From: Acidimicrobiia bacterium
GTDB lineage: Bacteria; Actinomycetota; Acidimicrobiia; Acidimicrobiales; VFJN01
DNA length: 64,000 bases
Assembly (NCBI GenBank): GCA_009694375.1
Contig: SHVB01000015.1
Location: 1-64,000, forward strand
Direction: 5' to 3'
Shown here: positions 1-64,000 of the stretch, in pieces
Layout of the letters: every line of letters starts with the position of its first letter
How positions within the stretch are numbered: position 1 is the stretch's first letter
Made by a program: the position numbers and the translations under genes
Notes under the pieces: generated by a model
Database searches by the model: none
What the model was told of the DNA's origin: nothing
The model's input: only the letters and a program-made list of their open reading frames with translations

Positions 1-49
1 CGACTGGCTCGCTCTTGGGCCATTCGTCGAGTGACCACAGGGAATCCAC
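1..49 (-). CDS. possible 5' end of an unidentified gene, cut by the window edge
   Basis: Read on the minus strand from a GTG at 49, the frame stays open to the window edge and gives an acidic, tryptophan-containing stretch starting VDSLWSLDEWP. It lies 45 bases downstream of the stop of the histidine phosphatase gene on the same strand, so it could be the next gene of that unit. Only about 16 codons are visible, so the product cannot be named. Confidence 0.25.
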   Translation of the reverse strand, partial: MDSLWSLDEWPKSEPV

Positions 50-94
50 ATCGTCGACAGTACCGACGGGGGTAGGACACCGGCGGGGATCGCC

Positions 95-739
95 TTAGAT
101 GCCGGCGGGGACAGTGATTTCGTCGGGATCGACGAGGGTCACCCGTTTGCCGAGGGCGATCAGTGTCCCACCCGAGCCAACCTCGACCCAGCGGCCCATC
201 AGGTTGGCCATTGGCTTGAATCCGCCGTTCAGGCTCTGTTCGACGGCGTAGATGACTCCGCCGTGGGTGATCGCCAGTACCCGGCTATCGGGCGCCTGGT
301 CGTAGAGGTTGGCTAGGGCGCTGGTTACTCGCTGGAGGAGCGCCTGATCCGATTCCCACATTGGTGGTCGACGAGGGGGTGCCGGGTTGGGGTAGGTGGC
401 CTCCTGGCCCCGGTTGGGCCGGTCGAGGTAACCGGGCCAGGCCTGTTCTATCTGCACTCTGGTGAGGCCGGTCCATTCGCCCGCGTCGCGCTCGCAGAGA
501 TCGGGTTCCGTCGCCACGTCCCCGATGTTGAGCCCGAGGTTGATGATCGCCGCAGTTTCCTGGGCTCGCTGTAGGTGGGACGCCACGATGGCCCCCACCT
601 GGGCCTCGCGCACGCCGGCCACGGCGTGGGCAGCCTGCCGGCGTCCGAGATCGGTGAGCGGCGGGTCGGCCTGCCCCTGCCAACGGCCACTGGCATTCCA
701 CTCCGACTGGCCGTGGCGTACCAGCAGCACTCTTGTCAT
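95..739 (-). CDS. histidine phosphatase family protein (phosphoglycerate mutase-like)
   Basis: 214 residues, a usual length for the branch 2 histidine phosphatases. The catalytic RHG motif is at residues 8-10 (H9, the phospho-acceptor), and a second essential histidine sits in the THGG motif (H159). An acidic GEW motif near residue 88 fits the general acid position. The substrate cannot be read from the sequence: members act on phosphosugars, nucleotides or phosphoproteins. The closest actinobacterial relatives are the MSMEG_4193-type phosphatases, an identification I make from overall pattern only. The gene is transcribed away from moaD, and its ATG lies 7 bases from a good -10 box, so it is probably translated from a leaderless transcript. 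Confidence 0.85.
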   Translation of the reverse strand: MTRVLLVRHGQSEWNASGRWQGQADPPLTDLGRRQAAHAVAGVREAQVGAIVASHLQRAQETAAIINLGLNIGDVATEPDLCERDAGEWTGLTRVQIEQAWPGYLDRPNRGQEATYPNPAPPRRPPMWESDQALLQRVTSALANLYDQAPDSRVLAITHGGVIYAVEQSLNGGFKPMANLMGRWVEVGSGGTLIALGKRVTLVDPDEITVPAGI

Positions 740-746
740 GCCGGGA

Positions 747-776
747 AACGTACAAGGCTGGTGGGATCTGTCTCAA
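747..776 (-). promoter_or_regulatory. promoter of the histidine phosphatase gene (leaderless type)
   Basis: On the minus strand a TTGAGA box (771-776) is separated by 18 bases from TACGTT (747-752), which lies 7 bases before the ATG at 739. Transcription should therefore start at or next to the start codon. Confidence 0.55.
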
Positions 777-800
777 CCTTCGCCGTTCCCCGATGGGTGA

Positions 801-828
801 TTGGGCCGCCCCGTGGTCTCGCTACGAT
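801..828 (+). promoter_or_regulatory. promoter of the moaD unit
   Basis: TTGGGC (801-806), a 16-base spacer and TACGAT (823-828). The expected transcription start is about 834-836. This coincides with an in-frame ATG at 834 and lies about 30 bases before the ATG at 864, which has its own GGAGG. Confidence 0.45.
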
Positions 829-863
829 CACCGATGGCGACCGGACCCGAGGAGGCGCTTGCG

Positions 864-1106
864 ATGGCCGTATTACGACTGTTCGCCGGTGCCCGAGACG
901 CTGCGGGCACGGGCCGCGATGAGGTGCCGGGCGCCACCGTGGAGGCGGTGCTCAAGGCGGCCCAAGATCGTTACGGTGAGGCCTTCACGGCGGTTCTGGA
1001 CCATTGTCAGATCTGGCGCAACGGCGAGCCGTGTGCCGCCAGCGATGCGGTGGGAGATGCCGACGAGGTGGCTGTGCTGCCACCGGTGTCGGGAGGCATG
1101 GCCTGA
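864..1106 (+). CDS. moaD: MoaD/ThiS-family sulfur carrier protein
   Basis: 80 residues with the beta-grasp sulfur carrier pattern: LRLFAGARDAAG near the N-terminus (typical of MoaD), VLPPVSGG at the C-terminus. MoaD carries a thiocarboxylate on its terminal glycine and donates sulfur to make molybdopterin. I chose the ATG at 864 because GGAGG (851-855) lies 8 bases upstream; an in-frame ATG at 834 at the predicted transcription start would add 10 residues. Oddly the protein ends GGMA, two residues beyond the di-glycine that must be exposed for adenylation. It may need trimming, or it may not be active as a carrier. No MoaE or MoeB is in view. Its stop overlaps the start of the next gene by one base. 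Confidence 0.75.
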   Translation: MAVLRLFAGARDAAGTGRDEVPGATVEAVLKAAQDRYGEAFTAVLDHCQIWRNGEPCAASDAVGDADEVAVLPPVSGGMA

Positions 1107-1915
1107 TGGCGAAGCCCGCCGGCGCCCGTCGGGCCAGTCCTGGCCCGCGATCTCGACGGGTGACGCGTCGTTACGCCGTGCCCTACGACACCGACGGCCC
1201 GCGCGTTCGCCTGGGGATCGTCTGGTTCCTGGCGGCGGCGGGGGCGTTGACGATTGGCCCGCTTCCCACCGCCATCGTGTACGGGGGAGCGGCGGCCGCC
1301 GCCGCCGCCCAATTGGCCCGTTGTTGGCGGGGACAAGGCGCTCGCCCCCACAAAGTAGTGGCCGCTGGAATGGCCGGGGCCATGGCGGCGGGCGCCTGTC
1401 TCGGAGCCGCTGCTGCCGGAGTCGCCCTGCTGGCGGGCGTGGTGGTGGCGGGCGTGGTGGCGGGGGGTGATCGGAAGTCGCCCCATCCCATCGCCGTCGA
1501 TGTTGGCTGGACGATTCAGTGTGGGTTGTTCCCCGGGCTGGTGGGGCTGTCGATGGTGTTGCTGGATGGGATTGATCAGGGCTCGGCCCTGGTGCTGCTG
1601 TTGCTGGTGTCGGCCTATGAGATCGGCGACTACATCGTGGGCTCAGGGGCGAGAACTCCCTATGAGGGCCCGGCGGCGGGCCTCGTGGCGGTAGTGGTGA
1701 TCACGTTTATCGTGTCGACCACGCCGATTTCTGCGTTGAGTTTCGGCGATTCGTGGATCTTCGGCCTAGTGGTGGCCGTGGGGGCTCCGGGGGGGCAGGT
1801 GTTGGCTTCGGCCCTGCTCCCCACTGCGACCGGTCCGGCTTCGGCACTTCGCCGGATCGACTCGCTGCTGCTCGTGGCGCCGGTGTGGTGCTGGGGGATC
1901 GGGCTCGTTCTCTGA
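1106..1915 (+). CDS. CdsA-like integral membrane protein lacking the CDP-DAG synthase active-site motif
   Basis: 269 residues, strongly hydrophobic with about six or seven membrane segments after a basic cytoplasmic N-terminus. The C-terminal end resembles phosphatidate cytidylyltransferase (CdsA): RRIDSLLLVAPVW corresponds to the conserved DRIDSL stretch, and a TPYEG motif mid-protein recalls the KTWEG motif. However, the SLKR-KD catalytic signature is not recognisable (ASALLPTATGPAS occupies that place) and the aspartate before RIDS is arginine. I therefore call it a CdsA-family member, probably a non-catalytic or altered paralogue. The ATG overlaps the moaD stop by one base, so the two are translationally coupled; no biochemical link between them is known to me. 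Confidence 0.6.
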   Translation: MAKPAGARRASPGPRSRRVTRRYAVPYDTDGPRVRLGIVWFLAAAGALTIGPLPTAIVYGGAAAAAAAQLARCWRGQGARPHKVVAAGMAGAMAAGACLGAAAAGVALLAGVVVAGVVAGGDRKSPHPIAVDVGWTIQCGLFPGLVGLSMVLLDGIDQGSALVLLLLVSAYEIGDYIVGSGARTPYEGPAAGLVAVVVITFIVSTTPISALSFGDSWIFGLVVAVGAPGGQVLASALLPTATGPASALRRIDSLLLVAPVWCWGIGLVL

Positions 1916-2150
1916 GTAGGCGGTCCGGCCCGGCGCGGCTAACCCTTGGGTGGGCCGGGATCGTTATCACCACCACGAGGGCCACGAGCAGGCCGATGAT
2001 CCAAACCCGCCGGTGGGGGGTTGCGCTGGGCGGTTCGGGGGGCGTCGGCGGCCCCGGCGGCTCCTCCGGGGTGATCGGCATGGCCGGGGTGGGATGGATC
2101 CACGGGAGATCAGTGGGGGTGGGCTCATGGGGAGCAGGTTGGTCATCCAT
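1707..2150 (-). CDS. possible proline-rich single-pass membrane protein
   Basis: From an ATG at 2150 the minus strand encodes a proline/threonine-rich stretch of about 45 residues, then RRVWIIGLLVALVVVITI, a convincing basic-flanked membrane segment, and a basic tail. Codon third positions are strongly G/C through the membrane segment, which supports coding in the otherwise gene-free 1916-2238 interval. After that the frame runs on antisense into the CdsA-like gene with no stop until 1707 and the coding character fades, so the true 3' end is doubtful; a frameshift or sequencing error near 1930 is possible. I know no family for it. Confidence 0.35.
   Translation of the reverse strand: MDDQPAPHEPTPTDLPWIHPTPAMPITPEEPPGPPTPPEPPSATPHRRVWIIGLLVALVVVITIPAHPRVSRAGPDRLLRERARSPSTTPAPRAAASRSGEVPKPDRSQWGAGPKPTPAPPEPPRPPLGRRSTNRRNSTQKSAWSTR
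1925..1958 (+). terminator. candidate hairpin after the CdsA-like gene
   Basis: CCGGCCC (1925-1931) pairs perfectly with GGGCCGG (1952-1958) across a 20-base loop, starting 10 bases after the stop codon. There is no T-tract, which is common for actinobacterial terminators. The long loop makes this only a candidate. Confidence 0.3.
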
Positions 2151-2173
2151 GGATCGGGAGTGACCCGCGATGG

Positions 2174-2202
2174 TTGAGCCGGCGTGTCTGGGTCGCTAGG
2201 TT
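2174..2202 (+). promoter_or_regulatory. promoter of the PuuD-N-like gene
   Basis: TTGAGC (2174-2179), 17-base spacer, TAGGTT (2197-2202). This predicts a short leader of about 30 bases before the GTG at 2239. Confidence 0.5.
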
Positions 2203-2238
2203 TCTGCGGGTCCGTCAAACAACAACAGGGTGTGCATC

Positions 2239-2985
2239 GTGCAACTTTTCAATAATTTCTTCGACACTGGTGGGGCGCTCTCGGTATTGGGGCGGTCGTC
2301 GCACATCCTGTTCGGCATCACCTGGATCGGCCTGCTCTACTTCTTCAACTTCGTCCAGGTACCCGCGTTCGCCGAACTGTCCGATGGGGCCCGATCCGAG
2401 GCACTGCGGAAGGTGACCTTCCGGGCGTTGTGGTGGTTCCGGTACGCCGCGCTGCTCACCTTTGCCACGGGCCTGATCCTGGTGGGGGTAGCGAGCAGCG
2501 ACACGAACTCGAACTACCTCGCTGGCCCGTCCGGCGTGGCGATCCTCACGGGCATGCTCTTTGGCATCACCATGTTCCTCAATGTGTGGGGTGTGATTTG
2601 GCGCAACCAGAAAATCGTGATTGGCAACGCCGAGACGGTGGCCGCCGGTGGTGCTGCCAATCCAGACGCCCCCGCCTCGGCCAAGAAGGCTGCCCGCGCC
2701 TCGCGCTGTAACACGTTGTTCTCCGTCTCGATGCTCTGGTTCATGGTGTTCGCGGCCCACGGCGGCGGGTTCTACCCTGCCCAAATCGGCAGCACCATCG
2801 TCTACTGGGTCGTTGTACTAGCGCTGTTCGGGTTTATCGAGGCTTCTGCCCTGGGGCTCATCGGCGGCTTCGACAGCCCCTTCAATACTCTGGTCTTCGA
2901 CAAGCACCGTCACACCATCATCGCCGCCTTCGCACTGCTGGCGGTCATCTGGATCATCGGATGGGAGTTCCTGCTCCCGCTCTGA
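2239..2985 (+). CDS. urate oxidase N-terminal (PuuD-N) type membrane protein
   Basis: About 248 residues with roughly seven membrane helices. The N-terminal block ...HILFGITWIGLLYFFNFVQ is characteristic of the Urate_ox_N domain found in PuuD, the membrane urate hydroxylase, where it is followed by a cytochrome c domain. Here the protein ends after the membrane domain and has no CXXCH, so it is a stand-alone membrane module. Its substrate and redox role are unknown; histidines in the helices could bind heme. I place the start at GTG 2239 because AGGG lies 8 bases before it; a GTG at 2230 has no ribosome site. No purine catabolism genes are nearby, so a urate function should not be assumed. 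Confidence 0.65.
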   Translation: MQLFNNFFDTGGALSVLGRSSHILFGITWIGLLYFFNFVQVPAFAELSDGARSEALRKVTFRALWWFRYAALLTFATGLILVGVASSDTNSNYLAGPSGVAILTGMLFGITMFLNVWGVIWRNQKIVIGNAETVAAGGAANPDAPASAKKAARASRCNTLFSVSMLWFMVFAAHGGGFYPAQIGSTIVYWVVVLALFGFIEASALGLIGGFDSPFNTLVFDKHRHTIIAAFALLAVIWIIGWEFLLPL

Positions 2986-2996
2986 CCCCGCAGGGT

Positions 2997-3365
2997 TCAG
3001 GTAACGACGAGTTCGGCCACCATGCCGCCGGCTTCATGGCCGGTGATGTTGCAGTAGAGCGTGTATTGGCCTGGCTCAAGTTCGACGGTGCCCTCATCCG
3101 ACTCGCCGATCTGGAGCAGGAACTCATCGTTATTCTTGATCAGCAGCGTGTGCGGGATGCCGCCCTCGTTCAGGTAGGTGAACTCGACACAGCCCGCCGT
3201 TGTTTCATAACGCTCTTGGTCGAACTGCAAGGCGTCGTTGCCGGTTACCGACACCCGGGACGTGGGGGTGCACCCGCTGGCGCTGTCTTCTGACGAACTG
3301 CTGCATCCGAGCAGGACGGTGCTGCAGGTCGCAAGGGCGGCGAGGTAAGTAAGACGGCGGTGCAT
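2997..3365 (-). CDS. cupredoxin-like lipoprotein
   Basis: 122 residues. The N-terminus MHRRLTYLAALATC...LLGC is a lipoprotein signal with a lipobox ending LLGC, so the mature protein should be anchored on the outer face of the membrane. The rest is a beta-rich cupredoxin fold: GGIPHTLLI supplies one copper-ligand histidine and YTLYCNITGHEAGGM gives the C-x4-H-x3-M pattern of a type 1 copper site. This suggests a small blue-copper electron carrier. An upstream in-frame ATG at 3521 lies inside the divergent rsiG gene and is rejected. The ATG at 3365 sits 7 bases from a TACCAT box. It converges on the PuuD-N-like gene with only 11 bases between the stops. Confidence 0.8.
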   Translation of the reverse strand: MHRRLTYLAALATCSTVLLGCSSSSEDSASGCTPTSRVSVTGNDALQFDQERYETTAGCVEFTYLNEGGIPHTLLIKNNDEFLLQIGESDEGTVELEPGQYTLYCNITGHEAGGMVAELVVT

Positions 3366-3372
3366 GGCCCTA

Positions 3373-3378
3373 ATGGTA
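3373..3378 (-). promoter_or_regulatory. -10 box of the cupredoxin lipoprotein gene
   Basis: TACCAT on the minus strand, 7 bases before the ATG at 3365. No -35 is recognisable. The spacing predicts a leaderless transcript. Confidence 0.4.
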
Positions 3379-3409
3379 GGTCGTGCCTCAGTCGATTCCA
3401 CTAGGGGAG

Positions 3410-3415
3410 TAGCAT
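3410..3415 (+). promoter_or_regulatory. -10 box of the rsiG-like gene
   Basis: TAGCAT, 7 bases before the ATG at 3423, with no Shine-Dalgarno sequence between. This predicts a leaderless transcript divergent from the lipoprotein gene. Confidence 0.4.
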
Positions 3416-3422
3416 CGGCACC

Positions 3423-3953
3423 ATGGCAGTAGATCTCGCCCTTCTCCTTGATCCCGGCTACCTCGGCGATCTGCCGGCGCGGCCCATGGAGGAGGTGCGG
3501 GCGATGCGGGCTGAGTGCCAACAGGTGGAGACGGGCCTGTCACTGCTCCGTCGTCTGGTGCAGGGCCGGCTGGACATTGTGGGGATCGAACTCACGCGTC
3601 GGGCCAACGGCGACGATCCTGCTGACCTTGCCGATCTCATTGCCCGCTTGCCGGAGGTCCTCTCCGATCGCACTCACGCGCCCGGCCTGGGGCGGCTCCC
3701 CCAGATGATGTCGCCGGGTGATCTCCCCGCCGAATTCGAAGCCGAACTCGATGCCATCATTGGCGGCAGTGCTTTGTCGCAGTTGTCGACCCAGACCGAC
3801 GAACAACTCCGCAGCATCACCGACCGGCTGGCGGAACTTGAGGTGAAGGTGTCGGGTCAACGCCACGCGTTGTTCGGGAAGATCGATGCCCTCCAGGCCG
3901 AGATCACCCGTCGCTACAAGACCGGCGAGGCCTCGGTGGAATCGCTCCTCTGA
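3423..3953 (+). CDS. rsiG: RsiG-type c-di-GMP-binding anti-sigma factor homologue
   Basis: 176 residues, largely helical. It carries the RsiG signature E-x3-S-x2-R-x3-Q-x3-D exactly once (E36, S40, R43, Q47, D51) and a second copy with one change (E140, S144, R147, F151, D155; phenylalanine where glutamine is expected). In Streptomyces, RsiG has this motif on two antiparallel helices, binds a c-di-GMP dimer and holds the sporulation sigma factor WhiG. Here I infer a c-di-GMP-controlled anti-sigma role; the partner sigma factor is not next door. The start at 3423 follows a -10 box by 7 bases. The neighbour downstream is an XRE regulator. Confidence 0.75.
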   Translation: MAVDLALLLDPGYLGDLPARPMEEVRAMRAECQQVETGLSLLRRLVQGRLDIVGIELTRRANGDDPADLADLIARLPEVLSDRTHAPGLGRLPQMMSPGDLPAEFEAELDAIIGGSALSQLSTQTDEQLRSITDRLAELEVKVSGQRHALFGKIDALQAEITRRYKTGEASVESLL

Positions 3954-3960
3954 CCCGGCT

Positions 3961-4003
3961 GCTAACCCTCAACTATGGGTTGCTAGCGCTGGTCGCGTAG
4001 CGT
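3961..4003 (+). promoter_or_regulatory. promoter region of the XRE gene with an imperfect inverted repeat
   Basis: GCTAACCC (3961-3968) is mirrored by GGGTT-GC-TAGC (3977-3987), an inverted repeat interrupted by two bases. It is followed by a -10 box TAGCGT (3998-4003) that lies 7 bases before the GTG at 4011. The repeat could be an operator, perhaps for the XRE protein itself, or an rsiG terminator. Confidence 0.35.
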
Positions 4004-4010
4004 CTAGGGG

Positions 4011-4403
4011 GTGAAGGAAGAACTGGAGAATCGCTGGCGTGACCTGGGCGAGTTCATCCGCGACCAGCGTCATAGTGATCATCTTTCGCTGCGAAAGCTG
4101 AGCGAGATGGCCGGGATCTCCAACCCCTACCTGAGCCAGATCGAGCGGGGCCTGCGCAAGCCGTCGGCGGAGATACTGCAGCAGATCGCCCGGGCGCTGG
4201 AGATCTCCTCGGAGACGCTCTATATCCGGGCCGGCATTCTCGACGAGCGGGATGGCACCGATCTCGTCTCCGAGATCCGCCGAACCCCGGAGCTTTCCGA
4301 GGAGCAAAAGAAGACCCTGATCAGGATTTACGACTCGTTCCGACGAGAGAACGAAAACAGTTTTGGGAACGGCGTGGAAGAACTCGCCGATTTCCAGCGT
4401 TAG
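4011..4403 (+). CDS. XRE-family helix-turn-helix regulator
   Basis: 130 residues. An HTH_3 domain covers about residues 8-72: LSLRKLSEMAGISNPYLSQI is the helix-turn-helix with the GISNPYLSQIERG core typical of the family. The C-terminal third is charged (SEIRRTPELSEEQKKTLIRIY) and may dimerise. The type is widespread in Actinobacteria as a single-domain regulator; its targets cannot be told from the sequence. The GTG start has an AGGGG directly against it, too close for normal ribosome binding, so leaderless translation is likely. It is followed 18 bases later by mshA. Confidence 0.85.
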   Translation: MKEELENRWRDLGEFIRDQRHSDHLSLRKLSEMAGISNPYLSQIERGLRKPSAEILQQIARALEISSETLYIRAGILDERDGTDLVSEIRRTPELSEEQKKTLIRIYDSFRRENENSFGNGVEELADFQR

Positions 4404-4421
4404 AGATCGGCGGTACCTTCT

Positions 4422-5639
4422 ATGCGCCGTCTCGCCGTCCTCTCGCTGCACACGTCGCCGCTAGCCCAGCCCGGCCAGGGCGACAGCGGCGGCATGAACG
4501 TGTACGTCCGTGAGATGGTGTCGGCGCTGGCCCAGGCGGGGGTTCAGGCCGATGTGTTCACGCGTCGGTGGGCAGACGGCCCTGAGATCGTCGAGGTAGA
4601 GCCCGGGTTCCGGGTGGTGCACATCGAGGCTGGTCCGCTCGACTCGGCCAAGGAGCAACTGCCCGACGTAGTTGAGGTCTTTGCCGCCGGCGTGCGGGCT
4701 CACCTCACCGCTCGCCGCGATGTCGATGCCCTCCACGCCAATTACTGGCTGTCGGGGCTGGCAGGCCATCAACTCAAACACGAACTCGGTCTGCCCTTGG
4801 TGTCCACCTTTCACACCCTGGCCCGGGCGAAGGCGGAGACCGGTGATCCCGAGCCTCAGCGGCGGGTGCGGGCCGAGGCTGCCGTCATCGGCTGCTCCGA
4901 CGCCATCGTGGCCAATGACGTCGCGGAGGTGGACCAGCTGGTACGGCTCTACGGTGCCGATCCACAGCGCATCGAGATCGTGGCCCCCGCCGTGGACCAC
5001 GCCTTTTTCTCTCCGGGCGACCGGGTGGGGGCTCGGCAGGCGCTGGCGCACCTGAAGTTGGAAGACGGGCCGGTGCTGTTATTTGTGGGGCGCATCCAGC
5101 CGCTGAAAGGTTTGGACGTGGCGGTGCGCGCCTTGGCGGCGCTGGAACGTCCCGATGCGACCTTGGTGATCGTGGGCGGGTCCAGCGGCGTCGACGGCGG
5201 TGCTGAGGTCGAACGCATTCACCGCCTCGCCGCCGATCTGGGGATGGCGGAGCAGTTGCGGTTCATCGAGCCCGTATCGCATCACCTCCTCTCCACGTAC
5301 TACCGGGCCGCCGATGTGGTGCTGGTGCCGAGTCGATCCGAGTCTTTTGGGCTGGTGGCGCTGGAAGCCGCCGCCTGCGGTACCCCGGTGGTGGCCGCCG
5401 ATGTCGGCGGATTGCGAACCCTCGTCGAACACGGTCGTACCGGGTTTCTCGTGGAAGGGCGGGACCCAGCCATGTTCGCCGCTCGGGCGGGTCAGATCCT
5501 CCGCTCGCCGGGGCTCGCCGCTGAGTTCTCCGAACGCGCCGCCCGTCGCGCCCAGCGCTACACCTGGTCCACCGCGGCGGCTCGGCTGCGACGCATCTAC
5601 AGCGACATTACCGCCCGGACCCTGGTCGACTGCCGCTGA
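4422..5639 (+). CDS. mshA: MshA-type D-inositol-3-phosphate glycosyltransferase (GT4)
   Basis: 405 residues, slightly shorter than mycobacterial MshA. The N-terminal loop SPLAQPGQGDSGGMNVYV is the hallmark of MshA, which transfers GlcNAc from UDP-GlcNAc to 1L-myo-inositol 1-phosphate, the first step of mycothiol synthesis. The C-terminal GT-B domain has LFVGRIQPLKGLD and the nucleotide-sugar EX7E motif in SESFGLVALE. A YbjN-domain gene follows, the same neighbour seen beside mshA in mycobacteria. Mycothiol is restricted to Actinomycetota, so this gene is a main taxonomic clue. Other GT4 functions are possible, but the loop makes MshA by far the best reading. Confidence 0.88.
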   Translation: MRRLAVLSLHTSPLAQPGQGDSGGMNVYVREMVSALAQAGVQADVFTRRWADGPEIVEVEPGFRVVHIEAGPLDSAKEQLPDVVEVFAAGVRAHLTARRDVDALHANYWLSGLAGHQLKHELGLPLVSTFHTLARAKAETGDPEPQRRVRAEAAVIGCSDAIVANDVAEVDQLVRLYGADPQRIEIVAPAVDHAFFSPGDRVGARQALAHLKLEDGPVLLFVGRIQPLKGLDVAVRALAALERPDATLVIVGGSSGVDGGAEVERIHRLAADLGMAEQLRFIEPVSHHLLSTYYRAADVVLVPSRSESFGLVALEAAACGTPVVAADVGGLRTLVEHGRTGFLVEGRDPAMFAARAGQILRSPGLAAEFSERAARRAQRYTWSTAAARLRRIYSDITARTLVDCR

Positions 5640-5671
5640 TCGCGGCGGTGCCGCCGGGCCCACTTCGCCGG

Positions 5672-5677
5672 TAGGTT
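5672..5677 (+). promoter_or_regulatory. -10 box of the YbjN-domain gene
   Basis: TAGGTT, 6 bases before the ATG at 5684. The same TAGGTT hexamer with the same 6-base gap precedes proC. Confidence 0.4.
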
Positions 5678-5683
5678 CAGGGC

Positions 5684-6148
5684 ATGTCCATGCCGTCCTC
5701 GCCGGAGGATCTCCAGATTCTCGACCATCGGATCAGCGATTGGTTAGCCGAACAATTGCGCAACAACCCCCTGGTCGTGGCCGTCGAGCGAGATCACGAA
5801 TCGGGCGAACGCCGCTGGTTTGTGCGGGTGACCGGGGAGGCGAAGGACGTGTTCACGGTGTGGTTTCACCTGCGTCAGCGCACCCTGCACTACGAGACGT
5901 ACGTCATGCCGGGGCCAGAGGAGAACCACGCGTTGTTCTACGAGCACCTGCTGCGCCGTAATCGGCGGCTCTATGGCGCGGCGTTCTGTATCGGCGATGA
6001 AGAGGCGATCTTTCTGCTGGGCCAACTCGACAATCGCTCTGTCACCACCGAGGAACTCGATCGGGTGCTGGGCTCCTTGTACGCCTGGGTCGAGCAGTAC
6101 TTTCGGCCCGCCCTGCGGATCGGCTTCGCTTCACGGTTCTCAGACTGA
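5684..6148 (+). CDS. YbjN-domain protein
   Basis: 154 residues, soluble, no signal peptide. The pattern VWFHLRQRTLHYETYVMP followed by NHALFYEHLLRRNRRLYGA matches the actinobacterial YbjN/type III secretion chaperone-like fold proteins encoded next to mshA. Their function is unknown; a chaperone or regulatory role is usually guessed from the fold. It has its own leaderless-type -10 box, so it may be made independently of mshA although only 44 bases separate them. Two strong hairpins follow it. Confidence 0.75.
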   Translation: MSMPSSPEDLQILDHRISDWLAEQLRNNPLVVAVERDHESGERRWFVRVTGEAKDVFTVWFHLRQRTLHYETYVMPGPEENHALFYEHLLRRNRRLYGAAFCIGDEEAIFLLGQLDNRSVTTEELDRVLGSLYAWVEQYFRPALRIGFASRFSD

Positions 6149-6202
6149 TTCATTGCCTTTCATGTTGTTCTGATCTACGTTGACTCTCGGCGGCGGGAGT
6201 GG

Positions 6203-6224
6203 CCCCGACAGCACCCGATCGGGG
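6203..6224 (+). terminator. candidate terminator hairpin after the YbjN gene
   Basis: CCCCGA (6203-6208) pairs with TCGGGG (6219-6224) over a 10-base loop, 55 bases after the stop codon. There is no T-tract. Confidence 0.35.
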
Positions 6225-6266
6225 AAGGGGTGAGCGAGGCCTCCTCCCGTCCGCCGCGATCACCGC

Positions 6267-6295
6267 CCCACCCCAGGCGGCGGCCGAGGGGTGGG
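6267..6295 (+). terminator. strong GC hairpin upstream of proC
   Basis: CCCACCCC (6267-6274) pairs perfectly with GGGGTGGG (6288-6295) over a 13-base loop. With the hairpin at 6203 it fills the 191-base gap between the YbjN gene and proC, and it probably ends transcription or isolates proC. Confidence 0.4.
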
Positions 6296-6327
6296 CCCCA
6301 CGCTCCGTGATGCCCCCGACGGGCGGG

Positions 6328-6333
6328 TAGGTT
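6328..6333 (+). promoter_or_regulatory. -10 box of proC
   Basis: TAGGTT, 6 bases before the ATG at 6340 and with no ribosome site between, so a leaderless transcript is predicted. Confidence 0.45.
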
Positions 6334-6339
6334 GACCGC

Positions 6340-7131
6340 ATGATTGACCTCCAAATCATCGGTGGTGGCCGGATGGGTGAGGCCCTAGCGGCCGGCTTGC
6401 TCCGGGCGGGCGGGCACCGAGCCATCGACCTTCGCATCGTGGAACCGGATGTCGCCCGACGCGAGGCGTTGGTGCAGATCTTTCCCGGCGTGGAACTCGC
6501 CAGCACCCCCGGTGAGGCAGCGGGCACGGTGATCGCGGTGAAACCGGGCGAGGTAGCCGGCGTGTGCCGGATCGCCGGGGCTGCCGGATCGGGCCGGGTG
6601 CTGTCGATTGCCGCCGGAGTCACCCTTGCGGCGTTGGAAACCCACCTCCCCGATGGCACCGCTGTGGTGCGCGCCATGCCCAATACACCCGCCGTGGTAG
6701 GCCTCGGCGCCTCAGCCATCGCGCCCGGGAGCGGCGCCCGAGAAGAGGACCTGGTCTGGGCCGAGGAACTTCTGGGTGCCGTGGGCACCGTGGTGCGCGT
6801 CGAGGAGGCCATGCTCGACGCGGTCACGGGTCTCTCGGGTTCGGGACCGGCCTATGTCTTCTTGGTGGCGGAAGCCCTGATCGAGGCGGGCGGGCAAAGT
6901 GGTCTCCCCACCGAGGTGAGCCGGGCGCTGTCCATCCAGACGCTGCTGGGGGCCGCCACCCTGCTGGCCCGCGGCGAACAAAGCCCCGAAGCCCTGCGGG
7001 ACGCTGTCACCTCGCCCGGTGGCACCACGGCGGCGGGTCTGCGGGTGCTGGAGGACCACGGGGTGCGTGCCGCCTTTGTCGCAGCGGTGGCGGCGGCGGC
7101 CGCCCGCAGCGGGGAATTGGGCCAGAGTTGA
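6340..7131 (+). CDS. proC: pyrroline-5-carboxylate reductase
   Basis: 263 residues, normal length. It reduces 1-pyrroline-5-carboxylate to L-proline with NAD(P)H, the last step of proline synthesis. The N-terminal Rossmann motif is IIGGGRMGEALAAGL; AMPNTPAVVGLGASAI and SGSGPAYVFLVAEALIEAG are the substrate-binding and dimer-domain signatures (residues about 115-185), ending with TSPGGTTAAGL. The short HTH gene that follows it is also a common actinobacterial neighbour of proC. Confidence 0.95.
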   Translation: MIDLQIIGGGRMGEALAAGLLRAGGHRAIDLRIVEPDVARREALVQIFPGVELASTPGEAAGTVIAVKPGEVAGVCRIAGAAGSGRVLSIAAGVTLAALETHLPDGTAVVRAMPNTPAVVGLGASAIAPGSGAREEDLVWAEELLGAVGTVVRVEEAMLDAVTGLSGSGPAYVFLVAEALIEAGGQSGLPTEVSRALSIQTLLGAATLLARGEQSPEALRDAVTSPGGTTAAGLRVLEDHGVRAAFVAAVAAAAARSGELGQS

Positions 7132-7202
7132 GGGGCTCTCCACATCCCCACTAGCCACACGAGCCACAGATGCGTACGCTGCCCCCACACCTTTGGAGAG
7201 GG

Positions 7203-7403
7203 GTGCCTTCCTTGGCAACAGCACCGCGAGTTCAGTTCCTGACACCGGCAGAGGTCGCCGACCATCTGCGCGTGTCATCGATGACCGTGTATCGCTTGAT
7301 TCAGTCCGGCGATCTGAGGGCGGTTCGTATCGGGAAGTCGTACCGAATCCGAGAGGACGACGTCGACGCCTACCTCCAGGATCGCTTCAGCGACGCTGGA
7401 TAG
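7203..7403 (+). CDS. small excisionase/MerR-type helix-turn-helix protein
   Basis: About 66 residues comprising one winged HTH: FLTPAEVADHLRVSSMTVYR then LIQSGDLRAVRIGKSYRI and DVDAYL, the excisionase-family pattern (HTH_17). In mycobacteria an equivalent small gene follows proC. It is likely a DNA-binding regulator rather than a phage excisionase, because no integrase or att site is near. The start is uncertain: ATG 7170 lies upstream of a -10-like TACGCT (7175-7180), so I prefer GTG 7203 just after GGAGAGG; a TTG at 7212 is also possible. Confidence 0.75.
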   Translation: MPSLATAPRVQFLTPAEVADHLRVSSMTVYRLIQSGDLRAVRIGKSYRIREDDVDAYLQDRFSDAG

Positions 7404-7441
7404 GCGGCCCGCGCTGTCGCGCCGGTACCGTCATGGGTGTC

Positions 7442-8308
7442 ATGGGCGCCCGCTTCGACACCATCACCTTTCTTTCCGACTATGGCACCGCCGACGAGTT
7501 CGTTGGCGTGGTCAAGTCGGTTATTCGTTCGATCGCTCCGGCGGTGTCGGTGATTGATCTCACCCACGACATCAGGCCCTATGACGTGCGCGGGGGTGCC
7601 CTCACCCTCGGTCGTTCGGCGCAGTACCTCTGCCCTGGCGTGGTGTTGGCCGTGGTTGATCCTGGAGTGGGGAGCCAACGTCGAGCGGTGGCGGTAGAGG
7701 TGGGGGGCGGCCAGAGCTACCTCGTGGGACCCGACAACGGCCTGCTTGCTTCGGCGGTGGCCATGAGCGGTGGGGCATCGGCTGCGGTCGAACTCACCAA
7801 CCCCGAGTTCCAACTGCTGGCCCCCGGGGCCACCTTCGCCGGGCGCGATGTGTTCGCTCCGGCGGCGGCCCACCTGTGCCTGGGGGTACCGCTTGATGCC
7901 TTCGGACCCGCTATCGACCCCCTCGCATTACTGCCCGGTCTGATGCCGATCATGCGCGAGGAGGATGGCGGTCTCCTGATCGCCGAGGTGCTGTGGGTGG
8001 ACCACTACGGGAACTGCCAACTCAACGTGGATCCTGACGATGTGGCTCACCTAGGGCCCCGCATCCAGATGCGCTGGGGCGAGGATGTGCGCACCGCCGA
8101 GCGAGCGGATACCTACGCAGGCATTGCCGCTGGTCAGATCGGTCTGGTCCTGGATAGTTACGGGATGCTGTCGGTGTGTATGGGTCAGCGCCCCGCCGCC
8201 GTGGAGTTGGCGATGCCGCTGGGTACCGAGGTGACGCTGTGTGCGCCCACCGATGAGGATGCGCCTACGGGTACCCCGGTCAGCCTTGCGGCTAGGAAGG
8301 AACCATGA
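7442..8308 (+). CDS. SAM hydrolase (SAM hydroxide adenosyltransferase, DUF62 family)
   Basis: 288 residues. Family features are ITFLSDYGTADEFVGVVKSV at the N-terminus, DLTHDI, VVDPGVGS, YLVGPDNGLL and the C-terminal WVDHYGNCQLNV. This family hydrolyses S-adenosylmethionine to adenosine and methionine; relatives are fluorinases and chlorinases. The tract that distinguishes halogenases cannot be judged by eye, but housekeeping SAM hydrolases are far commoner. A -10-like TACCGT (7426-7431) lies 10 bases before ATG 7442 and only 1 base before ATG 7433, which favours 7442. It overlaps the next tiny gene by four bases (ATGA). Confidence 0.85.
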   Translation: MGARFDTITFLSDYGTADEFVGVVKSVIRSIAPAVSVIDLTHDIRPYDVRGGALTLGRSAQYLCPGVVLAVVDPGVGSQRRAVAVEVGGGQSYLVGPDNGLLASAVAMSGGASAAVELTNPEFQLLAPGATFAGRDVFAPAAAHLCLGVPLDAFGPAIDPLALLPGLMPIMREEDGGLLIAEVLWVDHYGNCQLNVDPDDVAHLGPRIQMRWGEDVRTAERADTYAGIAAGQIGLVLDSYGMLSVCMGQRPAAVELAMPLGTEVTLCAPTDEDAPTGTPVSLAARKEP

Positions 8309-8391
8309 GACCAGGCACCACCCTCGTCGTCGCCCTCCTGCTGGCCATCATTCTGTTCGCCGCGGCAGGTCAACTCTTCTTCATGCGCTAG
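8305..8391 (+). CDS. 28-residue hydrophobic membrane peptide
   Basis: An ATG at 8305 overlaps the stop codon of the SAM hydrolase gene (ATGA) and is preceded by AAGGAA. It opens a 28-codon frame: MRPGTTLVVALLLAIILF continues to AAAGQLFFMR and stops at 8389-8391. The product is one complete membrane helix with positive charges at both ends. The translational coupling and clean stop argue that it is made. Its function is unknown; it might anchor or modulate the upstream enzyme. Confidence 0.6.
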   Translation: MRPGTTLVVALLLAIILFAAAGQLFFMR

Positions 8392-8446
8392 TCGGGCTAG
8401 CGCTCGAGGGGGAGTTCGTAGGCCGACGTCGCGGTGCCGGCGTTGA

Positions 8447-9160
8447 TCAACCTTGTTCGATGGACCGCAACGGATTGAGCATGGCGGTGATCCGGCTGGC
8501 GCTCGGGTGCGGGGCCGGGGGAGCGGGGGCCACGGGAGCAGGGGCCGGGGGAGCAGGGGCCGGGGCTGCCGCGGGAGCCGCGGTGCGGGGGCGGGTCGAG
8601 GGCGGCGGGGCGGGAGCCGGGGCCGGGGCCGGGGCCGGAGCAGGGGTATCCAACTCCATAAAGTTGTGGGTGGTGAACACGGTCTTGCCATCTGCGCTGA
8701 CCGTCACCCCCACCCCCACGTGCGTCCAGTTGGGCTTGAGGAGGTTGGCGTAATGGCCGGGGCTGTTGATGAAGGCTTGCATGAGTACATCAACGCTGTT
8801 GGTGGGGCCGCTGGTGCCCACGTTCTCGCCGAGCATGGTCCAGGCCCCGCCGACCTGTCCGGCGAGGTTCGGGTTGTGGGAAATGGAATGAGCGGCGGTC
8901 ATTTGGTCGGTCCAGTTTCGGGCCACGCGCACCAGTTCGCCCGACACTTGGAGCTGACTCAGGCCCTTGGAGGCCCGCAGGCTGTTGATGCGGTTGACGA
9001 AGTCCGCCTCCATGGAAGCCGAGGCGCTCAGCGCCGTCGGGGCGGCCCCAAGGGCGGGCCGTTGCGGCATGGCGGTTTGGGCGCTAACCGCCGGAGCGGT
9101 TCCCGCTGCACCTACGAGCAGAGCGATCGCGAGGCCAGAACACCAGCGGCGGAGGGTCAT
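8447..9160 (-). CDS. secreted CAP (SCP/PR-1-like) domain protein with an alanine-proline tail
   Basis: 237 residues from ATG 9160. A Sec signal peptide (MTLRRWCSGLAIALLVGAAG, cleavage near AVSA) precedes a CAP domain of about 130 residues with HSISHNPNL, GENVG and NSPGHYANLLKPNWTHVGVG, the usual CAP signatures including the histidines of the cavity. The C-terminal 75 residues are a low-complexity Pro-Ala repeat, probably a cell-wall spacer, ending with a short unique tail. Bacterial CAP proteins are secreted; lipid binding and peptidase roles have both been proposed. Convergent with the SAM hydrolase unit and divergent from the acyl-CoA ligase. Confidence 0.88.
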   Translation of the reverse strand: MTLRRWCSGLAIALLVGAAGTAPAVSAQTAMPQRPALGAAPTALSASASMEADFVNRINSLRASKGLSQLQVSGELVRVARNWTDQMTAAHSISHNPNLAGQVGGAWTMLGENVGTSGPTNSVDVLMQAFINSPGHYANLLKPNWTHVGVGVTVSADGKTVFTTHNFMELDTPAPAPAPAPAPAPPPSTRPRTAAPAAAPAPAPPAPAPVAPAPPAPHPSASRITAMLNPLRSIEQG

Positions 9161-9252
9161 GTTGTGATGATCGGCAGCATCGGAGCACATCTTGAGGGGC
9201 CAGCGAGGTTGCAAGGCGCGCCACCTCCCGGGGATGTGCTGGACTAGGTCTT

Positions 9253-10746
9253 GTGAACCTGGCTTCGATCATCGATCCTCACCCAGCCAACGCCACCGCG
9301 TTGATCTCTCGCGGGAAGGTCACGACCTACGGGCAGTTGCGAGAGCAGGTGGCGGGCCTGCGGGGGGGGTTGGTGGGCCTCGGTCTGGAGCCGGGCGATC
9401 GCGTCGGCATCGTGGCGGCCAACAACTGGTACTTCGTGGTGTCCTACCTCGCCGTGTTGGGGGTGGGATGCGTGGCCGTGCCGCTCAACCCGGCCAGTCC
9501 CGGGCCCGAGGTGCAGCGAGAACTCGCGGCCATCGGCGCCCGCGCCGTGATCGTGGGGCCGGCGGCAACCGCCGTGGTGGCCCTGCTCGACCGTGCCGCG
9601 CTCCCCGCGCTGGAGATGGTGATCACCAGCCAAGGCGATGAGTTGCCCGGCGCCGTGTTGCTCGACGGTCTCCTCGCCGCCCCCCCCGCGCCGGTGGTCC
9701 ATCGCGATGAGGATGACCTTGCCGTATTGATCTTCACGAGCGGTACAGCAGGTTCACCGAAGGCGGCGATGCTCACCCACGGAAACCTTCTGACCAACCT
9801 GGAGCAGTGTCAGGCGCATCCTGGTCGATCGCAGCAGGCCGACGATGTGGCGTTTGCGGTATTGCCCTTCTCCCACATCTTTGGCCTCAACGTGGTGCTC
9901 GGTCTGTCCTTCATGGCGGGCGCGGCCATGGTGTTGGTCGAACGATTCGACCCGCAGAGCGCCCTGGAGACCGTTGAGAAACACCAGGTCTCCGTGATCA
10001 GCGGGGTCCCCACGATGTGGGGAGCATGGGCCGCGCTGCCGGGTAGCGGTCCCGGCGCGATGGCATCGGTGCGGGTCGGCACCTCGGGGGCCGCCAAGCT
10101 GGATCCGCTGGTGCAGCGCGCCATCCGTGACCGCTTTGGGGTGGCGATCATGGAGGGTTATGGGCTCACCGAGGCGGCCCCGGTGGTGACCAGCGGTACC
10201 GGTGTCGAGGCCCCCGAAGGCAGTATCGGCGTTCCCCTGCCGGGGTTGCGGGTGCGCCTGGTCGACGACGACGGGGAGGACACCCTCGTGGGCGATGCGG
10301 GCGAAGTATGGGTGGCGGGGAAGAACGTCTTCGCGGGGTACTGGAATGACGCCGAAGCCACCAACGCCGCCCTCACTTCTGATGGCTGGTTACGCACCGG
10401 AGACATCGCGGTGGTGGATGACGACGGCTTCCTGTTCCTGGTCGACCGCGTGAAGGACCTGATCATCGTTTCGGGTTTCAACGTCTATCCCAATGAGGTC
10501 GAGGAGGTACTCCTGGCCCATCCCGCCGTGGACCAAGCGGCGGTGATCGGCGTACCCCATCCGCACTCCGGGGAGGCGGTGAAGGCGTATGTGGCGGTGA
10601 CCACGGGAATCGCCGTGGAGGAAGACGACCTCATCGCCCATTGCGAGGCCCATCTCGCTCGTTACAAGTGTCCCCAAAAGGTCATGTTCGTGGACGAGAT
10701 TCCTCAGAGTGCCATCGGCAAGGTGCTCCGGAAGGCGCTGCGTTAG
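9253..10746 (+). CDS. long-chain fatty acid-CoA ligase / AMP-binding enzyme
   Basis: 497 residues, an adenylate-forming enzyme of the acyl-CoA synthetase class. The P-loop-like motif LIFTSGTAGSPKAAMLTHGN, the YGLTEAAPV motif and the C-terminal hinge VDRVKDLIIVSGFNVYPNEV are all intact, and the catalytic lysine lies in SAIGKVLRKALR at the very end. It activates a carboxylic acid with ATP and CoA; chain length is not readable, but the overall pattern is closest to FadD-type ligases. The start is GTG 9253; no clear ribosome site precedes it. No other fatty acid gene adjoins, so its pathway is open. Confidence 0.85.
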   Translation: MNLASIIDPHPANATALISRGKVTTYGQLREQVAGLRGGLVGLGLEPGDRVGIVAANNWYFVVSYLAVLGVGCVAVPLNPASPGPEVQRELAAIGARAVIVGPAATAVVALLDRAALPALEMVITSQGDELPGAVLLDGLLAAPPAPVVHRDEDDLAVLIFTSGTAGSPKAAMLTHGNLLTNLEQCQAHPGRSQQADDVAFAVLPFSHIFGLNVVLGLSFMAGAAMVLVERFDPQSALETVEKHQVSVISGVPTMWGAWAALPGSGPGAMASVRVGTSGAAKLDPLVQRAIRDRFGVAIMEGYGLTEAAPVVTSGTGVEAPEGSIGVPLPGLRVRLVDDDGEDTLVGDAGEVWVAGKNVFAGYWNDAEATNAALTSDGWLRTGDIAVVDDDGFLFLVDRVKDLIIVSGFNVYPNEVEEVLLAHPAVDQAAVIGVPHPHSGEAVKAYVAVTTGIAVEEDDLIAHCEAHLARYKCPQKVMFVDEIPQSAIGKVLRKALR

Positions 10747-10782
10747 CCCCCGAGGGTGTTCGTGACCATGTGAATTGGGCAC

Positions 10783-10788
10783 TAGTGT
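10783..10788 (+). promoter_or_regulatory. -10 box of rex
   Basis: TAGTGT, 9 bases before the rex ATG at 10798. TTCGTG (10759-10764) is a possible weak -35 with an 18-base spacer. The leader would be at most a few bases. Confidence 0.35.
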
Positions 10789-10797
10789 GGGGGCGCC

Positions 10798-11466
10798 ATG
10801 TCGCCCACCGACCGCCGGAAGATCCCCGAAGCCACCGTCGCCCGCCTCCCGATCTATCTGCGCAGCCTCCACGAGGCGGAGCAGGACGGCGGCGGGACCA
10901 TCTCATCGGAGCGTCTGGCCGAGTTGGCGGGCGTGAACGCCGCCAAGGTCCGCAAGGACCTGTCGTACCTCGGGTCCTACGGCACGCGCGGTGTGGGGTA
11001 TGACATTGACTACCTGATATTTCAGATGAGCCGCCAACTGGGGCTCACCCAGGATTGGCCCGTGGTCATCGTGGGGGTGGGCAACCTTGGGCAAGCCCTC
11101 GCCAACTACGGCGCCTTCGGCGAACGCGGCTTTCCCATCGTGGGGTTGTGCGATGCCGACCCGCTCGTGATCGGGACCCACGTCCAAGGAGTGCTGGTGC
11201 GCTCAATCGATGATCTCCCCGACATCGCCGAACAGCGAGCGCTGTCCATCGGCATCATCGCTACCCCCGCTCACGCCGCGCAGTCGGTGGCCGATCGTCT
11301 CGTGGCGGCGGGGGTGTCGTCCATCTTGAACTTCGCCCCCACCATGATCGCGGTACCCGAAGAGGTGTCGCTTCGAAAGGTAGATCTCGCCATCGAATTG
11401 CAGATCCTCAGCTTTTATCAGCAGCGCAAGGCGGGGGGGCCGCCGGTCGTTGGGGCGGTGGGCTGA
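10798..11466 (+). CDS. rex: redox-sensing transcriptional repressor Rex
   Basis: 222 residues. An N-terminal winged helix (RLPIYLRSL, AELAGVNAAKVRKDLSYLGS, GTRGVGYD) binds DNA and a Rossmann domain (VVIVGVGNLGQALANY) binds NADH. Rex leaves its operator when NADH/NAD+ rises and so controls respiratory and fermentative genes; in Streptomyces it represses nuo, cyd and its own rex-hem operon. Here too it heads a heme operon, with its stop overlapping the next start. Two sequences in this window match the Rex operator well (27207-27224 and 35746-35763). I found no convincing site in front of rex itself. Confidence 0.95.
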   Translation: MSPTDRRKIPEATVARLPIYLRSLHEAEQDGGGTISSERLAELAGVNAAKVRKDLSYLGSYGTRGVGYDIDYLIFQMSRQLGLTQDWPVVIVGVGNLGQALANYGAFGERGFPIVGLCDADPLVIGTHVQGVLVRSIDDLPDIAEQRALSIGIIATPAHAAQSVADRLVAAGVSSILNFAPTMIAVPEEVSLRKVDLAIELQILSFYQQRKAGGPPVVGAVG

Positions 11467-12119
11467 TGCCGGTCAGCGGGCCGGCGTACCCCGTGAACTT
11501 GCTCCTTACCGGGCGGCGCGTGCTGGTGGTGGGCGGCGGGACCGTAGCGGTGGAGAAGATCCAGGGACTACTCGCGGCCGAGGCGGTGGTGCATGTGGTG
11601 GCCACCGTGGTGTCGGAGGCGGTACGCGACCTGGCGGTGACCTGGGAGGAGCGGCCCTACCAGCGAGATGAGGTGGTGGGGTACCGGTTAGCGGTGGCCT
11701 GCACCGACGATCCCGCCGCTAACCAGGCCGTGTTCGACGACGGAGAGTCGGCGGGTATCTGGGTGAATGCCGCCGACGATCCGGAGCGCTGCGCCTACAC
11801 GCTGCCGGCCCGGCTCGACCAGGGACGGCTCTTGGTAACCGTCTCCACCGCCGGGCATAGCCCGGCGCTGGCTAGTTGGCTCCGCGACCAACTGGCGGGG
11901 CAACTCGGACCGGAATACGACATCCTGATCGACCTGTTGGCGGAGGGCCGTGCCGGCCTAGTGGCGCAGGGACGACCCACCCTGGGCGCGGATTGGCGAT
12001 CGGCTCTCGATTCGGGAATGCTTGAGCTCGTCCGGGCTGGTCGTATCGACGAGGCGCGTGAGCAGTTGCAGAATGCTCTCGCCCCCGCCGAACCGTCTCC
12101 CCCGGTCTTCCATCCTTAG
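11466..12119 (+). CDS. precorrin-2 dehydrogenase / siroheme synthase N-terminal domain
   Basis: 217 residues, similar to the CysG N-terminal half or Met8. NLLLTGRRVLVVGGGTVAVEKIQGL is spread over the NAD-binding Rossmann region, and YTLPARLDQG and VSTAGHSPALASWLRDQL are typical of the central and C-terminal parts. The enzyme oxidises precorrin-2 to sirohydrochlorin with NAD+ and some relatives also insert iron. With the cobA-hemD fusion downstream it would complete siroheme synthesis. ATG overlaps the rex stop by one base. Confidence 0.87.
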   Translation: MPVSGPAYPVNLLLTGRRVLVVGGGTVAVEKIQGLLAAEAVVHVVATVVSEAVRDLAVTWEERPYQRDEVVGYRLAVACTDDPAANQAVFDDGESAGIWVNAADDPERCAYTLPARLDQGRLLVTVSTAGHSPALASWLRDQLAGQLGPEYDILIDLLAEGRAGLVAQGRPTLGADWRSALDSGMLELVRAGRIDEAREQLQNALAPAEPSPPVFHP

Positions 12120-12130
12120 GAGATCGCCGC

Positions 12131-13411
12131 GTGTCCGTCGTTGTTATCGGGCTTAACCACCGCAGCACACCTCTCGACCTGCTCGAGCGGATGGCAATCG
12201 GCGATGCCCGGCTTCCCAAGGCCCTCCACGACCTGATCACCCGTGAAGACGTCTCCGAGGCGGTGGTGCTCTCCACCTGCAATCGCACCGAGGTCTACGT
12301 GGCGGCGGAGCGGTTCCACGGTGCCTACCGGGATGTGCGCGAATTCTTCGCCGAAGTGGCGTTCCTGGCTCCCGAGGATTTCGCCGACCACCTCTACGTC
12401 CATCACGATGCCAGCGCCGCCTCTCACTTATTTGCGGTGGCGGCGGGCCTGGACTCAGCGGTACTGGGGGAGAGCGAGATCCTCGGCCAGGTGAAGGCTG
12501 CCTGGGAGATTGCCCGCGACGAAGGCGCCTCGGGTCCCGTCCTCAATTTATTGTTCCGCCACGCGCTGGAAGCTGGCAAGCGCGCTCGCACCGATACGGG
12601 TATCGCCCGGAGTATCACCTCGGTGTCCCAGGCCGCCGTCGCCATGGCCGCTGACCGCCTCGGGAGCCTGGCTGGTCGCCGGGTGCTGGTGCTCGGAACG
12701 GGGGAGATGGGAGCGGCGATGGTGCTCGGGCTGGCGAAGGCCGGCAGCGAGATTTTGCTGGCCAACCGGAGCGAGGAGAAGGCCACGGAGTTGGCCGCCC
12801 GCGTGGGGGGGCGGTCCGTCCTGCTCATCGACGTGCCCGCCGCGATCACCAACATCGACGTGCTGCTTTCCTCCACCGGGGCGGCCGCCCCGCTGTTGGG
12901 AGCCGATGACGTAGAAACCGCGGTCGCCGCCCGGGGTGGTCGGCCGTTACTCATCGTGGACATTGCCGTTCCTCGAGACATCGATCCCGCAGTAGGGCAC
13001 CTCCCCGGGGTCACCTTGCTTGATATGGATGACCTCCGCGGGTTTGCCGACGCCGGGATTGCCGCCCGTCGCTCGGCGGCGGCGTTGGTCCAGGAGATTC
13101 TCGACAACGAACTCGACCGCTACCTCGGCGACACCTCCGCTCGGCAGGTGGCCCCCATGATCGTGGCCCTGCGCGAGCGGGCTGAGGAACTCCGCCAAGC
13201 CGAACTTGGTCGTTTCGGTGGTCGGCTCAACGGCCTTGATGCCGCGCAGGCCGAGGCGGTGGAGGGTCTGACCCGGGGAATCATCAGCAAGTTGTTGCAC
13301 GACCCCTCGGTGGTTCTGAAAGACGCCGCCGGTTCACCCCGCGGTGATCGCTTGGTGGCATCATTGCGCGAGCTTTTCGGTCTCGACGACAACGCCGCGC
13401 CGCCGCAATAG
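12131..13411 (+). CDS. hemA: glutamyl-tRNA reductase
   Basis: 426 residues, normal length. It reduces glutamyl-tRNA(Glu) with NADPH to glutamate-1-semialdehyde, the committed step of the C5 pathway to heme. The catalytic cysteine is C50 in VVLSTCNRTEVY; GLNHRSTPLDLLER at the N-terminus, GESEILGQVK, and the NADPH-binding LVLGTGEMGAAM are all conserved, and the C-terminal dimer helix is present. The start is GTG 12131, with AGGAGAT 6 bases upstream. Confidence 0.95.
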   Translation: MSVVVIGLNHRSTPLDLLERMAIGDARLPKALHDLITREDVSEAVVLSTCNRTEVYVAAERFHGAYRDVREFFAEVAFLAPEDFADHLYVHHDASAASHLFAVAAGLDSAVLGESEILGQVKAAWEIARDEGASGPVLNLLFRHALEAGKRARTDTGIARSITSVSQAAVAMAADRLGSLAGRRVLVLGTGEMGAAMVLGLAKAGSEILLANRSEEKATELAARVGGRSVLLIDVPAAITNIDVLLSSTGAAAPLLGADDVETAVAARGGRPLLIVDIAVPRDIDPAVGHLPGVTLLDMDDLRGFADAGIAARRSAAALVQEILDNELDRYLGDTSARQVAPMIVALRERAEELRQAELGRFGGRLNGLDAAQAEAVEGLTRGIISKLLHDPSVVLKDAAGSPRGDRLVASLRELFGLDDNAAPPQ

Positions 13412-14280
13412 TGCGCCCCCTCCGGGCGGCTACGCGCGGAAGTCCCTTGGCCCGGTGGCAGGCCGAGCATGTGGCGGCCCTGCTCGGTGCGGCCGACCCC
13501 CGCATCACCGTGGAATTGGTGGTGGTGGAGACACAGGGCGATCGTCAACTCGACCGTCCCATCTGGGAAATCGGGGGCAAGGGTGTGTTCGTGAAAGAGG
13601 TGCAGGCCGCCGTGCTCGATGGACGCGCCGACCTAGCGGTGCACAGCGCCAAGGACCTCCCCTCCCTGAGCGCACCGGGTCTGGTGATGGCGGCGGTGCC
13701 TGAGCGCGGCGACGCCCGCGATGCGTTGGTGGGGTGCCGCCTGGCTGACTTGCCCGTCGGGGCCGAGGTGGCCACGGGATCGCTTCGGCGCCAGTCGCAA
13801 CTTGCCGCCGCGCGCCCGGATCTGCGCTTTGTGGGTCTACGAGGCAACATGCACACGCGCCTCGCCAAGGCGGCTGATCACGCGGCCATCGTGGTGGCGG
13901 CCGTCGCGCTGGATCGTTTGGGCTTGGCCGAGCACATCGCCGAACGGATCTCCACCGACGTGGTGCTTCCCCAGGTGGGCCAGGGTGCCTTGGCCATCGA
14001 GTGCCGGGCGGGCGAGAACCTCGCCGACGTGCTGGCCGCCATCGAGCACGCCGACTCCCGACGGTGCGTCGATGCCGAGCGCGCCTTTCTCGCTGCACTC
14101 GGTGGCGACTGCTCCTTGCCGGCGGCGGGCTACGCCACGATCTCCGGCGGTGAGGTGACCATCGAGGGGCGTCTGCTGTCGGTGGATGGTGGCACGGTCC
14201 TTCGCCAGACCGGCCGGGACGGCGCTGCGGTGGCGCGCCATCTCCTCGCCCACGGTGGTCACGAGCTCCTGGGCCGGTGA
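13411..14280 (+). CDS. hemC: hydroxymethylbilane synthase (porphobilinogen deaminase)
   Basis: 289 residues. It joins four porphobilinogens into hydroxymethylbilane. Motifs are RGSPLARWQAEHV, DLAVHSAKDLPS, GSLRRQSQL, LRGNMHTRLAK and GQGALAIECRAGE. The cysteine that holds the dipyrromethane cofactor is in GGDCSLPAAGY. The GTG start shares one base with the hemA stop. After the stop there is a 112-base gap with a separate promoter and a 13-codon frame before the next gene. Confidence 0.94.
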   Translation: MRPLRAATRGSPLARWQAEHVAALLGAADPRITVELVVVETQGDRQLDRPIWEIGGKGVFVKEVQAAVLDGRADLAVHSAKDLPSLSAPGLVMAAVPERGDARDALVGCRLADLPVGAEVATGSLRRQSQLAAARPDLRFVGLRGNMHTRLAKAADHAAIVVAAVALDRLGLAEHIAERISTDVVLPQVGQGALAIECRAGENLADVLAAIEHADSRRCVDAERAFLAALGGDCSLPAAGYATISGGEVTIEGRLLSVDGGTVLRQTGRDGAAVARHLLAHGGHELLGR

Positions 14281-14333
14281 GGGTTCGTCGAGGGGGAGGG
14301 GCGTTCCCGGCCCGTTGGGGGGAGGGGGCGGTC

Positions 14334-14339
14334 TACCGT
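14334..14339 (+). promoter_or_regulatory. -10 box in front of the 13-codon frame and cobA-hemD
   Basis: TACCGT, 7 bases before the ATG at 14347. No -35 is clear. The position suggests an internal promoter in the hem operon that starts transcription exactly at the short frame. Confidence 0.35.
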
Positions 14340-14346
14340 GCGGGCC

Positions 14347-14388
14347 ATGGTGATCCTGCGTTCGGTTGCCCTTCAGGGGGCGGGGTGA
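14347..14388 (+). CDS. possible 13-residue leader peptide upstream of cobA-hemD
   Basis: ATG 14347 opens MVILRSVALQGAG and stops at 14386-14388, four bases before the cobA-hemD ATG. Its start lies 7 bases after a -10 box, so it would be translated from a leaderless mRNA. The purine-rich AGGGGGCGGGG at its end may serve as the ribosome site of the next gene, giving coupling. It may be a regulatory upstream frame or chance. Confidence 0.35.
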   Translation: MVILRSVALQGAG

Positions 14389-14392
14389 GTCG

Positions 14393-15847
14393 ATGACCGT
14401 CTACCTGGTCGGGGCCGGTCCGGGCGACCCTGGTCTGTTGACGGTACGGGCCGCCGAAGTGCTGCGCCGGGCCGATGTGGTGATCTCCGACCGACTGTCG
14501 GTGGCGGCCCTGTTGGAGTTGGCGCCCGCTGATGCGGAGCGGATCAGTGTGGGCAAGGCTCCCGGCCGGGTGACGATGACCCAGGACAAGATCAATGCCC
14601 TCCTGGTGGAGAAGGGTCGTCAGCACGCCACTGTCGTGCGTCTCAAAGGAGGCGACCCGTTTGTGTTCGCGCGAGGGGGAGAGGAGGCGGCGGCCCTGGC
14701 GGCGGCGGGTGTGGTCTTTGAGATCGTGCCGGGGATCACTTCGGCGATCGCCGCGCCCGCCTACGCCGGCATCCCTCTCACCCTGCGGCACAGTTCCACC
14801 TCCTTCACGGTGGTCACCGGCCATGAGGACCCCGCCGTGGGCGAGGACGGATCGGTCGACTGGCGGGCGGTGGCTCACCTCGGCGGCACCATTGTGATCC
14901 TGATGGGGGTGGCCCGCATCGGCCGTATTGCGGCGGAGTTGATGGCGGGGGGGTTGTCGCCGCTCACCCCCGCGGCGGCGGTGCGTTGGGGCACCCGAGC
15001 CAACCAGCGCACCGTGCGCGCCACCCTCGCCACCCTGGCCGATCATGATCTCCTGGCCCCGTCGGTGATCGTGGTGGGTGAGGTGGCCGGCCTCGACCTG
15101 GCCTGGTTCGAAGGTCGTCCGCTGTCAGGCCGCCGGGTGGTGGTGACCCGCACTCGGGGACAGGCCTCGCAACTGTCGGCTGCCCTGCGCGCGCTGGGCG
15201 CCGACGCGATCGAAGTGCCGCTGATCGATATCGTGGCGCCCTCCGACGGCGGGGCCAGCCTGGCCGCCGCCGTGGGTCGCCTCGGCTCCTTCGACTGGGT
15301 GGTGGTCACCTCCCCCAACGGAGCGCAGCGGCTTCTAGCGGCCCTGCCGGATGCACGCGCCTTCGGCGCCGCTCAGGTGGCGGCCATTGGCCCCGGCACC
15401 GCCGCCGCCTTGGCGGTCGGGAACATTCGCGCCGATCTCGTGCCGGAGCAGTTTGTGGCTGAAGCCTTACTGGAGTCGCTCCCCGACGGGCCCGGCCGCC
15501 TCCTGGTGGTGCGCGCCGAAGTGGCGCGCGATGTGCTGCCTGAGGGCCTTCGGGCCCGGGGCTGGGAGGTGGAGGTGGCCGACGCCTACGCCACGGTGGC
15601 GGCGGCGGTATCCCAAGAGCAGCGCGCCGCTATCGCGGCTGCCGACGTGATCACCTTCACCTCGTCCTCCTCGGTGGAGCGCTGCTTGGACGCGGTGGGT
15701 CCGGGCGGATTGCCGCCGGTGGTGGCCTGTATCGGTCCGGTCACGGCCGCTACCGCTCATCGCCACGGACTCTCGGTGGAGGTAGCCGCGTCCGAGCACA
15801 CCATCGACGGTCTGGTGGCGGCGCTCTTGCGTTGGGCGACACCGTGA
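14393..15847 (+). CDS. fused uroporphyrinogen-III C-methyltransferase / uroporphyrinogen-III synthase
   Basis: 484 residues with two domains. Residues 1 to about 240 are the SAM-dependent CobA/SUMT domain: VYLVGAGPGDPGLLTVRAAE, VVRLKGGDPFVFARGGEE, GIPLTLRHSS and TIVILMGVARI. Residues about 250-484 are HemD, which cyclises hydroxymethylbilane with ring D inversion (RRVVVTRTRGQASQLSAAL near its start, DVITFTSSSSVERCL near its end). The fusion, common in Actinobacteria, serves both heme and siroheme. ATG 14393 is preceded by AGGGGGCGGGG. The stop overlaps the next start. Confidence 0.93.
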   Translation: MTVYLVGAGPGDPGLLTVRAAEVLRRADVVISDRLSVAALLELAPADAERISVGKAPGRVTMTQDKINALLVEKGRQHATVVRLKGGDPFVFARGGEEAAALAAAGVVFEIVPGITSAIAAPAYAGIPLTLRHSSTSFTVVTGHEDPAVGEDGSVDWRAVAHLGGTIVILMGVARIGRIAAELMAGGLSPLTPAAAVRWGTRANQRTVRATLATLADHDLLAPSVIVVGEVAGLDLAWFEGRPLSGRRVVVTRTRGQASQLSAALRALGADAIEVPLIDIVAPSDGGASLAAAVGRLGSFDWVVVTSPNGAQRLLAALPDARAFGAAQVAAIGPGTAAALAVGNIRADLVPEQFVAEALLESLPDGPGRLLVVRAEVARDVLPEGLRARGWEVEVADAYATVAAAVSQEQRAAIAAADVITFTSSSSVERCLDAVGPGGLPPVVACIGPVTAATAHRHGLSVEVAASEHTIDGLVAALLRWATP

Positions 15848-16539
15848 TGCTGGAGGCAGTGGTCTTCGACTTCGACGGCCTCGTGATGGACAGCGAGTGG
15901 ATCATCTATGAAGCGGCGGCCTCCGCCTTTGCGGAGGAAGGGCATTCGCTGAGTGTTGCGGCGTGGGCCACCATCGTCGGAACCAACAGCAAAGCTGACG
16001 AGGCCTCGTGGACCCGCCTGTGCGCAGCGGCGGGAGTTACCGGCTTCGAGCGATCGGCGTTCGAACGAATCTACAACGGCCCCGTCGAAGCAGCGGCGCG
16101 CCGCTCGGCGCTGCTGGCCCTGCCCGCGCTGCCGGGAGTGGAGACACTGATCGATGCCGCCACCGCCGCCGGGGTGGCTCTAGGGGTGGCGTCGTCGTCG
16201 TCGACCGATTGGCTGCAGACAAACCTCGCCCGCCTCGGTCTGCTGGCCCGCTTTGGAGGGATCGTGGGGTCTGATCAAGTGGGTGGAATCGGTAAGCCCG
16301 CGCCGGATGTGTATCTCAAGGCCTGCGCCGATCTCGGCGTGGAGCCGAGCGTTTGTGTGGCTCTGGAGGACTCCGCCCACGGCATCAGCGCCGCCCAGAG
16401 GGCGGGGATGTGGGCGGTGGCTGTGCCGAGTCGGATCACATTGCACAACAACTTCGCCACGGCCGATCTCGTGGTGGACAGCCTCACAAACCTCCCGCTG
16501 GAACGACTCGCTTCCTTGGTGGAGCACGCTCCCCGGTAG
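15847..16539 (+). CDS. HAD-family phosphatase (beta-phosphoglucomutase-like)
   Basis: 230 residues. Motif I is VVFDFDGLVMDSEW (nucleophile and acid aspartates D8 and D10), motif II is the serine in GVASSSS, motif III/IV is GKPAPDVYLKA followed by ALEDSAHGISAAQRAGM. A helical cap domain lies between residues 15 and 85. Such enzymes dephosphorylate small phosphorylated metabolites; the substrate is not predictable. It overlaps the cobA-hemD stop by one base and sits 6 bases before hemB, so it is an integral member of the heme operon and might repair a phosphorylated by-product. Confidence 0.85.
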   Translation: MLEAVVFDFDGLVMDSEWIIYEAAASAFAEEGHSLSVAAWATIVGTNSKADEASWTRLCAAAGVTGFERSAFERIYNGPVEAAARRSALLALPALPGVETLIDAATAAGVALGVASSSSTDWLQTNLARLGLLARFGGIVGSDQVGGIGKPAPDVYLKACADLGVEPSVCVALEDSAHGISAAQRAGMWAVAVPSRITLHNNFATADLVVDSLTNLPLERLASLVEHAPR

Positions 16540-16545
16540 CCTCCG

Positions 16546-17535
16546 GTGGTGGCTTTCCCCGAGCAACGACTCCGTCGGCTCCGTCGCACTCCGGCCCTGC
16601 GACGCCTGGTGGCCGAAACGCGACTGACCGTGGACGACCTGGTGGCCCCGCTCTTCGTGCGGGAGGGAATCAGCGACCCCCAGGGCATTGCCAGCCTCCC
16701 TGGAGTGGTGCAGCACACCCGGGAATCGCTGCGCCGAGAGGTTCTGGAACTGGCCGCTCTCGGTGTGCCCGCCGTCATGCTCTTTGGCATACCGGCCCAC
16801 AAGGATGCCGAGGGCTCAGGGGCATGGGACCCGCAAGGGATTGTGCAACTGGCGCTCCAGGACCTGCGGGCGGAGGTGGGCGACGCCGTGGTGTTGATCG
16901 CCGACCTCTGCGTCGACGAATACACCGACCACGGGCACTGCGGAATCGTCACCGATGGCGGTGAGGTGGACAACGATGCCTCGCTGCGTCTCTACGAGCG
17001 GGTGGCGGTGGCCCAGGCGGAGGCGGGGGCGGACATCACGGCACCGTCGGGGATGATGGACGGCCAGGTGCGGGCCATCCGAGGGGCGCTGGATGGCGCC
17101 GGCCATGAGCAGACCGCCATCCTGGCCTACGCCGCCAAGTACGCCTCGGCGCTCTACGGGCCCTTTCGCGACGCAGTGAACGTGTCGATTGCCGATGGGG
17201 GCGACCGGCAGGGGTATCAGCAGGACCCGCGTAACCACCGCGAGGCCCAAGCGGAGATTCGCGCCGACATCGCCGAGGGGGCTGATCTCATCATGGTGAA
17301 GCCGGCCTTGGCGTATCTCGATGTGATCGCCGCCGCCCGCGCCATCACCGATCGGCCCGTGGCGGCGTATCACGTTTCCGGGGAGTACTCCATGATCAAG
17401 GCGGCGGCGGAACGTGGCTGGATTGATGGCGATGCGGTGGCATTGGAGCACCTCACAGCGATCAAGCGAGCGGGCGCTGACATCATCCTCACCTACCTGG
17501 CCCGCGAGGTTGCCGAGGGGCTTCGCGGTGGCTAG
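16546..17535 (+). CDS. hemB: delta-aminolevulinic acid dehydratase (porphobilinogen synthase)
   Basis: 329 residues. It condenses two 5-aminolevulinates to porphobilinogen. Conserved elements are DDLVAPLFVREG, the metal-binding loop LCVDEYTDHGHCG, APSGMMDGQV, YAAKYASALYGPFRDA and the Schiff-base lysine in MVKPALAYLDVI. The metal loop has Cys-x-Asp rather than the Cys-x-Cys of zinc enzymes, as in other actinobacterial HemB proteins. GTG start. The last eight bases overlap hemL. Confidence 0.95.
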   Translation: MVAFPEQRLRRLRRTPALRRLVAETRLTVDDLVAPLFVREGISDPQGIASLPGVVQHTRESLRREVLELAALGVPAVMLFGIPAHKDAEGSGAWDPQGIVQLALQDLRAEVGDAVVLIADLCVDEYTDHGHCGIVTDGGEVDNDASLRLYERVAVAQAEAGADITAPSGMMDGQVRAIRGALDGAGHEQTAILAYAAKYASALYGPFRDAVNVSIADGGDRQGYQQDPRNHREAQAEIRADIAEGADLIMVKPALAYLDVIAAARAITDRPVAAYHVSGEYSMIKAAAERGWIDGDAVALEHLTAIKRAGADIILTYLAREVAEGLRGG

Positions 17536-18817
17536 CGACCGCACCAACGACGCCCTGTTCGCGCGGGCAACGCGCGTGATCCCCGGGGGGGTCAATAGCC
17601 CGGTCCGGGCCTTTCGGAGTGTGGGGGGAACTCCCTACTTCGTGGCGCGGGCACAAGGGGCTTACGTCTGGGATGTGGAAGGCACCCGCTACCTGGACCT
17701 CGTGCAGTCCTATGGGGCCATCATTCACGGTCATGCGCATCCGGTGATCGTCGAGGCGATCCAAAAGGCCGCGGTGGATGGCACCTCCTACGGCGCTCCC
17801 ACGGAAGCGGAGGTGGTGATCGCCGAAGCCATCTCGGCGTGCGTGCCCTCGGTGGAGATGGTGCGATTGGTGGCCTCGGGGACAGAAGCCACCATGTCGG
17901 CGGTGCGGGTGGCGCGTGGGTACACCGGTCGCCCCACGGTCGTGAAGTTTGCGGGCAACTATCACGGCCACGGCGACCTCCTCCTCGCCGAAGCGGGCAG
18001 CGGTCTCGCTGCCCTCGGACTACCGGGCTCGGCGGGGGTGACCGCCGCCGCGGTGGCCGACACCCGGGTGGTGTCCTACAACCAAGTTCCGGAACTCGAT
18101 ACCGATACGGCGTGCGTGATCATCGAGGCCGTGGCGGCCAACATGGGTCTGGTGCCGGCGCAGGCTGGCTTCCTTCAGGCTCTGCGGACCGAGTGTGACC
18201 GCGTGGGGGCGCTGTTGATCTTCGACGAGGTGATCACCGGGTTCCGGGTGGCGAGGGGAGGCGCGCAGCACACCGCGGGGGTGACGCCCGACCTCACGAC
18301 CTTCGGCAAGGTCATCGGGGGTGGCCTCAACATCGGGGCCTACGGGGGCCGTGCCGATGTCATGCACCAGGTGGCACCGTTGGGTCCGGTGTACCAAGCC
18401 GGCACGTTGTCGGGGAACCCCTTGGCTACTGCGGCCGGTTTGGCCACGCTGGGCATGCTCGACGATGCCGCCTATGAGCTCCTCCGCACTCGGGCCGAAC
18501 GCTTGGCGGGCCACCTGCGCGCGGCCTTTGCCGACGCGGGCATTGCGGCCATCGTGCCCCGGGTCGACTCGTTGGTGGGTCTGTTCTTCGGTGATGAAGC
18601 CCCCACCGATTATCCGAGCGCACAACGCACCGACAGCGTCCGGTATGCCGAGTTCTTCCATCAGATGCTTTCCCGGGGGGTGGCGTTGGCGCCGGGGCCG
18701 TACGAAGTCATGTTCCCCGGCCTGGCTCATAGCGACGATGACATCGACGAAGTTGGTGCCATCGCCCACGCGTCGGCTGCCGCCATGGACCCCTCTTCGG
18801 GGCCAGGCCACCTTTGA
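17528..18817 (+). CDS. hemL: glutamate-1-semialdehyde 2,1-aminomutase
   Basis: 429 residues, a PLP enzyme that turns glutamate-1-semialdehyde into 5-aminolevulinate. Motifs: ATRVIPGGVNSPVRAF, YLDLVQSYGAIIHGHAHP, GTEATMSAVRVARGYTGR, NYHGHGDLLLA, LIFDEVITGFRVA and the PLP lysine in TTFGKVIGGGLNIGAYGG. The GTG at 17528 lies inside the end of hemB (8-base overlap); it gives VASDRTNDALF, which aligns with the usual N-terminus. The next gene overlaps by four bases. Confidence 0.95.
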   Translation: MASDRTNDALFARATRVIPGGVNSPVRAFRSVGGTPYFVARAQGAYVWDVEGTRYLDLVQSYGAIIHGHAHPVIVEAIQKAAVDGTSYGAPTEAEVVIAEAISACVPSVEMVRLVASGTEATMSAVRVARGYTGRPTVVKFAGNYHGHGDLLLAEAGSGLAALGLPGSAGVTAAAVADTRVVSYNQVPELDTDTACVIIEAVAANMGLVPAQAGFLQALRTECDRVGALLIFDEVITGFRVARGGAQHTAGVTPDLTTFGKVIGGGLNIGAYGGRADVMHQVAPLGPVYQAGTLSGNPLATAAGLATLGMLDDAAYELLRTRAERLAGHLRAAFADAGIAAIVPRVDSLVGLFFGDEAPTDYPSAQRTDSVRYAEFFHQMLSRGVALAPGPYEVMFPGLAHSDDDIDEVGAIAHASAAAMDPSSGPGHL

Positions 18818-20325
18818 TGACCACCTTTGACACCGTCAGAGCAGGGGTGGCCGCTGAACTCATCGCGCGCGACGCCATCGCCCGTGCGTTGGCGGCCGAC
18901 TACACCTTGTGGAGTGAGGACCCCACCGAGGTAGCCGACCGTCTTGGATGGATACCGGTGGTGGCCGAAGGGTTGGCCGCCTTGCCTGCGCTGCGGGCTC
19001 GGTGCGACGCCCTTGTCGGGAACATCGACGATGTGGTGGTCATGGGCATGGGTGGCTCAAGCCTGTTCCCCGAGGTGCTCTCCTGTACCTATGAGTCCGC
19101 CCCGGGACGCCCCCGTCTGTCTGTGCTCGACACCACCGATCCGGCGGCGATCGGGCGGATCGCCGCCTCGTGCCGACCGGAACGCACGCTGTACATCGCC
19201 TCGTCCAAGTCTGGGTCGACCATTGAGACCCGCAGTCACCTCGAGTGGGCCTGGGCGCGCGCCAACGGCGCGGGTCGATTCGCCGTCATCACGGACCCTG
19301 GTTCCGCCCTGGGTGACTTGGCGCGCCAGCGTGGCTTTGCCGAGGTCTTCGAGAACCGGCCCGATATCGGTGGCCGGTATTCGGCCCTGTCGCTCTTCGG
19401 CATCGTCCCCGGTCTGGTGATGGGGGTTGATGTGGCCGCCTTGCTGCGGGGTGGCCTGGAGGCGTTGGCCGATAGTGGCCCGGCGGTGCCGCCCGGGGAG
19501 AACCCGGCGCTGCGCATCGCCAGTGCCATCGCGGCGGGAGTGCGAGTGGGCCGCGACAAAGTGACTCTCTTGCTCGATCCGACCGTCGAGAGCCTCGGTG
19601 GATGGATCGAGCAGCTACTGGCGGAGTCGCTCGGGAAGGGGGGCACCGGCGCGGTGCCCATTGTGGGAGAACCCCTCGGCCCGCCCGAGGTGTACGGCCC
19701 CGACCGGCTTTTTCTCGCCGGGGAGCCGCAGCCGGAACTGGTGGCGGCTGGTCACCCGGTGATCGTGGTGCCTTCGGGGTCCTCGCCGCGCGACGTTGGG
19801 CACCTAGTGGTGACCATGGAACTGGCCACCGCGTGGGTGGGGGCGGCGATTGGCGTGCAGCCTTTCGATCAGCCCAACGTGGCCGCCGCCAAAGCGGCCA
19901 CCAACGCGGTGCTGGCCGAGGGCGGTGCGGCGGTGGCGGAGGAGTCGCTCGCTGACCTGCTCCTGCTGGTCCAACCGGGAGACCACCTTGCGCTCCAGAT
20001 CTTCGGCGATCCCGGTGGCCATGATGTGACGTTGCTGGAGGCAGCCCGGGTGGCGTTACGCGATCGTCTTCGGGTGGCGGTGAGCCTTGGGTTTGGGCCC
20101 CGGTTCCTCCATTCCACCGGCCAGTTACACAAGGGAGGCCCGTCGGCGATTGTGTGTGTGCAGGCCGTGTCGGTGGACGAGCAGGAGATTCCGATCCCCG
20201 GACAAAACTTCGGTTTCGGGCACCTGAAGCACGCCCAAGCCGCCGGCGATTTGCGAACATTGCGGAGCATCGGTGTCCGAGCCGGTCGGGTACCTTGGCT
20301 TGAGCTAGTGGAGGTGGCGCAGTGA
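18814..20325 (+). CDS. pgi: glucose-6-phosphate isomerase, type related to the Pgi half of Tal-Pgi fusions
   Basis: 503 residues. It interconverts glucose 6-phosphate and fructose 6-phosphate. Sugar isomerase motifs are VVVMGMGGSSLFPEVL, YIASSKSGSTIETRSHLEW, ENRPDIGGRYSALS, QPFDQPNVAAAKAATN and the C-terminal FLHSTGQLHKGGPSA. The last two are characteristic of the isomerase domain that occurs fused to transaldolase in many Actinobacteria; here it stands alone and no transaldolase is in view. It starts the sugar-phosphate part of the operon and overlaps hemL and gnd by four bases each. Confidence 0.85.
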   Translation: MMTTFDTVRAGVAAELIARDAIARALAADYTLWSEDPTEVADRLGWIPVVAEGLAALPALRARCDALVGNIDDVVVMGMGGSSLFPEVLSCTYESAPGRPRLSVLDTTDPAAIGRIAASCRPERTLYIASSKSGSTIETRSHLEWAWARANGAGRFAVITDPGSALGDLARQRGFAEVFENRPDIGGRYSALSLFGIVPGLVMGVDVAALLRGGLEALADSGPAVPPGENPALRIASAIAAGVRVGRDKVTLLLDPTVESLGGWIEQLLAESLGKGGTGAVPIVGEPLGPPEVYGPDRLFLAGEPQPELVAAGHPVIVVPSGSSPRDVGHLVVTMELATAWVGAAIGVQPFDQPNVAAAKAATNAVLAEGGAAVAEESLADLLLLVQPGDHLALQIFGDPGGHDVTLLEAARVALRDRLRVAVSLGFGPRFLHSTGQLHKGGPSAIVCVQAVSVDEQEIPIPGQNFGFGHLKHAQAAGDLRTLRSIGVRAGRVPWLELVEVAQ

Positions 20326-21215
20326 AGTTGGGCATGGTCGGACTCGGGAAGATGGGCGCGAACATGGCGGAGCGCCTGAGGCAACATGGTCATGAGGTGG
20401 TGGGGTTCGATCCCTTCAGTTCGGCCTCGGAGGTAGCGACACTGGAGGAGTTGGTGGCGGCGCTGCCCTCCCCCCGACTGGTGTGGGTGATGGTGCCCGC
20501 CGGGGATCCCACCGAGGAGACCGTCACCACTCTCGCCGCGTTACTCGCACCCGATGACGTGGTGATCGAAGGCGGCAACTCCAACTGGCGTGACAGCACC
20601 CGTCGCGCCGACGCGCTCGCCGAGCGTGGAGTGGGTTTCATCGACTCGGGTACGAGCGGCGGCGTGTGGGGTCTGAGCGAGGGGTACTGCCTCATGGTGG
20701 GGGGTACGCCAGCCCACGTGGCGGTGGCGCAGCCCATCTTCGATGCTCTGGCGCCGGCCGGTGGCTTTGTGCACACCGGCCCCGCGGGCACCGGCCATTT
20801 CACCAAGATGGTGCACAACGGTATCGAGTACGGCCTGATGCAGGCCTATGCCGAGGGGTACGAACTATTGGTTCGATCGGGCCTCGATATTGATGTCACC
20901 GGTGCGCTCAGCGCCTGGAGGGAGGGGAGTGTGGTGCGCTCCTGGTTGCTGGAATTGTTGGTGCGGGCGCTGGAGCAGCGACCGGGCTTGGAAGGACTGG
21001 AAGGAATTGCGCAGGACTCCGGCGAGGGTCGCTGGACGGTGCAAGAGGCCATCGAACGCGGGGTGGCCACCCCGGTGATCTCCGCGGCGCTCTATGCCCG
21101 CTTCGTGAGCCAGGACGACGATCGCCTCGCCATGCGGGCGGTTTCCGCCCTACGCGAGCAGTTTGGCGGGCATGCCGTTTCTGCCGACGGGTCCCCGCGT
21201 GCGGCCACTCCGTGA
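20322..21215 (+). CDS. gnd: 6-phosphogluconate dehydrogenase, short (YqeC/GndA-like) type
   Basis: 297 residues, the short form of the enzyme (the classical form is about 470). [15 protein letters not shown] is the dinucleotide-binding motif, followed by GFDP, whose acidic residue suggests preference for NAD+. [23 protein letters not shown] and [20 protein letters not shown] are substrate and catalytic motifs. It oxidatively decarboxylates 6-phosphogluconate to ribulose 5-phosphate. GTG start overlaps pgi, and the stop overlaps zwf, so pgi-gnd-zwf are coupled. No lactonase gene is visible. Confidence 0.9.
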
Positions 21216-22606
21216 GTGTTACGCCGGTCGTGTCTGACGCGTTGGTGCTCTTCGGGGCCACCGGCGATCTTGCCCGAAAGAAAATCTTTCCGGCTATCTA
21301 CGAGATGGCCAAAGCCGCCGACTTTTTCCTGCCGGTGGTGGGCTTCGCGTCTTCCGGTGGCGGTGACGAGGGGCTTGTCCGCATCGCACGGGAGGCCATC
21401 GAGGCACAGGGGGCGGTGGACGAAATGGCCTGGGAACGCTTGGCCCCTCAGCTGCATTACGTGCAGGGCGATTACCGGGACTCAGCGTCGTTCGGGGCGT
21501 TGGCGGCCAGCCTCGCCGCCCTTGGCTCGCAGCACCCGATCTTCTACCTCGCCGTCCCTCCGGAGCTGTTCAACGGGGTGGTGCTGGGCCTTGAGCAACA
21601 TGACCTGACCACCGGAGCGCGGGTGGTGGTGGAGAAGCCCTTCGGTCGAGATCGCGCCTCGGCCCGAGAGCTCAACGAGATTCTGGAACGCAGGTTCGCC
21701 GAGGACGATGTGTTCCGGATCGACCACTTTCTTGGGAAGGAGGCCGTGGAGAACTTACTGGTGTTTCGTTTCGCCAATTCGATGTTGGAGCCGATCTGGA
21801 ACCGGAGCTACATCTCAAACATTCAGATCACTATGGCGGAATCTTTTGGGGTGGAGGGTCGCCACGCGTTCTACGAATCGGTTGGGGCATTGCGCGATGT
21901 CGTGCAGAACCATCTCCTGCAGATCGTGGCGCTTCTGGCCATGGATCCCCCCCTCAGGGCGGATGCCAACGCGCTTCGTGATGAGCGCAAGCGACTGTTC
22001 TGTCAGATCCGTACGGTCGAACCCTACGAGGTGGTGCGCGGGCAGTACCGCGGCTACGCCGATGAGGCGGGGGCCACCGCCGGCTCCGACGTGGAGACGT
22101 TCGTGGCCTTTCGCCTCGAGATTGATTCGTGGCGCTGGGCGGGGGTCCCCTGGCTCATCCGCACGGGCAAGCACCTCCCGGTCACCGCCACCGAGGCGGT
22201 CGTCGAGTTCAAGGCGCCGCCGCGCCTGCTCTTCACGCCGGAGGGGGCCGCGCAACCGGATCCCAACCGGCTCCGGTTCCGCCTCGACCAGAACGACAGT
22301 GTGTTGCTCCACCTGCAGACCAAGGCACCGGGCGACGATCTGGCCAGTCGTCCCGTGGATTTGGAGGTGAACTTCGAGGAGGTCTTTGGCCACCGTCAAG
22401 AGGCGTACCAGCGGCTCCTCGAAGATGCCTTCATCGGGGACGGGCGGCGTTTTGGGCGAGGCGACGCGCTCGATGAGCAATGGCGCATCTTCGAGAAGGT
22501 GATCGCGGCTCCGCAGCCGGTGAGCCTTTACGACCAGGGTACTTGGGGAACCGATCCCGCCCACGCGCTAGCGGCCCCCCTCGGTGGCTGGCACGAGCCA
22601 CGATAG
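21212..22606 (+). CDS. zwf: glucose-6-phosphate 1-dehydrogenase
   Basis: 464 residues. It oxidises glucose 6-phosphate to 6-phosphogluconolactone. [20 protein letters not shown] is the nucleotide-binding motif, [21 protein letters not shown] contains the active-site signature split across residues about 165-185, and [10 protein letters not shown] is present. GTG start with four bases of overlap with gnd. The OpcA partner found in many Actinobacteria is not adjacent. Confidence 0.94.
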
Positions 22607-22624
22607 ACACGGCACACTGACAAG

Positions 22625-23515
22625 ATGCTGAGTTCCTTGGCGGCTATTCCCTACACCACGTTCCCTACCATCGCGCTGGGGCCTATCTCGTTACGCGTCT
22701 TCGGGTTGGCCGTGGCGGTCGGCGTGATCGTCGGTGCGTTCCTGGCCGGTCGCTACGGCGAGGAGTACGGCATTCCTCGCGACGTTACCTACTCGCTGGC
22801 GATGCGCATGGTGGTAGCTGGGGTGATCGGTTCCCGGATCACCTGGGTGCTCACCCACCTCGATCAGGTGAAGTCACCGCTTGATGCCGTGGCGATTTGG
22901 CAGGGCGGCTTGCAGTTCTCGGGGGGCTTCGTACTGGCCATCATCGTCGGCTACCCGGTCTACAGCCGCTGGAATCGGCTCACTCGTTGGAACAGTCTCG
23001 ATGGCTGTGCCTACGGCCTCACCGCGGGTCTTGGCATCGGACGTATCGGCTGTTACGCCGTTGGTGAGCATTTTGGACGAATCACCACGTTCCCGTTGGC
23101 GGTGCGCTACGACGGCGGCACTTTCCGAGAGCCGACGCTGGGGGCCATTCCTCTAGAGCCGGGACTGGTGTTCCACCAAACGGCGCTGTACGAGTTGCTC
23201 TACATGATCGTGTTGTTTGCGATCTTGACCTGGCTTCTCTACATCCGTAAGGAGCGCGTCGGCCCGGGCACGGCGGTGGCGATCTTTTGTGGCTTCTACG
23301 GCGTGGCCCGATTCGCCAGCGACTCGCTGCGGGTCAACGATGCTCGAACCTTCGGATTTACCGGGGCACAGTTCCTGTGTCTCGTACTGATGCCAGTGAG
23401 CATCTGGATTTGGTTCTGGGTACGAAAGGCTCTGGCCCAGGATGTGCGGGACGGAATGCCGTCGGGCGTTGGGGCGGGTGATCCCGTAGTCGCCTCCGGG
23501 GACACCCCATCATAG
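22625..23515 (+). CDS. lgt: prolipoprotein diacylglyceryl transferase, with unusual active-site residues
   Basis: 296 residues, about seven membrane segments. It moves diacylglycerol from phosphatidylglycerol to the lipobox cysteine of prolipoproteins. The signature region reads GRIGCYAVGEHFG. Relative to E. coli GRIGNFINGELWG, the arginine, glutamate and final glycine are kept but the essential asparagine (N146) is cysteine. The second active region, YGVARFASDSLRVND, keeps the arginine while E243 is aspartate. Such variants occur in other Lgt lineages, so it is probably functional. Lipoprotein substrates exist here (cupredoxin at 2997). Weak promoter CACACT lies 6 bases before the ATG. Confidence 0.85.
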   Translation: MLSSLAAIPYTTFPTIALGPISLRVFGLAVAVGVIVGAFLAGRYGEEYGIPRDVTYSLAMRMVVAGVIGSRITWVLTHLDQVKSPLDAVAIWQGGLQFSGGFVLAIIVGYPVYSRWNRLTRWNSLDGCAYGLTAGLGIGRIGCYAVGEHFGRITTFPLAVRYDGGTFREPTLGAIPLEPGLVFHQTALYELLYMIVLFAILTWLLYIRKERVGPGTAVAIFCGFYGVARFASDSLRVNDARTFGFTGAQFLCLVLMPVSIWIWFWVRKALAQDVRDGMPSGVGAGDPVVASGDTPS

Positions 23516-23536
23516 CACCACTCTGCGTGTTCATCC

Positions 23537-23566
23537 TTGTGCGCAGGGTCATGGTAGCCATATCCT
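23537..23566 (+). promoter_or_regulatory. promoter of the MFS gene (leaderless type)
   Basis: TTGTGC (23537-23542), an 18-base spacer, TATCCT (23561-23566), then 7 bases to the ATG at 23574. Confidence 0.45.
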
Positions 23567-23573
23567 TCTCGGT

Positions 23574-24911
23574 ATGATTGGCGAATGGATGGGTATCGTT
23601 CAACGGCGCGCCGCGTTGCTGCTCTCCCCGTTGTCGATCCCCGCCTTTCGCCGTCTTTGGGCCGCCGACATTGTTTCGCTGCTCGGCGACTGGGTGGGCC
23701 GAATCGCCCTCACGGTGCTGATCTACGAGCAAACCCAATCGTCGGCCTGGGCCGCTGCGGTCACGGCCGTATCGCTGGCTGGTTTCGTGGGGATTGGGCA
23801 GGTCTTGGCCACCCTCGCCGATCGCTTTGGGCGGATCACCGTGATGGTGGTCAGCGATGTCCTGCGAGCGGGGTTGTTCGCGGCGATGCTGATTTCGATG
23901 CCGGTGGTGGGGTTGCTCGTCCTGGCGTTCTTGGCCGGTCTGGCCACCCCGCCGTTCGAAGCCGCCCGCGCCGCCGCCATGCCTGATCTCGTACCGGCGA
24001 ATCGCTACGGCAGCGCGTTGGCCCTCGCGGGGATTTCGGTGCAGTCATCGCTGGTCCTCGGAACCGCGTTGGGGGGTCTGCTGTTAGCGGTATTCGATGT
24101 CCGTGCCGTACTGCTGCTCAACTCGATCAGTTTTTTGGTGTCGGCGGTCATCCTGTTCGGATTGCGTGATACGGCGGCGGCTCGTCCCGCCGCTCGACGC
24201 GCCACCGTGGGTGGTTCGCTGCGCGAGGGTGGCTCGGCGTTGTTCCACGACCGGATGGTTCGGCGCGCCCTCAGCATTGTTTGTGTGGCGGGCGCCGCCG
24301 GGACAGTGGTGGAGGCGCTCATTGTGCCCTACGCGCTCTCCAACGATCTCTCCCCTCATCTGCTCGGCCTCCTCGCCGCCTTGGTGCCCATCGGCACGTT
24401 GTTCGGAACGGCTTTGGTAGCGACGGGAGCTCGTTCGGATGCCTCGTTGTTGCGCAATGCCGCCCGCTGTTGCGTGGTGGCGGCCGGGGTGGCGGCTCCG
24501 TTGTTCTGGCTGGGGGCGGGGGGCCCACTGGCCTTCGCGGCCTTCCTGGTGACCGGGGGGATTTTCGCAGTATCGATTCCCTCCAACACGGTGATCGGCC
24601 TGCGCCTGGAACGCGACCATCGCGCCTCGGCGATGGGGATCGCCGTGGGGCTCCTGATGGGTTCGCAGGCCCTCGGGGCTGCTCTGGGGGGATTGTCGGC
24701 GAGTGCCGTGGGCGAAGCTGAAACCATGACGGGGGCCCTGGTGGTGGCCACCATCTTTGGGCTGTGGGCGCTTGTCACCACCCCCACCGATGCCAAGCAC
24801 CTCTTCCGGCGGCGCCCGTCAGCGGCCACGCCCTTGCGAGTGATCGACCTCGCGGCGCTCGAAGATGTTGCCGTCCTCGCTCCTGATGCACCCGCCCTGT
24901 CCTCGCCGTAG
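23574..24911 (+). CDS. major facilitator superfamily transporter, efflux type
   Basis: 445 residues with about 12 membrane helices. FRRLWAADIVSLLGDWVGRI at helix 1 and ATLADRFGRITVMVVSDVLR, the loop 2-3 signature of MFS, place it in the MFS_1/MFS_3 group of drug or metabolite exporters. The second half repeats a weaker signature (GTALVATGARSD). The substrate is unknown. ATG 23574 follows a leaderless promoter; a GTG or ATG a few codons later cannot be excluded. It converges on the geranylgeranyl reductase gene with two hairpins between. Confidence 0.85.
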   Translation: MIGEWMGIVQRRAALLLSPLSIPAFRRLWAADIVSLLGDWVGRIALTVLIYEQTQSSAWAAAVTAVSLAGFVGIGQVLATLADRFGRITVMVVSDVLRAGLFAAMLISMPVVGLLVLAFLAGLATPPFEAARAAAMPDLVPANRYGSALALAGISVQSSLVLGTALGGLLLAVFDVRAVLLLNSISFLVSAVILFGLRDTAAARPAARRATVGGSLREGGSALFHDRMVRRALSIVCVAGAAGTVVEALIVPYALSNDLSPHLLGLLAALVPIGTLFGTALVATGARSDASLLRNAARCCVVAAGVAAPLFWLGAGGPLAFAAFLVTGGIFAVSIPSNTVIGLRLERDHRASAMGIAVGLLMGSQALGAALGGLSASAVGEAETMTGALVVATIFGLWALVTTPTDAKHLFRRRPSAATPLRVIDLAALEDVAVLAPDAPALSSP

Positions 24912-24958
24912 TGATCGAAGCTTGGTTGTTACCTGGGGTTGGGGGTGTACGGCGTGGC

Positions 24959-24980
24959 GGGGCGACGCTGGATGCCCCGA
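24959..24980 (+). terminator. hairpin between convergent genes
   Basis: CGGGGC (24959-24964) pairs with GCCCCG (24975-24980), loop 10 bases. It lies 48 bases after the MFS stop and just before the end of the opposing gene. Confidence 0.4.
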
Positions 24981-25000
24981 TCCCCACTTAGGCGGGGATG
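24981..25000 (-). terminator. second hairpin overlapping the end of the reductase gene
   Basis: ATCCCC (24981-24986) pairs with GGGGAT (24995-25000), loop 8 bases, directly abutting the previous hairpin. Together they could stop transcription from both sides. Confidence 0.35.
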
Positions 25001-26253
25001 CGCTCCGGAGCGATGCGGGCAATCCGGGCGACGGCCTTGTAGGCCAACTCGGCGGGGCCGAGTTCGTCGGGGCGCAGGAGGTTAGCCATGATGCGCAGCA
25101 CCCATTCCATGAGCGACTGTGACTGCACCCCCACCCGGGTGAGTTGCTGCATGAGTTCGGGCTGTCCGATCACGATGGCGAAGGCACGGGCGACCCGGAA
25201 GTAGAGGCCGTACTCCTCCTCGAGCAGATCGGGATAGCGCGACAACGGCATCGCGGAGCCGGTCTCGAGAGCTTCCACGAGCAGGCCGGCCGCCATCCGG
25301 CCGGTCTCGTAGGCGTAGTCGATGCCTTCACCGTTGAACGGGTTGATCGAACCAGCAGCATCACCGATGGCGATCCAGGTCGGTCCGCTCTTCGGGTTGA
25401 TCGATCCCGCCATGGGCAGACGGCCGCCGGTGGCCTCGCCGAGCATGGCCTCGGGGTCGATGCCCCAGTGCTCCGGGGCGGTGGCGGCCCATTCTTTCAT
25501 CAGGTAGGAGGTGTTGATGTCCCGCCAGCCGCGGAAGGTGGACAGCAACCCGATGCCCACGTTGATGGTGCCGTCGCCGCAGGGAAAGATCCAGCCGTAG
25601 CCGGGCATGGCATCGCCGTTGCGGTCGCGCACATCGAGGGCAGACTCGATCCAGGGTTCGTCGTGCATCGGGCTTTCGAAGTAGCCCCGGATGGCCATGC
25701 CCTGGGGAAGACGTTTGTCGCGCTGGTTGCCGAGGGCCCGTCCGAATCGCGACAGGGAACCGTCGGCGATCACCACGTAGCGGGCGTGGATCTCGCGTTC
25801 CTCGCCGGTTTCTTTGTCTTTCACGACGGCGCCTGCCAGTAGTCCGTCGCGCAGAATGGGTCGGAGGGCTTCGGTGGCCTGCAGCAGGGTGGCGCCTCGG
25901 GTAACCGCTTCGGCGGCCACCATGGTGTCGAGGTCGCGGCGGCGAACCACATAGCCATAGCTCGGGTGCACCGGATGTTCCGGCCAGGTCATCTCGAGCG
26001 TCTTACCGTGGGCGATACAGCGCAGGCCGTCGTAGCGGTGGTGGTTGGCCGCTACCTGCTCCTCCAGCCCCATAGCTTGGATCTGCGTGACCGCTCGAGG
26101 GGTGAGGCCGTCGCCGCAGGTCTTTTCGCGGGGGAAGGTCTTCTTCTCCACGATCACCACGTCACGGTTGGCGCGGGCCAGCCAATGTCCGGCGGCGGCA
26201 CCGGCGGGGCCACCGCCGATGATGAGGACGTCGTGGCGGTGAGGGCTGGTCAC
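24988..26253 (-). CDS. geranylgeranyl reductase family FAD oxidoreductase (MenJ-like)
   Basis: 421 residues. LIIGGGPAGAAAGHWLARAN is the FAD-binding motif, EKKTFPREKTCGDGLTPRAV is the family signature, and IGDAAGSINPFNGEGIDYAY is the second flavin motif. Members reduce double bonds in isoprenoid chains. In Actinobacteria a gene of this type commonly adjoins the nuo operon and partly saturates the menaquinone side chain, so I infer a menaquinone tail reductase. It follows the monoheme cytochrome c gene on the minus strand by 44 bases, within a respiratory neighbourhood that supports this role. Confidence 0.85.
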   Translation of the reverse strand: MTSPHRHDVLIIGGGPAGAAAGHWLARANRDVVIVEKKTFPREKTCGDGLTPRAVTQIQAMGLEEQVAANHHRYDGLRCIAHGKTLEMTWPEHPVHPSYGYVVRRRDLDTMVAAEAVTRGATLLQATEALRPILRDGLLAGAVVKDKETGEEREIHARYVVIADGSLSRFGRALGNQRDKRLPQGMAIRGYFESPMHDEPWIESALDVRDRNGDAMPGYGWIFPCGDGTINVGIGLLSTFRGWRDINTSYLMKEWAATAPEHWGIDPEAMLGEATGGRLPMAGSINPKSGPTWIAIGDAAGSINPFNGEGIDYAYETGRMAAGLLVEALETGSAMPLSRYPDLLEEEYGLYFRVARAFAIVIGQPELMQQLTRVGVQSQSLMEWVLRIMANLLRPDELGPAELAYKAVARIARIAPERIPA

Positions 26254-26297
26254 GTCTTCAGTCTGCCGGGCGAAAGGGTCGATGCCACCGGGGCGGG

Positions 26298-27029
26298 TCA
26301 GCCCGCAGCGAGGTTGGCTTCGTCTACCGCCACCGTGGTGGAGACCTCACCGAGGCCAGCATCGGCGAAGGTGGTCATGCCGTCGGCGATTTCCACCAGG
26401 AGGGCATATTCCTCGCTCAGTGGGTCGAGACCACCAAACTCGGTGCGCTCATAGAGGATGACCTGCGCCAGTTCCTGATCGTTCAAGTCGGGGTAGGGGG
26501 GCATGCCGCCTTTCTTCGGTTTGTCGGTGTTGCCGTAGGTGGTGCCAGGCCAACCGGCTGAGCCGAGGCGTACCCACATCATCTGGTCGAGTGGGTCGAC
26601 CCACGTTTCCCGTACCCCGGCGAAGGCGGGACCGATGCCGCCGCCGCCGTCGGCCCCGTGACAGCCACTGCAGCCTTGGGTGGCGTAGAGCTCGCCGCCG
26701 AGCACCATGGGGTCGCTCTCACCCGCCGGAGGGGGTTCCAGGGTGCCTTGATACACGTACGCCCACAACGGCAGGGCGGCGAGTACCGGGATGGCCCAGA
26801 TCGGAATCTTCCGCCGGTGCCGTGCCGCGGTGACCTCGGGACGCTCGGGCTTGGGGGGCTCGGGGGCCAAGTCGATCGCCGCCGCGACCGGCGTCGCCAC
26901 TGCGGCGGTGGCGACTGTTTCCACGGCTTGTCCAACCGGGGGCGCGGCGTCGGTGGATCCGGCGTCGCCATCCAGGGCGGCACGGCGCTCTTGGGAGCGC
27001 TTGAGAAGGTGATCGGGGATCTCGGTCAC
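26298..27029 (-). CDS. membrane-anchored monoheme cytochrome c with cytoplasmic IPxHLLxRS tag
   Basis: 243 residues from GTG 27029, preceded by GGAGG. The N-terminus reads TEIPDHLLKRSQERRAAL, then an alanine/proline-rich linker, a single membrane helix (about residues 96-113) and a periplasmic heme domain with CSGCH and a downstream GGMPPYPDLND that supplies the axial methionine. It probably carries electrons between the bc complex and an oxidase. The N-terminal tag recurs twice in the cytochrome b C-terminal subunit encoded on the other strand. A Rex-like operator lies 178 bases upstream, between it and the bc operon. Confidence 0.85.
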   Translation of the reverse strand: MTEIPDHLLKRSQERRAALDGDAGSTDAAPPVGQAVETVATAAVATPVAAAIDLAPEPPKPERPEVTAARHRRKIPIWAIPVLAALPLWAYVYQGTLEPPPAGESDPMVLGGELYATQGCSGCHGADGGGGIGPAFAGVRETWVDPLDQMMWVRLGSAGWPGTTYGNTDKPKKGGMPPYPDLNDQELAQVILYERTEFGGLDPLSEEYALLVEIADGMTTFADAGLGEVSTTVAVDEANLAAG

Positions 27030-27206
27030 GCGGGTGGGTCCTCCGCAGGCGGGGGGGTATCGAGAGCCGAACCTAGGCGCGTTCTCTGCCCCACTCCAAG
27101 CCAAGCGCGGCGGCGGTTGCCCCGAGTGGCGCGATGTGCTCGCCGTCGGGTCATCGTGCTAGACCGAAGGGGTCCTTCCGGAGTGCTCGGTGTGCTGCCG
27201 GACCCA

Positions 27207-27224
27207 ATGTGAACAATTTCACGA
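27207..27224 (+). promoter_or_regulatory. candidate Rex operator upstream of the bc-complex operon
   Basis: ATGTGAACAATTTCACGA agrees with the Rex operator consensus (TTGTGAA, four free bases, TTCACAA) at 12 of 14 defined positions and is symmetric. It lies in the divergent 209-base gap between the monoheme cytochrome c gene and the bc operon, and its right edge touches the ribosome site GAGGGAG (27223-27229) of the first gene. A rex gene is in the window at 10798. Confidence 0.65.
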
Positions 27225-27238
27225 GGGAGTCGCTGCGA

Positions 27239-27670
27239 GTGGTTGCGTTTGCCACAGCTGTGATCGTCGCCTTACTGGGCGATCTTGCCGTAGTCCGATA
27301 CAGCAAGCGCCGCGCCCCCGGTCGCTACCTCACGTGGGGCGAAGCTATGGCCGCCGCCGTCTTCGCCTTTATTCTCTTCAACCTTTGGTATGGCGTGATC
27401 CCCCATCAGTGGATCACCTTGGCCGACAAGGAGTGGGGCTGGCGCACCGATCGGCTCGTGTACGGCCCGGCCAACATCTTCGAACCCAACCGATTCCTCC
27501 CCATCACGATCAACTATCAGGTGATCCGGGATCTGGTGGTGGTGGGTATCTACGGCGTGGCGCTCACCCTGCACGTGTATCACTGGGCCCAGTGGCAAAA
27601 CCGGGCCAAGCCCAAGGCTGAGGTCGTTGCGACCACGGCCTACGGACGCCCGTTGGCGAGGAAGAGCTAG
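27239..27670 (+). CDS. unknown three-helix membrane protein, first gene of the bc operon
   Basis: 143 residues with about three membrane segments: an N-terminal one (MVAFATAVIVALLGDLAVV), one around AAAVFAFILFNLWYGVI, and one around DLVVVGIYGVALTLHVYHW. Between helices 2 and 3 lies a loop with TLADKEWGWRTDRLVYGP. I do not recognise a family. I chose GTG 27239 because GAGGGAG lies 9 bases upstream; GTG 27209 would start inside the Rex-like operator. The ferredoxin gene follows after 7 bases. It is probably a subunit or assembly factor of the quinol oxidoreductase, judged from position only. Confidence 0.7.
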   Translation: MVAFATAVIVALLGDLAVVRYSKRRAPGRYLTWGEAMAAAVFAFILFNLWYGVIPHQWITLADKEWGWRTDRLVYGPANIFEPNRFLPITINYQVIRDLVVVGIYGVALTLHVYHWAQWQNRAKPKAEVVATTAYGRPLARKS

Positions 27671-27677
27671 CGCTGCC

Positions 27678-28094
27678 ATGGCCCGCACCGATGCCAACCC
27701 GCCGATGCCGGAGTTCCGAGACGACTACGTCCTGCAGGAAGTGGATGCTGCATGGTTGGGCAAGGCCGTCAAGCCCAAGCAGTTCATCCATATCGATCAG
27801 TCCGAGTGCATCCTCTGCGAGGGGTGCGTCGACATCTGCCCGTGGAAGTGCATCCACATGGTCACCACCGACGCGGTGGACGAAGCGATCGGTGTTGATC
27901 AGCCCGGGATGGACCCGAGCGATCAGGTGGTGTTTCTCATCGACGACGACGTGTGCACCCGCTGTGCGCTCTGTGTGGATCGGTGTCCCACGGGCGTTAT
28001 CATCATGGGGAAGATCAGCGACCCCGATCCCGGCGGCGACTTTCATCAGCGCACCAACACCCATGGCTATGGCTATGGCATGAGGCTGGGGTAG
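27678..28094 (+). CDS. 2[4Fe-4S] ferredoxin-like protein in the bc operon
   Basis: 138 residues. Two complete cluster motifs are visible: C44-x2-C47-x2-C50-x3-C54-P, with an extra C58, and C93-x2-C96-x2-C99-x3-C103-P. About 45 residues precede the first cluster and a 38-residue insertion separates the two. The tail is glycine/tyrosine-rich ([10 protein letters not shown]). No signal or membrane segment is present, so it acts in the cytoplasm. An iron-sulfur protein of this sort is not a standard bc-complex subunit; it may pass electrons between a soluble donor and the quinone pool or be a peripheral subunit. Eleven... bases of spacing to cytochrome b suggest co-translation. Confidence 0.85.
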
Positions 28095-28104
28095 GAAGGG
28101 CAAC

Positions 28105-28893
28105 GTGTCAGACACCATGAACGACAAGCGCGGCGCCGAGCGGGCGATCGAGTCGCTGAAGAAACTCCCGGACAACGTCCAATCCAGCCAGGCGTGGAAC
28201 TCGATCTTCCGGCCCGGGTCCATCTTCCGCAACGGGTACACCGACTCCCCCCGGAACCGCTCCTATGTGATCATGAACTCGGTGCTGTACCACCTGCACC
28301 CGGTGAAGGTGAAGCGCCACGCCGTGAAGGTGAGCTACACGCTCTGCCTCGGTGGCCTCTCGTTCTTCCTTTTTATCCATCTCACGATCACCGGCATCTT
28401 CCTGATGTTCTTCTACCGGCCCACGGCGGTCTCGGCGTGGTCGGATATCTACACCCTGCAGACCTCAGTCACCTTTGGTTTGCTCGTGCGGAACATGCAC
28501 CGTTGGGGCGCGCACCTCATGGTGCTGGCGGTCTTTCTCCACATGGCTCGCGTCTTCTATCACGGGGCCTACAAGCCGCCGCGCGAGTTCAACTGGGTGA
28601 TAGGCGTCGTCCTGCTGTTGCTCACCCTGCTGCTGTCCTTCACCGGATACCTCCTGCCGTGGGATCAGCTGGCGCTGTGGGCGGTGACGGTGGGCACGAA
28701 CATGATGGGCTACACCCCCGTGTTCGGGAACCAAGTGCGCTTTGTGCTCCTCGGTGGGGCCGAGATCGGCACCGACACCCTGCTGCGCTGGTACGTGTTG
28801 CACGTTCTGTTGCTCCCCTTCGTGATCGTGATCTTTATGGCGATTCACTTCTGGCGGGTGCGCAAAGACGGCGGAATCTCAGGACCTTTGTGA
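28105..28893 (+). CDS. qcrB: cytochrome b, N-terminal half (cytochrome b6 type), with a conserved heme c_n cysteine
   Basis: 262 residues, four membrane helices. Heme ligands are H132 and H146 (14 apart, in [17 protein letters not shown]) and H233 and H248 (15 apart), the spacing of cytochrome b6. C81 lies in [10 protein letters not shown], at the position of the cysteine that covalently holds heme c_n (c_i) in cytochrome b6 and in firmicute QcrB. The protein ends ISGPL like b6, and the last helices are on a separate gene. Mycobacterial and streptomycete QcrB are single long chains, so this is an unusual type for an actinobacterium. It is the quinol-oxidising core of the complex. Confidence 0.93.
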
Positions 28894-28911
28894 TGAAGGG
28901 GGCTGACACCG

Positions 28912-29673
28912 ATGGCTGAGATACCCGAACACCTCCGCAAACGAGCCGAAGAAGCGCGGGCCAAGGCGGCCGCCGCCAGCGGAAGCGCCGAAGCCACCCC
29001 CGACGCGCCCGCCACGGAGGCGGAGAGCAAGATCCCCGCTCACCTCCTCCAGCGCTCCAAGGCTGCCAAGGCCAAGGCCGAGGGCGATACCCCGGCATCC
29101 ACGGAGGTGGCAACCTCTGGTGGTGGCGTGGCCACGGCGGTGGGGTCATCTCCGCTCCCGGTGGTCACCGGTCCCGGCGGGCATACCCAGCGCCTGCTCA
29201 CGGTGGTCAAGTCGGGATCGATCCAGGATGTGAAGGCCACCCCGCAGGACAAGGTCCACGTATGGCCCCACCTACTCGTGGTCGAGTTCGTAGCGGCCCT
29301 TTCCGTCACGGCCTTCCTGCTCATCTTCGCCGTCTTCGTCAACGCTCCGCTGTTGGAGTTGGCCAACGTCAACCAAACCCCGAACCCCTCCAAGGCTCCC
29401 TGGTACTTCCTCGGGTTGCAGGAGTTGCTCAAGTGGTTCCATCCGATGGTGGCGGGGGTGCTGCTTCCCGGGATGGCGCTGGTCGGCCTGATCTTGTCGC
29501 CTTACATCGACCGCAATCCGAGCAACAAGCCCGAGAACCGAAAGTTCGCGATCTCGTTGTTCACGATGTTCCTGATGTACTGGGCGGTGCTGGTCATGAT
29601 GGGCACGTTCTTCCGAGGCCCTGGCTTCAACTTCATTTTCCCGTGGAACGCCGGACTGTTCGTGGAGCTCTGA
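28912..29673 (+). CDS. qcrC: cytochrome b, C-terminal half (subunit IV type), with N-terminal tag repeats
   Basis: 253 residues. Residues about 105-253 are the three-helix subunit IV domain with NPSKAPWYFLGLQELL (161-166 replaces the PEWY motif by APWY, losing the glutamate) and GVLLPGMALVGL. The first 100 residues are a charged, alanine-rich extension with two copies of a short tag: EIPEHLRKRAEEARAKA (3-19) and KIPAHLLQRSKAAKAKAEG (40-58). The same tag starts the monoheme cytochrome c. The gene name here only marks its place in the operon; it is not the cytochrome c subunit. The Rieske gene follows after 7 bases. Confidence 0.88.
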   Translation: MAEIPEHLRKRAEEARAKAAAASGSAEATPDAPATEAESKIPAHLLQRSKAAKAKAEGDTPASTEVATSGGGVATAVGSSPLPVVTGPGGHTQRLLTVVKSGSIQDVKATPQDKVHVWPHLLVVEFVAALSVTAFLLIFAVFVNAPLLELANVNQTPNPSKAPWYFLGLQELLKWFHPMVAGVLLPGMALVGLILSPYIDRNPSNKPENRKFAISLFTMFLMYWAVLVMMGTFFRGPGFNFIFPWNAGLFVEL

Positions 29674-29680
29674 GACGACT

Positions 29681-30550
29681 ATGCAAACCACCACCGCACT
29701 ACTGATTGCCATTCCCGTGCTTGTGCTGTTAGCCGGGGTGTTGTTGTTCGCCAGTGCTCGTCGTCGCGATACCGGCGAAGCCATCGGAGCACTGGCTCGG
29801 GAAACTCGGCGTCGCGATCGTGGTGCCGTTGCGCTCACGAGCGACGACGACGCCCCGGTCACCGGCAAAGAGGTTGAGCGAGCCTCGGTCGTTGAGCGCG
29901 AGGAAGCATCGCGGGCGTTGGCCACCGTTGGCGCCAAGGCCCCGGTGGCCTGGGTGCCGCCGGATCCTGAGGCGCTCGATATCAGTCGGCGTCAGTTTTT
30001 CAACCGGGGCATCGTTACGTTCTTCGGCCTCGGGCTGGCGGGCTTTGGAGCCGGCGCCCTGGCGTTCCTGTGGCCGCAGCTGGGGGTGGGTTTCGGATCG
30101 GTGATCGGCATCGGGAGCACTGCCAGCGTGGATACCAAGATTGCCGAGGGCGCCGGCTTCGCCTATTTCCCCGAAGGCCGCATGTGGGTAACGAAGTACC
30201 CCGCCGCCGCGCTCCCGGCCGCTCGTTTGGTCTATAAGCAAGAACTACCGGGCATGGAGGCCGGCTACACGGCGCTCTACCAAAAGTGCGTGCATCTTGG
30301 CTGCCGTGTCCCGGAGTGCAAGACCTCCCAGTGGTTCGAGTGCCAGTGTCATGGCTCGCAGTACAACCGCGCCGGGGAGAAGAAGGGTGGCCCCGCCCCC
30401 CGTGGTCTCGACCGCTTCCCGCTGGCGGTCAGCAACGGAAACATCGAGGTGGACACGAGCATCGTGATCATCGGCCCGGCGATCGGGACCAACACGACCG
30501 GCCAAGAGGCCGAGGGTCCGCATTGCGTTGGTAGCGCGGAGAAGGAATGA
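29681..30550 (+). CDS. qcrA: Rieske iron-sulfur protein
   Basis: 289 residues. The [2Fe-2S] ligands are C203, H205, C221 and H224, with C208 and C223 placed to form the usual disulfide (KCVHLGC and ECQCHGSQYN). C212 is extra. A membrane helix at residues 5-24 is followed by a charged linker and a second helix (about 111-132) preceded by SRRQFF, a twin-arginine-like motif. Two helices before the head recall the multi-helix Rieske proteins of Actinobacteria rather than the single-helix form. It moves electrons from quinol to cytochrome c. Confidence 0.93.
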   Translation: MQTTTALLIAIPVLVLLAGVLLFASARRRDTGEAIGALARETRRRDRGAVALTSDDDAPVTGKEVERASVVEREEASRALATVGAKAPVAWVPPDPEALDISRRQFFNRGIVTFFGLGLAGFGAGALAFLWPQLGVGFGSVIGIGSTASVDTKIAEGAGFAYFPEGRMWVTKYPAAALPAARLVYKQELPGMEAGYTALYQKCVHLGCRVPECKTSQWFECQCHGSQYNRAGEKKGGPAPRGLDRFPLAVSNGNIEVDTSIVIIGPAIGTNTTGQEAEGPHCVGSAEKE

Positions 30551-30554
30551 CGCC

Positions 30555-31778
30555 ATGATCGCCGTCCTCCCCTCGCTGTTGGCCGCTAGCACCGTGAAGT
30601 CCGTCGGTGCTGTCGTGGCGGTTCTTACCCTCATCGGCTTTGTGGTGTACGTAGTCGTAAATATCCGCTCCGGTCGTGAGGAGATCGGTTCCGAGATCGA
30701 ACTCGCACCCAATCGCAAGCCCTATTACCCCGATGAGGTTCTCGAGGGCCCCCGCCTCACTCGGGCCCTGAGCACGGGGTTGGTCCTGCTGGCGATCTCA
30801 GCGCTCGGACTGCCGCTCTACTGGCTCAACGAGCCTTCTCGTCAAGAGGGCGCCATCGCTCAGTTCGATGCCACCTTCGTGGAGCGAGGCAGCATCCTGT
30901 TCGCCCCTACGGCCGACGGTGGGTACAACTGTGCGGGCTGCCACGGCCCGAAGGGCACCGGCGGGGTGGCACCGCCGTACACCCTCACCGGCGCGGAGGG
31001 GCAGTTCGTGGCCGCCGTTAGCTGGAAAGCCCCCGCCATCAACACGGTGTTGCTTCGCTTCAGCGAGGAAGAGGTGCGTGACGTCCTCGTGTACGGCCGT
31101 CCGGGTAGCCCGATGCCCGCCTGGGGGGCCCTCGGCGGCGGACCGCTCACCAGTCAGCAGATCGATGAGCTGATTGCCTATCTCGGGTCGATTCAACTCA
31201 CCTCTACCGAGGCCAAGGCGCAGTCGGAAGAGGCGCTGCGGGTTCGGCTGGGTCTTGAGCCCGGTGCGTTGATCGATTACACGGACCCGGCGGTGGGCAA
31301 GGCGATCTTCAACCTGGGGCTGGAGACCGGCACTGCTGGCGGTTCCTACTCCTGTGCCCGCTGCCATACCAAGGGGGCGTCGTACCGCGATGGTGACGTA
31401 TCGCCGGCCAACGCCGACCTCAGCAACTACATCGACTTCACGGACGGTTCCGGGGCCAACGGGTTCGCCCTCACCTCGGGCTTGGTGCCGCGCCAGTTCC
31501 TCACGCTCGATGCTCTGATCGAGTTCTTGCGCTCTGGCTCCAAGTACGGCGTGCTCTACGGGCAGCGCGGGGTCGGGAGCGGTCGTATGCCGGGTCTCGG
31601 CGACAACCCGAATACCCCCGAAGCCGACGATGGCATGTTCTCCGACGGGATGCTGCGGGCGGCAGCGTGTTACGAATCCAGCCTTGAAGGCGATGCGCCT
31701 CCGTTGGGTTGCAAGGGCAGCCTGCCCATCCCGCCCGCCCCTTCATCGGACACTCTGACCATGACCGGAGAGCGCTGA
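30555..31778 (+). CDS. membrane-bound diheme cytochrome c of the bc complex
   Basis: 407 residues. Two helices near the N-terminus (about 15-36 and 71-90) are followed by a large domain with two heme sites, CAGCH (126-130) and CARCH (267-271), each with a cytochrome c fold around it (GRPGSPMPAWG supplies a likely methionine for the first). Actinobacterial complexes use a diheme QcrC; this protein is likely its functional counterpart but differs in having two membrane helices and in lying after the Rieske gene. ATG 30555 is preceded by GAAGGAATGA, which contains the Rieske stop. Confidence 0.88.
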   Translation: MIAVLPSLLAASTVKSVGAVVAVLTLIGFVVYVVVNIRSGREEIGSEIELAPNRKPYYPDEVLEGPRLTRALSTGLVLLAISALGLPLYWLNEPSRQEGAIAQFDATFVERGSILFAPTADGGYNCAGCHGPKGTGGVAPPYTLTGAEGQFVAAVSWKAPAINTVLLRFSEEEVRDVLVYGRPGSPMPAWGALGGGPLTSQQIDELIAYLGSIQLTSTEAKAQSEEALRVRLGLEPGALIDYTDPAVGKAIFNLGLETGTAGGSYSCARCHTKGASYRDGDVSPANADLSNYIDFTDGSGANGFALTSGLVPRQFLTLDALIEFLRSGSKYGVLYGQRGVGSGRMPGLGDNPNTPEADDGMFSDGMLRAAACYESSLEGDAPPLGCKGSLPIPPAPSSDTLTMTGER

Positions 31779-31781
31779 GCA

Positions 31782-32690
31782 ATGCTGCTTCACACGATCG
31801 CCGGCATTGCCTGGGACCCTCAGCTTCGGGGATTCCTGGCGGTGGGCGTGGGGGTGGTCGTTCTGTTGGGATCGACCGTCCTGCTCCTCACGACCAATCT
31901 CGGATCGCGGCTGGGGTTCCTCCTGGCGGCGTCGGCCTTCTTCGGCTGGTGCACCATCATGGGTATGACCTGGTGGCTCTACGGCAACATCGGCATGATC
32001 GGGGAGGACCCGAGTTGGGTGGTCACCGAGGTGGTCTACAGCAGCGGGGCCACCGATGAGTCCGGCCTCCTCGACGCTGATCTTGAGTTGGCCCGAGTAC
32101 TCGATACCGCGCAGATGCCGGCCGTGGATGATTTGAGAGAACTGGATCCGGCGGCTCTGTCTGCGGTGAAGAGCGAGGTGGAACCCAGCCTGTCGGGATG
32201 GGAGATTCTTGAGGAGTCGAACACGAGTTTCGGCGAGGCCAAAGCCACCGTGGATGAGTATTTCGTGGAGAACAACAACGTAGAACTCGATCTCTCCTCG
32301 GCGGCGGACTACGTCACCGTCTACGCCTTCGAGCGCGGCGGCAAGATCGACCTGCCGGCGAATGCCAATCGCTTCGACCGGATCGGGCGGAAACTAAAAA
32401 CAACCTTCTGGCAGGTTCGACACCCCCCTCGCTACGCGTTGATCCAGGTGCGGCCGGTGGTGGAGCCGGAGCCGGTGCCCGGCGAAGCACCCCCGCTACC
32501 GGAGGCCGACCTCACCCAACCGGTGGTGTCGGTAATCCTGAAGCGGGATCTCGGCGATCGCCGCTTCCCCGGCGCCATGCTCACCTTGTTTTCGGGCATC
32601 ATGTTTGGTGTGACGGTGAGCATGCTCCATCGCCGCGACCTTCGATCGGCCGCTGCCCGGGGCGTATCCTTGGCCATTCCGGAGGGCTGA
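31782..32690 (+). CDS. unknown membrane protein linking the bc and nuo gene blocks
   Basis: 302 residues. Two N-terminal helices (about 15-36 and 43-66), a soluble domain of roughly 195 residues and a third helix near residue 270 (PGAMLTLFSGIMFGVTVSML). The soluble domain contains VEPSLSGWEILEESNTSFGEAKATVDEY, read here as two acidic helices, and has no cysteine pairs or heme motif. I recognise no family. It lies 3 bases after the diheme cytochrome and 7 before nuoA, so it is co-expressed with both complexes and may be a subunit, assembly factor or supercomplex link. Confidence 0.75.
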   Translation: MLLHTIAGIAWDPQLRGFLAVGVGVVVLLGSTVLLLTTNLGSRLGFLLAASAFFGWCTIMGMTWWLYGNIGMIGEDPSWVVTEVVYSSGATDESGLLDADLELARVLDTAQMPAVDDLRELDPAALSAVKSEVEPSLSGWEILEESNTSFGEAKATVDEYFVENNNVELDLSSAADYVTVYAFERGGKIDLPANANRFDRIGRKLKTTFWQVRHPPRYALIQVRPVVEPEPVPGEAPPLPEADLTQPVVSVILKRDLGDRRFPGAMLTLFSGIMFGVTVSMLHRRDLRSAAARGVSLAIPEG

Positions 32691-32697
32691 GGGGACC

Positions 32698-33177
32698 ATG
32701 GGCCAGTACCTGCCGGTGTTCCTGCTCGCCGTGTTGGCGATTCTCTTCGCCGCCATCAGTAGGGTCGCCTCCCAACTCCTCGCCCCCAGTGCCACCACGG
32801 TGGCCAAGCGTTCGCCGTATGAGTGCGGCATCGTGCCCGGTCGGGAAACCCTCGAACGGTTCCCGGTGCGGTTTTATCTCATCGCCATGATCTTCATCGT
32901 GTTCGATATCGAGATCATTTTCCTCTACCCCTGGGCCGTCATCTACCGAAATCTCGGGGCTGGTGGGCTCTTCGAGGTGCTGCTGTTCACGCTGTCGGTG
33001 CTGGTCTCGTTCGTCTACCTGCTCAGCAACGGCGCCCTGGATTGGGGCCCGGCCAAGCAGTCGCGGTTGCTGTCGCCGATGGTCTCGGCCGACCGCACCA
33101 CGCTCACCACCGTCCGTCGGGTGGGTCTTGACGGACGCCACGAGGGCGATGTCGACCATGACGAGGAAGCCGCCTGA
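32698..33177 (+). CDS. nuoA: NADH:quinone oxidoreductase subunit A
   Basis: 159 residues, three helices. SPYECGIVP and [23 protein letters not shown] are the family hallmarks; the first carries the loop cysteine seen near the quinone site. The C-terminal 40 residues after the third helix are a longer charged tail than usual. First gene of a complete A-N operon. Its stop shares a base with the nuoB start. Confidence 0.95.
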
Positions 33178-33752
33178 TGCAGTGGGACGTAAGTAAGGGC
33201 CTGGAAGGGCTAGATCACAACTTCATCACCGGCAAACTTGAGGACGTTGTCAAATGGGCCCGCCGCATGTCGGTGATGCCTGCCACCTTCGGCTTGGCCT
33301 GCTGCGCCCTGGAGATGATGGGAACCGGGGGAGCTCATTACGACATCTCCCGTTTCGGCATGGAGACCTTTCGGGCGTCGCCCCGTCAGGCCGATCTCAT
33401 GATCGTGGCCGGCCGCGTCAGCCAGAAGATGGCCCCGGTGCTCCGCCAGATCTACGACCAGATGATGGAGCCGAAATGGGTCATCAGCATGGGGGTCTGT
33501 GCCAGCAGCGGTGGCATGTTCAACAACTACGCCCTCGTGCAAGGCGTAGACCAGATCGTGCCGGTCGACGTCTATGCCCCCGGCTGCCCGCCCGGTCCGG
33601 AGACGTTGATCCATGCGATCAACACGCTGCACGAAAAGATCCGCGACGGTGAACTCACGCGGCGGCGCCCGGGAACCGGCTTGGGGATCAGCGTGGAGCA
33701 GCGCGATGGCCAACCCGAGCCACAGCCGGTTTCGCTGAGCGCGAGGAACTGA
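33177..33752 (+). CDS. nuoB: NADH:quinone oxidoreductase subunit B
   Basis: 191 residues. It holds cluster N2, the last iron-sulfur centre before quinone. Ligands are the paired cysteines in [11 protein letters not shown], the cysteine in [11 protein letters not shown] and that in [11 protein letters not shown]. Peripheral arm, cytoplasmic face. The tail (about 25 residues after [11 protein letters not shown]) is variable. Confidence 0.96.
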
Positions 33753-33754
33753 CC

Positions 33755-34297
33755 GTGAGCGACGACATCGTCGTCGAGCCCGGCCCCGAGGCTGAGGCTG
33801 CGCCGGAGCCACCCCGGCGGCATGGCGCGCTCGTAACCCATCACCACGGTGACACCGTGCTCCACGCCTCTCGAGCCGATCTGGCCGCCGTCGTGCGTCT
33901 TCTGCGCGACGAGGATGGTTTCAACATGTGTCTCGACGTCACTGCCGTGGACTACCTCACCTATGAACCGGATCGGGCTTTGCCCCCCGGGGTCACCCCG
34001 GAGCGCTTCGAGGTTGTCGTCACCTTGATGTCCCACTCGGAGCGTGGGCGCCTTCGTTTGCGGGTGCAGGTGCCCGGGGACGACCCCACCTGTCCTTCGC
34101 TGTTTGATGTGCACCCGGGCAGCGAGGCCAGCGAGCGCGAGGTGTTCGACCTCTTCGGCGTGATCTTTGAAGGCCACCCCGACCTCACCCGTATTTTGAT
34201 GCCGGAAGATTGGGATGGCCACCCGCTCCGCAAGGACCACGCTATGGGTCGCATCCCCGTGCAGTTCAAAGGCGCCGACCGCCAGGACGCCCGCTGA
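33755..34297 (+). CDS. nuoC: NADH:quinone oxidoreductase subunit C
   Basis: 180 residues, the 30 kDa subunit. The family signature ASEREVFDLFGVIFEGHPDL and RILMPEDWDGHPLRKD are intact. An acidic and proline-rich N-terminal 25 residues precede the domain. GTG start 2 bases after the nuoB stop. The stop overlaps nuoD by one base. Confidence 0.94.
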   Translation: MSDDIVVEPGPEAEAAPEPPRRHGALVTHHHGDTVLHASRADLAAVVRLLRDEDGFNMCLDVTAVDYLTYEPDRALPPGVTPERFEVVVTLMSHSERGRLRLRVQVPGDDPTCPSLFDVHPGSEASEREVFDLFGVIFEGHPDLTRILMPEDWDGHPLRKDHAMGRIPVQFKGADRQDAR

Positions 34298-35634
34298 TGA
34301 CCACCGTGGAGCCGCGTCGCTCGGGGATAGAAACCTCCGAGGGGGCCCAGGAGATGACCGCTCGATCCTCCGCCGGGGCGAAGGAATTGCTCCGCGAGTT
34401 GGGAGCGACGCTGCGACTTTCGGAGTCTGAGGCAGCCGAACTGGTGAGCGAGGGACCCTCTGAAGATCAGACAATGATCATCAACATGGGTCCGCAGCAC
34501 CCCTCTACGCACGGGGTGTTGCGCCTCATGTTGGAACTCGAGGGGGAAACGGTGCTGCGCACCAAGCCGATCGTGGGCTACCTGCACACCGGCATGGAGA
34601 AGACGGGCGAAGATCTCACCTATCTCCAGGGCGCCACCAACGTGACCCGCATGGATTACGCGGCTCCGTTGTTCAGTGAGTTGGCCTTTGCGCTCACCAC
34701 CGAGAAACTCCTGGGCATCGCCGAGGACATCCCGCCGCGAGCGCAGTGGATTCGGATGCTTCTCACCGAGTTGAACCGGATGACCTCGCACTTGCTTTTC
34801 CTGGCCACCAACGGCATGGATATGGGCGCGGTCTCGATGATGCTCTACGGCTGGCGTGATCGTGAGGAGGGACTCCGCACGCTCGAAATGATCACGGGCC
34901 TGCGCATGAACCACAACTACATACGCCCCGGCGGGGTGGCGGCGGATCTCCCCGACGGGTGGCGCGACCAGGTACTCAAGTTCCTCGATGGCGTGGCCCC
35001 GAGCCTCGCCGAGTACGACGTGTTGCTCACGGGCCAGCCGATCTATCGCGAGCGTCTGCAGGGGGTGGGCATCATCACGGCCGAGGAGGCCATCGCCTTG
35101 GGGGCCACTGGCCCCATCCTGCGCTCTACAGGGGTCCCGTGGGACCTCCGCCGCGATCTTCCGTACCTGCACTACGACGAGGTTGATTTCGATGTGGTGG
35201 TGGGGAGTTATGGCGACTGTTTCGATCGCTACGCCATCCGCATCAACGAGGTTCGGGAGTCGATCAAGATCATTCGGCAGATTCTCGACCAACTGCCTCG
35301 CGGCGACTATCGGATTCAGGACAAGAAAGTAACCCCGCCGCCGCGAGCCCGGATCGACGAGTCGATGGAAGCGCTCATCCACCACTTCAAGATCTTCACC
35401 GAGGGCTTCAAGGTGCCCGCGGGCGAGGCCTACGCGGCCGTTGAGTCGCCGCGCGGCGAATTGGGTTGCTACATCGTCTCCGACGGCACCTCGAAGCCCT
35501 ACCGGATGCACATCCGCGGTCCGAGTTTCGTCAACTTGCAGACCCTTCCGCACATGATGCGGGGGGGTCTGATCGCCGATGCGGTGGCCGTGATTTCCAG
35601 CGTGGACCCGATCATGGGTGAGGTCGACCGCTAA
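34297..35634 (+). CDS. nuoD: NADH:quinone oxidoreductase subunit D (NADH-linked copy)
   Basis: 445 residues, the 49 kDa subunit forming the quinone chamber with NuoB. MGPQHPSTHGVLRLM holds the quinone-site histidine; PPRAQWIRMLLTELNRMTSHL and NYIRPGGVAADLPDGW follow. The N-terminus is about 55 residues longer than in the second NuoD of the window. At the place of the arginine methylated in mitochondrial NDUFS2 it has threonine (T98, YLHTGMEK), as in Thermus. The stop is followed by the operon's largest internal gap. Confidence 0.95.
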   Translation: MTTVEPRRSGIETSEGAQEMTARSSAGAKELLRELGATLRLSESEAAELVSEGPSEDQTMIINMGPQHPSTHGVLRLMLELEGETVLRTKPIVGYLHTGMEKTGEDLTYLQGATNVTRMDYAAPLFSELAFALTTEKLLGIAEDIPPRAQWIRMLLTELNRMTSHLLFLATNGMDMGAVSMMLYGWRDREEGLRTLEMITGLRMNHNYIRPGGVAADLPDGWRDQVLKFLDGVAPSLAEYDVLLTGQPIYRERLQGVGIITAEEAIALGATGPILRSTGVPWDLRRDLPYLHYDEVDFDVVVGSYGDCFDRYAIRINEVRESIKIIRQILDQLPRGDYRIQDKKVTPPPRARIDESMEALIHHFKIFTEGFKVPAGEAYAAVESPRGELGCYIVSDGTSKPYRMHIRGPSFVNLQTLPHMMRGGLIADAVAVISSVDPIMGEVDR

Positions 35635-35718
35635 CGCCTTCCCCGCTTCTGTGCTTCGTGGGCTCCCTCAGTTCGGCCTCGGTGTTGGTGGGCCACTACG
35701 TTGCACAAAGCACCCCCC

Positions 35719-35731
35719 GACCCTTCGGGTC
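35719..35731 (+). terminator. short hairpin in the nuoD-nuoE gap
   Basis: GACCC (35719-35723) and GGGTC (35727-35731) with a TTC loop. It may slow or partly end transcription from the upstream promoter before the nuoE promoter region. Confidence 0.3.
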
Positions 35732-35745
35732 TTCCCTATACGGAC

Positions 35746-35763
35746 TTGTGCAAGGATTCACAA
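35746..35763 (+). promoter_or_regulatory. candidate Rex operator directly in front of nuoE
   Basis: TTGTGCAAGGATTCACAA matches the Rex consensus at 13 of 14 defined positions. It ends two bases before the nuoE ATG (35766), inside the 131-base gap after nuoD. The free central bases AGGA also form the only plausible ribosome site (AAGGA 35752-35756, 9 bases from the ATG). TATACG at 35737-35742 could be a weak -10 for an internal promoter. Confidence 0.7.
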
Positions 35764-35765
35764 AG

Positions 35766-36386
35766 ATGCCCCGGTTCACCGCCGACAACACGATCCTGGC
35801 GCATGAGATCATCACCCGATACCCGCGCCCGAAATCGGCCCTCATCCCGCTCCTGCACCTGGCCCAGGAGCAGGACGGCTACGTGGCCGAGGACGCCATG
35901 GAGCACATTGCCGAACTGATCGGAGTCACCGCCGCGGAGGTGTTGGGCACCTGTTCCTTCTATGAGATGTTCAAACTGGCGCCGGTGGGGGAGTACCTCG
36001 TCAACGTGTGCACGAACATCGCCTGCCTGCTGGTGGGCGGTGAGGAGTTGCTGCACCACATCGAAACTCGCCTCGGCATCAAGCCCGGTAATACGACCGA
36101 AGACGGCAAGTTCACCGTCGAGGACGTGGAGTGCATCGCCGCCTGCACGGAGGCCCCGTGCCTTCAGGTGAACTACCGCTATTTCTACCGGGTCACCCCC
36201 GATGCGGCCGATGCCCTCATCGACGATCTGCTCCACGATCGGCGCCTGGACGAGATTCCCAAACACGGCGTATTGGCCCGAACTCGCCAGCAGATTCCGG
36301 CCGCCACGCGGGCTGGCAATGCGGTGCCGGGCGAGGCGGAGGAACCCGTGTGGCTCCGTAGTGCCCGAGCGGAGGTGAGCCCGTGA
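35766..36386 (+). CDS. nuoE: NADH:quinone oxidoreductase subunit E
   Basis: 206 residues, 24 kDa [2Fe-2S] subunit of the NADH-input module. Cluster ligands are the C-x4-C pair in VCTNIACLLVGG and the C-x3-C pair in CIAACTEAPC. The region ILAHEIITRYPRPKSALIPLL is typical of the N-terminal helical part. I use ATG 35766 because upstream in-frame starts would read through the operator. A 40-residue extension after the thioredoxin-like fold is of unknown role. It overlaps nuoF by four bases. Confidence 0.95.
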   Translation: MPRFTADNTILAHEIITRYPRPKSALIPLLHLAQEQDGYVAEDAMEHIAELIGVTAAEVLGTCSFYEMFKLAPVGEYLVNVCTNIACLLVGGEELLHHIETRLGIKPGNTTEDGKFTVEDVECIAACTEAPCLQVNYRYFYRVTPDAADALIDDLLHDRRLDEIPKHGVLARTRQQIPAATRAGNAVPGEAEEPVWLRSARAEVSP

Positions 36387-37741
36387 CTGTCACCGACGCC
36401 CCCCCCATTGTGTCCACCCGATTCGCCCTCGACAATGGGCACACGCTCGATGGCTATCTCGCCACCGGCGGCTATCAAGGTCTGCGCGCCGCGCTGGCCA
36501 TCTCGCCCGCCGCCGTGGGCCAGGAAGTGAAGGCGGCGAGCCTCTTGGGCCGCGGCGGAGCCGGCTTTCCCGCCGGCACCAAATGGGGTTTCTGCCCGCC
36601 GGGAGTGTGGCCTCGTTATTTGGTGGTGAACGGCGACGAGTCCGAGCCGGGTACCTACAAGGACCGCCTCCTTATGGAGAAGGATCCGCACCAACTCATC
36701 GAGGGCGTGCTGATCGCCTCGTATGCCATTGGGGCCGCCCAGGCTTTTCTCTACGTGCGCGGTGAGATGGCGTTGGCCCAAGAGCGCATCGCTCAGGCCC
36801 TGAACGATGCCTACGCGGCGGGCTATATCGGGAAGAACATCCTCGGTACCGATTTTTCACTCGATGTGGTGCTTCACTGGGGGGCCGGCGCCTACATCGT
36901 GGGGGAGGAGACGGCCCTCATCGAGTCGCTCGAGGGCAACCGCGGGATGCCCCGCCTCAAACCGCCCTTTTTCCCAGCCGCCAAGGGCCTCTATCTGCAG
37001 CCCACCGTGGTGAACAACGTAGAGACTCTGGCCAATCTCCCCTGGATCATGACGAACGGGGGCGCACGGTTTGCCGAACTGGGCGCCGAGACCAGCCGCG
37101 GCATGCGCCTCTTCTCGGTGTCGGGTCACGTAGTGAAGCCAGGTGTGTACGAGGTGGAGCTTGGCGTCACGACGTTTCGTGATCTCATCTTCGACCCCGC
37201 CTACGGCGGTGGCCTCAGCGAAGGTCGATCCCTGAAGGCTTTCATACCTGGGGGCGCGTCGGCCCCCTGGTTCTACGAGGAGCACCTCGACATCCCGCTG
37301 GAAGCCGGTGCGGTGGGCGCGGCCGGTTCGATGCTCGGTTCGGGGGCCATCGTGGTCATGGACGACACCACCGATGCCGTGAAGGCGTGCTGGCGAGTGG
37401 TGCGGTTTTTTGCACGCGAGTCGTGCGGGAAGTGCACACCATGTCGAGAGGGCACGAGTTGGCTTGAGAAGGTGCTCCGCCGCATCCTCGACGGCGAAGG
37501 TCGACCCGACGACATCGCGCTGCTGCTCGACGTCTGCGACAACATCAGCCCCGGAATCGCCTGGCCCCCACAGCAGACCACCATCTGTCCCCTGGGTCCC
37601 TCGGCGGTGTCGCCGATCGCCTCGGCCATCGTGCGCTTCCGTGACGAGTTTGTGGCCCTCTGCGGAGGTACCGGCGAGTCGCCGGTTGCCATTACCGGCA
37701 AGGCCTACCTCCCGAAGCCGAACGAGGTCGCCGGTGTCTGA
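36383..37741 (+). CDS. nuoF: NADH:quinone oxidoreductase subunit F
   Basis: 452 residues. It binds NADH and FMN: LGRGGAGFPAGTKWGF, NGDESEPGTYKDR and GAYIVGEETALIESLEG. The N3 [4Fe-4S] cluster is in ESCGKCTPCREGTSWL with a fourth cysteine in QTTICPLGPSA. GTG start. Together with E and G this is the module missing from the second operon. Eight bases overlap nuoG. Confidence 0.96.
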   Translation: MTVTDAPPIVSTRFALDNGHTLDGYLATGGYQGLRAALAISPAAVGQEVKAASLLGRGGAGFPAGTKWGFCPPGVWPRYLVVNGDESEPGTYKDRLLMEKDPHQLIEGVLIASYAIGAAQAFLYVRGEMALAQERIAQALNDAYAAGYIGKNILGTDFSLDVVLHWGAGAYIVGEETALIESLEGNRGMPRLKPPFFPAAKGLYLQPTVVNNVETLANLPWIMTNGGARFAELGAETSRGMRLFSVSGHVVKPGVYEVELGVTTFRDLIFDPAYGGGLSEGRSLKAFIPGGASAPWFYEEHLDIPLEAGAVGAAGSMLGSGAIVVMDDTTDAVKACWRVVRFFARESCGKCTPCREGTSWLEKVLRRILDGEGRPDDIALLLDVCDNISPGIAWPPQQTTICPLGPSAVSPIASAIVRFRDEFVALCGGTGESPVAITGKAYLPKPNEVAGV

Positions 37742-40331
37742 CATCGCCAAGGCGCCGGCCGAGACGGTGATCCTGACCATCAACGGAAACGCCGTGGAAG
37801 CCAAGCCCGGTGAGCTGGTCATCGAGGCGGCCGAGCGCACCGGCACCTATATTCCGCGCTTCTGCTACCACTCGCGGCTCGAGCCGGTGGGCATGTGCCG
37901 CATGTGCATCGTGGAGATCGACACCGGCCGCGGCCCCGCTCTCCAGCCGGCTTGCATGATCTCCGTCGCGGCAGAGATGAAGGTAGATACCGAGAGTGCC
38001 ATCACCAAGAAGGCACAGGACGGGGTGCTCGAGTTCCTGCTCGTGAACCATCCACTGGACTGCCCGGTGTGCGACAAGGGCGGCGAGTGCCCCCTGCAAG
38101 ACCAGACCATGTCCTACGGCCCCGGCGAGAGCCGGTTCGTGGAAGAGAAGCGACATTTCGAGAAGCCGATCATGATCAGCGATCTGGTGGCGCTCGATCG
38201 GGAGCGCTGCATTCTCTGCGACCGTTGCACCCGGTTCGCCAAGGACGTGGCGGGCGACACGCTCATCCATTTCCAGGATCGCGGGAACCAGACGCAGGTC
38301 AATACCTTCCCCGATCATCCTTTCGCCAGCTATTTCAGCGGCAACACCGTGCAAATCTGTCCGGTGGGGGCGCTCACCGCCAAGCCCTATCGGTTCAAGG
38401 CTCGCCCGTGGGATCTCGATCAGGCCGAGAGCACCTGCACGTCGTGCTCGATGGGGTGTCGCACGCTCGTGCAGGCGAGCCGCAATGAGGTCCTTCGTTA
38501 TCAGGGTGTCGACATCGATCCGGTGAACTGGGGGTGGCTGTGCGATAAGGGGCGTTTCGGTTTCGAAGACATCGGTCATCCCGACCGTCTTGGTGCTCCG
38601 TTGATGAACGACGGCCATGCCCTGGCGACCACATCCTGGGGCGCCGCCCTTACCCGGGTGGCCGCGGCCATCAAGGAGGCCAAGCCTGGTCGTATCGCGG
38701 TGCTGGGGGGCGCCCGCCTCACTAACGAATCGGCTTACGCGTGGGCGAAGTTGGCCAAGGGTGTTATCGGCACCGACCATGTTGACGCCCAACTCGGTGA
38801 CGGCCTACCGGCCGAAGTGATCCTGGGTTTGCCGCGCGCCACCATCGATGAGGCGTGCGCGCCGGGCGGCACCGTGTTGCTGCTGGCCCCGGATCTCAAA
38901 GAGGAACTGCCGGTTCTTTTCCTGCGGCTGCGCCATGCCGTCACGAACGACAACGTGACCGTGGTGGAGATTGCCCCGCGCCGAAGTTCCGTGTCGGACC
39001 TGGCCGCCGCCACGTTGTTGCCCCTCGCCGGCACCGCCGGTGATGTGGTGGCCGCCCTGCTCGCCGGTCCGCCGGCGCAGGCGGTAGGGGGCGTGGAGCC
39101 CGATGCCCTGGCCGCCGCCGCCGCTCTCCTGGCCGCCGGGCCGGTTACGGTGATTCTTGGTCGCCCGAGTGTGGGTGAGTCGGCCGATGTTGTGGTGGCC
39201 GCCGCCGCTGCTATCCACGCGGCGCACCCCCACGTGCGGTTCTTATCGGCGCTGCGTCGGGGCAACGTGCACGGGGCGTTGGACATGGGCCTGAGCCCCG
39301 GTCTGCTCCCCGGCCGCACCACCTTGGCCGCCGGGTCGGACTGGTATCGCGAGGCGGGATGGGCCCACCTGCCCAGCGAAACCGGTCTGGACGCTCGGGG
39401 CATCCTCGCCGCCGCCGCCCACGGGAAGATTGATGTGCTCATCTTGCTCGGGGCTGATCCGCTGGCCGACTTCCCCGATGCCGATTTGGCCGGGCAGGCC
39501 ATCGCCGGCTCGGGCACAGTGATTGCCATCGATCGTTTCCTCACCGGGTCGGCCCAGCGGGCCGACATCGTGCTGGCCGCCGCCGGTCCGGCCGAAGTGA
39601 CGGGCACCACCACCAACCTTGAGGGCCGCGTGAGTGCGGTGATCCAGAAGATCACGCCGCCGGGCACGGCCCGGGCCGATTGGATGATGGCCGCCGAGAT
39701 CGCCCGCCTCTTGGGCCACGATCTGGGCCTCACCTCCTCCGAGCAGATCTGGGCCGAGGTCGAACGGCTTGCCCCCAGCCATGCCGGTATTAGCGGAGAA
39801 CTACTCCGCTCCCCGGCGGGGAGCGATGGAGTGGTGGTCGGCCGGCTGAGCGCGCGGGGATCCGGGGTGGCTGATGCCTTGGCGGTGGTGACCGCTGACG
39901 AAGCGGCGGTGGCCGAGGAATCCGCCTCCGAACCGGCCCTTCCCCCGGAACCGGTGCGACCGGCGGTGCTGTCCTTCAGCGCCCCGGCAGTGGTGGGGAT
40001 TCCGGCGGTGAACGCCTACCGTTTGCGGCTGGTGGCCACCCGAAAGTTGTATGACCTCGGTGTGGGCACCCAGCACTCCCCGAATCTGGCGGGCCTCACG
40101 TCGGGAACGGATCTGCGGTTGCATCCCCACGACTTCGACCACCTCGGCATCGAGCCGGGGGCCATCGTGACCGTCACGGCGGTCACGGGTTCGGTCACCC
40201 TCACGGCCTTCCCGGATGCCGGAGTGCCCAAGGGGGCCGCCGCCGTGATCATCAATCAGCCCGGCGCCGCCACCGGATCGCTGATCGACGCCGATGCGCT
40301 GGTGACCGACGTACAGGTGACCAGCGTCTGA
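37734..40331 (+). CDS. nuoG: NADH:quinone oxidoreductase subunit G
   Basis: 865 residues. The N-terminal 220 residues carry the [2Fe-2S] N1b site (CRMCIVE with upstream CYHS and downstream PAC), the HPLDCPVCDKGGECPLQDQ site and the RCILCDRCTRF site. Then CTSCSMGC with a later NWGWLCDKG gives the four cysteines of cluster N7, found in some bacteria only. The remainder is a molybdopterin-oxidoreductase-like domain without metal ligands, ending in a short beta-barrel domain. GTG 37734 is the best start because it gives the usual N-terminus just before TVILTINGNAVEAKPGE. Confidence 0.93.
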   Translation: MSDIAKAPAETVILTINGNAVEAKPGELVIEAAERTGTYIPRFCYHSRLEPVGMCRMCIVEIDTGRGPALQPACMISVAAEMKVDTESAITKKAQDGVLEFLLVNHPLDCPVCDKGGECPLQDQTMSYGPGESRFVEEKRHFEKPIMISDLVALDRERCILCDRCTRFAKDVAGDTLIHFQDRGNQTQVNTFPDHPFASYFSGNTVQICPVGALTAKPYRFKARPWDLDQAESTCTSCSMGCRTLVQASRNEVLRYQGVDIDPVNWGWLCDKGRFGFEDIGHPDRLGAPLMNDGHALATTSWGAALTRVAAAIKEAKPGRIAVLGGARLTNESAYAWAKLAKGVIGTDHVDAQLGDGLPAEVILGLPRATIDEACAPGGTVLLLAPDLKEELPVLFLRLRHAVTNDNVTVVEIAPRRSSVSDLAAATLLPLAGTAGDVVAALLAGPPAQAVGGVEPDALAAAAALLAAGPVTVILGRPSVGESADVVVAAAAAIHAAHPHVRFLSALRRGNVHGALDMGLSPGLLPGRTTLAAGSDWYREAGWAHLPSETGLDARGILAAAAHGKIDVLILLGADPLADFPDADLAGQAIAGSGTVIAIDRFLTGSAQRADIVLAAAGPAEVTGTTTNLEGRVSAVIQKITPPGTARADWMMAAEIARLLGHDLGLTSSEQIWAEVERLAPSHAGISGELLRSPAGSDGVVVGRLSARGSGVADALAVVTADEAAVAEESASEPALPPEPVRPAVLSFSAPAVVGIPAVNAYRLRLVATRKLYDLGVGTQHSPNLAGLTSGTDLRLHPHDFDHLGIEPGAIVTVTAVTGSVTLTAFPDAGVPKGAAAVIINQPGAATGSLIDADALVTDVQVTSV

Positions 40332-41551
40332 TGTTCGCGCTAGATCCGCTCTTCTCGGGCAACTTCGACATGGCGGTGTTTTTGATCGTGCTGGGGAAAG
40401 TGGTCATCGCTTTCGCCCTGCTGCTCGTGTCGGTGCTGTTCATGGTCTGGTTCGAGCGGAAATTGCACGCCGACATGTCGAACCGCCTCGGCCCCAACCG
40501 AGCGGGGCCTTTCGGCATCCTGCAAACGCTGGCGGACGGCATCAAGTTCTTCTTCAAGGAAGACCTCTTGCCGGACCGCGCCGACAAACGGATATTTATC
40601 CTGGCGCCGTTCCTGTCGCTCGTGCCGGCGTTTCTCGTCTTCTCGGTGATTCCCCTGGGGGGCGTGTTCACCGCCGAGAAACAGGGCATCGTGACCGTCT
40701 TCGGCCGGGAGACGTATGTCCAGCTGGCCGACCCCCCCATCGGTGTTCTGCTCATCCTGGCGTGTTCGTCCATCGCCGTCTACGGCGTGATGTTGGCGGG
40801 CTGGTCGTCGGGATCCAAATACCCGCTGTTGGGGTCCGTGCGGGCCTCGGCACAGATGGTTTCTTACGAAGCCGCGCTCGGTCTGTCGGTGATCGCGGTG
40901 GTCATGTTGACGGGCTCGCTCTCCACCCACGACATGGTGCTGGTGCAGGCGGGGGAGGGGTTCGGCGGCATCCTGCCGCGCTGGAACCTCATCGCCACCG
41001 GGGTCGTTCCCTTCGTGATTTTTGTGATCGCCGGGACGGCCGAACTCAACCGCCCGCCCTTCGACCTCGTGGAGGCTGAACAGGAACTGGTGGGCGGGTT
41101 CCACACCGAGTATTCGTCGATTCGGTTTGCCCTTTTCTTCCTGGCGGAGTTCATGAACACCGTCACCATGTCGGCCATCATCGTCACCCTCTTCCTAGGC
41201 GGTCCCGCCGGTCCCACCTTCTTCGGTCCGGCGTTGATGTGGGGTCCGATCTGGTTTGCCGGCAAACTTTTCCTGTTCCTCTTCATGTTTGTGTGGTTGC
41301 GAGCCACCCTCCCTCGGTTCCGCTACGACCAACTCATGGACCTGGGGTGGAAGGTGCTGATCCCGATCTCATTGGGTTGGATGCTGCTGTTGGCGAGCCT
41401 GAACGTGGCCGAGGATGCCGGATGGTCCACCTTCGTGGTGGCCGGGGCCGCCCTGCTGATCGGCCTGGCGGCCTACCTGATGCTGGCCGGGGCCATAGCC
41501 ACATCCGCCCGTCGGCGCGAGCAGGCCGAACTCGAAGGGAGCATCCGCTGA
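40331..41551 (+). CDS. nuoH: NADH:quinone oxidoreductase subunit H
   Basis: 406 residues, about eight helices. It lines the quinone entry channel. MVWFERKLHADMSNRLGPNRAGP, split over the first loop, and ELNRPPFDLVEAEQELVGGF are family signatures, with the conserved glutamates of the proton entry. A C-terminal 25-residue tail rich in R and E follows the last helix. It overlaps nuoG by one base. Confidence 0.95.
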   Translation: MFALDPLFSGNFDMAVFLIVLGKVVIAFALLLVSVLFMVWFERKLHADMSNRLGPNRAGPFGILQTLADGIKFFFKEDLLPDRADKRIFILAPFLSLVPAFLVFSVIPLGGVFTAEKQGIVTVFGRETYVQLADPPIGVLLILACSSIAVYGVMLAGWSSGSKYPLLGSVRASAQMVSYEAALGLSVIAVVMLTGSLSTHDMVLVQAGEGFGGILPRWNLIATGVVPFVIFVIAGTAELNRPPFDLVEAEQELVGGFHTEYSSIRFALFFLAEFMNTVTMSAIIVTLFLGGPAGPTFFGPALMWGPIWFAGKLFLFLFMFVWLRATLPRFRYDQLMDLGWKVLIPISLGWMLLLASLNVAEDAGWSTFVVAGAALLIGLAAYLMLAGAIATSARRREQAELEGSIR

Positions 41552-42240
41552 TGGGTAGTTATCTCAAGGGGTTCAAGATTACCTTCGGGAAGCTCTTCAA
41601 GGGCACGGAGTCCGGTCGGATGGTGACGGTCCCGTATGTGAAGGACAGCGGTCCGAAGCGCCACAAGCCCGAGCGTCTGCACGGTCGCCATGTCCTCAAC
41701 CGTTACGAGGACGGTATGGAGAAGTGCATTGGCTGCGAATTGTGCGCCGGGGTATGTCCGGCTCGCTGTATCTACGTACGGGGCGCCGACAATCCGCCCG
41801 ATGAACCGGTGTCGCCCGGCGAACGATTCGGTTTCATTTACGAAATCAACTACCTGCGCTGCATCCACTGCGACCTCTGTGTGGAGGCCTGCCCGACCGA
41901 GGCCATCACCGAGTCGAAACTTTTTGAGTTCTCGTTTACCAATCGCCAGGACGCCATCTACACGAAGGCCGAACTCGTAGTGGACGACGACGGCCTTCCG
42001 CAGCAACTGCCCTGGGAAGACTGGAGCGACCTCGACAAGGTGGCCGCCCAATCTTCCGCCTGGGTACGCGCCACTTCTCCTTCGGGCAATGCCCTCTACG
42101 AGGGCGTCGTGGCCTGGTCCGGTGAGTTGGGCTTTGGCGTGAAACCCCCCGAGGTTGGCCAGAGCGAGCCCGAGGCTGTGCCACCGGCGCCGCTGGAGGG
42201 CAACGCGGATGCCCCCGAGCCGACTGGCGGGCACCACTGA
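41551..42240 (+). CDS. nuoI: NADH:quinone oxidoreductase subunit I
   Basis: 229 residues. The two [4Fe-4S] clusters N6a/N6b are held by CIGCELCAGVCPARCI and CIHCDLCVEACPTEAI. An N-terminal amphipathic helix (YLKGFKITFGKLF) sits on the membrane. The C-terminal 60 residues are a glutamate/proline-rich extension. ATG directly follows the nuoH stop region. Confidence 0.95.
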   Translation: MGSYLKGFKITFGKLFKGTESGRMVTVPYVKDSGPKRHKPERLHGRHVLNRYEDGMEKCIGCELCAGVCPARCIYVRGADNPPDEPVSPGERFGFIYEINYLRCIHCDLCVEACPTEAITESKLFEFSFTNRQDAIYTKAELVVDDDGLPQQLPWEDWSDLDKVAAQSSAWVRATSPSGNALYEGVVAWSGELGFGVKPPEVGQSEPEAVPPAPLEGNADAPEPTGGHH

Positions 42241-42845
42241 TGCACGTCTTGGAAGGCCTCACTCCTGAACTGGTGGTGTTCGTCCTGGCTGGCTCGGTGT
42301 GCATCGTGGGAGCGCTGGGCGTCGTGCTCAATGCGAATCCGGTCCACTCCGCCCTGTCGCTGGTAGCCACGCTGTTCGGTGTGGCGGTGTTGTTCCTGGC
42401 CCAGGAAGCGAATTTTCTGGCGGCCGTGCAGATCATTGTGTACGCCGGCGCCATCGTGGTGCTGTTCCTCTTCGTGCTGATGCTGCTGGGGGTAGATCGG
42501 GCCGAGGACCTCTCCGTCGATGCCCTCGGCGGGGGCCAGCGGGTGGCCGCGTGCATCGTGGGTCTCGGAATACTGGCGCTGCCGTTGTTGGCCTTTGCCT
42601 CCACCGGGGGCGAGGCCACCGGAGCCCGTCCCCCCGCCACCGCCGCCAACGCCATCAACAAGACGATTCCCGACATCGCCCAACTCGGTGAGTCTCTGTT
42701 CACCACCTATATCTTTGCTTTCGAGGTGACCTCCGTCCTCCTGGTCATCGCCGTGGTTGGTGCGGTGGTGCTGGCCCGCAAGGTGAAGCGAGCCGACTAC
42801 GTAGAGGATCCGTTGGCGTCGACGGTGAGCGAGGTATCGACGTGA
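42240..42845 (+). CDS. nuoJ: NADH:quinone oxidoreductase subunit J
   Basis: 201 residues, five helices. The motif QIIVYAGAIVVLFLFVLMLLG in helix 3 is typical of NuoJ, whose helix contains the pi-bulge that gates the quinone-to-membrane link. A glycine/alanine/proline-rich loop of about 30 residues lies between helices 4 and 5. Overlaps nuoI by one base and nuoK by four. Confidence 0.94.
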   Translation: MHVLEGLTPELVVFVLAGSVCIVGALGVVLNANPVHSALSLVATLFGVAVLFLAQEANFLAAVQIIVYAGAIVVLFLFVLMLLGVDRAEDLSVDALGGGQRVAACIVGLGILALPLLAFASTGGEATGARPPATAANAINKTIPDIAQLGESLFTTYIFAFEVTSVLLVIAVVGAVVLARKVKRADYVEDPLASTVSEVST

Positions 42846-43159
42846 TCGCCATCGCTCAGGTCACCCCTGTGTGGTATCTCATCCTCGCCTCGGTGGTGTT
42901 CGCTATCGGCGCGGTAGGCCTGTTGGTGCGCCGAAATCCGCTGGTCATGTTCATGTGCGTCGAGTTGATGCTGAACGCCGTGACGCTCACCTTTGTCACG
43001 TTCTCTCGCATGCTCAACGACGTGAACGGGCAGACGGTGGTGGTGTTCGTCCTCGTGGTGGCTGCCGCCGAGGTCGTGGTGGGCCTGGGCATCATCGTGG
43101 CCCTTCTCCGCAAGCAGCCCTCGGCTACCGCCGATGACTTGACGGTTCTGAAGGGATAG
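42842..43159 (+). CDS. nuoK: NADH:quinone oxidoreductase subunit K
   Basis: 105 residues, three helices. VELMLNAVTLTFV contains the conserved glutamate of helix 2, and VAAAEVVVGLGIIVAL that of helix 3. It is the smallest antiporter-like subunit. GTG start. Confidence 0.94.
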   Translation: MIAIAQVTPVWYLILASVVFAIGAVGLLVRRNPLVMFMCVELMLNAVTLTFVTFSRMLNDVNGQTVVVFVLVVAAAEVVVGLGIIVALLRKQPSATADDLTVLKG

Positions 43160-43167
43160 CGGCGTAG

Positions 43168-45054
43168 ATGCTTGATCTCGTGTGGCTCGTCCCGGCGTTG
43201 CCGCTAGCCGGGTTCCTCATCCTGGTGGTTCTGGGTCGTCGGATGGGCGAGCCCGGCGCCGGCTGGCTGGCGACGGCGATGTGTGGCGGGGCTTTCGTGG
43301 CCACGGCCATCGTGTTGGCCGGGATGATCGGCGAGCAGGGAGAGGACCGTCGTCACCTGCTCACCTTGTTCGAGTGGATCAAGGTGGGGGGTTTCCGCGT
43401 TGAGGTGGGCTTCCTGGCTGATCCGCTCTCGATCACGATGGCCCTGTTCATTACGGGCATCGGAACGCTGATCCATCTGTACTCGATCTCCTACATGCAC
43501 GGGGATCCGAAGTTCTCGAAGTTCTTCATCTACATGAACCTCTTTGTGTTCTCGATGCTGATGCTCGTGTTGGGAAGCAACATGCTCGTGACCTTCTTGG
43601 GTTGGGAAGGGGTGGGGGCGTGCTCGTACCTGCTGATCGCGTTCTGGTTCAGCAAGGACGCCAATGCATCGGCGGGCAAGAAAGCCTTCGTGACGAACCG
43701 CATCGGCGACTGGGGCTTCATGTGCGCCATGTTCCTCACCTTCGCCGCGGTGGGTTCGCTGGACTACTCAGTGGTGCTGGAACAGGCGCCCCGCATCGCA
43801 CCCGCCACGGCCACGGCTATCGCGCTTTTGTTGTTCCTGGGCGCGTGCGGCAAGTCGGCCCAGTTGCCGCTCTTCGTGTGGCTGCCCGACGCCATGGCGG
43901 GCCCCACGCCGGTGTCGGCTCTGATCCACGCCGCCACCATGGTGACCGCCGGCGTGTACCTGATGACCCGCGTGAGCCCCATTCTCACGCAGAGCTACGA
44001 CTGGGCGCCGAGCATCATTGCCTGGGTGGGGGTCATCACGGCGCTCTTCGCCGCCACCATCGCGTTGGCCCAGACGGATATCAAAAAGGTGCTGGCCTAT
44101 TCCACCGTGAGCCAACTTGGTTTCATGTTCCTGGCGATTGGCTCCGGCGGCTACGTGGCCGCCATTTTTCACATGATCACCCATGCGTTCTTCAAGGCAT
44201 TGCTCTTCTTGGGGGCCGGCTCGGTCATTCACGGATTGCACGACGAGCAGGACATGCGACGCATGGGCAATCTCAAGAAGTACATGCCGATTACGGCGGC
44301 CACCTTCATCGTGGGGTGGCTGGCCATCGCCGGGGTGCCCCCCTTTGCCGGTTTTTGGTCGAAAGACGAGATTCTTCTGAACGCCTACGAGAAAAACCCG
44401 GCCCTGTGGTTCGTGGGTCTGGTGACGGCGCTTCTCACGGCCTTGTACATGAGCCGTCAGGTGTTCATGGTCTTCTTCGGCGAGGAGCGATGGAGGGACT
44501 CCGACCATGCCGCTGCCCCTGAGCCGCATGAGTCGCCGTGGAAGATGACGCTCCCCCTCGTCGTGCTGGCTGGTCTGGCCACGGTGGCCGGCGCTCTGGA
44601 CTCGCCCTTCGGTAGCCGCTCCGACTTCCTCGAGCGCTGGCTCGAGCCAGTGGTGGGGGAAAACGAGCAAGCGGTCACCGTCGCCACCTCCGCGCAGATC
44701 GGCCTGGGGGTGCTGGCGGTGTTGTGCTCACTAGTGGGTATCGCGGTGGCCTATCGGATCTATTACCAGCGCAAGATGGAGCCGATCGAGCCGGCGATCA
44801 TGGCGGAGGGGTGGAAGTACGACACGTCCATCGCGGCCTTCATGGGGGGACCGGGTCGCAAGGCGTTTGAGGCCACCGCCGCCTTCGATGGCACCGTCAT
44901 CGACGGGGCCGTGAACGGCGTGGCCACGCTGGTGCGCCGCAGTGGGGTGCATCTGCGAAAGGTCCAGAACGGGTTCGTGCGAACGTACGCTCTCGGCGTG
45001 GCGGTGGGTGTGGTGGCCTTGCTGGCCTACTTCCTGTCTCGGGTGACGTTCTGA
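43168..45054 (+). CDS. nuoL: NADH:quinone oxidoreductase subunit L
   Basis: 628 residues, about 16 helices. Antiporter-like proton channel with WEGVGACSYLLIAFW, LPDAMAGPTPVSALIHAATM, DIKKVLAYSTVSQLG and AGVPPFAGFWSKDEIL. The C-terminal part should form the long lateral helix along the membrane arm. Overlaps nuoM by one base. Confidence 0.95.
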   Translation: MLDLVWLVPALPLAGFLILVVLGRRMGEPGAGWLATAMCGGAFVATAIVLAGMIGEQGEDRRHLLTLFEWIKVGGFRVEVGFLADPLSITMALFITGIGTLIHLYSISYMHGDPKFSKFFIYMNLFVFSMLMLVLGSNMLVTFLGWEGVGACSYLLIAFWFSKDANASAGKKAFVTNRIGDWGFMCAMFLTFAAVGSLDYSVVLEQAPRIAPATATAIALLLFLGACGKSAQLPLFVWLPDAMAGPTPVSALIHAATMVTAGVYLMTRVSPILTQSYDWAPSIIAWVGVITALFAATIALAQTDIKKVLAYSTVSQLGFMFLAIGSGGYVAAIFHMITHAFFKALLFLGAGSVIHGLHDEQDMRRMGNLKKYMPITAATFIVGWLAIAGVPPFAGFWSKDEILLNAYEKNPALWFVGLVTALLTALYMSRQVFMVFFGEERWRDSDHAAAPEPHESPWKMTLPLVVLAGLATVAGALDSPFGSRSDFLERWLEPVVGENEQAVTVATSAQIGLGVLAVLCSLVGIAVAYRIYYQRKMEPIEPAIMAEGWKYDTSIAAFMGGPGRKAFEATAAFDGTVIDGAVNGVATLVRRSGVHLRKVQNGFVRTYALGVAVGVVALLAYFLSRVTF

Positions 45055-46823
45055 TGCTCACCACCCTGCTGGCGGAGGTCAGCGCCAACAACGTGGTCAC
45101 CACGCCGTTGACGCAGGCGGTGGTGTTGCCCTTCCTGGGGGCCATCGTCGTGTCGTTGATTCCTCGTGGTCGCGCCGAACTGCATCGGGTGGTGGCCCTG
45201 CTGTTCGCGGTGGCTACCGGTGCGCTCACGCTGGCGTTGTTGGCTGGGTTCGATCGCCAGGACAGCGGGTTCCAGTTCCAGGTTAATCGCGTGTGGATCA
45301 GCGATTTCGGTATTTCGTGGCACCTCGGTATCGACGGTATTTCGTTGTTCCTGGTGGTGCTGTCGGGGTTCCTGTTCCCGCTCGCCATGGTGGCGGTGAC
45401 CCCGGCCCATGACCCCAAGCCCTATTACGCCTGGCTCCTCGTGCTTCAGGGTGGCTGCATCGGGGTGTTCTGTGCGCTCGATCTCTTTGTGTTCTTTGTG
45501 ATGTTCGAGATCGTGCTGGTGCCGATGTACTTCCTCATCCTCGGGTGGGGTTACGCCGACCGCGTGTACGCCGCCTTGAAGTTCTTCATCTTCACGATGT
45601 TCGGCTCGGCGCTCATGCTGGTGGGCATCGTGGCGTTGGCGTTTTTGAACCGAGACGGAGTGGTGGAGGCCAACCAAGCCCGGGTGGCCACCATCCAATC
45701 CGAGATGGCCACGGTGCAGGCCAGCCAGGTGCTCTCCGGGCCCGATACCCCTGTGGACCCAGCCACTGCGGCCAGCCTGGCGGCCGGCGAAGTTCGGATC
45801 GAGCGACTGCTGAACCCGAAGCTCAACTTCGATCTCGTCACCATTGCCGAGAGCCAGACCGTCACGGATACCTCCACCGGGGCCAGTCCCTTCGACTGGG
45901 GGGCGGCTCGGTGGATCTTCCTGGCCTTCGCGTTGGCCTTCGCCGTGAAGGTGCCGCTGTTCCCGCTGCATACGTGGCTTCCCGATGCCCATACGCAGGC
46001 CCCCACGGCGGGATCGGTGATTCTCGCCGGGGTGATGTTGAAGCTGGGGACCTACGGCTTCGTCCGCTTTGGCCTCTACCTGTTGCCGGAACCGTCGGTC
46101 TTTTTTGCCCCTGCGCTCGTGACGCTGGGGGTCATCGGCATCATCTACGGCGCCGTGGTGGCCACGATGCAGAAAGATCTCAAACGTCTGGTGGCCTATT
46201 CGTCGGTGGCCCATCTTGGGTTCATCATCCTGGGCATTTTCGCTCTCACCACGGTGAGCATCGAGGGCGGCGTGGTGCAGATGTTCAACCACGGAATTTC
46301 CACCGGCGCCCTCTTTTTGTTGGTGGGGATGATTTACGAACGCCGTCACACCCGTGACATCTCCTCCCTCAAGGGCTTGCAGAAATCGGCACCGATCCTC
46401 GCCGCCGTTTTCACCCTCGTCATGCTGAGTTCGATCGGTCTGCCTGGTCTCAACGGATTCGTGGGTGAGTTCCTTATCCTCGTCGGGTCGTTCCTCACCC
46501 GGCGATGGTTCACCGTGGTGGCCGCCGCCGGGGTTGTGTTGGCGGCGCTCTACCTCCTTTGGGCTTTCCAGCGGGTGTTTCACGGCGAACCGGATGAGGA
46601 AAACGCCGATATGGCCGACATGAACTGGCGGGAGGGCCTGGTAATGGCTCCCTTGCTGGTGCTCATCGTGTTCCTGGGGGTGTACCCGAAGCCGATGCTC
46701 GACCGTATCGAGCCGGCCGTCGCCCGTCTGGTGAGCCACGTGGAGAATTACTCCGACTACACCGAGCCGGCCGTGGCCACTAGGGGGGTGGGCGTTGACG
46801 CCCCCGACGAGGATGGTGAGTGA
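45054..46823 (+). CDS. nuoM: NADH:quinone oxidoreductase subunit M
   Basis: 589 residues, about 14 helices, proton-translocating antiporter-like subunit. GIDGISLFLVVLSGFL, FEIVLVPMYFLIL, LPDAHTQAPTAGSVILAGVM and DLKRLVAYSSVAHLGF are diagnostic. A hydrophilic insertion of about 65 residues after helix 5 (from VVEANQARVATIQ to TSTGASPFDW) makes it longer than the second NuoM of the window (517 residues). Confidence 0.95.
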   Translation: MLTTLLAEVSANNVVTTPLTQAVVLPFLGAIVVSLIPRGRAELHRVVALLFAVATGALTLALLAGFDRQDSGFQFQVNRVWISDFGISWHLGIDGISLFLVVLSGFLFPLAMVAVTPAHDPKPYYAWLLVLQGGCIGVFCALDLFVFFVMFEIVLVPMYFLILGWGYADRVYAALKFFIFTMFGSALMLVGIVALAFLNRDGVVEANQARVATIQSEMATVQASQVLSGPDTPVDPATAASLAAGEVRIERLLNPKLNFDLVTIAESQTVTDTSTGASPFDWGAARWIFLAFALAFAVKVPLFPLHTWLPDAHTQAPTAGSVILAGVMLKLGTYGFVRFGLYLLPEPSVFFAPALVTLGVIGIIYGAVVATMQKDLKRLVAYSSVAHLGFIILGIFALTTVSIEGGVVQMFNHGISTGALFLLVGMIYERRHTRDISSLKGLQKSAPILAAVFTLVMLSSIGLPGLNGFVGEFLILVGSFLTRRWFTVVAAAGVVLAALYLLWAFQRVFHGEPDEENADMADMNWREGLVMAPLLVLIVFLGVYPKPMLDRIEPAVARLVSHVENYSDYTEPAVATRGVGVDAPDEDGE

Positions 46824-48409
46824 TGCTGGCCAGCCTCTGGCAACAAATCCTCGACAGTCCCGTGCCGATCGACACCGTCGACCTGGCCTGGTCTGGTTTG
46901 GCTCCGATCATGATCCTCATCGGGGGTGCGCTGCTGATCCTGGCGGTGGATTCCCTCGTGCCGCGTCAGCTGCGAGCGGGGAGTTATGCCCTGGCTACCG
47001 TGCTCCTGGCGGCGAGCGCGATGGCGGCGGCGGTCCCGCTGTGGCAACGAGTTCAGGACGCCGAGCGCGGCCCGTTCTCGGCGGCGGCGGGTGCCATCGT
47101 GGTCGACGGGTTTTCGGTTTTCGCTACGTTCGTGATCCTCTCGGCGGTGATCCTGGCCGCCTTGTCCTTTGACGGCTGGCTGCGACGGGAGGAGATGGAC
47201 GGTGCCGAGCCCTACGTGCTCATGCTGCTGTCGGCCTCGGGTGGCGTGATGATGGCATCGGCCAACGATCTCATCGTGATGTTCCTCGGTCTCGAGATCC
47301 TGTCGATTGCCGTGTACGTGCTGGCGGCGATGCACTTGCGCAAGATCACCTCGCAGGAAGCGGGGGTGAAGTACTTCGTGCTGGGGGCCTTTTCGTCGGC
47401 CTTTTTCCTCTACGGCATTGCCCTTATTTACGGTGGCACCGGGTCGACCAACCTCGTCCACATCTCGAACTATCTGTCCGCCACGGTTCTGGGCGATAGC
47501 GGCCTGGTGCTGGCTGGTTTGGCACTGCTGCTGGTGGGCTTTGGCTTCAAAGTGGCCGCTGCCCCGTTCCACTTTTGGGCGCCTGACGTGTACCAGGGTG
47601 CCCCCACGCCGAGTGTGGCTTGGATGGCCAGTGGGGTGAAGGTGGCGGCGTTTGCCGGCCTGCTGCGAGTCTTCTACCTGGCCTTTTCCACCTATCGGCT
47701 CGACTGGCAGCCCGTGATCTTTGTGTTGGCGGTCCTCACCATGCTGGTGGGTTCGGTGTTGGCGGTGGTTCAGACCGATGTGAAGCGCATGTTGGCGTAC
47801 TCGTCGATCAACCATGCTGGCTTCATTCTGGTGGCCGTGCAGGCGGCTACCGCCGCCGGTGTGCAAGCCGCTCTCTTCTATCTGGCCGCCTACACATTCA
47901 TGGTGGCGGGCAGTTTCGGCGTGATCGCAGTGGTGAGCCGCAAGGGCGACATCGGCACGAGCCTGGATGATTACCGGGGGTTGTCGCGTGATCGACCCGC
48001 GTTGGCGTTCGCCTTTGCGGTGCTCCTCCTCGCCCAGGCGGGCGTGCCACTCACCTCGGGTTTCTTCGCCAAGTTCTACGTGATCACCGCGGCCATCGAG
48101 GCGGGTTCCTCCACCCTGGCGATCATCGCCATGGTCACGGCGGTGATCTCGTCCTACGTCTATCTCCGCATCATCGTGGCGATGTACGTGGCCGGTGATG
48201 ACGTCCCGGCGCCCCGTACGATTCCACTGCCCGCCGCCGCTGGGTTGGCGCTGGTGGTGAGCCTCACGGTGACCATGAGCGTGGGCGTCTTCCCGGGCAC
48301 CCTGGCCTCCCTTGCCGAACACGCCACGCCCGTGTTGATTCAGGAGTCCGTTCCGGCGGCGGTGGATCCGGCGGCGGTCGATCCCAGCAGCGTTCCGCCC
48401 GGCCCCTGA
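46823..48409 (+). CDS. nuoN: NADH:quinone oxidoreductase subunit N
   Basis: 528 residues, about 14 helices. LGLEILSIAVYVLAAM, FHFWAPDVYQGAPTP, DVKRMLAYSSINHAGF and AGVPLTSGFFAKFYVI mark NuoN. ATG 46823 overlaps the nuoM stop; a GTG one codon earlier is equally possible. It ends the first complex I operon. The tail is a valine/proline-rich stretch. Confidence 0.95.
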   Translation: MLASLWQQILDSPVPIDTVDLAWSGLAPIMILIGGALLILAVDSLVPRQLRAGSYALATVLLAASAMAAAVPLWQRVQDAERGPFSAAAGAIVVDGFSVFATFVILSAVILAALSFDGWLRREEMDGAEPYVLMLLSASGGVMMASANDLIVMFLGLEILSIAVYVLAAMHLRKITSQEAGVKYFVLGAFSSAFFLYGIALIYGGTGSTNLVHISNYLSATVLGDSGLVLAGLALLLVGFGFKVAAAPFHFWAPDVYQGAPTPSVAWMASGVKVAAFAGLLRVFYLAFSTYRLDWQPVIFVLAVLTMLVGSVLAVVQTDVKRMLAYSSINHAGFILVAVQAATAAGVQAALFYLAAYTFMVAGSFGVIAVVSRKGDIGTSLDDYRGLSRDRPALAFAFAVLLLAQAGVPLTSGFFAKFYVITAAIEAGSSTLAIIAMVTAVISSYVYLRIIVAMYVAGDDVPAPRTIPLPAAAGLALVVSLTVTMSVGVFPGTLASLAEHATPVLIQESVPAAVDPAAVDPSSVPPGP

Positions 48410-48455
48410 TGCGCTGGCGTGCCCCGATGTCGGCGCGGCGGTCGTCTCCCTCCTC

Positions 48456-48980
48456 ATGACGCCAGGCCCCACGTCCCTCTCCGATAGCGATCTCATCGAA
48501 CTCGCCCAGGCGGGGGACGGGGATGCGTTTGTCACCTTGTTGCGCCGCCACGACCCTCGCATGCGCACCGTGGTGTATCGGATTCTCGTGGATCACTACC
48601 GGATGGAGGCGGTTCTTCATGCGGCCTATGGGGAGGCCTTTGCCGGCCTGCGGAGGTTCCGGGCCGGCGGGGATTTCGCATCCTGGCTCTATCGGATCGT
48701 CTACAACCGCTGTATCGAGGGCGTCGCCACTCCCGCACCGACGCCCCGGCACCGGGCCCGGAAGCCGGGGTCGAAGATCATGACGGCGTCAGAGGCCGTG
48801 GGTCAGGCCCTCATCGCCCTGCGATTGGACGAGCGCGTCGCAGTGGTGCTGGTGGATGGCGAAGGTTTCGACCGGTCGGTGGTGGAGCAGATACTGGGGG
48901 TGGACCCCGCCACGCTGGATGAGCGTCTCCGTGTGGCCCGAGCCGACCTCGGTCTGGCGCTGAGCGAGGGGGAGGCGTGA
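48456..48980 (+). CDS. small ECF-like RNA polymerase sigma factor
   Basis: 174 residues. Residues about 10-90 resemble sigma region 2: DLIELAQAGDGDAFVTLLRR and FASWLYRIVYNRCIEG, the latter a very typical ECF core-binding and -10 recognition segment. The region 4 equivalent (TASEAVGQALIALRLDERVA to LDERLRVARADLGLAL) is recognisable in layout but weak in sequence, so -35 binding may be altered. No ribosome site precedes ATG 48456. It overlaps the next gene by four bases and lies between the two complex I operons, which are its plausible targets. Confidence 0.7.
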   Translation: MTPGPTSLSDSDLIELAQAGDGDAFVTLLRRHDPRMRTVVYRILVDHYRMEAVLHAAYGEAFAGLRRFRAGGDFASWLYRIVYNRCIEGVATPAPTPRHRARKPGSKIMTASEAVGQALIALRLDERVAVVLVDGEGFDRSVVEQILGVDPATLDERLRVARADLGLALSEGEA

Positions 48981-49447
48981 GCGCACCCGACGCGCCCGGC
49001 GGGCCCGACCTTTTCACCCAGGACTTGTTGCGACGCCTCGCCATCCCTCCGCATGAGACCCGATTTTGGGATGACCTCGAGCGGGCCATGGCCCGGGTCC
49101 CCCCGGGGCGGCCCGATCCCACGAGGGAGCGGCCCCTGCCGGGGTCGTCGGTCCCGGTGGCGGCCACCAACGATGACCGGGCTCTGTTACCGAATGCCAT
49201 GCGCCATCGCGGCAACGTGGCGATCGTGGCGTTGGTGGTCCTTGCGTTGGTGGTTGTGCTGGTCGCGGCCCGATCGTTGGTGGCCGGCCGCTCGGAACCG
49301 GGGCGGCCATCGGTCACCGGTTCCACCGCCACGACGCTGGCGGGGCCGCTGCGAATCGTTCCCGCACAGGCCCGGCTTGCGGTCGATTTCCCACTGGTAT
49401 CGGGCGAAATGGGTACCGTCGGGGTGGCACCGTTGCGGACCGAGTAG
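48977..49447 (+). CDS. single-pass membrane protein, possible anti-sigma partner
   Basis: 156 residues. An N-terminal cytoplasmic part of about 75 residues (FTQDLLRRLAIPPHETRFWD, ERAMARVPPG) precedes one membrane helix (about 77-98, IVALVVLALVVVLVAARSLV) and an external tail of about 55 residues. The layout and the four-base coupling to a sigma gene fit a transmembrane anti-sigma factor, but it lacks the HxxxCxxC zinc motif of the common ZAS type. Its identity as a regulator is inferred from context only. GTG start. Confidence 0.55.
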   Translation: MSAPDAPGGPDLFTQDLLRRLAIPPHETRFWDDLERAMARVPPGRPDPTRERPLPGSSVPVAATNDDRALLPNAMRHRGNVAIVALVVLALVVVLVAARSLVAGRSEPGRPSVTGSTATTLAGPLRIVPAQARLAVDFPLVSGEMGTVGVAPLRTE

Positions 49448-49475
49448 CGGCCGCGATCCACGCTGGGGGGCGGTC

Positions 49476-49505
49476 TTGGTCGGCCCGAGGGGGGTTCACT
49501 AGGCT
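49476..49505 (+). promoter_or_regulatory. promoter of the second complex I operon
   Basis: TTGGTC (49476-49481), an 18-base spacer, TAGGCT (49500-49505) and 8 bases to the GTG at 49514. No Rex-like site is present; TTCAC at 49495-49499 has no partner half. Confidence 0.45.
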
Positions 49506-49513
49506 CAGCCCTC

Positions 49514-49879
49514 GTGTCTGACTTCCTCCGCGACTACCTCACGGTAGGCATTTTTGGTCTCACTGGGGTGGCACTGGTGGGCTTACTTCTCGGCCTCGGA
49601 AGCCTGTTGCGGCCCACCCGCCCGCAGCCTCAGAAATACATCAACTACGAGTCCGGGGTGGATCCGGTGGGCACGGGTTGGGGACAGAGCAACGTCCGCT
49701 ACTACATCTTTGCTCTCCTCTTCGTCATGTTCGATGTGGAAGCCGTATTCATCTTCCCCTTCGCCACTCGCGTGGATGCCTACGGGTGGTTCGGCCTGAT
49801 CGAAATGGGCATCTTCATCGTTGTGTTGGCCTTGGGCCTTCTCTACGCCTGGAAGAAGAAGGTCCTGCGATGGGTATGA
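49514..49879 (+). CDS. nuoA2: complex I subunit A of the second operon
   Basis: 121 residues, three helices. [20 protein letters not shown] replaces the usual YECG loop: the loop cysteine is serine. [24 protein letters not shown] is a clear NuoA helix 2. Shorter C-terminal tail than the first copy. GTG start 8 bases after a -10 box, so probably leaderless. First gene of an eleven-subunit operon without E, F and G. Confidence 0.93.
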
Positions 49880-49898
49880 GCAAGAGGGTGGAGGGCTG

Positions 49899-50414
49899 AT
49901 GGGCCTCGTCGAGAGCGGCAAGATGCCCAAGCCGCTGACCAAACTGTTGAACCTCAGCCGCAAGTACTCCATTTGGGCGTACCAGTGGGGTCTTGCCTGT
50001 TGTGCCATCGAAATGGGGGCCGCCTTTGCGTCGCCGCGCTACGACGTGATGCGCCTCGGGGTGATCCCGTTCCCGGCCAGCCCTCGCCAGGCCGACCTCG
50101 TGGTGATCTCGGGAACGGTTACCGACAAGATCGTGCCGGCCATCAAGCGCCTCTATGAGCAGATGCCCGACCCGAAGTACGTCATCTCCATGGGCAGTTG
50201 CACGAACTGCGGCGGCCCGTACTGGGATAGTTATTCCGTCACGAAGGGTGTCGACCAGATCATCCCCGTCGATGTGTACGTCCCTGGTTGCCCGCCCCGT
50301 CCCGAAGCTCTGCTCGAAGGTGTCGTGTTGTTACAGGAACGGATCCAGAACGAAGATATGGCAGCGCGCTGGAGGGGTGAGCAGGACCGCCAGGAGCCGA
50401 TCATCGTTGGCTGA
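49899..50414 (+). CDS. nuoB2: complex I subunit B of the second operon
   Basis: 171 residues. Cluster N2 ligands are intact: [24 protein letters not shown] and [15 protein letters not shown] 49899 has GAGGG before it. Clearly different from the first NuoB, so not a recent duplicate. The last bases contain the likely TTG start of nuoC2. Confidence 0.95.
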
Positions 50415-51093
50415 GGACACCGCCACCGCGTCGGCGGAGGCTCCCGAGATCGTGGTCGACGAGCGCCGCGAGGAGTTGCGGGCCGTGTTCGTCGCGCACC
50501 TGGGCGATGCGGTGCTCGACAGCGTCATCAAACCCGGTGACGGTTTGTGGATTCGCGTGGCTACCGACGCGTGGGCCGAGGCGGGCCGCGTAGCCCAGGA
50601 CAAGGCGGACTGTAAATATTTCGACTTCCTCTCGGCAATCGATTGGTTGCCGTCGCCCTACGGGCGCTACGAAGACTCCGCCCTTGATGTGCCCTTCCCT
50701 CCGCCGATGCCGGAGCGTTCGGCGGCAGTGCCGGGGTACGCAGGGGGCGAGTCTCGGCTGCAGGTTCTGGCATCGGTGGCGAAAACCGGAACCGACCTGC
50801 GCGTGTTGCTGAAGGTTGATGTGCCCGACGACGATCCGCGCCTGGCCACCTGGATTCGCACCTATGCCGGGGCGGCTTGGCATGAGCGGGAGACGCACGA
50901 GATGTTCGGGATCTCCTTCGATGGCAACGCCGACATGCGGAACCTCTACCTGCCCTCTGAGTTTGAGGGCTATCCGCTGCGCAAGGAGTTCCCTCTGCTC
51001 GCTCGGGTTGTGAAGCCCTGGCCCGGGATTATTGATGTTGAACCCATGCCGGGCGACGACGAGTCGTCCGAGGGGGAAGGGACCGAAGAATGA
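50407..51093 (+). CDS. nuoC2: complex I subunit C of the second operon (TTG start)
   Basis: 228 residues. The 30 kDa signature is [19 protein letters not shown] followed by [20 protein letters not shown]. It differs from the first copy by a longer insert after the first beta strands. The start is inferred: TTG 50407 overlaps the nuoB2 stop by eight bases and has GGAG 10 bases upstream; no ATG or closer GTG fits the operon spacing. Confidence 0.85.
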
Positions 51094-52262
51094 CACTCAC
51101 CGATGCCCAGCAACTCGGCTACATCAACGCGCAGGCCGCCGACGGCCGCGTGAACGTCGAGCTCGAGACCGATGACGGCATGGTCCTCAACATGGGGCCC
51201 CAACATCCCGCTACCCACGGCACTCTGCGCCTGGTGGCCCGCCTCGACGGGGAGCAGGTGACCTCCGCCGATGTGATGTGCGGCTACATGCATCGTGGCT
51301 ACGAGAAGCTGTGCGAGGTTCGCTCGTACCCGCAGGTCACCACGTTGGTGAACCGAATCGACTGGCTGGGCAGCTTTGCCAACGAGGTGCCCTTCATCCT
51401 GGCCGCCGAGCAGTTGATGGAGGTTGAAGCTCCGCCGCGAGCGCAGTGGATTCGCACTTTGCTCTTCGAGCTCTCCCGCATCGCCAACGTCAGCCTCTTC
51501 ATCGGTGACCTCGCCTTGCAGCTCGGTGCCCAAACTCCCGCTTTCTATGCCTTCCGCGACCGCGAGTTCGTGCTCAATCAGATCGAGTCGGTCACCGGAG
51601 GGCGTTTCCACCCCAACTTCGACCGCATTGGCGGCCTCAAAGACGACCTCCCGAAGGGGTGGATCGCCGAGACCAAAGCTGCCATGGTGCGCCTACGGGC
51701 GTTCTGTGACGAGATGGAAGGCCTTGTCTACGGCAACGAGATCTTCCAATCTCGTACTCGTGGGGTGGGGGTTATTCCGGCCGCGGTGGCGCAGTCCTAC
51801 GGGTTGAGTGGCGCCAATCTGCGGGGCTCAGGCGTGGACTGGGATCTCCGCCGTGATGCCAATGTGGGGCTGGTCTATGACCAACTGGATTGGAAGGTCT
51901 GGACCCACCCCGACGGCGACAGTTACTCGCGTTGTTGGGTGCGGCTGCAGGAAGTGCGGGAAGCCACCAAAATTGTCGACCAGATCTGCGATGGCCTGCC
52001 CAGCGGGGCCATCATGGCCAAGGTGCCGCGCATCATCAAGGTGCCGGCCGGGGAGGCGTACATTGCCACGGAGAATCCGCTCGGCCAGATGGGCTACTAC
52101 GTGGTGTCCAAGGGCGACACCGGCCCGTTCCGAGTAAAGATCCGCTCGGCGAGTTTCAACAACATCTCCATCGCCCCGTGGCTCCTGCGCGGCGTCTACG
52201 TGCCCGACATCATCACGATTCTCGCCAGCCTCTACTTCATTCTGGGAGATATTGACCGATGA
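51090..52262 (+). CDS. nuoD2: complex I subunit D of the second operon
   Basis: 390 residues. MGPQHPATHGTLRLVARL has the quinone-site histidine. R69 (GYMHRGYEKL) is at the position of the arginine that NDUFAF7 methylates in mitochondrial NDUFS2; the first NuoD has threonine there. A MidA/NDUFAF7-like gene ends this same operon. Also present are PPRAQWIRTLLFELSRIANV and FRVKIRSASFNNI. Overlaps its neighbours by four bases each. Confidence 0.95.
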   Translation: MTLTDAQQLGYINAQAADGRVNVELETDDGMVLNMGPQHPATHGTLRLVARLDGEQVTSADVMCGYMHRGYEKLCEVRSYPQVTTLVNRIDWLGSFANEVPFILAAEQLMEVEAPPRAQWIRTLLFELSRIANVSLFIGDLALQLGAQTPAFYAFRDREFVLNQIESVTGGRFHPNFDRIGGLKDDLPKGWIAETKAAMVRLRAFCDEMEGLVYGNEIFQSRTRGVGVIPAAVAQSYGLSGANLRGSGVDWDLRRDANVGLVYDQLDWKVWTHPDGDSYSRCWVRLQEVREATKIVDQICDGLPSGAIMAKVPRIIKVPAGEAYIATENPLGQMGYYVVSKGDTGPFRVKIRSASFNNISIAPWLLRGVYVPDIITILASLYFILGDIDR

Positions 52263-53299
52263 TTTCTTTGTCGGTGCTGGGGGTGGAGCTTGCCTATTGG
52301 CAGGTCACCTCGCTGCGCGTGCTCGGGGTGCTGTTGGCGGTGGTCCTGCCGGCCGGAGCGTTTGTCTATCTCTTTCTGTTCAAGATGATGAGTTTCATGC
52401 AGAGCCGCCTGGGTCCGATGGAAGCAGGGCCGTTTGGCTCGATGCAGCTCCTCGCCGAGGTCGGCAAGTTCCTACAGAAGGAAGACATCGTTCCCGAGCG
52501 GGCCGACCGGCGGCTTTTTTTCATCGCTCCGTACGTCGTGCTGGCGAGCACGTTCCTGCTCTTTTCGGTGATGCCCTTCGGCCCGGACGTCTACTTCACC
52601 AACCTCGATACGGGCGTCTTCTTGGCCCTCGGGCTCTCGTCAGTTTCGGTGATCGGCATTCTGATCGCGGGGTGGGCTTCGGCCAACAAGTACTCCCTCA
52701 TCGGCGGTATCCGGGCGGCGGGGCAGCTCATTGCCTACGAGCTGCCGATGGTGCTCGCCGTGGTGGGAGTGGTCATCCAGGCCGGCACGCTGAACCTCCA
52801 AGGGATCGTGGCCGCCCAACATCAAGGCGAGATCTTCGGTTTCTCCGGCATCGGTAACCCCTTTTTGCTCACTCAGTTCGTGGCCTTCGGGGTGTTCTTG
52901 GTGGCCACCCAGGCCGAGCTCACCCAGACGCCCTTTGACATGCCCGTGGCGGAGTCGGAGATTGTCACGGGCTACATGACTGAGTATTCCGGTCTGCGCT
53001 TCCTACTTTTTTTCATCGGTGAGTTCGCCACTGCCGGGGCGTTCGCCGCCATTGCCGCCACGCTGTTCCTGGGCGGGTGGGCGTTGCCCTTCGTCTCCCT
53101 TGAAGACAACGCGATGAACTTCATTGGCCCGCTGGTGCTCTTCGCAAAGATGCTCATGGTGGGCTTCCTCATTTTCTGGGCTCGCTTCACGTTCCCCCGA
53201 TTCCGGGAGGACCAGCTCCAGGCCTTTGCCTGGAAATACCTGATTCCCATCGCGCTGGTCAACATCCTGGTCACCATGATTCTGAAGGTGGCGTTCTAG
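52259..53299 (+). CDS. nuoH2: complex I subunit H of the second operon
   Basis: 346 residues, about eight helices. MQSRLGPMEAGPFGSMQLLA and QTPFDMPVAESEIVTGYMTE are the quinone-channel signatures; the glutamates are kept. Shorter than the first copy by its lack of a tail and one loop insert. Overlaps nuoD2 by four bases. Confidence 0.94.
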   Translation: MISLSVLGVELAYWQVTSLRVLGVLLAVVLPAGAFVYLFLFKMMSFMQSRLGPMEAGPFGSMQLLAEVGKFLQKEDIVPERADRRLFFIAPYVVLASTFLLFSVMPFGPDVYFTNLDTGVFLALGLSSVSVIGILIAGWASANKYSLIGGIRAAGQLIAYELPMVLAVVGVVIQAGTLNLQGIVAAQHQGEIFGFSGIGNPFLLTQFVAFGVFLVATQAELTQTPFDMPVAESEIVTGYMTEYSGLRFLLFFIGEFATAGAFAAIAATLFLGGWALPFVSLEDNAMNFIGPLVLFAKMLMVGFLIFWARFTFPRFREDQLQAFAWKYLIPIALVNILVTMILKVAF

Positions 53300-53851
53300 G
53301 TGCCCATTCCGAAGCCGCGGCTACCCGGTCTGTTCACCGGCCTCACGATCACCCTCAAGGAACTTCTGAAGACGCTGTTCCCCCGGCGGGGTATCCGCAC
53401 GCTGATCCCCGCCCCTTCCCTCGGGGCGGTCACCGTGCAGTACCCCCACGAGAGTGAGACGCCGGCCCCTCGGGCCCGGGGGGTCATCGCCCTCAAGGAG
53501 GAGAACTGCACCGCCTGCATGTTGTGCTCGCGCAGTTGCCCGGATTGGTGTATCTACATTGAGGGCCATAAGACCAAAGCCCCTCCGCGTCGACCGGGCG
53601 GCAAGGAACGTACGGTCAGCGCCCTCGACCGCTTTGATATCGATTACGCGCTTTGTATGTACTGCGGAATCTGCGTTGAGGTCTGCCCGTTCGATGCCCT
53701 GTTTTGGAGCCCGGAATACGAGTACTCCGAGCCCCGACTGGCCGATCTCCTCCACGACATGGACCGTCTGACCGAGTGGATGGAGACGGTGCCGGACTTC
53801 GAGCCCTACGAAGCGGGTTCGGATGCCAAGGTGCGAAAGGTGCCGCGCTAA
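53300..53851 (+). CDS. nuoI2: complex I subunit I of the second operon
   Basis: 183 residues. [16 protein letters not shown] and [16 protein letters not shown] hold two [4Fe-4S] clusters. In the absence of NuoG, NuoI and NuoB form the whole iron-sulfur wire, so an outside donor would have to dock here. GTG start immediately after the nuoH2 stop. Confidence 0.93.
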
Positions 53852-54366
53852 TGGTGGCGCAGAACGTCTTCTTCTATCTGTTCGCGGGCATCATCTTGTT
53901 CAGCGCGTTCCGAGTAGTCACCTCGAACAACGTGGTGCATGCCGCCCTCTACCTTGTCGCCGTGTTGGCCGCGGTAGCGGCGGAGTATGTGCTGCTGGCC
54001 GCCGAGTTCGTGGCGGCCACGCAGGTCCTGGTGTACATCGGCGCCATCATCGTGCTGTTTCTTTTCGGCATCATGCTCACCCGGGCCAAGCTGGGTAGCG
54101 ATCAGGACCTCACCCACCCCCATTGGGCCCTCAGCGCCGCCACGGCCGTGTTGATGTTCGGGGTGATGAGCTATGCCTTGGTCGATCAGTTTCACTGGAC
54201 CGCCACGCCCCTGCCGGCCGACACAAGGCTGATCTTGGTGGCCGGGTCGAACAGCGCCACGGTGAGCGACTCAGTGTTTACCGCCTATCTCGTACCGTTC
54301 GAGGTCGTTTCGGTGCTCCTCCTGGCGGCCCTCGTGGGCGCCATTGTCCTGGCTCGGAAGGACTGA
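53851..54366 (+). CDS. nuoJ2: complex I subunit J of the second operon
   Basis: 171 residues, five helices. QVLVYIGAIIVLFLFGIMLT is the helix 3 motif. ATG overlaps the nuoI2 stop by one base. No glycine/proline-rich loop as in the first NuoJ. Confidence 0.93.
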   Translation: MVAQNVFFYLFAGIILFSAFRVVTSNNVVHAALYLVAVLAAVAAEYVLLAAEFVAATQVLVYIGAIIVLFLFGIMLTRAKLGSDQDLTHPHWALSAATAVLMFGVMSYALVDQFHWTATPLPADTRLILVAGSNSATVSDSVFTAYLVPFEVVSVLLLAALVGAIVLARKD

Positions 54367-54368
54367 CC

Positions 54369-54677
54369 GTGGACGATCTGCTCCTCAACCAGTTCTTGCT
54401 CCTCGGTGCGGTGCTCTTTTGCATCGGCGTGTACGGGGTGCTGGCTCGGCGTAATGCAGTGTTGGTGCTCATGTCGATCGAGTTGATCCTGAATGCCGTC
54501 AACATCAACCTCATCGCTTTCGGGGCCTTCTGGGGTTCGATCACAGGGTCGGTCTTCGCGCTCTTCGTCATCGCCATCGCGGCGGCCGAGGTTGGGGTCG
54601 GGTTGGCCATCGTCCTGCTCATCTATCGCAACCGCCGGAGCGTCGACCTCGACGACGTGGCTGAGATGAAGGGGTAG
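54369..54677 (+). CDS. nuoK2: complex I subunit K of the second operon
   Basis: 102 residues, three helices with MSIELILNAVNINLI and IAAAEVGVGLAIVLLI holding the two conserved glutamates. GTG start 2 bases after the nuoJ2 stop. Confidence 0.93.
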   Translation: MDDLLLNQFLLLGAVLFCIGVYGVLARRNAVLVLMSIELILNAVNINLIAFGAFWGSITGSVFALFVIAIAAAEVGVGLAIVLLIYRNRRSVDLDDVAEMKG

Positions 54678-54688
54678 GGCTGACCACC

Positions 54689-56842
54689 ATGTGGTTCCCC
54701 GACCATGCCTACCTGATTCCGCTGATCGCGGCGGCTTCGTTCGTGCTCATCTTGCTGTTTGGCAAGCGGATGCCCAAGAAGGGTGCCGAGATCGGCATCA
54801 CGGCGCTGAGTATCTGCTTCGTGATGGCGCTGGCCACCAACGTCCAATGGTTCTCGCACGTCAATTCGGCCGAGCATGAGGCCGAAGTGGCCCAGGAGGA
54901 GGGCGAGGCATCCGGGGCGGTGGTGGAGTCGGAATCCACCGGGTCGGCTACCGAGCCCATCGAGTTTGAGGTGGAACCGTCGCGGGCCAGTTGGACCTGG
55001 TGGCAGAGCGGCGACGTGACCTTCAGCGTGGGTATGTTGCTCGACGGCCCAGGGGTGATGATGCTCTTCGTCGTCACCCTGATCTCGTTGTTGGTGCACA
55101 TCTACAGCACCGACTACATCGGAGGCGACCGGCGTTACACCCATTACTTCGCCTTCCTGTCGCTGTTCAGCGCGTCAATGCTCGGTCTGGTCATGAGCGA
55201 GACCACCCTCCAGCTCCTCACCTGCTGGGAACTGGTGGGGCTCTGTTCTTTTGCGCTGATCGGCCACTGGTGGGAGGAAAAGCCGAATTCCGACGCGGCC
55301 CTCAAGGCGTTCATCACCAACCGCGTGGGCGACGTGGGCCTCATCTGCGGTGTGATCATCCTCTTCTTTGCCGCCGATCAGAGTTTCGACATCGTGACGA
55401 TCAACGAGATGGCCCTCAACGGCGAGATCAGCCACCTCGCCTTGCTGGTGGCATCCTGCTCGCTCATGGCGGCGGTCATGTCCAAGTCCGGACAGTTCGT
55501 CTTGCACACCTGGCTCCCCGACGCCATGGCCGGCCCCACGCCGGTTTCGGCGCTCATCCACGCCGCCACCATGGTGGTAGCGGGCGTGTTCATGGTGGCG
55601 CGCCTCTATGGCGTGTTCTTCCAGGGATTCTCTATCGGTACGTCATCGGTGAATCCGCTGGCGGTGATCGGTGCCATCACGGTGATCGGCGGAGCGAGCC
55701 TCGCCTTCGTGCAGAAGGACATCAAGAAGGTGTTGGCCTACTCCACGGTCTCCCAACTCGGGTACATGGTGATGGCGCTTGGGGTGGGGGCCTGGACCGC
55801 CGCTCTGTTCCATCTCTTCACGCACGCCATGTTCAAGGCGGGGCTCTTCCTGGGGGCCGGCTCGGTGGCTCACTCCGTGCACTCCTTCGACATGACCGAG
55901 CACATGGGGGGTATGCGAAAGTTCATGCCCAAGACCTTCGTGACCTTCCTCATCTGCACGGCTGCGCTCATCGGCCTGTTCCCGTTGGCAGGGTTCTGGT
56001 CGAAGGACGAGGTCCTCTCGGGGGCCCAGCAACTCGGTGGCGAGGGCGGCTATCTGGCCTTCATGGTGGTGGGCCTGGTTGGAGCCTTTCTCACGTCGCT
56101 CTACATGACCCGTTGCATCTACCTGACGTTCTTCGGAGAGGCGAAAGGACATGCCGCCGACGCCGAACACCCGCCGCATGAATCAGGGCGACGCATTCTG
56201 GTTCCCCTGTACATCCTCAGCGGCATGGCGATCATCACCGGCTTCGCCAACCTTCCCAATTCGGGGGTGCTCTCCGGTTCCCCCGATGGGGCCTCGTTGC
56301 GTTTCGAGCACTTCTACGAGCCGAAGGGGTCCTATTTCCCGGCCGTCTTCGAAACGTTCGACCACCCCGAGTTCAACGTGCTCATCGCTCTTGGGTCCAC
56401 GGTCATCGGGTTACTCGGAATCAGCCTGGCCTACGCCTGGTACTGGAAGGGCCGCGGACCCCACGGTCTCACCAGTCGCAACAAGTTCGCCAAGGCCGGA
56501 TACACGGTGCTGGTGGAGAAGTACTACCTCGATCATCTCTACACCGGGATCATCGTGGGCGCGGTGAAGGGGCCGATCGCCCATGGTGCTTACTGGTTCA
56601 ACCAGAAGGGGATCGATGGTGTGGTCAACGGCGCCGGGGTGGCCGCTGTGAAGAGCGGCAAGTTCGTGTACGAGCGCATCGATCAGGGTGTGGTCGACAC
56701 GATTGTCAACGCCTCCGGAAGTGCCGCAGGTGGTAGTGGTCAACGTCTACGCAGAATCCAAACCGGGCGGGTACAGCAATACGCCGCCCTCCTTTTTGCC
56801 GGTGCCGCCATCCTGGCCGGCATTTTCATCATCGTCATCTAG
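54689..56842 (+). CDS. nuoL2: complex I subunit L of the second operon
   Basis: 717 residues, longer than the first NuoL (628). WELVGLCSFALIGHWWE, LPDAMAGPTPVSALIHAATM, DIKKVLAYSTVSQLGYM and GFWSKDEVLSGAQQLGG are conserved. The extra length lies in a glutamate/serine-rich external loop after helix 2 (VAQEEGEASGAVVESESTGS) and in the C-terminal region. Lateral helix present. Confidence 0.94.
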   Translation: MWFPDHAYLIPLIAAASFVLILLFGKRMPKKGAEIGITALSICFVMALATNVQWFSHVNSAEHEAEVAQEEGEASGAVVESESTGSATEPIEFEVEPSRASWTWWQSGDVTFSVGMLLDGPGVMMLFVVTLISLLVHIYSTDYIGGDRRYTHYFAFLSLFSASMLGLVMSETTLQLLTCWELVGLCSFALIGHWWEEKPNSDAALKAFITNRVGDVGLICGVIILFFAADQSFDIVTINEMALNGEISHLALLVASCSLMAAVMSKSGQFVLHTWLPDAMAGPTPVSALIHAATMVVAGVFMVARLYGVFFQGFSIGTSSVNPLAVIGAITVIGGASLAFVQKDIKKVLAYSTVSQLGYMVMALGVGAWTAALFHLFTHAMFKAGLFLGAGSVAHSVHSFDMTEHMGGMRKFMPKTFVTFLICTAALIGLFPLAGFWSKDEVLSGAQQLGGEGGYLAFMVVGLVGAFLTSLYMTRCIYLTFFGEAKGHAADAEHPPHESGRRILVPLYILSGMAIITGFANLPNSGVLSGSPDGASLRFEHFYEPKGSYFPAVFETFDHPEFNVLIALGSTVIGLLGISLAYAWYWKGRGPHGLTSRNKFAKAGYTVLVEKYYLDHLYTGIIVGAVKGPIAHGAYWFNQKGIDGVVNGAGVAAVKSGKFVYERIDQGVVDTIVNASGSAAGGSGQRLRRIQTGRVQQYAALLFAGAAILAGIFIIVI

Positions 56843-56872
56843 CCGAGCGCAATCCGAGGACCGAACGGGACC

Positions 56873-58426
56873 ATGGACAACAACGAATTCCTCACCGAAT
56901 GGGGCCTGACCCTCATGGTTTTCCTGCCGCTGGCGGGGGCGCTATTGCTGATGGTCATCCCAAAGGCCCAAGAGCAGATGATCAAGGTCGCCGCCTTGGG
57001 AGCGGCGCTGGCCTCGGGGGCGGTGGGGGTCGCCGTGTTGGCGAACTTCAACTACGACACCTCGGAAAAGCTGCAGTTCGTGGTGAACCGCAACTGGATC
57101 GAGGTCATCCACGCCAATTACATCGTGGGCATTGACGGGCTCTCGGTGCCGCTGATCGCTCTCACGCTCCTGATCACCCCGCTCGTGATGGTCTACAGCT
57201 GGAATCACTTCCCGGAACCCCACAATCCCAAGGCGTTCCTGATCCTGATGCTCATTCTGGCCACTGGGATGCTCGGTACCTTCGTGGCCCAGGACCTCAT
57301 CCTCTTCTTCGTCTTCTTCGAGGTGGTACTGCTCCCGATGTACTTCATGATCGGGGTGTGGGGGGGCGAGCAACGCCAGTACGCCTCCATCAAGTTCTTC
57401 CTCTACACGTTGTTTGGCTCTGCCCTCATGATCGTCAGTTTCCTGGCCCTGTTTTTTGTGGCCGGTGGCGACAGTTTCTCGATGGTGGATCTGGCCCAAG
57501 GGGTGGCTGATCGCAACGCCGCGGGAAACCTGGCGATGATCACCCAGGTGCTGATCTTCGGCGGCATGTTTATGGGGTTTGGCATCAAGGTGCCGATGTT
57601 CCCCTTCCATACCTGGCTCCCCGACGCCCACACCCAGGCGCCCACCGCCGGCTCGGTCATCCTGGCGGCGGTGCTCTTGAAACTCGGCACCTACGGATTC
57701 ATCCGGGTGGCGCTGTTCATTCTCCCGGAGGCCGCCGTGAAGTGGGCCCCGTACATCGGCGCCCTGGCGGTGATCGGGATCATCTATGGAGCGTTGGGCT
57801 GTCTCGCGCAGACGGACATGAAGCGGCTGATCGCGTTCTCGTCAGTGGCGCACATGGGTTTCGTGATGCTCGGCATCGCCAGCCTCACCACCTTCGGTCT
57901 GAACGCGGCGGTGTTCGGCATGGTCGCCCACGGCCTCATCACCGGCATGTTGTTCTTCCTGGCCGGCTCGGTGAAGGACCGCTTCCACACACTGGAGATC
58001 AAGCGCCTTGGTGGGCTCTTGCTGCAGGCGCCGAAACTCGGTTGGATTCTTGGCTTCTGCATCATGGCCTCGCTGGGCCTGCCCGGTTTGGCAGGGTTCT
58101 GGGGCGAATTCCCGGCCATTCTCTCGGCCTACAACCCGGCGCCGGCCCTGTCGCAGGAACTGTTCCGCACCTACATGGTGATCGCCGCCTTCGGCACTGT
58201 GCTGGCGGCGGGCTACTTGCTGTGGCTCTTCCAACGCACGGCCTTTGGTACCCCCAGCGAGGAGTTTGCCGACGTCGAAATCGAGGATGTGCGGGTGAGT
58301 GAGTGGATTGCCTGGGTCCCGTTGCTGGCGCTGATCCTGGTGCTGGGTCTGTTCCCGAACATCATCTTCCACGTCACCGATCCTTTCCTGACGGTGATGG
58401 GCAACACCTTTGCGGGACTGAAGTAA
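56873..58426 (+). CDS. nuoM2: complex I subunit M of the second operon
   Basis: 517 residues, about 14 helices. GIDGLSVPLIALTLLITPL, FEVVLLPMYFMIGVWGG, LPDAHTQAPTAGSVILAAVL and DMKRLIAFSSVAHMGFVML are diagnostic. It lacks the hydrophilic insert of the first NuoM. A 30-base gap separates it from nuoL2. Confidence 0.95.
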   Translation: MDNNEFLTEWGLTLMVFLPLAGALLLMVIPKAQEQMIKVAALGAALASGAVGVAVLANFNYDTSEKLQFVVNRNWIEVIHANYIVGIDGLSVPLIALTLLITPLVMVYSWNHFPEPHNPKAFLILMLILATGMLGTFVAQDLILFFVFFEVVLLPMYFMIGVWGGEQRQYASIKFFLYTLFGSALMIVSFLALFFVAGGDSFSMVDLAQGVADRNAAGNLAMITQVLIFGGMFMGFGIKVPMFPFHTWLPDAHTQAPTAGSVILAAVLLKLGTYGFIRVALFILPEAAVKWAPYIGALAVIGIIYGALGCLAQTDMKRLIAFSSVAHMGFVMLGIASLTTFGLNAAVFGMVAHGLITGMLFFLAGSVKDRFHTLEIKRLGGLLLQAPKLGWILGFCIMASLGLPGLAGFWGEFPAILSAYNPAPALSQELFRTYMVIAAFGTVLAAGYLLWLFQRTAFGTPSEEFADVEIEDVRVSEWIAWVPLLALILVLGLFPNIIFHVTDPFLTVMGNTFAGLK

Positions 58427-58432
58427 CTGCTC

Positions 58433-59947
58433 GTGTTCGCATTTCTTCTCCAGTCGGTGGCCTCCACCTTCGACCGGCCCGCCATCGACTTCCACGCGCT
58501 AGCGCCCGAGTTGGTGCTCACGGGCGCCCTCGTGGTGGTGCTGCTGGTCGACCTTTTCACGCCGAAGGGCTCACGTGGCATCGTGCCCTCGGTGGCCGGA
58601 ATCGGCATTCTGGCGGCCATGGTGCCGGTGCTCACCCTGGCGCTGGATGGGGCCGACCGGTCGATGTTTGGTGGGGCCTACGTCGTAGACAACTTCTCCT
58701 TGGTGCTGCAGGCGATGTTCCTACTGGCGGCCTATGTAGTGGTCTTGCTGTCAACCAACTACATCGCCGAGGGCGACTACGCGGAGGGCGAGTACTACTT
58801 CCTTTTGTTGTGTGCGCTCCTCGGCATGCTGGTGATGGCGTCATCGCGCGACCTCATCACGATGTTTGTGGCGCTCGAACTCCTGTCGATCCCGGCCTAC
58901 ATGCTCGCCGGCTGGCGTAAGCGCGACCGGCGCGGCAACGAAGCCGGGGTGAAGTACTACCTGATGGGCGTGTTCGCTTCGGCGGTGACGCTCTACGGCA
59001 TGTCCTTGCTCTACGGGATTTCCGGGAGCACGCTCTTTACCGACATCGCCGTGGCGGTGGCTCGGGGCAATGGGTTTGGCGATACAACACCGCTCATTAC
59101 CCTCGGGGTGGTCTTTGTGTTGGTTGGCTTCGCCTTCAAGGTGTCGGCGGTGCCGTTCCACACGTGGGCACCCGACACCTATGAGGGTGCCCCCACGCCG
59201 GTTACCGCCTTCCTGGCGGTGAGTTCGAAGGCAGCCGGCTTCGTGGCCCTCCTGCAACTCATCCTCATCGCGTTTATCGGGCGTGACGATGTGGTGGGGC
59301 CCCTCATGTGGGTGCTGGCTGCGTTGACGATGACGGTGGGGAACCTCATTGCGCTGCGTCAGACGAATATTGTCCGCATGCTCGCCTACTCCGGGGTAGC
59401 CCAAGCCGGTTTCATGCTCGCCCCATTGGCGGTGGTGGGAAGCAACTCCGATGGTGCCCGCAGCGCCGTGGTGACCTACCTGCTGATCTATGCCGCCATG
59501 AACCTGGGGGCCTTCGCTGTAGTGCTCATCGTGGCCCGCAAGACCCGCAGCGCGGAGATCGCCTCGTGGGGTGGTCTCTTTGAGTACGCCCCGGGCCTGA
59601 CGGTGCTGATGACGGTGTTTCTCTTCAGCCTGGCGGGCATCCCGCCGCTCGGGGGCTGGCTGGCGAAGTTCGTGGTGTTCCGGGCGCTTCTTTCCCCCGA
59701 TCTCACGGCAGGGGGAGTAATCCTGGCGGTGGTCGTCGGGGTGAACTCGGTGATCGCCCTCTACTACTACGCCAACGTCGCCCGACAAATGTGGATGAAT
59801 CCGGTGCCCGACGGCGACCGCACCCCGGTGCGCATCCCGTTTTCACTGGCCGCCGCCGTCACCCTCTCGTTGGTGCTCACCGTCGCCTTCGGGGTGAGCA
59901 ACCTGGCGACCCGCCTCGGCGACCTCGCGACCTTCCTCCCGGCGTAA
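58433..59947 (+). CDS. nuoN2: complex I subunit N of the second operon
   Basis: 504 residues, about 14 helices. FVALELLSIPAYMLAGW, FHTWAPDTYEGAPTP, NIVRMLAYSGVAQAGFML and AGIPPLGGWLAKFVVF are conserved. In the third motif the usual lysine of antiporter helix is replaced (NIVRML instead of DVKRML). GTG start 6 bases after nuoM2. Confidence 0.94.
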   Translation: MFAFLLQSVASTFDRPAIDFHALAPELVLTGALVVVLLVDLFTPKGSRGIVPSVAGIGILAAMVPVLTLALDGADRSMFGGAYVVDNFSLVLQAMFLLAAYVVVLLSTNYIAEGDYAEGEYYFLLLCALLGMLVMASSRDLITMFVALELLSIPAYMLAGWRKRDRRGNEAGVKYYLMGVFASAVTLYGMSLLYGISGSTLFTDIAVAVARGNGFGDTTPLITLGVVFVLVGFAFKVSAVPFHTWAPDTYEGAPTPVTAFLAVSSKAAGFVALLQLILIAFIGRDDVVGPLMWVLAALTMTVGNLIALRQTNIVRMLAYSGVAQAGFMLAPLAVVGSNSDGARSAVVTYLLIYAAMNLGAFAVVLIVARKTRSAEIASWGGLFEYAPGLTVLMTVFLFSLAGIPPLGGWLAKFVVFRALLSPDLTAGGVILAVVVGVNSVIALYYYANVARQMWMNPVPDGDRTPVRIPFSLAAAVTLSLVLTVAFGVSNLATRLGDLATFLPA

Positions 59948-59951
59948 TGCG

Positions 59952-61073
59952 GTGGCGGCGCCAGTGACGCCGGCCGAAGCGCGGGTCCGAGCGGAGATCG
60001 CTCGGCGAGGCCCGATCCCTTTTGAAGAGGTAGTCGAGATCGCGCTCTACGATCCGGCGGGTGGGTTTTACGCCACCGGTGGCGCCGCCGGCCGACGCGG
60101 CGATTTCCTCACCAGCCCTGAGGTGGGTCCACTGTTCGGAGCGGTCGTGGCCGCCGCCCTTGACCGTTGGTGGGCCGAGGCCGCCTGCCCCTCGCGGTTC
60201 GCGGTAGTGGAGGCAGGTGCGGGCACCGGTGCGCTCGCCCGCAGCATCCTGGCCGCGCAGCCAGCCTGCGCCGCCGCCTTGCGCTACGTCCTGGTGGAGC
60301 GATCCGACATCCAGCGCATCGGCCACGCCCGGCATCTTGCCCTCGAGGACCCCGCCGCCGCCTTCGCGTCCGCCCCCGAAGCGGATGAGGACCGCCAAGA
60401 CATCGCCGCCCTCCTGCCGGTGGGGCCGATCGTCGTCAGCATGGCCGACCTCCCGAGATTGCCGGGCCCGGTCATCGTCTTGGCCAACGAACTGCTCGAC
60501 AACCTTCCCTTCGGCCTGACCGAGCGCACCGCCGATGGATGGGCCGAAGTACGGGTGGGTATCACTGATGATCGCCTGGTCGAGGTGCTTGTCCCCGTGG
60601 GCGCTGGTGCACTTCCTGAGGCGCCGGTGGGAGCGCGGGTGCCGACCCTTCGGGCGGCGGTGAGGTGGGTACGCGAGGCCCGGGAACTGGCCGGATCCGG
60701 TGGGCGCGTCGTGGCCTTCGACTACGCATCGACCCTCGGTAGCCTGGCGGCCCGTCCCTGGACAGAATGGGTGCGTACCTACCGCCAGCACGCCAGGGGT
60801 GGGTCACCGTTGGAAGGGCTCGGAACCCAGGACATCACCTGCGAGGTCCCCGTCGATGCCCTCACCCCGTCGCCGTTGGTGTCCACCCAGGCCGATTGGT
60901 TGGAGCGGAACGGGCTCGACGATCTCGTTGCCGAAGCCCGAGCCCTTTGGCAGGAGCGGGCGGCGATCGGCGACCTCGCCGCTCTGCGAGCCCGCAGCCG
61001 CATCTCGGAGGCGCTTGCGCTCGTGGACCCGACCGGCCTGGGGGCGTTTCGCGTGCTTGAGTGGCAGACCTAA
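59952..61073 (+). CDS. MidA/NDUFAF7-family SAM-dependent methyltransferase
   Basis: 373 residues. GPIPFEEVVEIALYDPAGGFY and GDFLTSPEVGPLFG are the family's N-terminal signature, VVEAGAGTGALARSIL is the SAM-binding glycine loop, and VIVLANELLDNLPFGL is a further hallmark. In mitochondria NDUFAF7 dimethylates an arginine of NDUFS2 early in complex I assembly. Here the gene starts 4 bases after nuoN2, so it belongs to the second complex I operon, and NuoD2 has the corresponding arginine. I infer a NuoD2 arginine methyltransferase. GTG start. It converges on an enoyl-CoA hydratase gene with 4 bases between stops. Confidence 0.87.
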   Translation: MAAPVTPAEARVRAEIARRGPIPFEEVVEIALYDPAGGFYATGGAAGRRGDFLTSPEVGPLFGAVVAAALDRWWAEAACPSRFAVVEAGAGTGALARSILAAQPACAAALRYVLVERSDIQRIGHARHLALEDPAAAFASAPEADEDRQDIAALLPVGPIVVSMADLPRLPGPVIVLANELLDNLPFGLTERTADGWAEVRVGITDDRLVEVLVPVGAGALPEAPVGARVPTLRAAVRWVREARELAGSGGRVVAFDYASTLGSLAARPWTEWVRTYRQHARGGSPLEGLGTQDITCEVPVDALTPSPLVSTQADWLERNGLDDLVAEARALWQERAAIGDLAALRARSRISEALALVDPTGLGAFRVLEWQT

Positions 61074-61077
61074 GGCG

Positions 61078-61917
61078 TCAGTCGGGGAACATCGCCCGGC
61101 GGGGCTCGTCGGTGTAGACGGGTGGGCGGCCGGCGGCAAAGGCACGGATGGCTTCGGGCAGGTTCTCGGTGAAACCAAGCATCAGTTGGTTGCGGTCCTC
61201 GAGCTCGACGGCGGCGTCGAGGCTGGCTACCTCGAGGTTGGCCCAGAGCACGTCCTTGGTCATGGCTAGGCCATAGGGGCTGAATTGGCTCATCGACTCG
61301 GCGACGTCGAGACAGGTTTCGAGAAGTTCGTCGTCGGGGAGTACTCGCGAGACGAGGCCCATGGCCAAGGCCTCGTGCGCATCCACGATCCGCCCGGTGA
61401 GGAGAAGGTCGTTTGAGCGGGCCACCCCGATGAGGCGGGGAAGGATCCACGACACGCCGAGTTCGGTGGAGGTGAGACCGTTCACGATGCCGGTGCTGTT
61501 GAACACCGCCGACTCGGACGCGAAACGCAGATCGGCCCCCAGGGCCAGGCACATCCCACCGCCGTAGGCCGGTCCGTTCACCGCCGCGATCACCGGCTGA
61601 GGCATGCGACGCAGCGTGGGCACGAGCCGGGAGTAATGCCGCATGGAGCGTTGGGCGATCCGGCCCATCGACAGGCCGTCGATATTGGGCAGGAGTCCGT
61701 TGTCGTTGAGGTCGAGACCGGAGGAGAATCCCCGCCCCGACCCAGTGAGCACGACCACCCAGGTGTCGTTCTCCTCGGCCACGGCCCCCAGGGCGGCGTG
61801 GAGTTCCGACACCAGTTCGATGGACATGGCGTTGAGACGATCGGGGCGATGCATCCGCACCACGGCCACGTGGGGTCGAGGGTGGTCCACCAGAACGAAG
61901 GGCGAGGCATCAGTCAT
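61078..61917 (-). CDS. enoyl-CoA hydratase/isomerase family protein
   Basis: 279 residues, crotonase fold. [16 protein letters not shown] is the first oxyanion-hole region, [20 protein letters not shown] the second, and [18 protein letters not shown] contains the catalytic glutamate region. The reaction could be hydration, isomerisation or hydrolysis of an acyl-CoA; the family is too broad to decide. Divergent from acetyl-CoA synthetase. The ATG lies 7 bases from a -10 box, so it is probably leaderless. Confidence 0.88.
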
Positions 61918-61924
61918 AGCCTGG

Positions 61925-61930
61925 ACCGTA
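61925..61930 (-). promoter_or_regulatory. -10 box of the enoyl-CoA hydratase family gene
   Basis: TACGGT on the minus strand, 7 bases before the ATG at 61917. No -35 recognised. It lies in the 64-base gap shared with the acs gene. Confidence 0.4.
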
Positions 61931-61943
61931 GTTAGTCTGCGAG

Positions 61944-61969
61944 GGCTAGTTTGCGTTCATAATCTAGCC
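61944..61969 (+). promoter_or_regulatory. inverted repeat in the acs promoter region
   Basis: GGCTAG (61944-61949) and CTAGCC (61964-61969) form a perfect 6-base inverted repeat with a 14-base spacer that contains CATAAT (61958-61963), a possible -10. The position is right for a repressor of acs, perhaps also of the divergent gene. AGGAGG (61970-61975) follows as the ribosome site. Confidence 0.4.
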
Positions 61970-61981
61970 AGGAGGATTTCT

Positions 61982-63952
<1,971 letters not shown>

Positions 63953-64000
63953 CCCTCCCCTCGCCCCGAAACTGGTACTGGCGGGCCATGCCGGTGCCCG

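Follow-up and report, generated by a model that had tools for sequence, protein, structure and literature searches.

A Rex-type operator sharing bases with the nuoE ribosome-binding site, a probable second control point within the bc-nuo operon of an Acidimicrobiia bacterium

In a 64,000-nucleotide stretch of a metagenome-assembled Acidimicrobiia genome (contig SHVB01000015.1; hereafter the window), the complex I genes nuoA to nuoN form part of a long operon in which a cytochrome bc-type cluster precedes nuoA, and a Rex-type palindrome lies inside this operon, directly before nuoE. The relevant features are as follows.

10798-11466, + strand: rex, the presumed sensor (NCBIfam 3e-100; PDB Rex 1e-50).
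27207-27224, + strand: Rex-type operator ATGTGAACAATTTCACGA at the bc-nuo operon start (12/14; same place in G001, G002, G006, G063 and G134).
27239-27670, + strand: first operon gene (MVAF.., without a Pfam match; homologous start behind Rex sites in relatives).
28105-32690, + strand: cytochrome b, b-type membrane subunit, Rieske protein, cytochrome c and one unknown gene, adjoining nuoA upstream.
32698-35634, + strand: nuoA-nuoD (profile matches).
35635-35765, + strand: nuoD-nuoE gap of 131 bp, the operon's only large gap (junction measurement).
35697-35702, + strand: possible -10 box, TACGTT, of a putative internal nuoE promoter (-69 from the ATG).
35746-35763, + strand: Rex-type operator TTGTGCAAGGATTCACAA, overlapping the nuoE ribosome-binding site (13/14 to consensus and conservation over -21 to -1).
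35753-35756, + strand: putative Shine-Dalgarno sequence AGGA, the operator's four unspecified central bases (9 nt 5' of the ATG).
35766-36386, + strand: nuoE, 206 aa (NCBIfam NuoE 5e-58; start agrees with the MARF/MARL starts of relatives).
36383-48409, + strand: nuoF-nuoN, downstream of the internal operator (nuoF and nuoG by NCBIfam; nuoH-N by gene order and tblastn with relatives).

The palindrome TTGTGCAAGGATTCACAA ends two bases 5' of the nuoE ATG at 35766 and matches the Rex consensus TTGTGAANNNNTTCACAA at 13 of 14 positions, exactly as an earlier sequence-only reading of the window had reported. Its sole mismatch is a C at position 6, and the match becomes complete (14/14) if the footprinted C6 and A/G variants are allowed. 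No other site of at least 13/14 occurs in the window, where 0.0016 would be expected per 64 kb under a first-order Markov model, and the 2.58-Mb genome holds only two one-mismatch sites, the other of which precedes the atp operon. The same reading had taken the free central bases for the nuoE Shine-Dalgarno sequence, which is plausible, AGGA lying at the usual spacing from the ATG. A nuoE start further upstream (GTG 35658) was ruled out, as relatives begin at the ATG.

All remaining junctions from the first gene (27239) through nuoN measure -88 to +21 bp, which bears out the earlier description of the nuoD-nuoE gap as the only large one. That reading had missed, however, that the operon starts not with nuoA but with the cytochrome bc-type cluster near 27.24 kb, likely at the GTG at 27239. 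The genome's next best Rex-type site (two mismatches), ATGTGAACAATTTCACGA, stands 14 bp before this GTG, and the relatives that share a Rex-type site at the operon start span two families. The conservation of this site indicates that Rex probably controls nuoA-D too, and because the operon start has a site of its own, the nuoE site is probably a second, internal checkpoint whose target would be a set of respiratory NADH genes (nuoE-N, complex I). Rex control at nuoE, as first proposed, thus keeps the Rex-type site, the overlap with the Shine-Dalgarno sequence, the large gap and strong selection in some relatives in its favor. Control of EFG and later genes apart from A-D is plausible, with the nuoE site probably adding a second control atop the one at the operon start.

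We compared the occurrence of the motif and of rex across the Acidimicrobiia order to which the genome belongs. The encoded Rex carries the segment VRKDLSYLGSYGTRGVGY, which differs from solved Rex structures at one position in the alignment. Of the order's 298 genomes, 90 contain exact copies of TTGTGMANNNNTTCACRA, compared with 3 for a reversed-pattern control, and rex was found in 217 of the 298 genomes and in 81 of the 90 that have the motif (Fisher p = 5e-6, an optimistic value since related genomes are not independent). The nine motif-positive genomes in which no rex was found may reflect gaps in metagenome-assembled genomes or another regulator. Exact sites lie 25-33 bp 5' of the aligned rex start in seven genomes (G020, G151, G154, G163, G211, G276 and G297), and 15 of the 30 nearest rex genes have a site of at least 12/14 in the 250 bp that precede them; ahead of rex in the studied genome there is only a degenerate site (9/14). 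In several families, the half-site found where the bc-nuo operon starts is usually TTGTGCA, with C6. On this evidence the nuoE element is very probably a genuine Rex operator with the variant half-sites TTGTGCA/TTCAC(A/G)A.

We surveyed the sequence upstream of nuoE in 108 genomes of the order (109 regions) for sites within 120 bp of the gene, and found sites of at least 13/14 in six genomes where 0.003 would be expected. Five of these place the site at -20: the studied genome (G000) and G002, which are of the same genus and share the 131-bp gap, and G063, G134 and G103, which belong to one genus of another family (f58). One carrier of the nuoE site has the record name Acidimicrobiia bacterium EGI L10123 and may be open to culture. 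The sixth, G211, belongs to a third family and carries TTGTGAAATGATTCCCGA at -59 in a nuoD-nuoE gap of 100 bp; about 8 bp beyond it lies a further half-site, TTCACGAA, possibly a third case in another family. Sites of this quality occur only where nuoD no longer abuts nuoE, and nothing above 10/14 was seen in the 76 regions where the two genes overlap or lie no more than 14 bp apart. In G063 and G134, 4.3 kb separate nuoD from nuoE; genes for an ABC exporter and a rhodanese, together with a second ABC-type gene, occupy this interval (L025:5760-9909), and all have the same orientation. The nuoD-nuoE gap of G264 (L058) contains a long near-perfect inverted repeat around CCTTGGGTGCGCAAGGG / CCCTTGCGCACCCAAGG and has no Rex-type site.

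The element is conserved well beyond its surroundings. Over -21 to -1, G000 and G002 are identical (21/21); G063 and G103 are likewise identical over these 21 positions but agree at only 19 of 38 over -60 to -22, and G000 and G063 agree at 19 of 21 but at only 9 of 38 in the same flank. Selection for a Shine-Dalgarno sequence alone would not preserve the distal half-site. Loss of the palindrome in close relatives that keep nuoE, which the earlier reading would have counted against its proposal, is seen in part: the site is kept in G002 and in three genomes of another family, while the congener G003 has nuoE behind a 307-bp gap without the palindrome, and the family members G001, G005 and G006 have no site at nuoE. 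The site is thus not essential to Rex control of nuo. Across the phylum, the pattern of operator plus start was matched in 34 of 346 genomes (control, 1), and since most of the matches examined are not clear gene starts, fusion with a ribosome-binding site is not general. Overall, we hold it very probable that the nuoE element is a real Rex-type operator, maintained by selection and unusually placed.

No strict sigma-70 promoter or terminator was found in the nuoD-nuoE gap, and an internal promoter is for this reason only a suggestion; TANNNT boxes stand at -69, -69, -71, -71 and -67 in the five carriers with the site at -20, and the f58 genus has CTGACC-N18-TAGNNT upstream of nuoE. Such a box would put the transcription start near -57 and the operator at about +38 to +55. 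The small hairpin noted earlier in the gap is present (GACCC-TTC-GGGTC, about 35719-35731), although the leader folds no better than shuffled sequence, and an Rfam scan of the window gave no match. A perfect 8-bp inverted repeat, TTGCACAA / TTGTGCAA (35701-35708 and 35746-35753), has arms 37 bp apart and shares its right arm with the operator; it was rejected as part of the element, being kept in G002 but missing in f58.

From the conserved sequence, the association of motif with rex and the presence of two operators, we infer a mechanism of binding and repression by Rex that we consider fairly likely overall: a second, internal Rex control point in the long bc-nuo operon, at which the operator's center doubles as the nuoE Shine-Dalgarno sequence and Rex stops the polymerase before nuoE until NADH releases it. 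At a low NADH/NAD+ ratio, Rex bound at -20 to -3 would halt RNA polymerase that reads through from nuoD, and possibly also polymerase coming from a weak internal promoter with its -10 box near -69. Polymerase reaching the site would have crossed a stretch of roughly 110 untranslated nucleotides and would lack a trailing ribosome. DNA-bound LacI placed 3' of a promoter lowers read-through, and trailing ribosomes aid the passage of polymerase (PMC4132739); roughly 110 untranslated bases would remove such help here. NADH would then free Rex, and transcription of nuoE-N would restart. The most likely mechanism is a roadblock within the operon that NADH would lift and that would affect read-through and possibly also transcription from a weak internal promoter; such a roadblock is demonstrated for LacI (PMC4132739) and inferred for Rex at nuoE.

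The operator might instead serve only an internal nuoE promoter, with Rex repressing that promoter and leaving read-through from nuoD unaffected. The TANNNT box recurs at -67 to -71 in each of the five genomes whose site lies at -20, joined in f58 by the CTGACC-N18-TAGNNT arrangement; the nuoD-nuoE junction is broken in all carriers; and f58 would require a promoter, since 4.3 kb of unrelated genes precede nuoE there. Against this, the -35 and the -10 box are weak, the gap yielded no strict sigma-70 promoter, and an operator at about +38 to +55 would be far for occluding initiation. The intervening f58 genes, moreover, all lie on the same strand, and read-through is still possible there. We regard control of a promoter alone as unlikely, if a serious contender.

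An altogether different regulator is a good deal less probable. The palindrome matches the core of a CRP/FNR-family site (TGTGA-N6-TCACA) at 9 of 10 positions, with C in place of the A of TGTGA, and the genome encodes one clear HTH_Crp_2 protein. Yet the C6 that breaks TGTGA is the common base where the bc-nuo operon begins in several families, and the same half-site has been footprinted with Rex (PMC5355995). The motif also tracks rex, and sites directly precede both the rex gene and known Rex targets. Rex is favored over a CRP-family protein by C6, by the link between motif and rex, and by the target set.

A role in RNA, in which a small UUGUG/CACAA hairpin with the Shine-Dalgarno sequence in its loop controls translation, would be consistent with the persistence of the inverted repeat as a wobble pair in the other family, and one of four leaders (G002) does fold into this hairpin. 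We consider it very improbable: the leaders fold no better than shuffles, the window's own minimum free energy structure lacks the hairpin, and the same motif occurs away from ribosome-binding sites at rex, atp and f34 bc-nuo starts. Chance resemblance or a functionless relic would account for the absence of the site from most relatives, including G003, but is just as improbable given the minute expectations per window and across the surveyed upstream regions and the near-complete identity across two families whose flanks have diverged.

In a NuoE+NuoF tree, G000, G002 and G003 group together and the f58 genus falls beside the other f1 genera within one supported clade. The carriers of the nuoE site are not monophyletic. 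These groupings do not support acquisition of the nuoE-N block from the other family by horizontal transfer. The distribution reflects either one early gain lost twice, or two gains under the shared constraints of Rex half-sites and a Shine-Dalgarno sequence. More broadly, and tentatively, since we hold it to be somewhat doubtful, breaks between nuoD and nuoE in the Acidimicrobiia may repeatedly have been followed by gain of a Rex operator at nuoE, with merger with the ribosome-binding site as the extreme form; the NADH-input module and the rest of complex I would thereby obtain an NADH/NAD+ checkpoint of their own besides that at the operon start.

The studied genome's other strong Rex-type sites precede atp, bc-nuo and a COX1 gene. 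The atp operon site, TTGTGAAGAGATTCGCAA (L002:1501-1518, contig C1:316627), lies 23 bp before an ATPase_gene1-like gene that is followed by ATP synthase subunit a, and ATGTGACTAGATTCCCAA (L015:1501-1518, contig C18:18588) lies about 30 bp before a COX1-family gene. Elsewhere in the order, perfect or near-perfect Rex-type palindromes stand before WhiB-like genes in family f29 (L082-L086 and L088; compare wblE in Streptomyces avermitilis), and perfect ones before fumarase-like genes in L089 and L103, both gene names being assigned by eye from translated N-termini.

The retention of a Rex site at the nuoE ribosome-binding site in a second family suggests that the NADH level is probably checked again in mid-operon. 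If this is correct, the NADH/NAD+ ratio can set the assembly modules of complex I apart, through a conserved second operator that shares bases with an internal ribosome-binding site. The site could serve to test repressor roadblocks where a gap is untranslated, and it illustrates how a broken operon may regain its regulation.

In Streptomyces, Rex is already known to control nuo at the promoter of the operon (PMC5355995). The Rex targets of S. avermitilis comprise nuoA1-N1, atp, cydA1B1CD, rex-hem and the WhiB-family gene wblE, and its DNase-footprinted rex operator, TTGTGCACGCGTTCACAA, has the same C in a TTGTGCA half-site (PMC5355995). Its cydA operator lies downstream of the transcription start, where, in the authors' proposal, Rex may impede advancing polymerase (PMC5355995). 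The system described here resembles this one in the 18-bp palindrome, including the TTGTGCA half-site, and in the target classes nuo, atp and rex. In Staphylococcus aureus the Rex operator is given as TTGTGAAW4TTCACAA (PMC2883068), which shares the 7-4-7 geometry; its spacer is A/T, unlike that of the nuoE site, and placement of this kind is not described in the abstract of that paper. Unlike S. avermitilis, in which operators lie at operon promoters before the first gene, the bc-nuo operon has a second operator within it, fused with an internal ribosome-binding site.

Follow-up and report, generated by a model that had tools for sequence, protein, structure and literature searches.

A MidA/NDUFAF7-family methyltransferase gene accompanies the NuoD-arginine form of complex I in Actinomycetota

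Two complex I gene sets and one methyltransferase gene

The window, by which we mean the whole 64,000-nt stretch of DNA analyzed here, lies within a 2.58 Mb actinobacterial assembly and carries two sets of complex I genes, nuo1 and nuo2 (Table 1), the second of which is followed by midA, a gene for a predicted methyltransferase. Among named genomes the nearest midA locus is in an Actinomycetota MAG, followed by Candidatus Microthrix, and the window is close to Acidimicrobiia. The nuo1 subunits except D, and nuo2 subunits A, H, J, K, L, and M, were assigned by order and ORF sequence.

Table 1. Complex I operons of the window, their nuoB and nuoD genes, and midA
Feature	Coordinates	Strand	Description
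nuo1 operon	32698..48409	+	A, B, C, D, E, F, G, H, I, J, K, L, M, N; 14-subunit type
nuoB1	33177..33752	+	Arg80 at the switch position (AGRVSQK); corresponds to T. thermophilus Nqo6 Arg83
nuoD1	34297..35634	+	Thr-type NuoD, Thr98 (LHTGMEK)
nuo2 operon	49514..59947	+	A, B, C, D, H, I, J, K, L, M, N, without E, F, G; 11-subunit type
nuoB2	49899..50414	+	Switch residue Thr (SGTVTDK), numbered Thr73 from ATG 49899
nuoD2	51090..52262	+	Arg-type NuoD; Arg69 (MHRGYEK) aligned with NDUFS2 Arg85; Trp92 in place of the quinone-binding Tyr
midA	59952..61073	+	SAM-dependent methyltransferase of the MidA/NDUFAF7/COG1565 family, predicted to act on a NuoD arginine

The midA gene and its predicted product

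A sequence-only reading of the window had placed a methyltransferase gene 4 bases behind nuoN2, and the ORF, read from a GTG start and encoding 373 aa, does begin 4 bases past the nuoN2 stop. By sequence matching and modeled fold, its product is a MidA/NDUFAF7-family methyltransferase. It matches Pfam PF02636 (Methyltransf_28) with E = 2e-23 and a score of 83.6 bits (curated cut-off 23.3), and no other match to PF02636 occurs in the assembly; no NCBIfam match to the protein was found. Its PDB sequence relatives are 1zkd, 4f3n, and 5ztz, the last titled 'Protein arginine methyltransferase NDUFAF7 homolog, mitochondrial'. The predicted model has a pLDDT of 87.4 and a pTM of 0.86, and its six best Foldseek matches are all MidA/COG1565 structures, namely 1zkd (two chains), 5zu0, 4g67, 5ztz, and 4f3n, with E <= 4.4e-21, while the seventh is already at E = 2.4e-4. 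Ten PDB fold matches have E <= 0.001, the last four, far weaker, being small-molecule or peptide methyltransferase entries.

The window protein has 29-42% identity to the 15 other family members with which it was aligned. Residues E179, D182, T53, D256, Y257, D293, and Q312 (alignment numbering) are invariant in 16/16 aligned members, and the SAM-site glycines at 88, 90, and 92 of the same numbering, in a GxGxG-like arrangement, are found in the window protein. We take the glutamate, aspartate, and glycine positions (GxGxG-like, NExxD) to be the key motifs of the MidA family.

The fold matches also bear on the idea of MidA as a methyltransferase for DNA, or of general action, placed in the nuo2 operon by chance. 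In its favor, Wolbachia MidA expressed in E. coli is reported to methylate adenine and cytosine, a result that its authors call preliminary (PMC12455994). The top six of the 10 matches being MidA/COG1565, with the weaker four small-molecule or peptide methyltransferases, speaks against this idea, which also does not predict the co-occurrence and linkage with Arg-type NuoD given below; we hold it very improbable.

An arginine switch between NuoD and NuoB

Arg69 of NuoD2 aligns without gaps to the HTG column of T. thermophilus Nqo4 and to the HRG column of the mitochondrial 49-kDa subunit, and the identity of the NDUFS2 Arg85 and T. thermophilus Thr64 column is also supported by statements in PMC3750175, PMC3829151, and PMC8042128. 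The alignment and these papers agree with the earlier placement of R69 of NuoD2 and T98 of NuoD1 at the NDUFS2 methylation position. Absent from that reading was the complementary residue in NuoB, Arg80 in NuoB1 and Thr in NuoB2. According to Hameedi and colleagues (PMC8042128), the T. thermophilus residues are Thr in NuoD and Arg83 in NuoB, and the NuoD and NuoB arginines occupy the same space beside cluster N2. The window has both states of this published 'intersubunit arginine switch': a Thermus-type state, NuoD Thr with NuoB Arg, in NuoD1 Thr98 with NuoB1 Arg80, and a mitochondrial-type state, NuoD Arg in an HRGxE motif with NuoB Thr, in NuoD2 Arg69 with NuoB2 Thr73. This one bacterium has two versions of complex I with the key arginine on different subunits, and midA goes with the version that has it at the mitochondrial position, that is, with the NuoD-Arg form of the switch.

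Among the matches listed from 198 Actinomycetota genomes, 115 NuoD/NuoB operon pairs were readable, 62 of them Thr/Arg and 53 Arg/Thr with 0 conflicts, so that pairs with two arginines or none number 0/115. For this count 137 NuoB rows were used and 13 listed rows with no matching NuoD were omitted, one guessed Thr entry (G065) was taken out, and in G081 and G093 NuoD was positioned close to the PF00346 match. E. coli is in the Arg/Thr state. It has been proposed in PMC8042128 that the NuoB position of the arginine may reflect assembly in thermophiles; across Actinomycetota, an ordinary bacterial phylum, NuoB-Arg is the usual state of Thr-type enzymes and is not limited to thermophiles.

Two variants were seen around these positions. 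Family f56 (L130, L131) has a NuoB Trp (AGWCS) opposite the NuoD Arg, a third NuoB state that is again not two arginines. In L102, L105, L106, and others (f38, f41, f72, f75), HRA (or HRAFDK) replaces HRG after the switch histidine, with the arginine retained.

Co-occurrence of midA with Arg-type NuoD

The sequence-only reading had offered co-occurrence of the gene with arginine rather than threonine NuoD as a check on itself, and the result is in its favor. The 198 genomes, taken evenly from Actinomycetota, were scored for PF02636 matches and for an Arg-type NuoD sequence pattern, giving 64 with both, 27 with Arg-type NuoD only, 2 with MidA only, and 105 with neither, the classes scored as Arg-negative taking in genomes that lack complex I. 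Counted by family (n = 55), the same classes hold 24, 8, 0, and 23. Arg-type NuoD is therefore found in 64/66 genomes with midA, and midA in 2/107 genomes where Arg-type was not detected; set against the 64/91 Arg-type genomes that have midA is 1/26 for genomes in which only Thr-type NuoD was detected. The two MidA-only genomes are G121, where only Thr-type NuoD was found, and G206, where NuoD was not found and the assembly is 83% complete. With this table and the 80 named loci described below, the pairing of midA with Arg-type NuoD is real and beyond chance.

Left out of the count were G110:C4 and G061:C158, which are not NuoD, second copies in G160, G193, and G213, and an HRSKEK type in G159, G192, G201, and G170:C433. 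Because the HRSKEK type was left out, G159, G192, and G201 are counted as having neither; were it retained they would have Arg-type NuoD and no MidA. Two of the 26 'Thr only' genomes, G043 and G058, encode a Thr-type NuoB at another locus and may therefore hold a nuo2 whose NuoD went unrecognized. An apparent 'Thr-only with MidA' group, comprising seven Streptomyces-like genomes with G069, G091, and G114, was rejected as an artefact of a narrow pattern that missed R-H-D and HRA motifs; reading the loci of G053, G199, G091, G114, and G069 together with a broader pattern gave Arg-type NuoD in every genome of the group. The Streptomyces-like genomes are family f49, which we presume to be such from genome size and gene content.

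The earlier suggestion that MidA acts on the NuoD of this operon type is partly supported, in that co-occurrence and linkage follow the Arg-type, but not in its restriction to the nuo2 type with the tryptophan described below, since midA also occurs in genomes with Arg-type NuoDs outside that clade (G032, G048, G059, G062, G072, G208, G214). In two genomes, G087 (f32) and G168 (f61), Arg-type NuoD and MidA are both missing, while relatives in the same families have both. As a separate observation, contig C498 of G170 (f42) has an Acidimicrobiia-like nuoD2 and midA together, the sole MidA match in that family within the sample, and this cassette may come from contamination or transfer.

Linkage of midA to nuoD2

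Within 25 kb or less of midA there is an Arg-type NuoD in 37/66 genomes and a Thr-type in 1 (G046, in which the Arg-type is closer). Both NuoD types are on the midA contig in 14 genomes, with the Arg-type closer in 14/14. A scan of named genomes retained 80 loci, all Acidimicrobiia-like, and midA is immediately after nuoN2 in 71/78 of those testable; where residues were readable, NuoD has Arg in 44/44 and NuoB has Thr in 16/16.

The Streptomyces-like genomes and their kin have a different arrangement. Five of the 6 nuo2 clusters fetched from them consist of A, B, C, and H-N without D, and the sixth (L225) of A, B, C, and I only. The displaced nuoD2 of the Streptomyces-like genomes (L092-L095, L221-L226) is beside midA, 1.4-8.5 kb apart, and in the five genomes with nuoD2 and nuoB2 on one contig those two are separated by 129-224 kb, as in G053 (nuoD2, 4.978 Mb; nuoB2, 5.177 Mb). 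In f38, f72, and f75, nuoD2 and midA are neighbors with no further nuo2 genes inside the fetched stretch. Of all the observations, this attachment of midA to nuoD2 and not to the operon points most strongly to NuoD2 as the partner of MidA.

Arginine without midA, and the single change on the NuoD tree

Genomes with Arg-type NuoD and no PF02636 match number 27/91 and are concentrated in f40, f69, f70, parts of f41, and others. A divergent MidA was sought in these near nuo2 and genome-wide with a 16-sequence profile, and only the broken pieces in G052 were found; counting that copy lowers the number to 26. Weak partial matches to the profile in G160, G193, G211, and G213 covered 97 positions or fewer and were set aside as generic SAM-domain similarity. 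In G052 both NuoD2 (L122) and MidA (C1:1406122-1407067) are frame-shifted or broken, through joint decay or assembly error. The nuo2 contig of G174 stops within nuoH2, so a lost downstream part could explain the missing midA. Arginine evidently functions without MidA in some lineages, given these 27/91, as it does in E. coli, where the Arg is present and is reported in PMC3750175 to be unmodified.

A quickly built NuoD tree (100 rows) places the Thr-type in a single clade (SH-aLRT 99) and requires one Arg/Thr change, so that arginine and lineage are inseparable within Actinomycetota and the 198 genomes fall well short of being independent trials. This bears on two other accounts of the pairing. 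MidA could be a nuo2 assembly factor whose target is a different site or subunit, or a chaperone that transfers no methyl group, with the link to arginine coming from the nuo2 lineage; the single change, by which residue and lineage are confounded, and the retention of Arg without MidA in 27/91 genomes would both fit. Such a factor is at odds with midA staying with nuoD2, and not with the remaining nuo2 genes, once nuoD2 has quit the operon, with the occurrence of midA in the seven genomes noted above whose Arg-type NuoDs are not of the nuo2 type, and with reports of action on the same residue by the relatives from human and Dictyostelium (PMC3829151, PMC9006661), and we judge it unlikely.

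The other account is that a single nuo2-midA cassette was passed on vertically and that the co-occurrence is uninformative on function, which would agree with the single-clade structure of the tree and with all 80 named-genome loci being Acidimicrobiia-like. A single cassette accords poorly with the clade-to-clade variation in gene order around midA (behind nuoN2, convergent with a solitary nuoD2, or on separate contigs) against a constant partner residue, and with the joint absence in G087 and G168 that sets them apart from other members of their families. We regard it as distinctly improbable, less likely than an assembly factor with another target.

A tryptophan at the quinone site of nuo2 NuoD

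NuoD2 has Trp92 (51363-51365) at the position of the quinone-binding Tyr, T. thermophilus Tyr87. Both are 23 residues past the switch residue, as is Yarrowia Tyr144 after Arg121. Of the quinone-site pair, NuoD2 retains the His (His43) with Trp92, and NuoD1 has Tyr. Counting distinct segments and excluding the frame-shifted L122, Trp is found in 80 Arg-type nuo2 NuoDs, and Tyr in 10 other Arg-type NuoDs (including E. coli) and in 33 Thr-type. The replacement of the quinone-binding Tyr by Trp in nuo2-type NuoDs is possibly a larger finding than the midA pairing.

Proposed role of MidA

From the observed family and fold of the product, the order, co-occurrence, and linkage of the gene, and the complementarity of NuoB with NuoD, a substrate, product, timing, and assembly role may be proposed for the midA protein. 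By analogy with NDUFAF7 on NDUFS2, the enzyme most likely dimethylates Arg69 of NuoD2 no later than the encounter of NuoD2 with NuoB2 and the setting of cluster N2. On this reading complex I requires one arginine next to cluster N2, supplied across the subunit interface by NuoD in nuo2, mitochondria, and E. coli, and by NuoB, the subunit holding the cluster, in nuo1 and Thermus. MidA accompanies only the NuoD-supplied form, and most likely dimethylates Arg69 on free or early NuoD2, after which the modified side chain would extend across to the N2 cluster of NuoB2. The product, again by analogy, would be symmetric dimethylarginine, and the timing follows the human order of methylation events as described in PMC3829151 and PMC8042128. 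Where the arginine is on NuoB, N2's own subunit, there would be no such partner, and no MidA. It is possible, and we offer it tentatively, that nuo2 is a rebuilt complex I, with a MidA-methylated NuoD arginine and Trp for the quinone Tyr giving it acceptor chemistry unlike that of nuo1, and that the subunit bearing the N2 arginine decides methyltransferase use across bacteria.

This system bears on the question of why the arginine is dimethylated in mitochondria. In the arginine mutants reported in PMC8042128, loss of N2 prevented different effects from being separated. A pair of complex I enzymes of which only one has a methylatable arginine, together with natural Arg lineages that have no MidA, provides internal controls for the question, and since Streptomyces-like genomes seem to share the arrangement, it may be open to genetics.

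Comparison with known systems

Dimethylation of Arg85 has been reported in bovine, human, Pichia, and Paracoccus complex I (PMC3750175), and the enzyme making the mark is described as NDUFAF7 (PMC3829151). An alphaproteobacterial version of the MidA-NuoD idea is already published (PMC9006661), and PMC12455994 describes the role of MidA in prokaryotes as so far inferred in silico only. In the literature searched on bacterial MidA/NDUFAF7 with NuoD or its operon, we found no account of the Actinomycetota pairing, nor mass spectrometry or an assay for any actinobacterium. As the related enzymes and the modified site of Paracoccus are published, the present finding extends known biology.

With NDUFAF7 and Dictyostelium MidA (PF02636, COG1565; 5ztz, 5zu0), the window protein, known from sequence and a model, shares the family, the predicted fold (TM 0.79 by query), the N-E-x-x-D and glycine motifs, and a tie to the 49-kDa/NuoD subunit; aligned by structure, the two are about 21% identical. 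It differs in being bacterial, in being encoded in or beside a complex I gene set, and in having a host with two complex I types. Paracoccus denitrificans complex I is likewise bacterial, and its Nqo4 arginine is reported as dimethylated (PMC3750175; Arg65 density, PMC11522691), as is predicted here for NuoD2, but it is a 14-subunit, alphaproteobacterial enzyme, unlike nuo2. The 11-subunit complex I-like enzymes such as that of Desulfitobacterium (PMC11238625) lack NuoEFG as nuo2 does, whereas nuo2 ends in midA and has Trp at the quinone-tyrosine position. The switch described between T. thermophilus and Yarrowia (PMC8042128) has the same two states, NuoD Thr with NuoB Arg and NuoD Arg with NuoB Thr, with one state reported per organism, whereas the window has both about 17 kb apart in one genome. 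Beyond that description, the switch holds in 115/115 listed operon pairs of one phylum and is tied to the presence of a methyltransferase.
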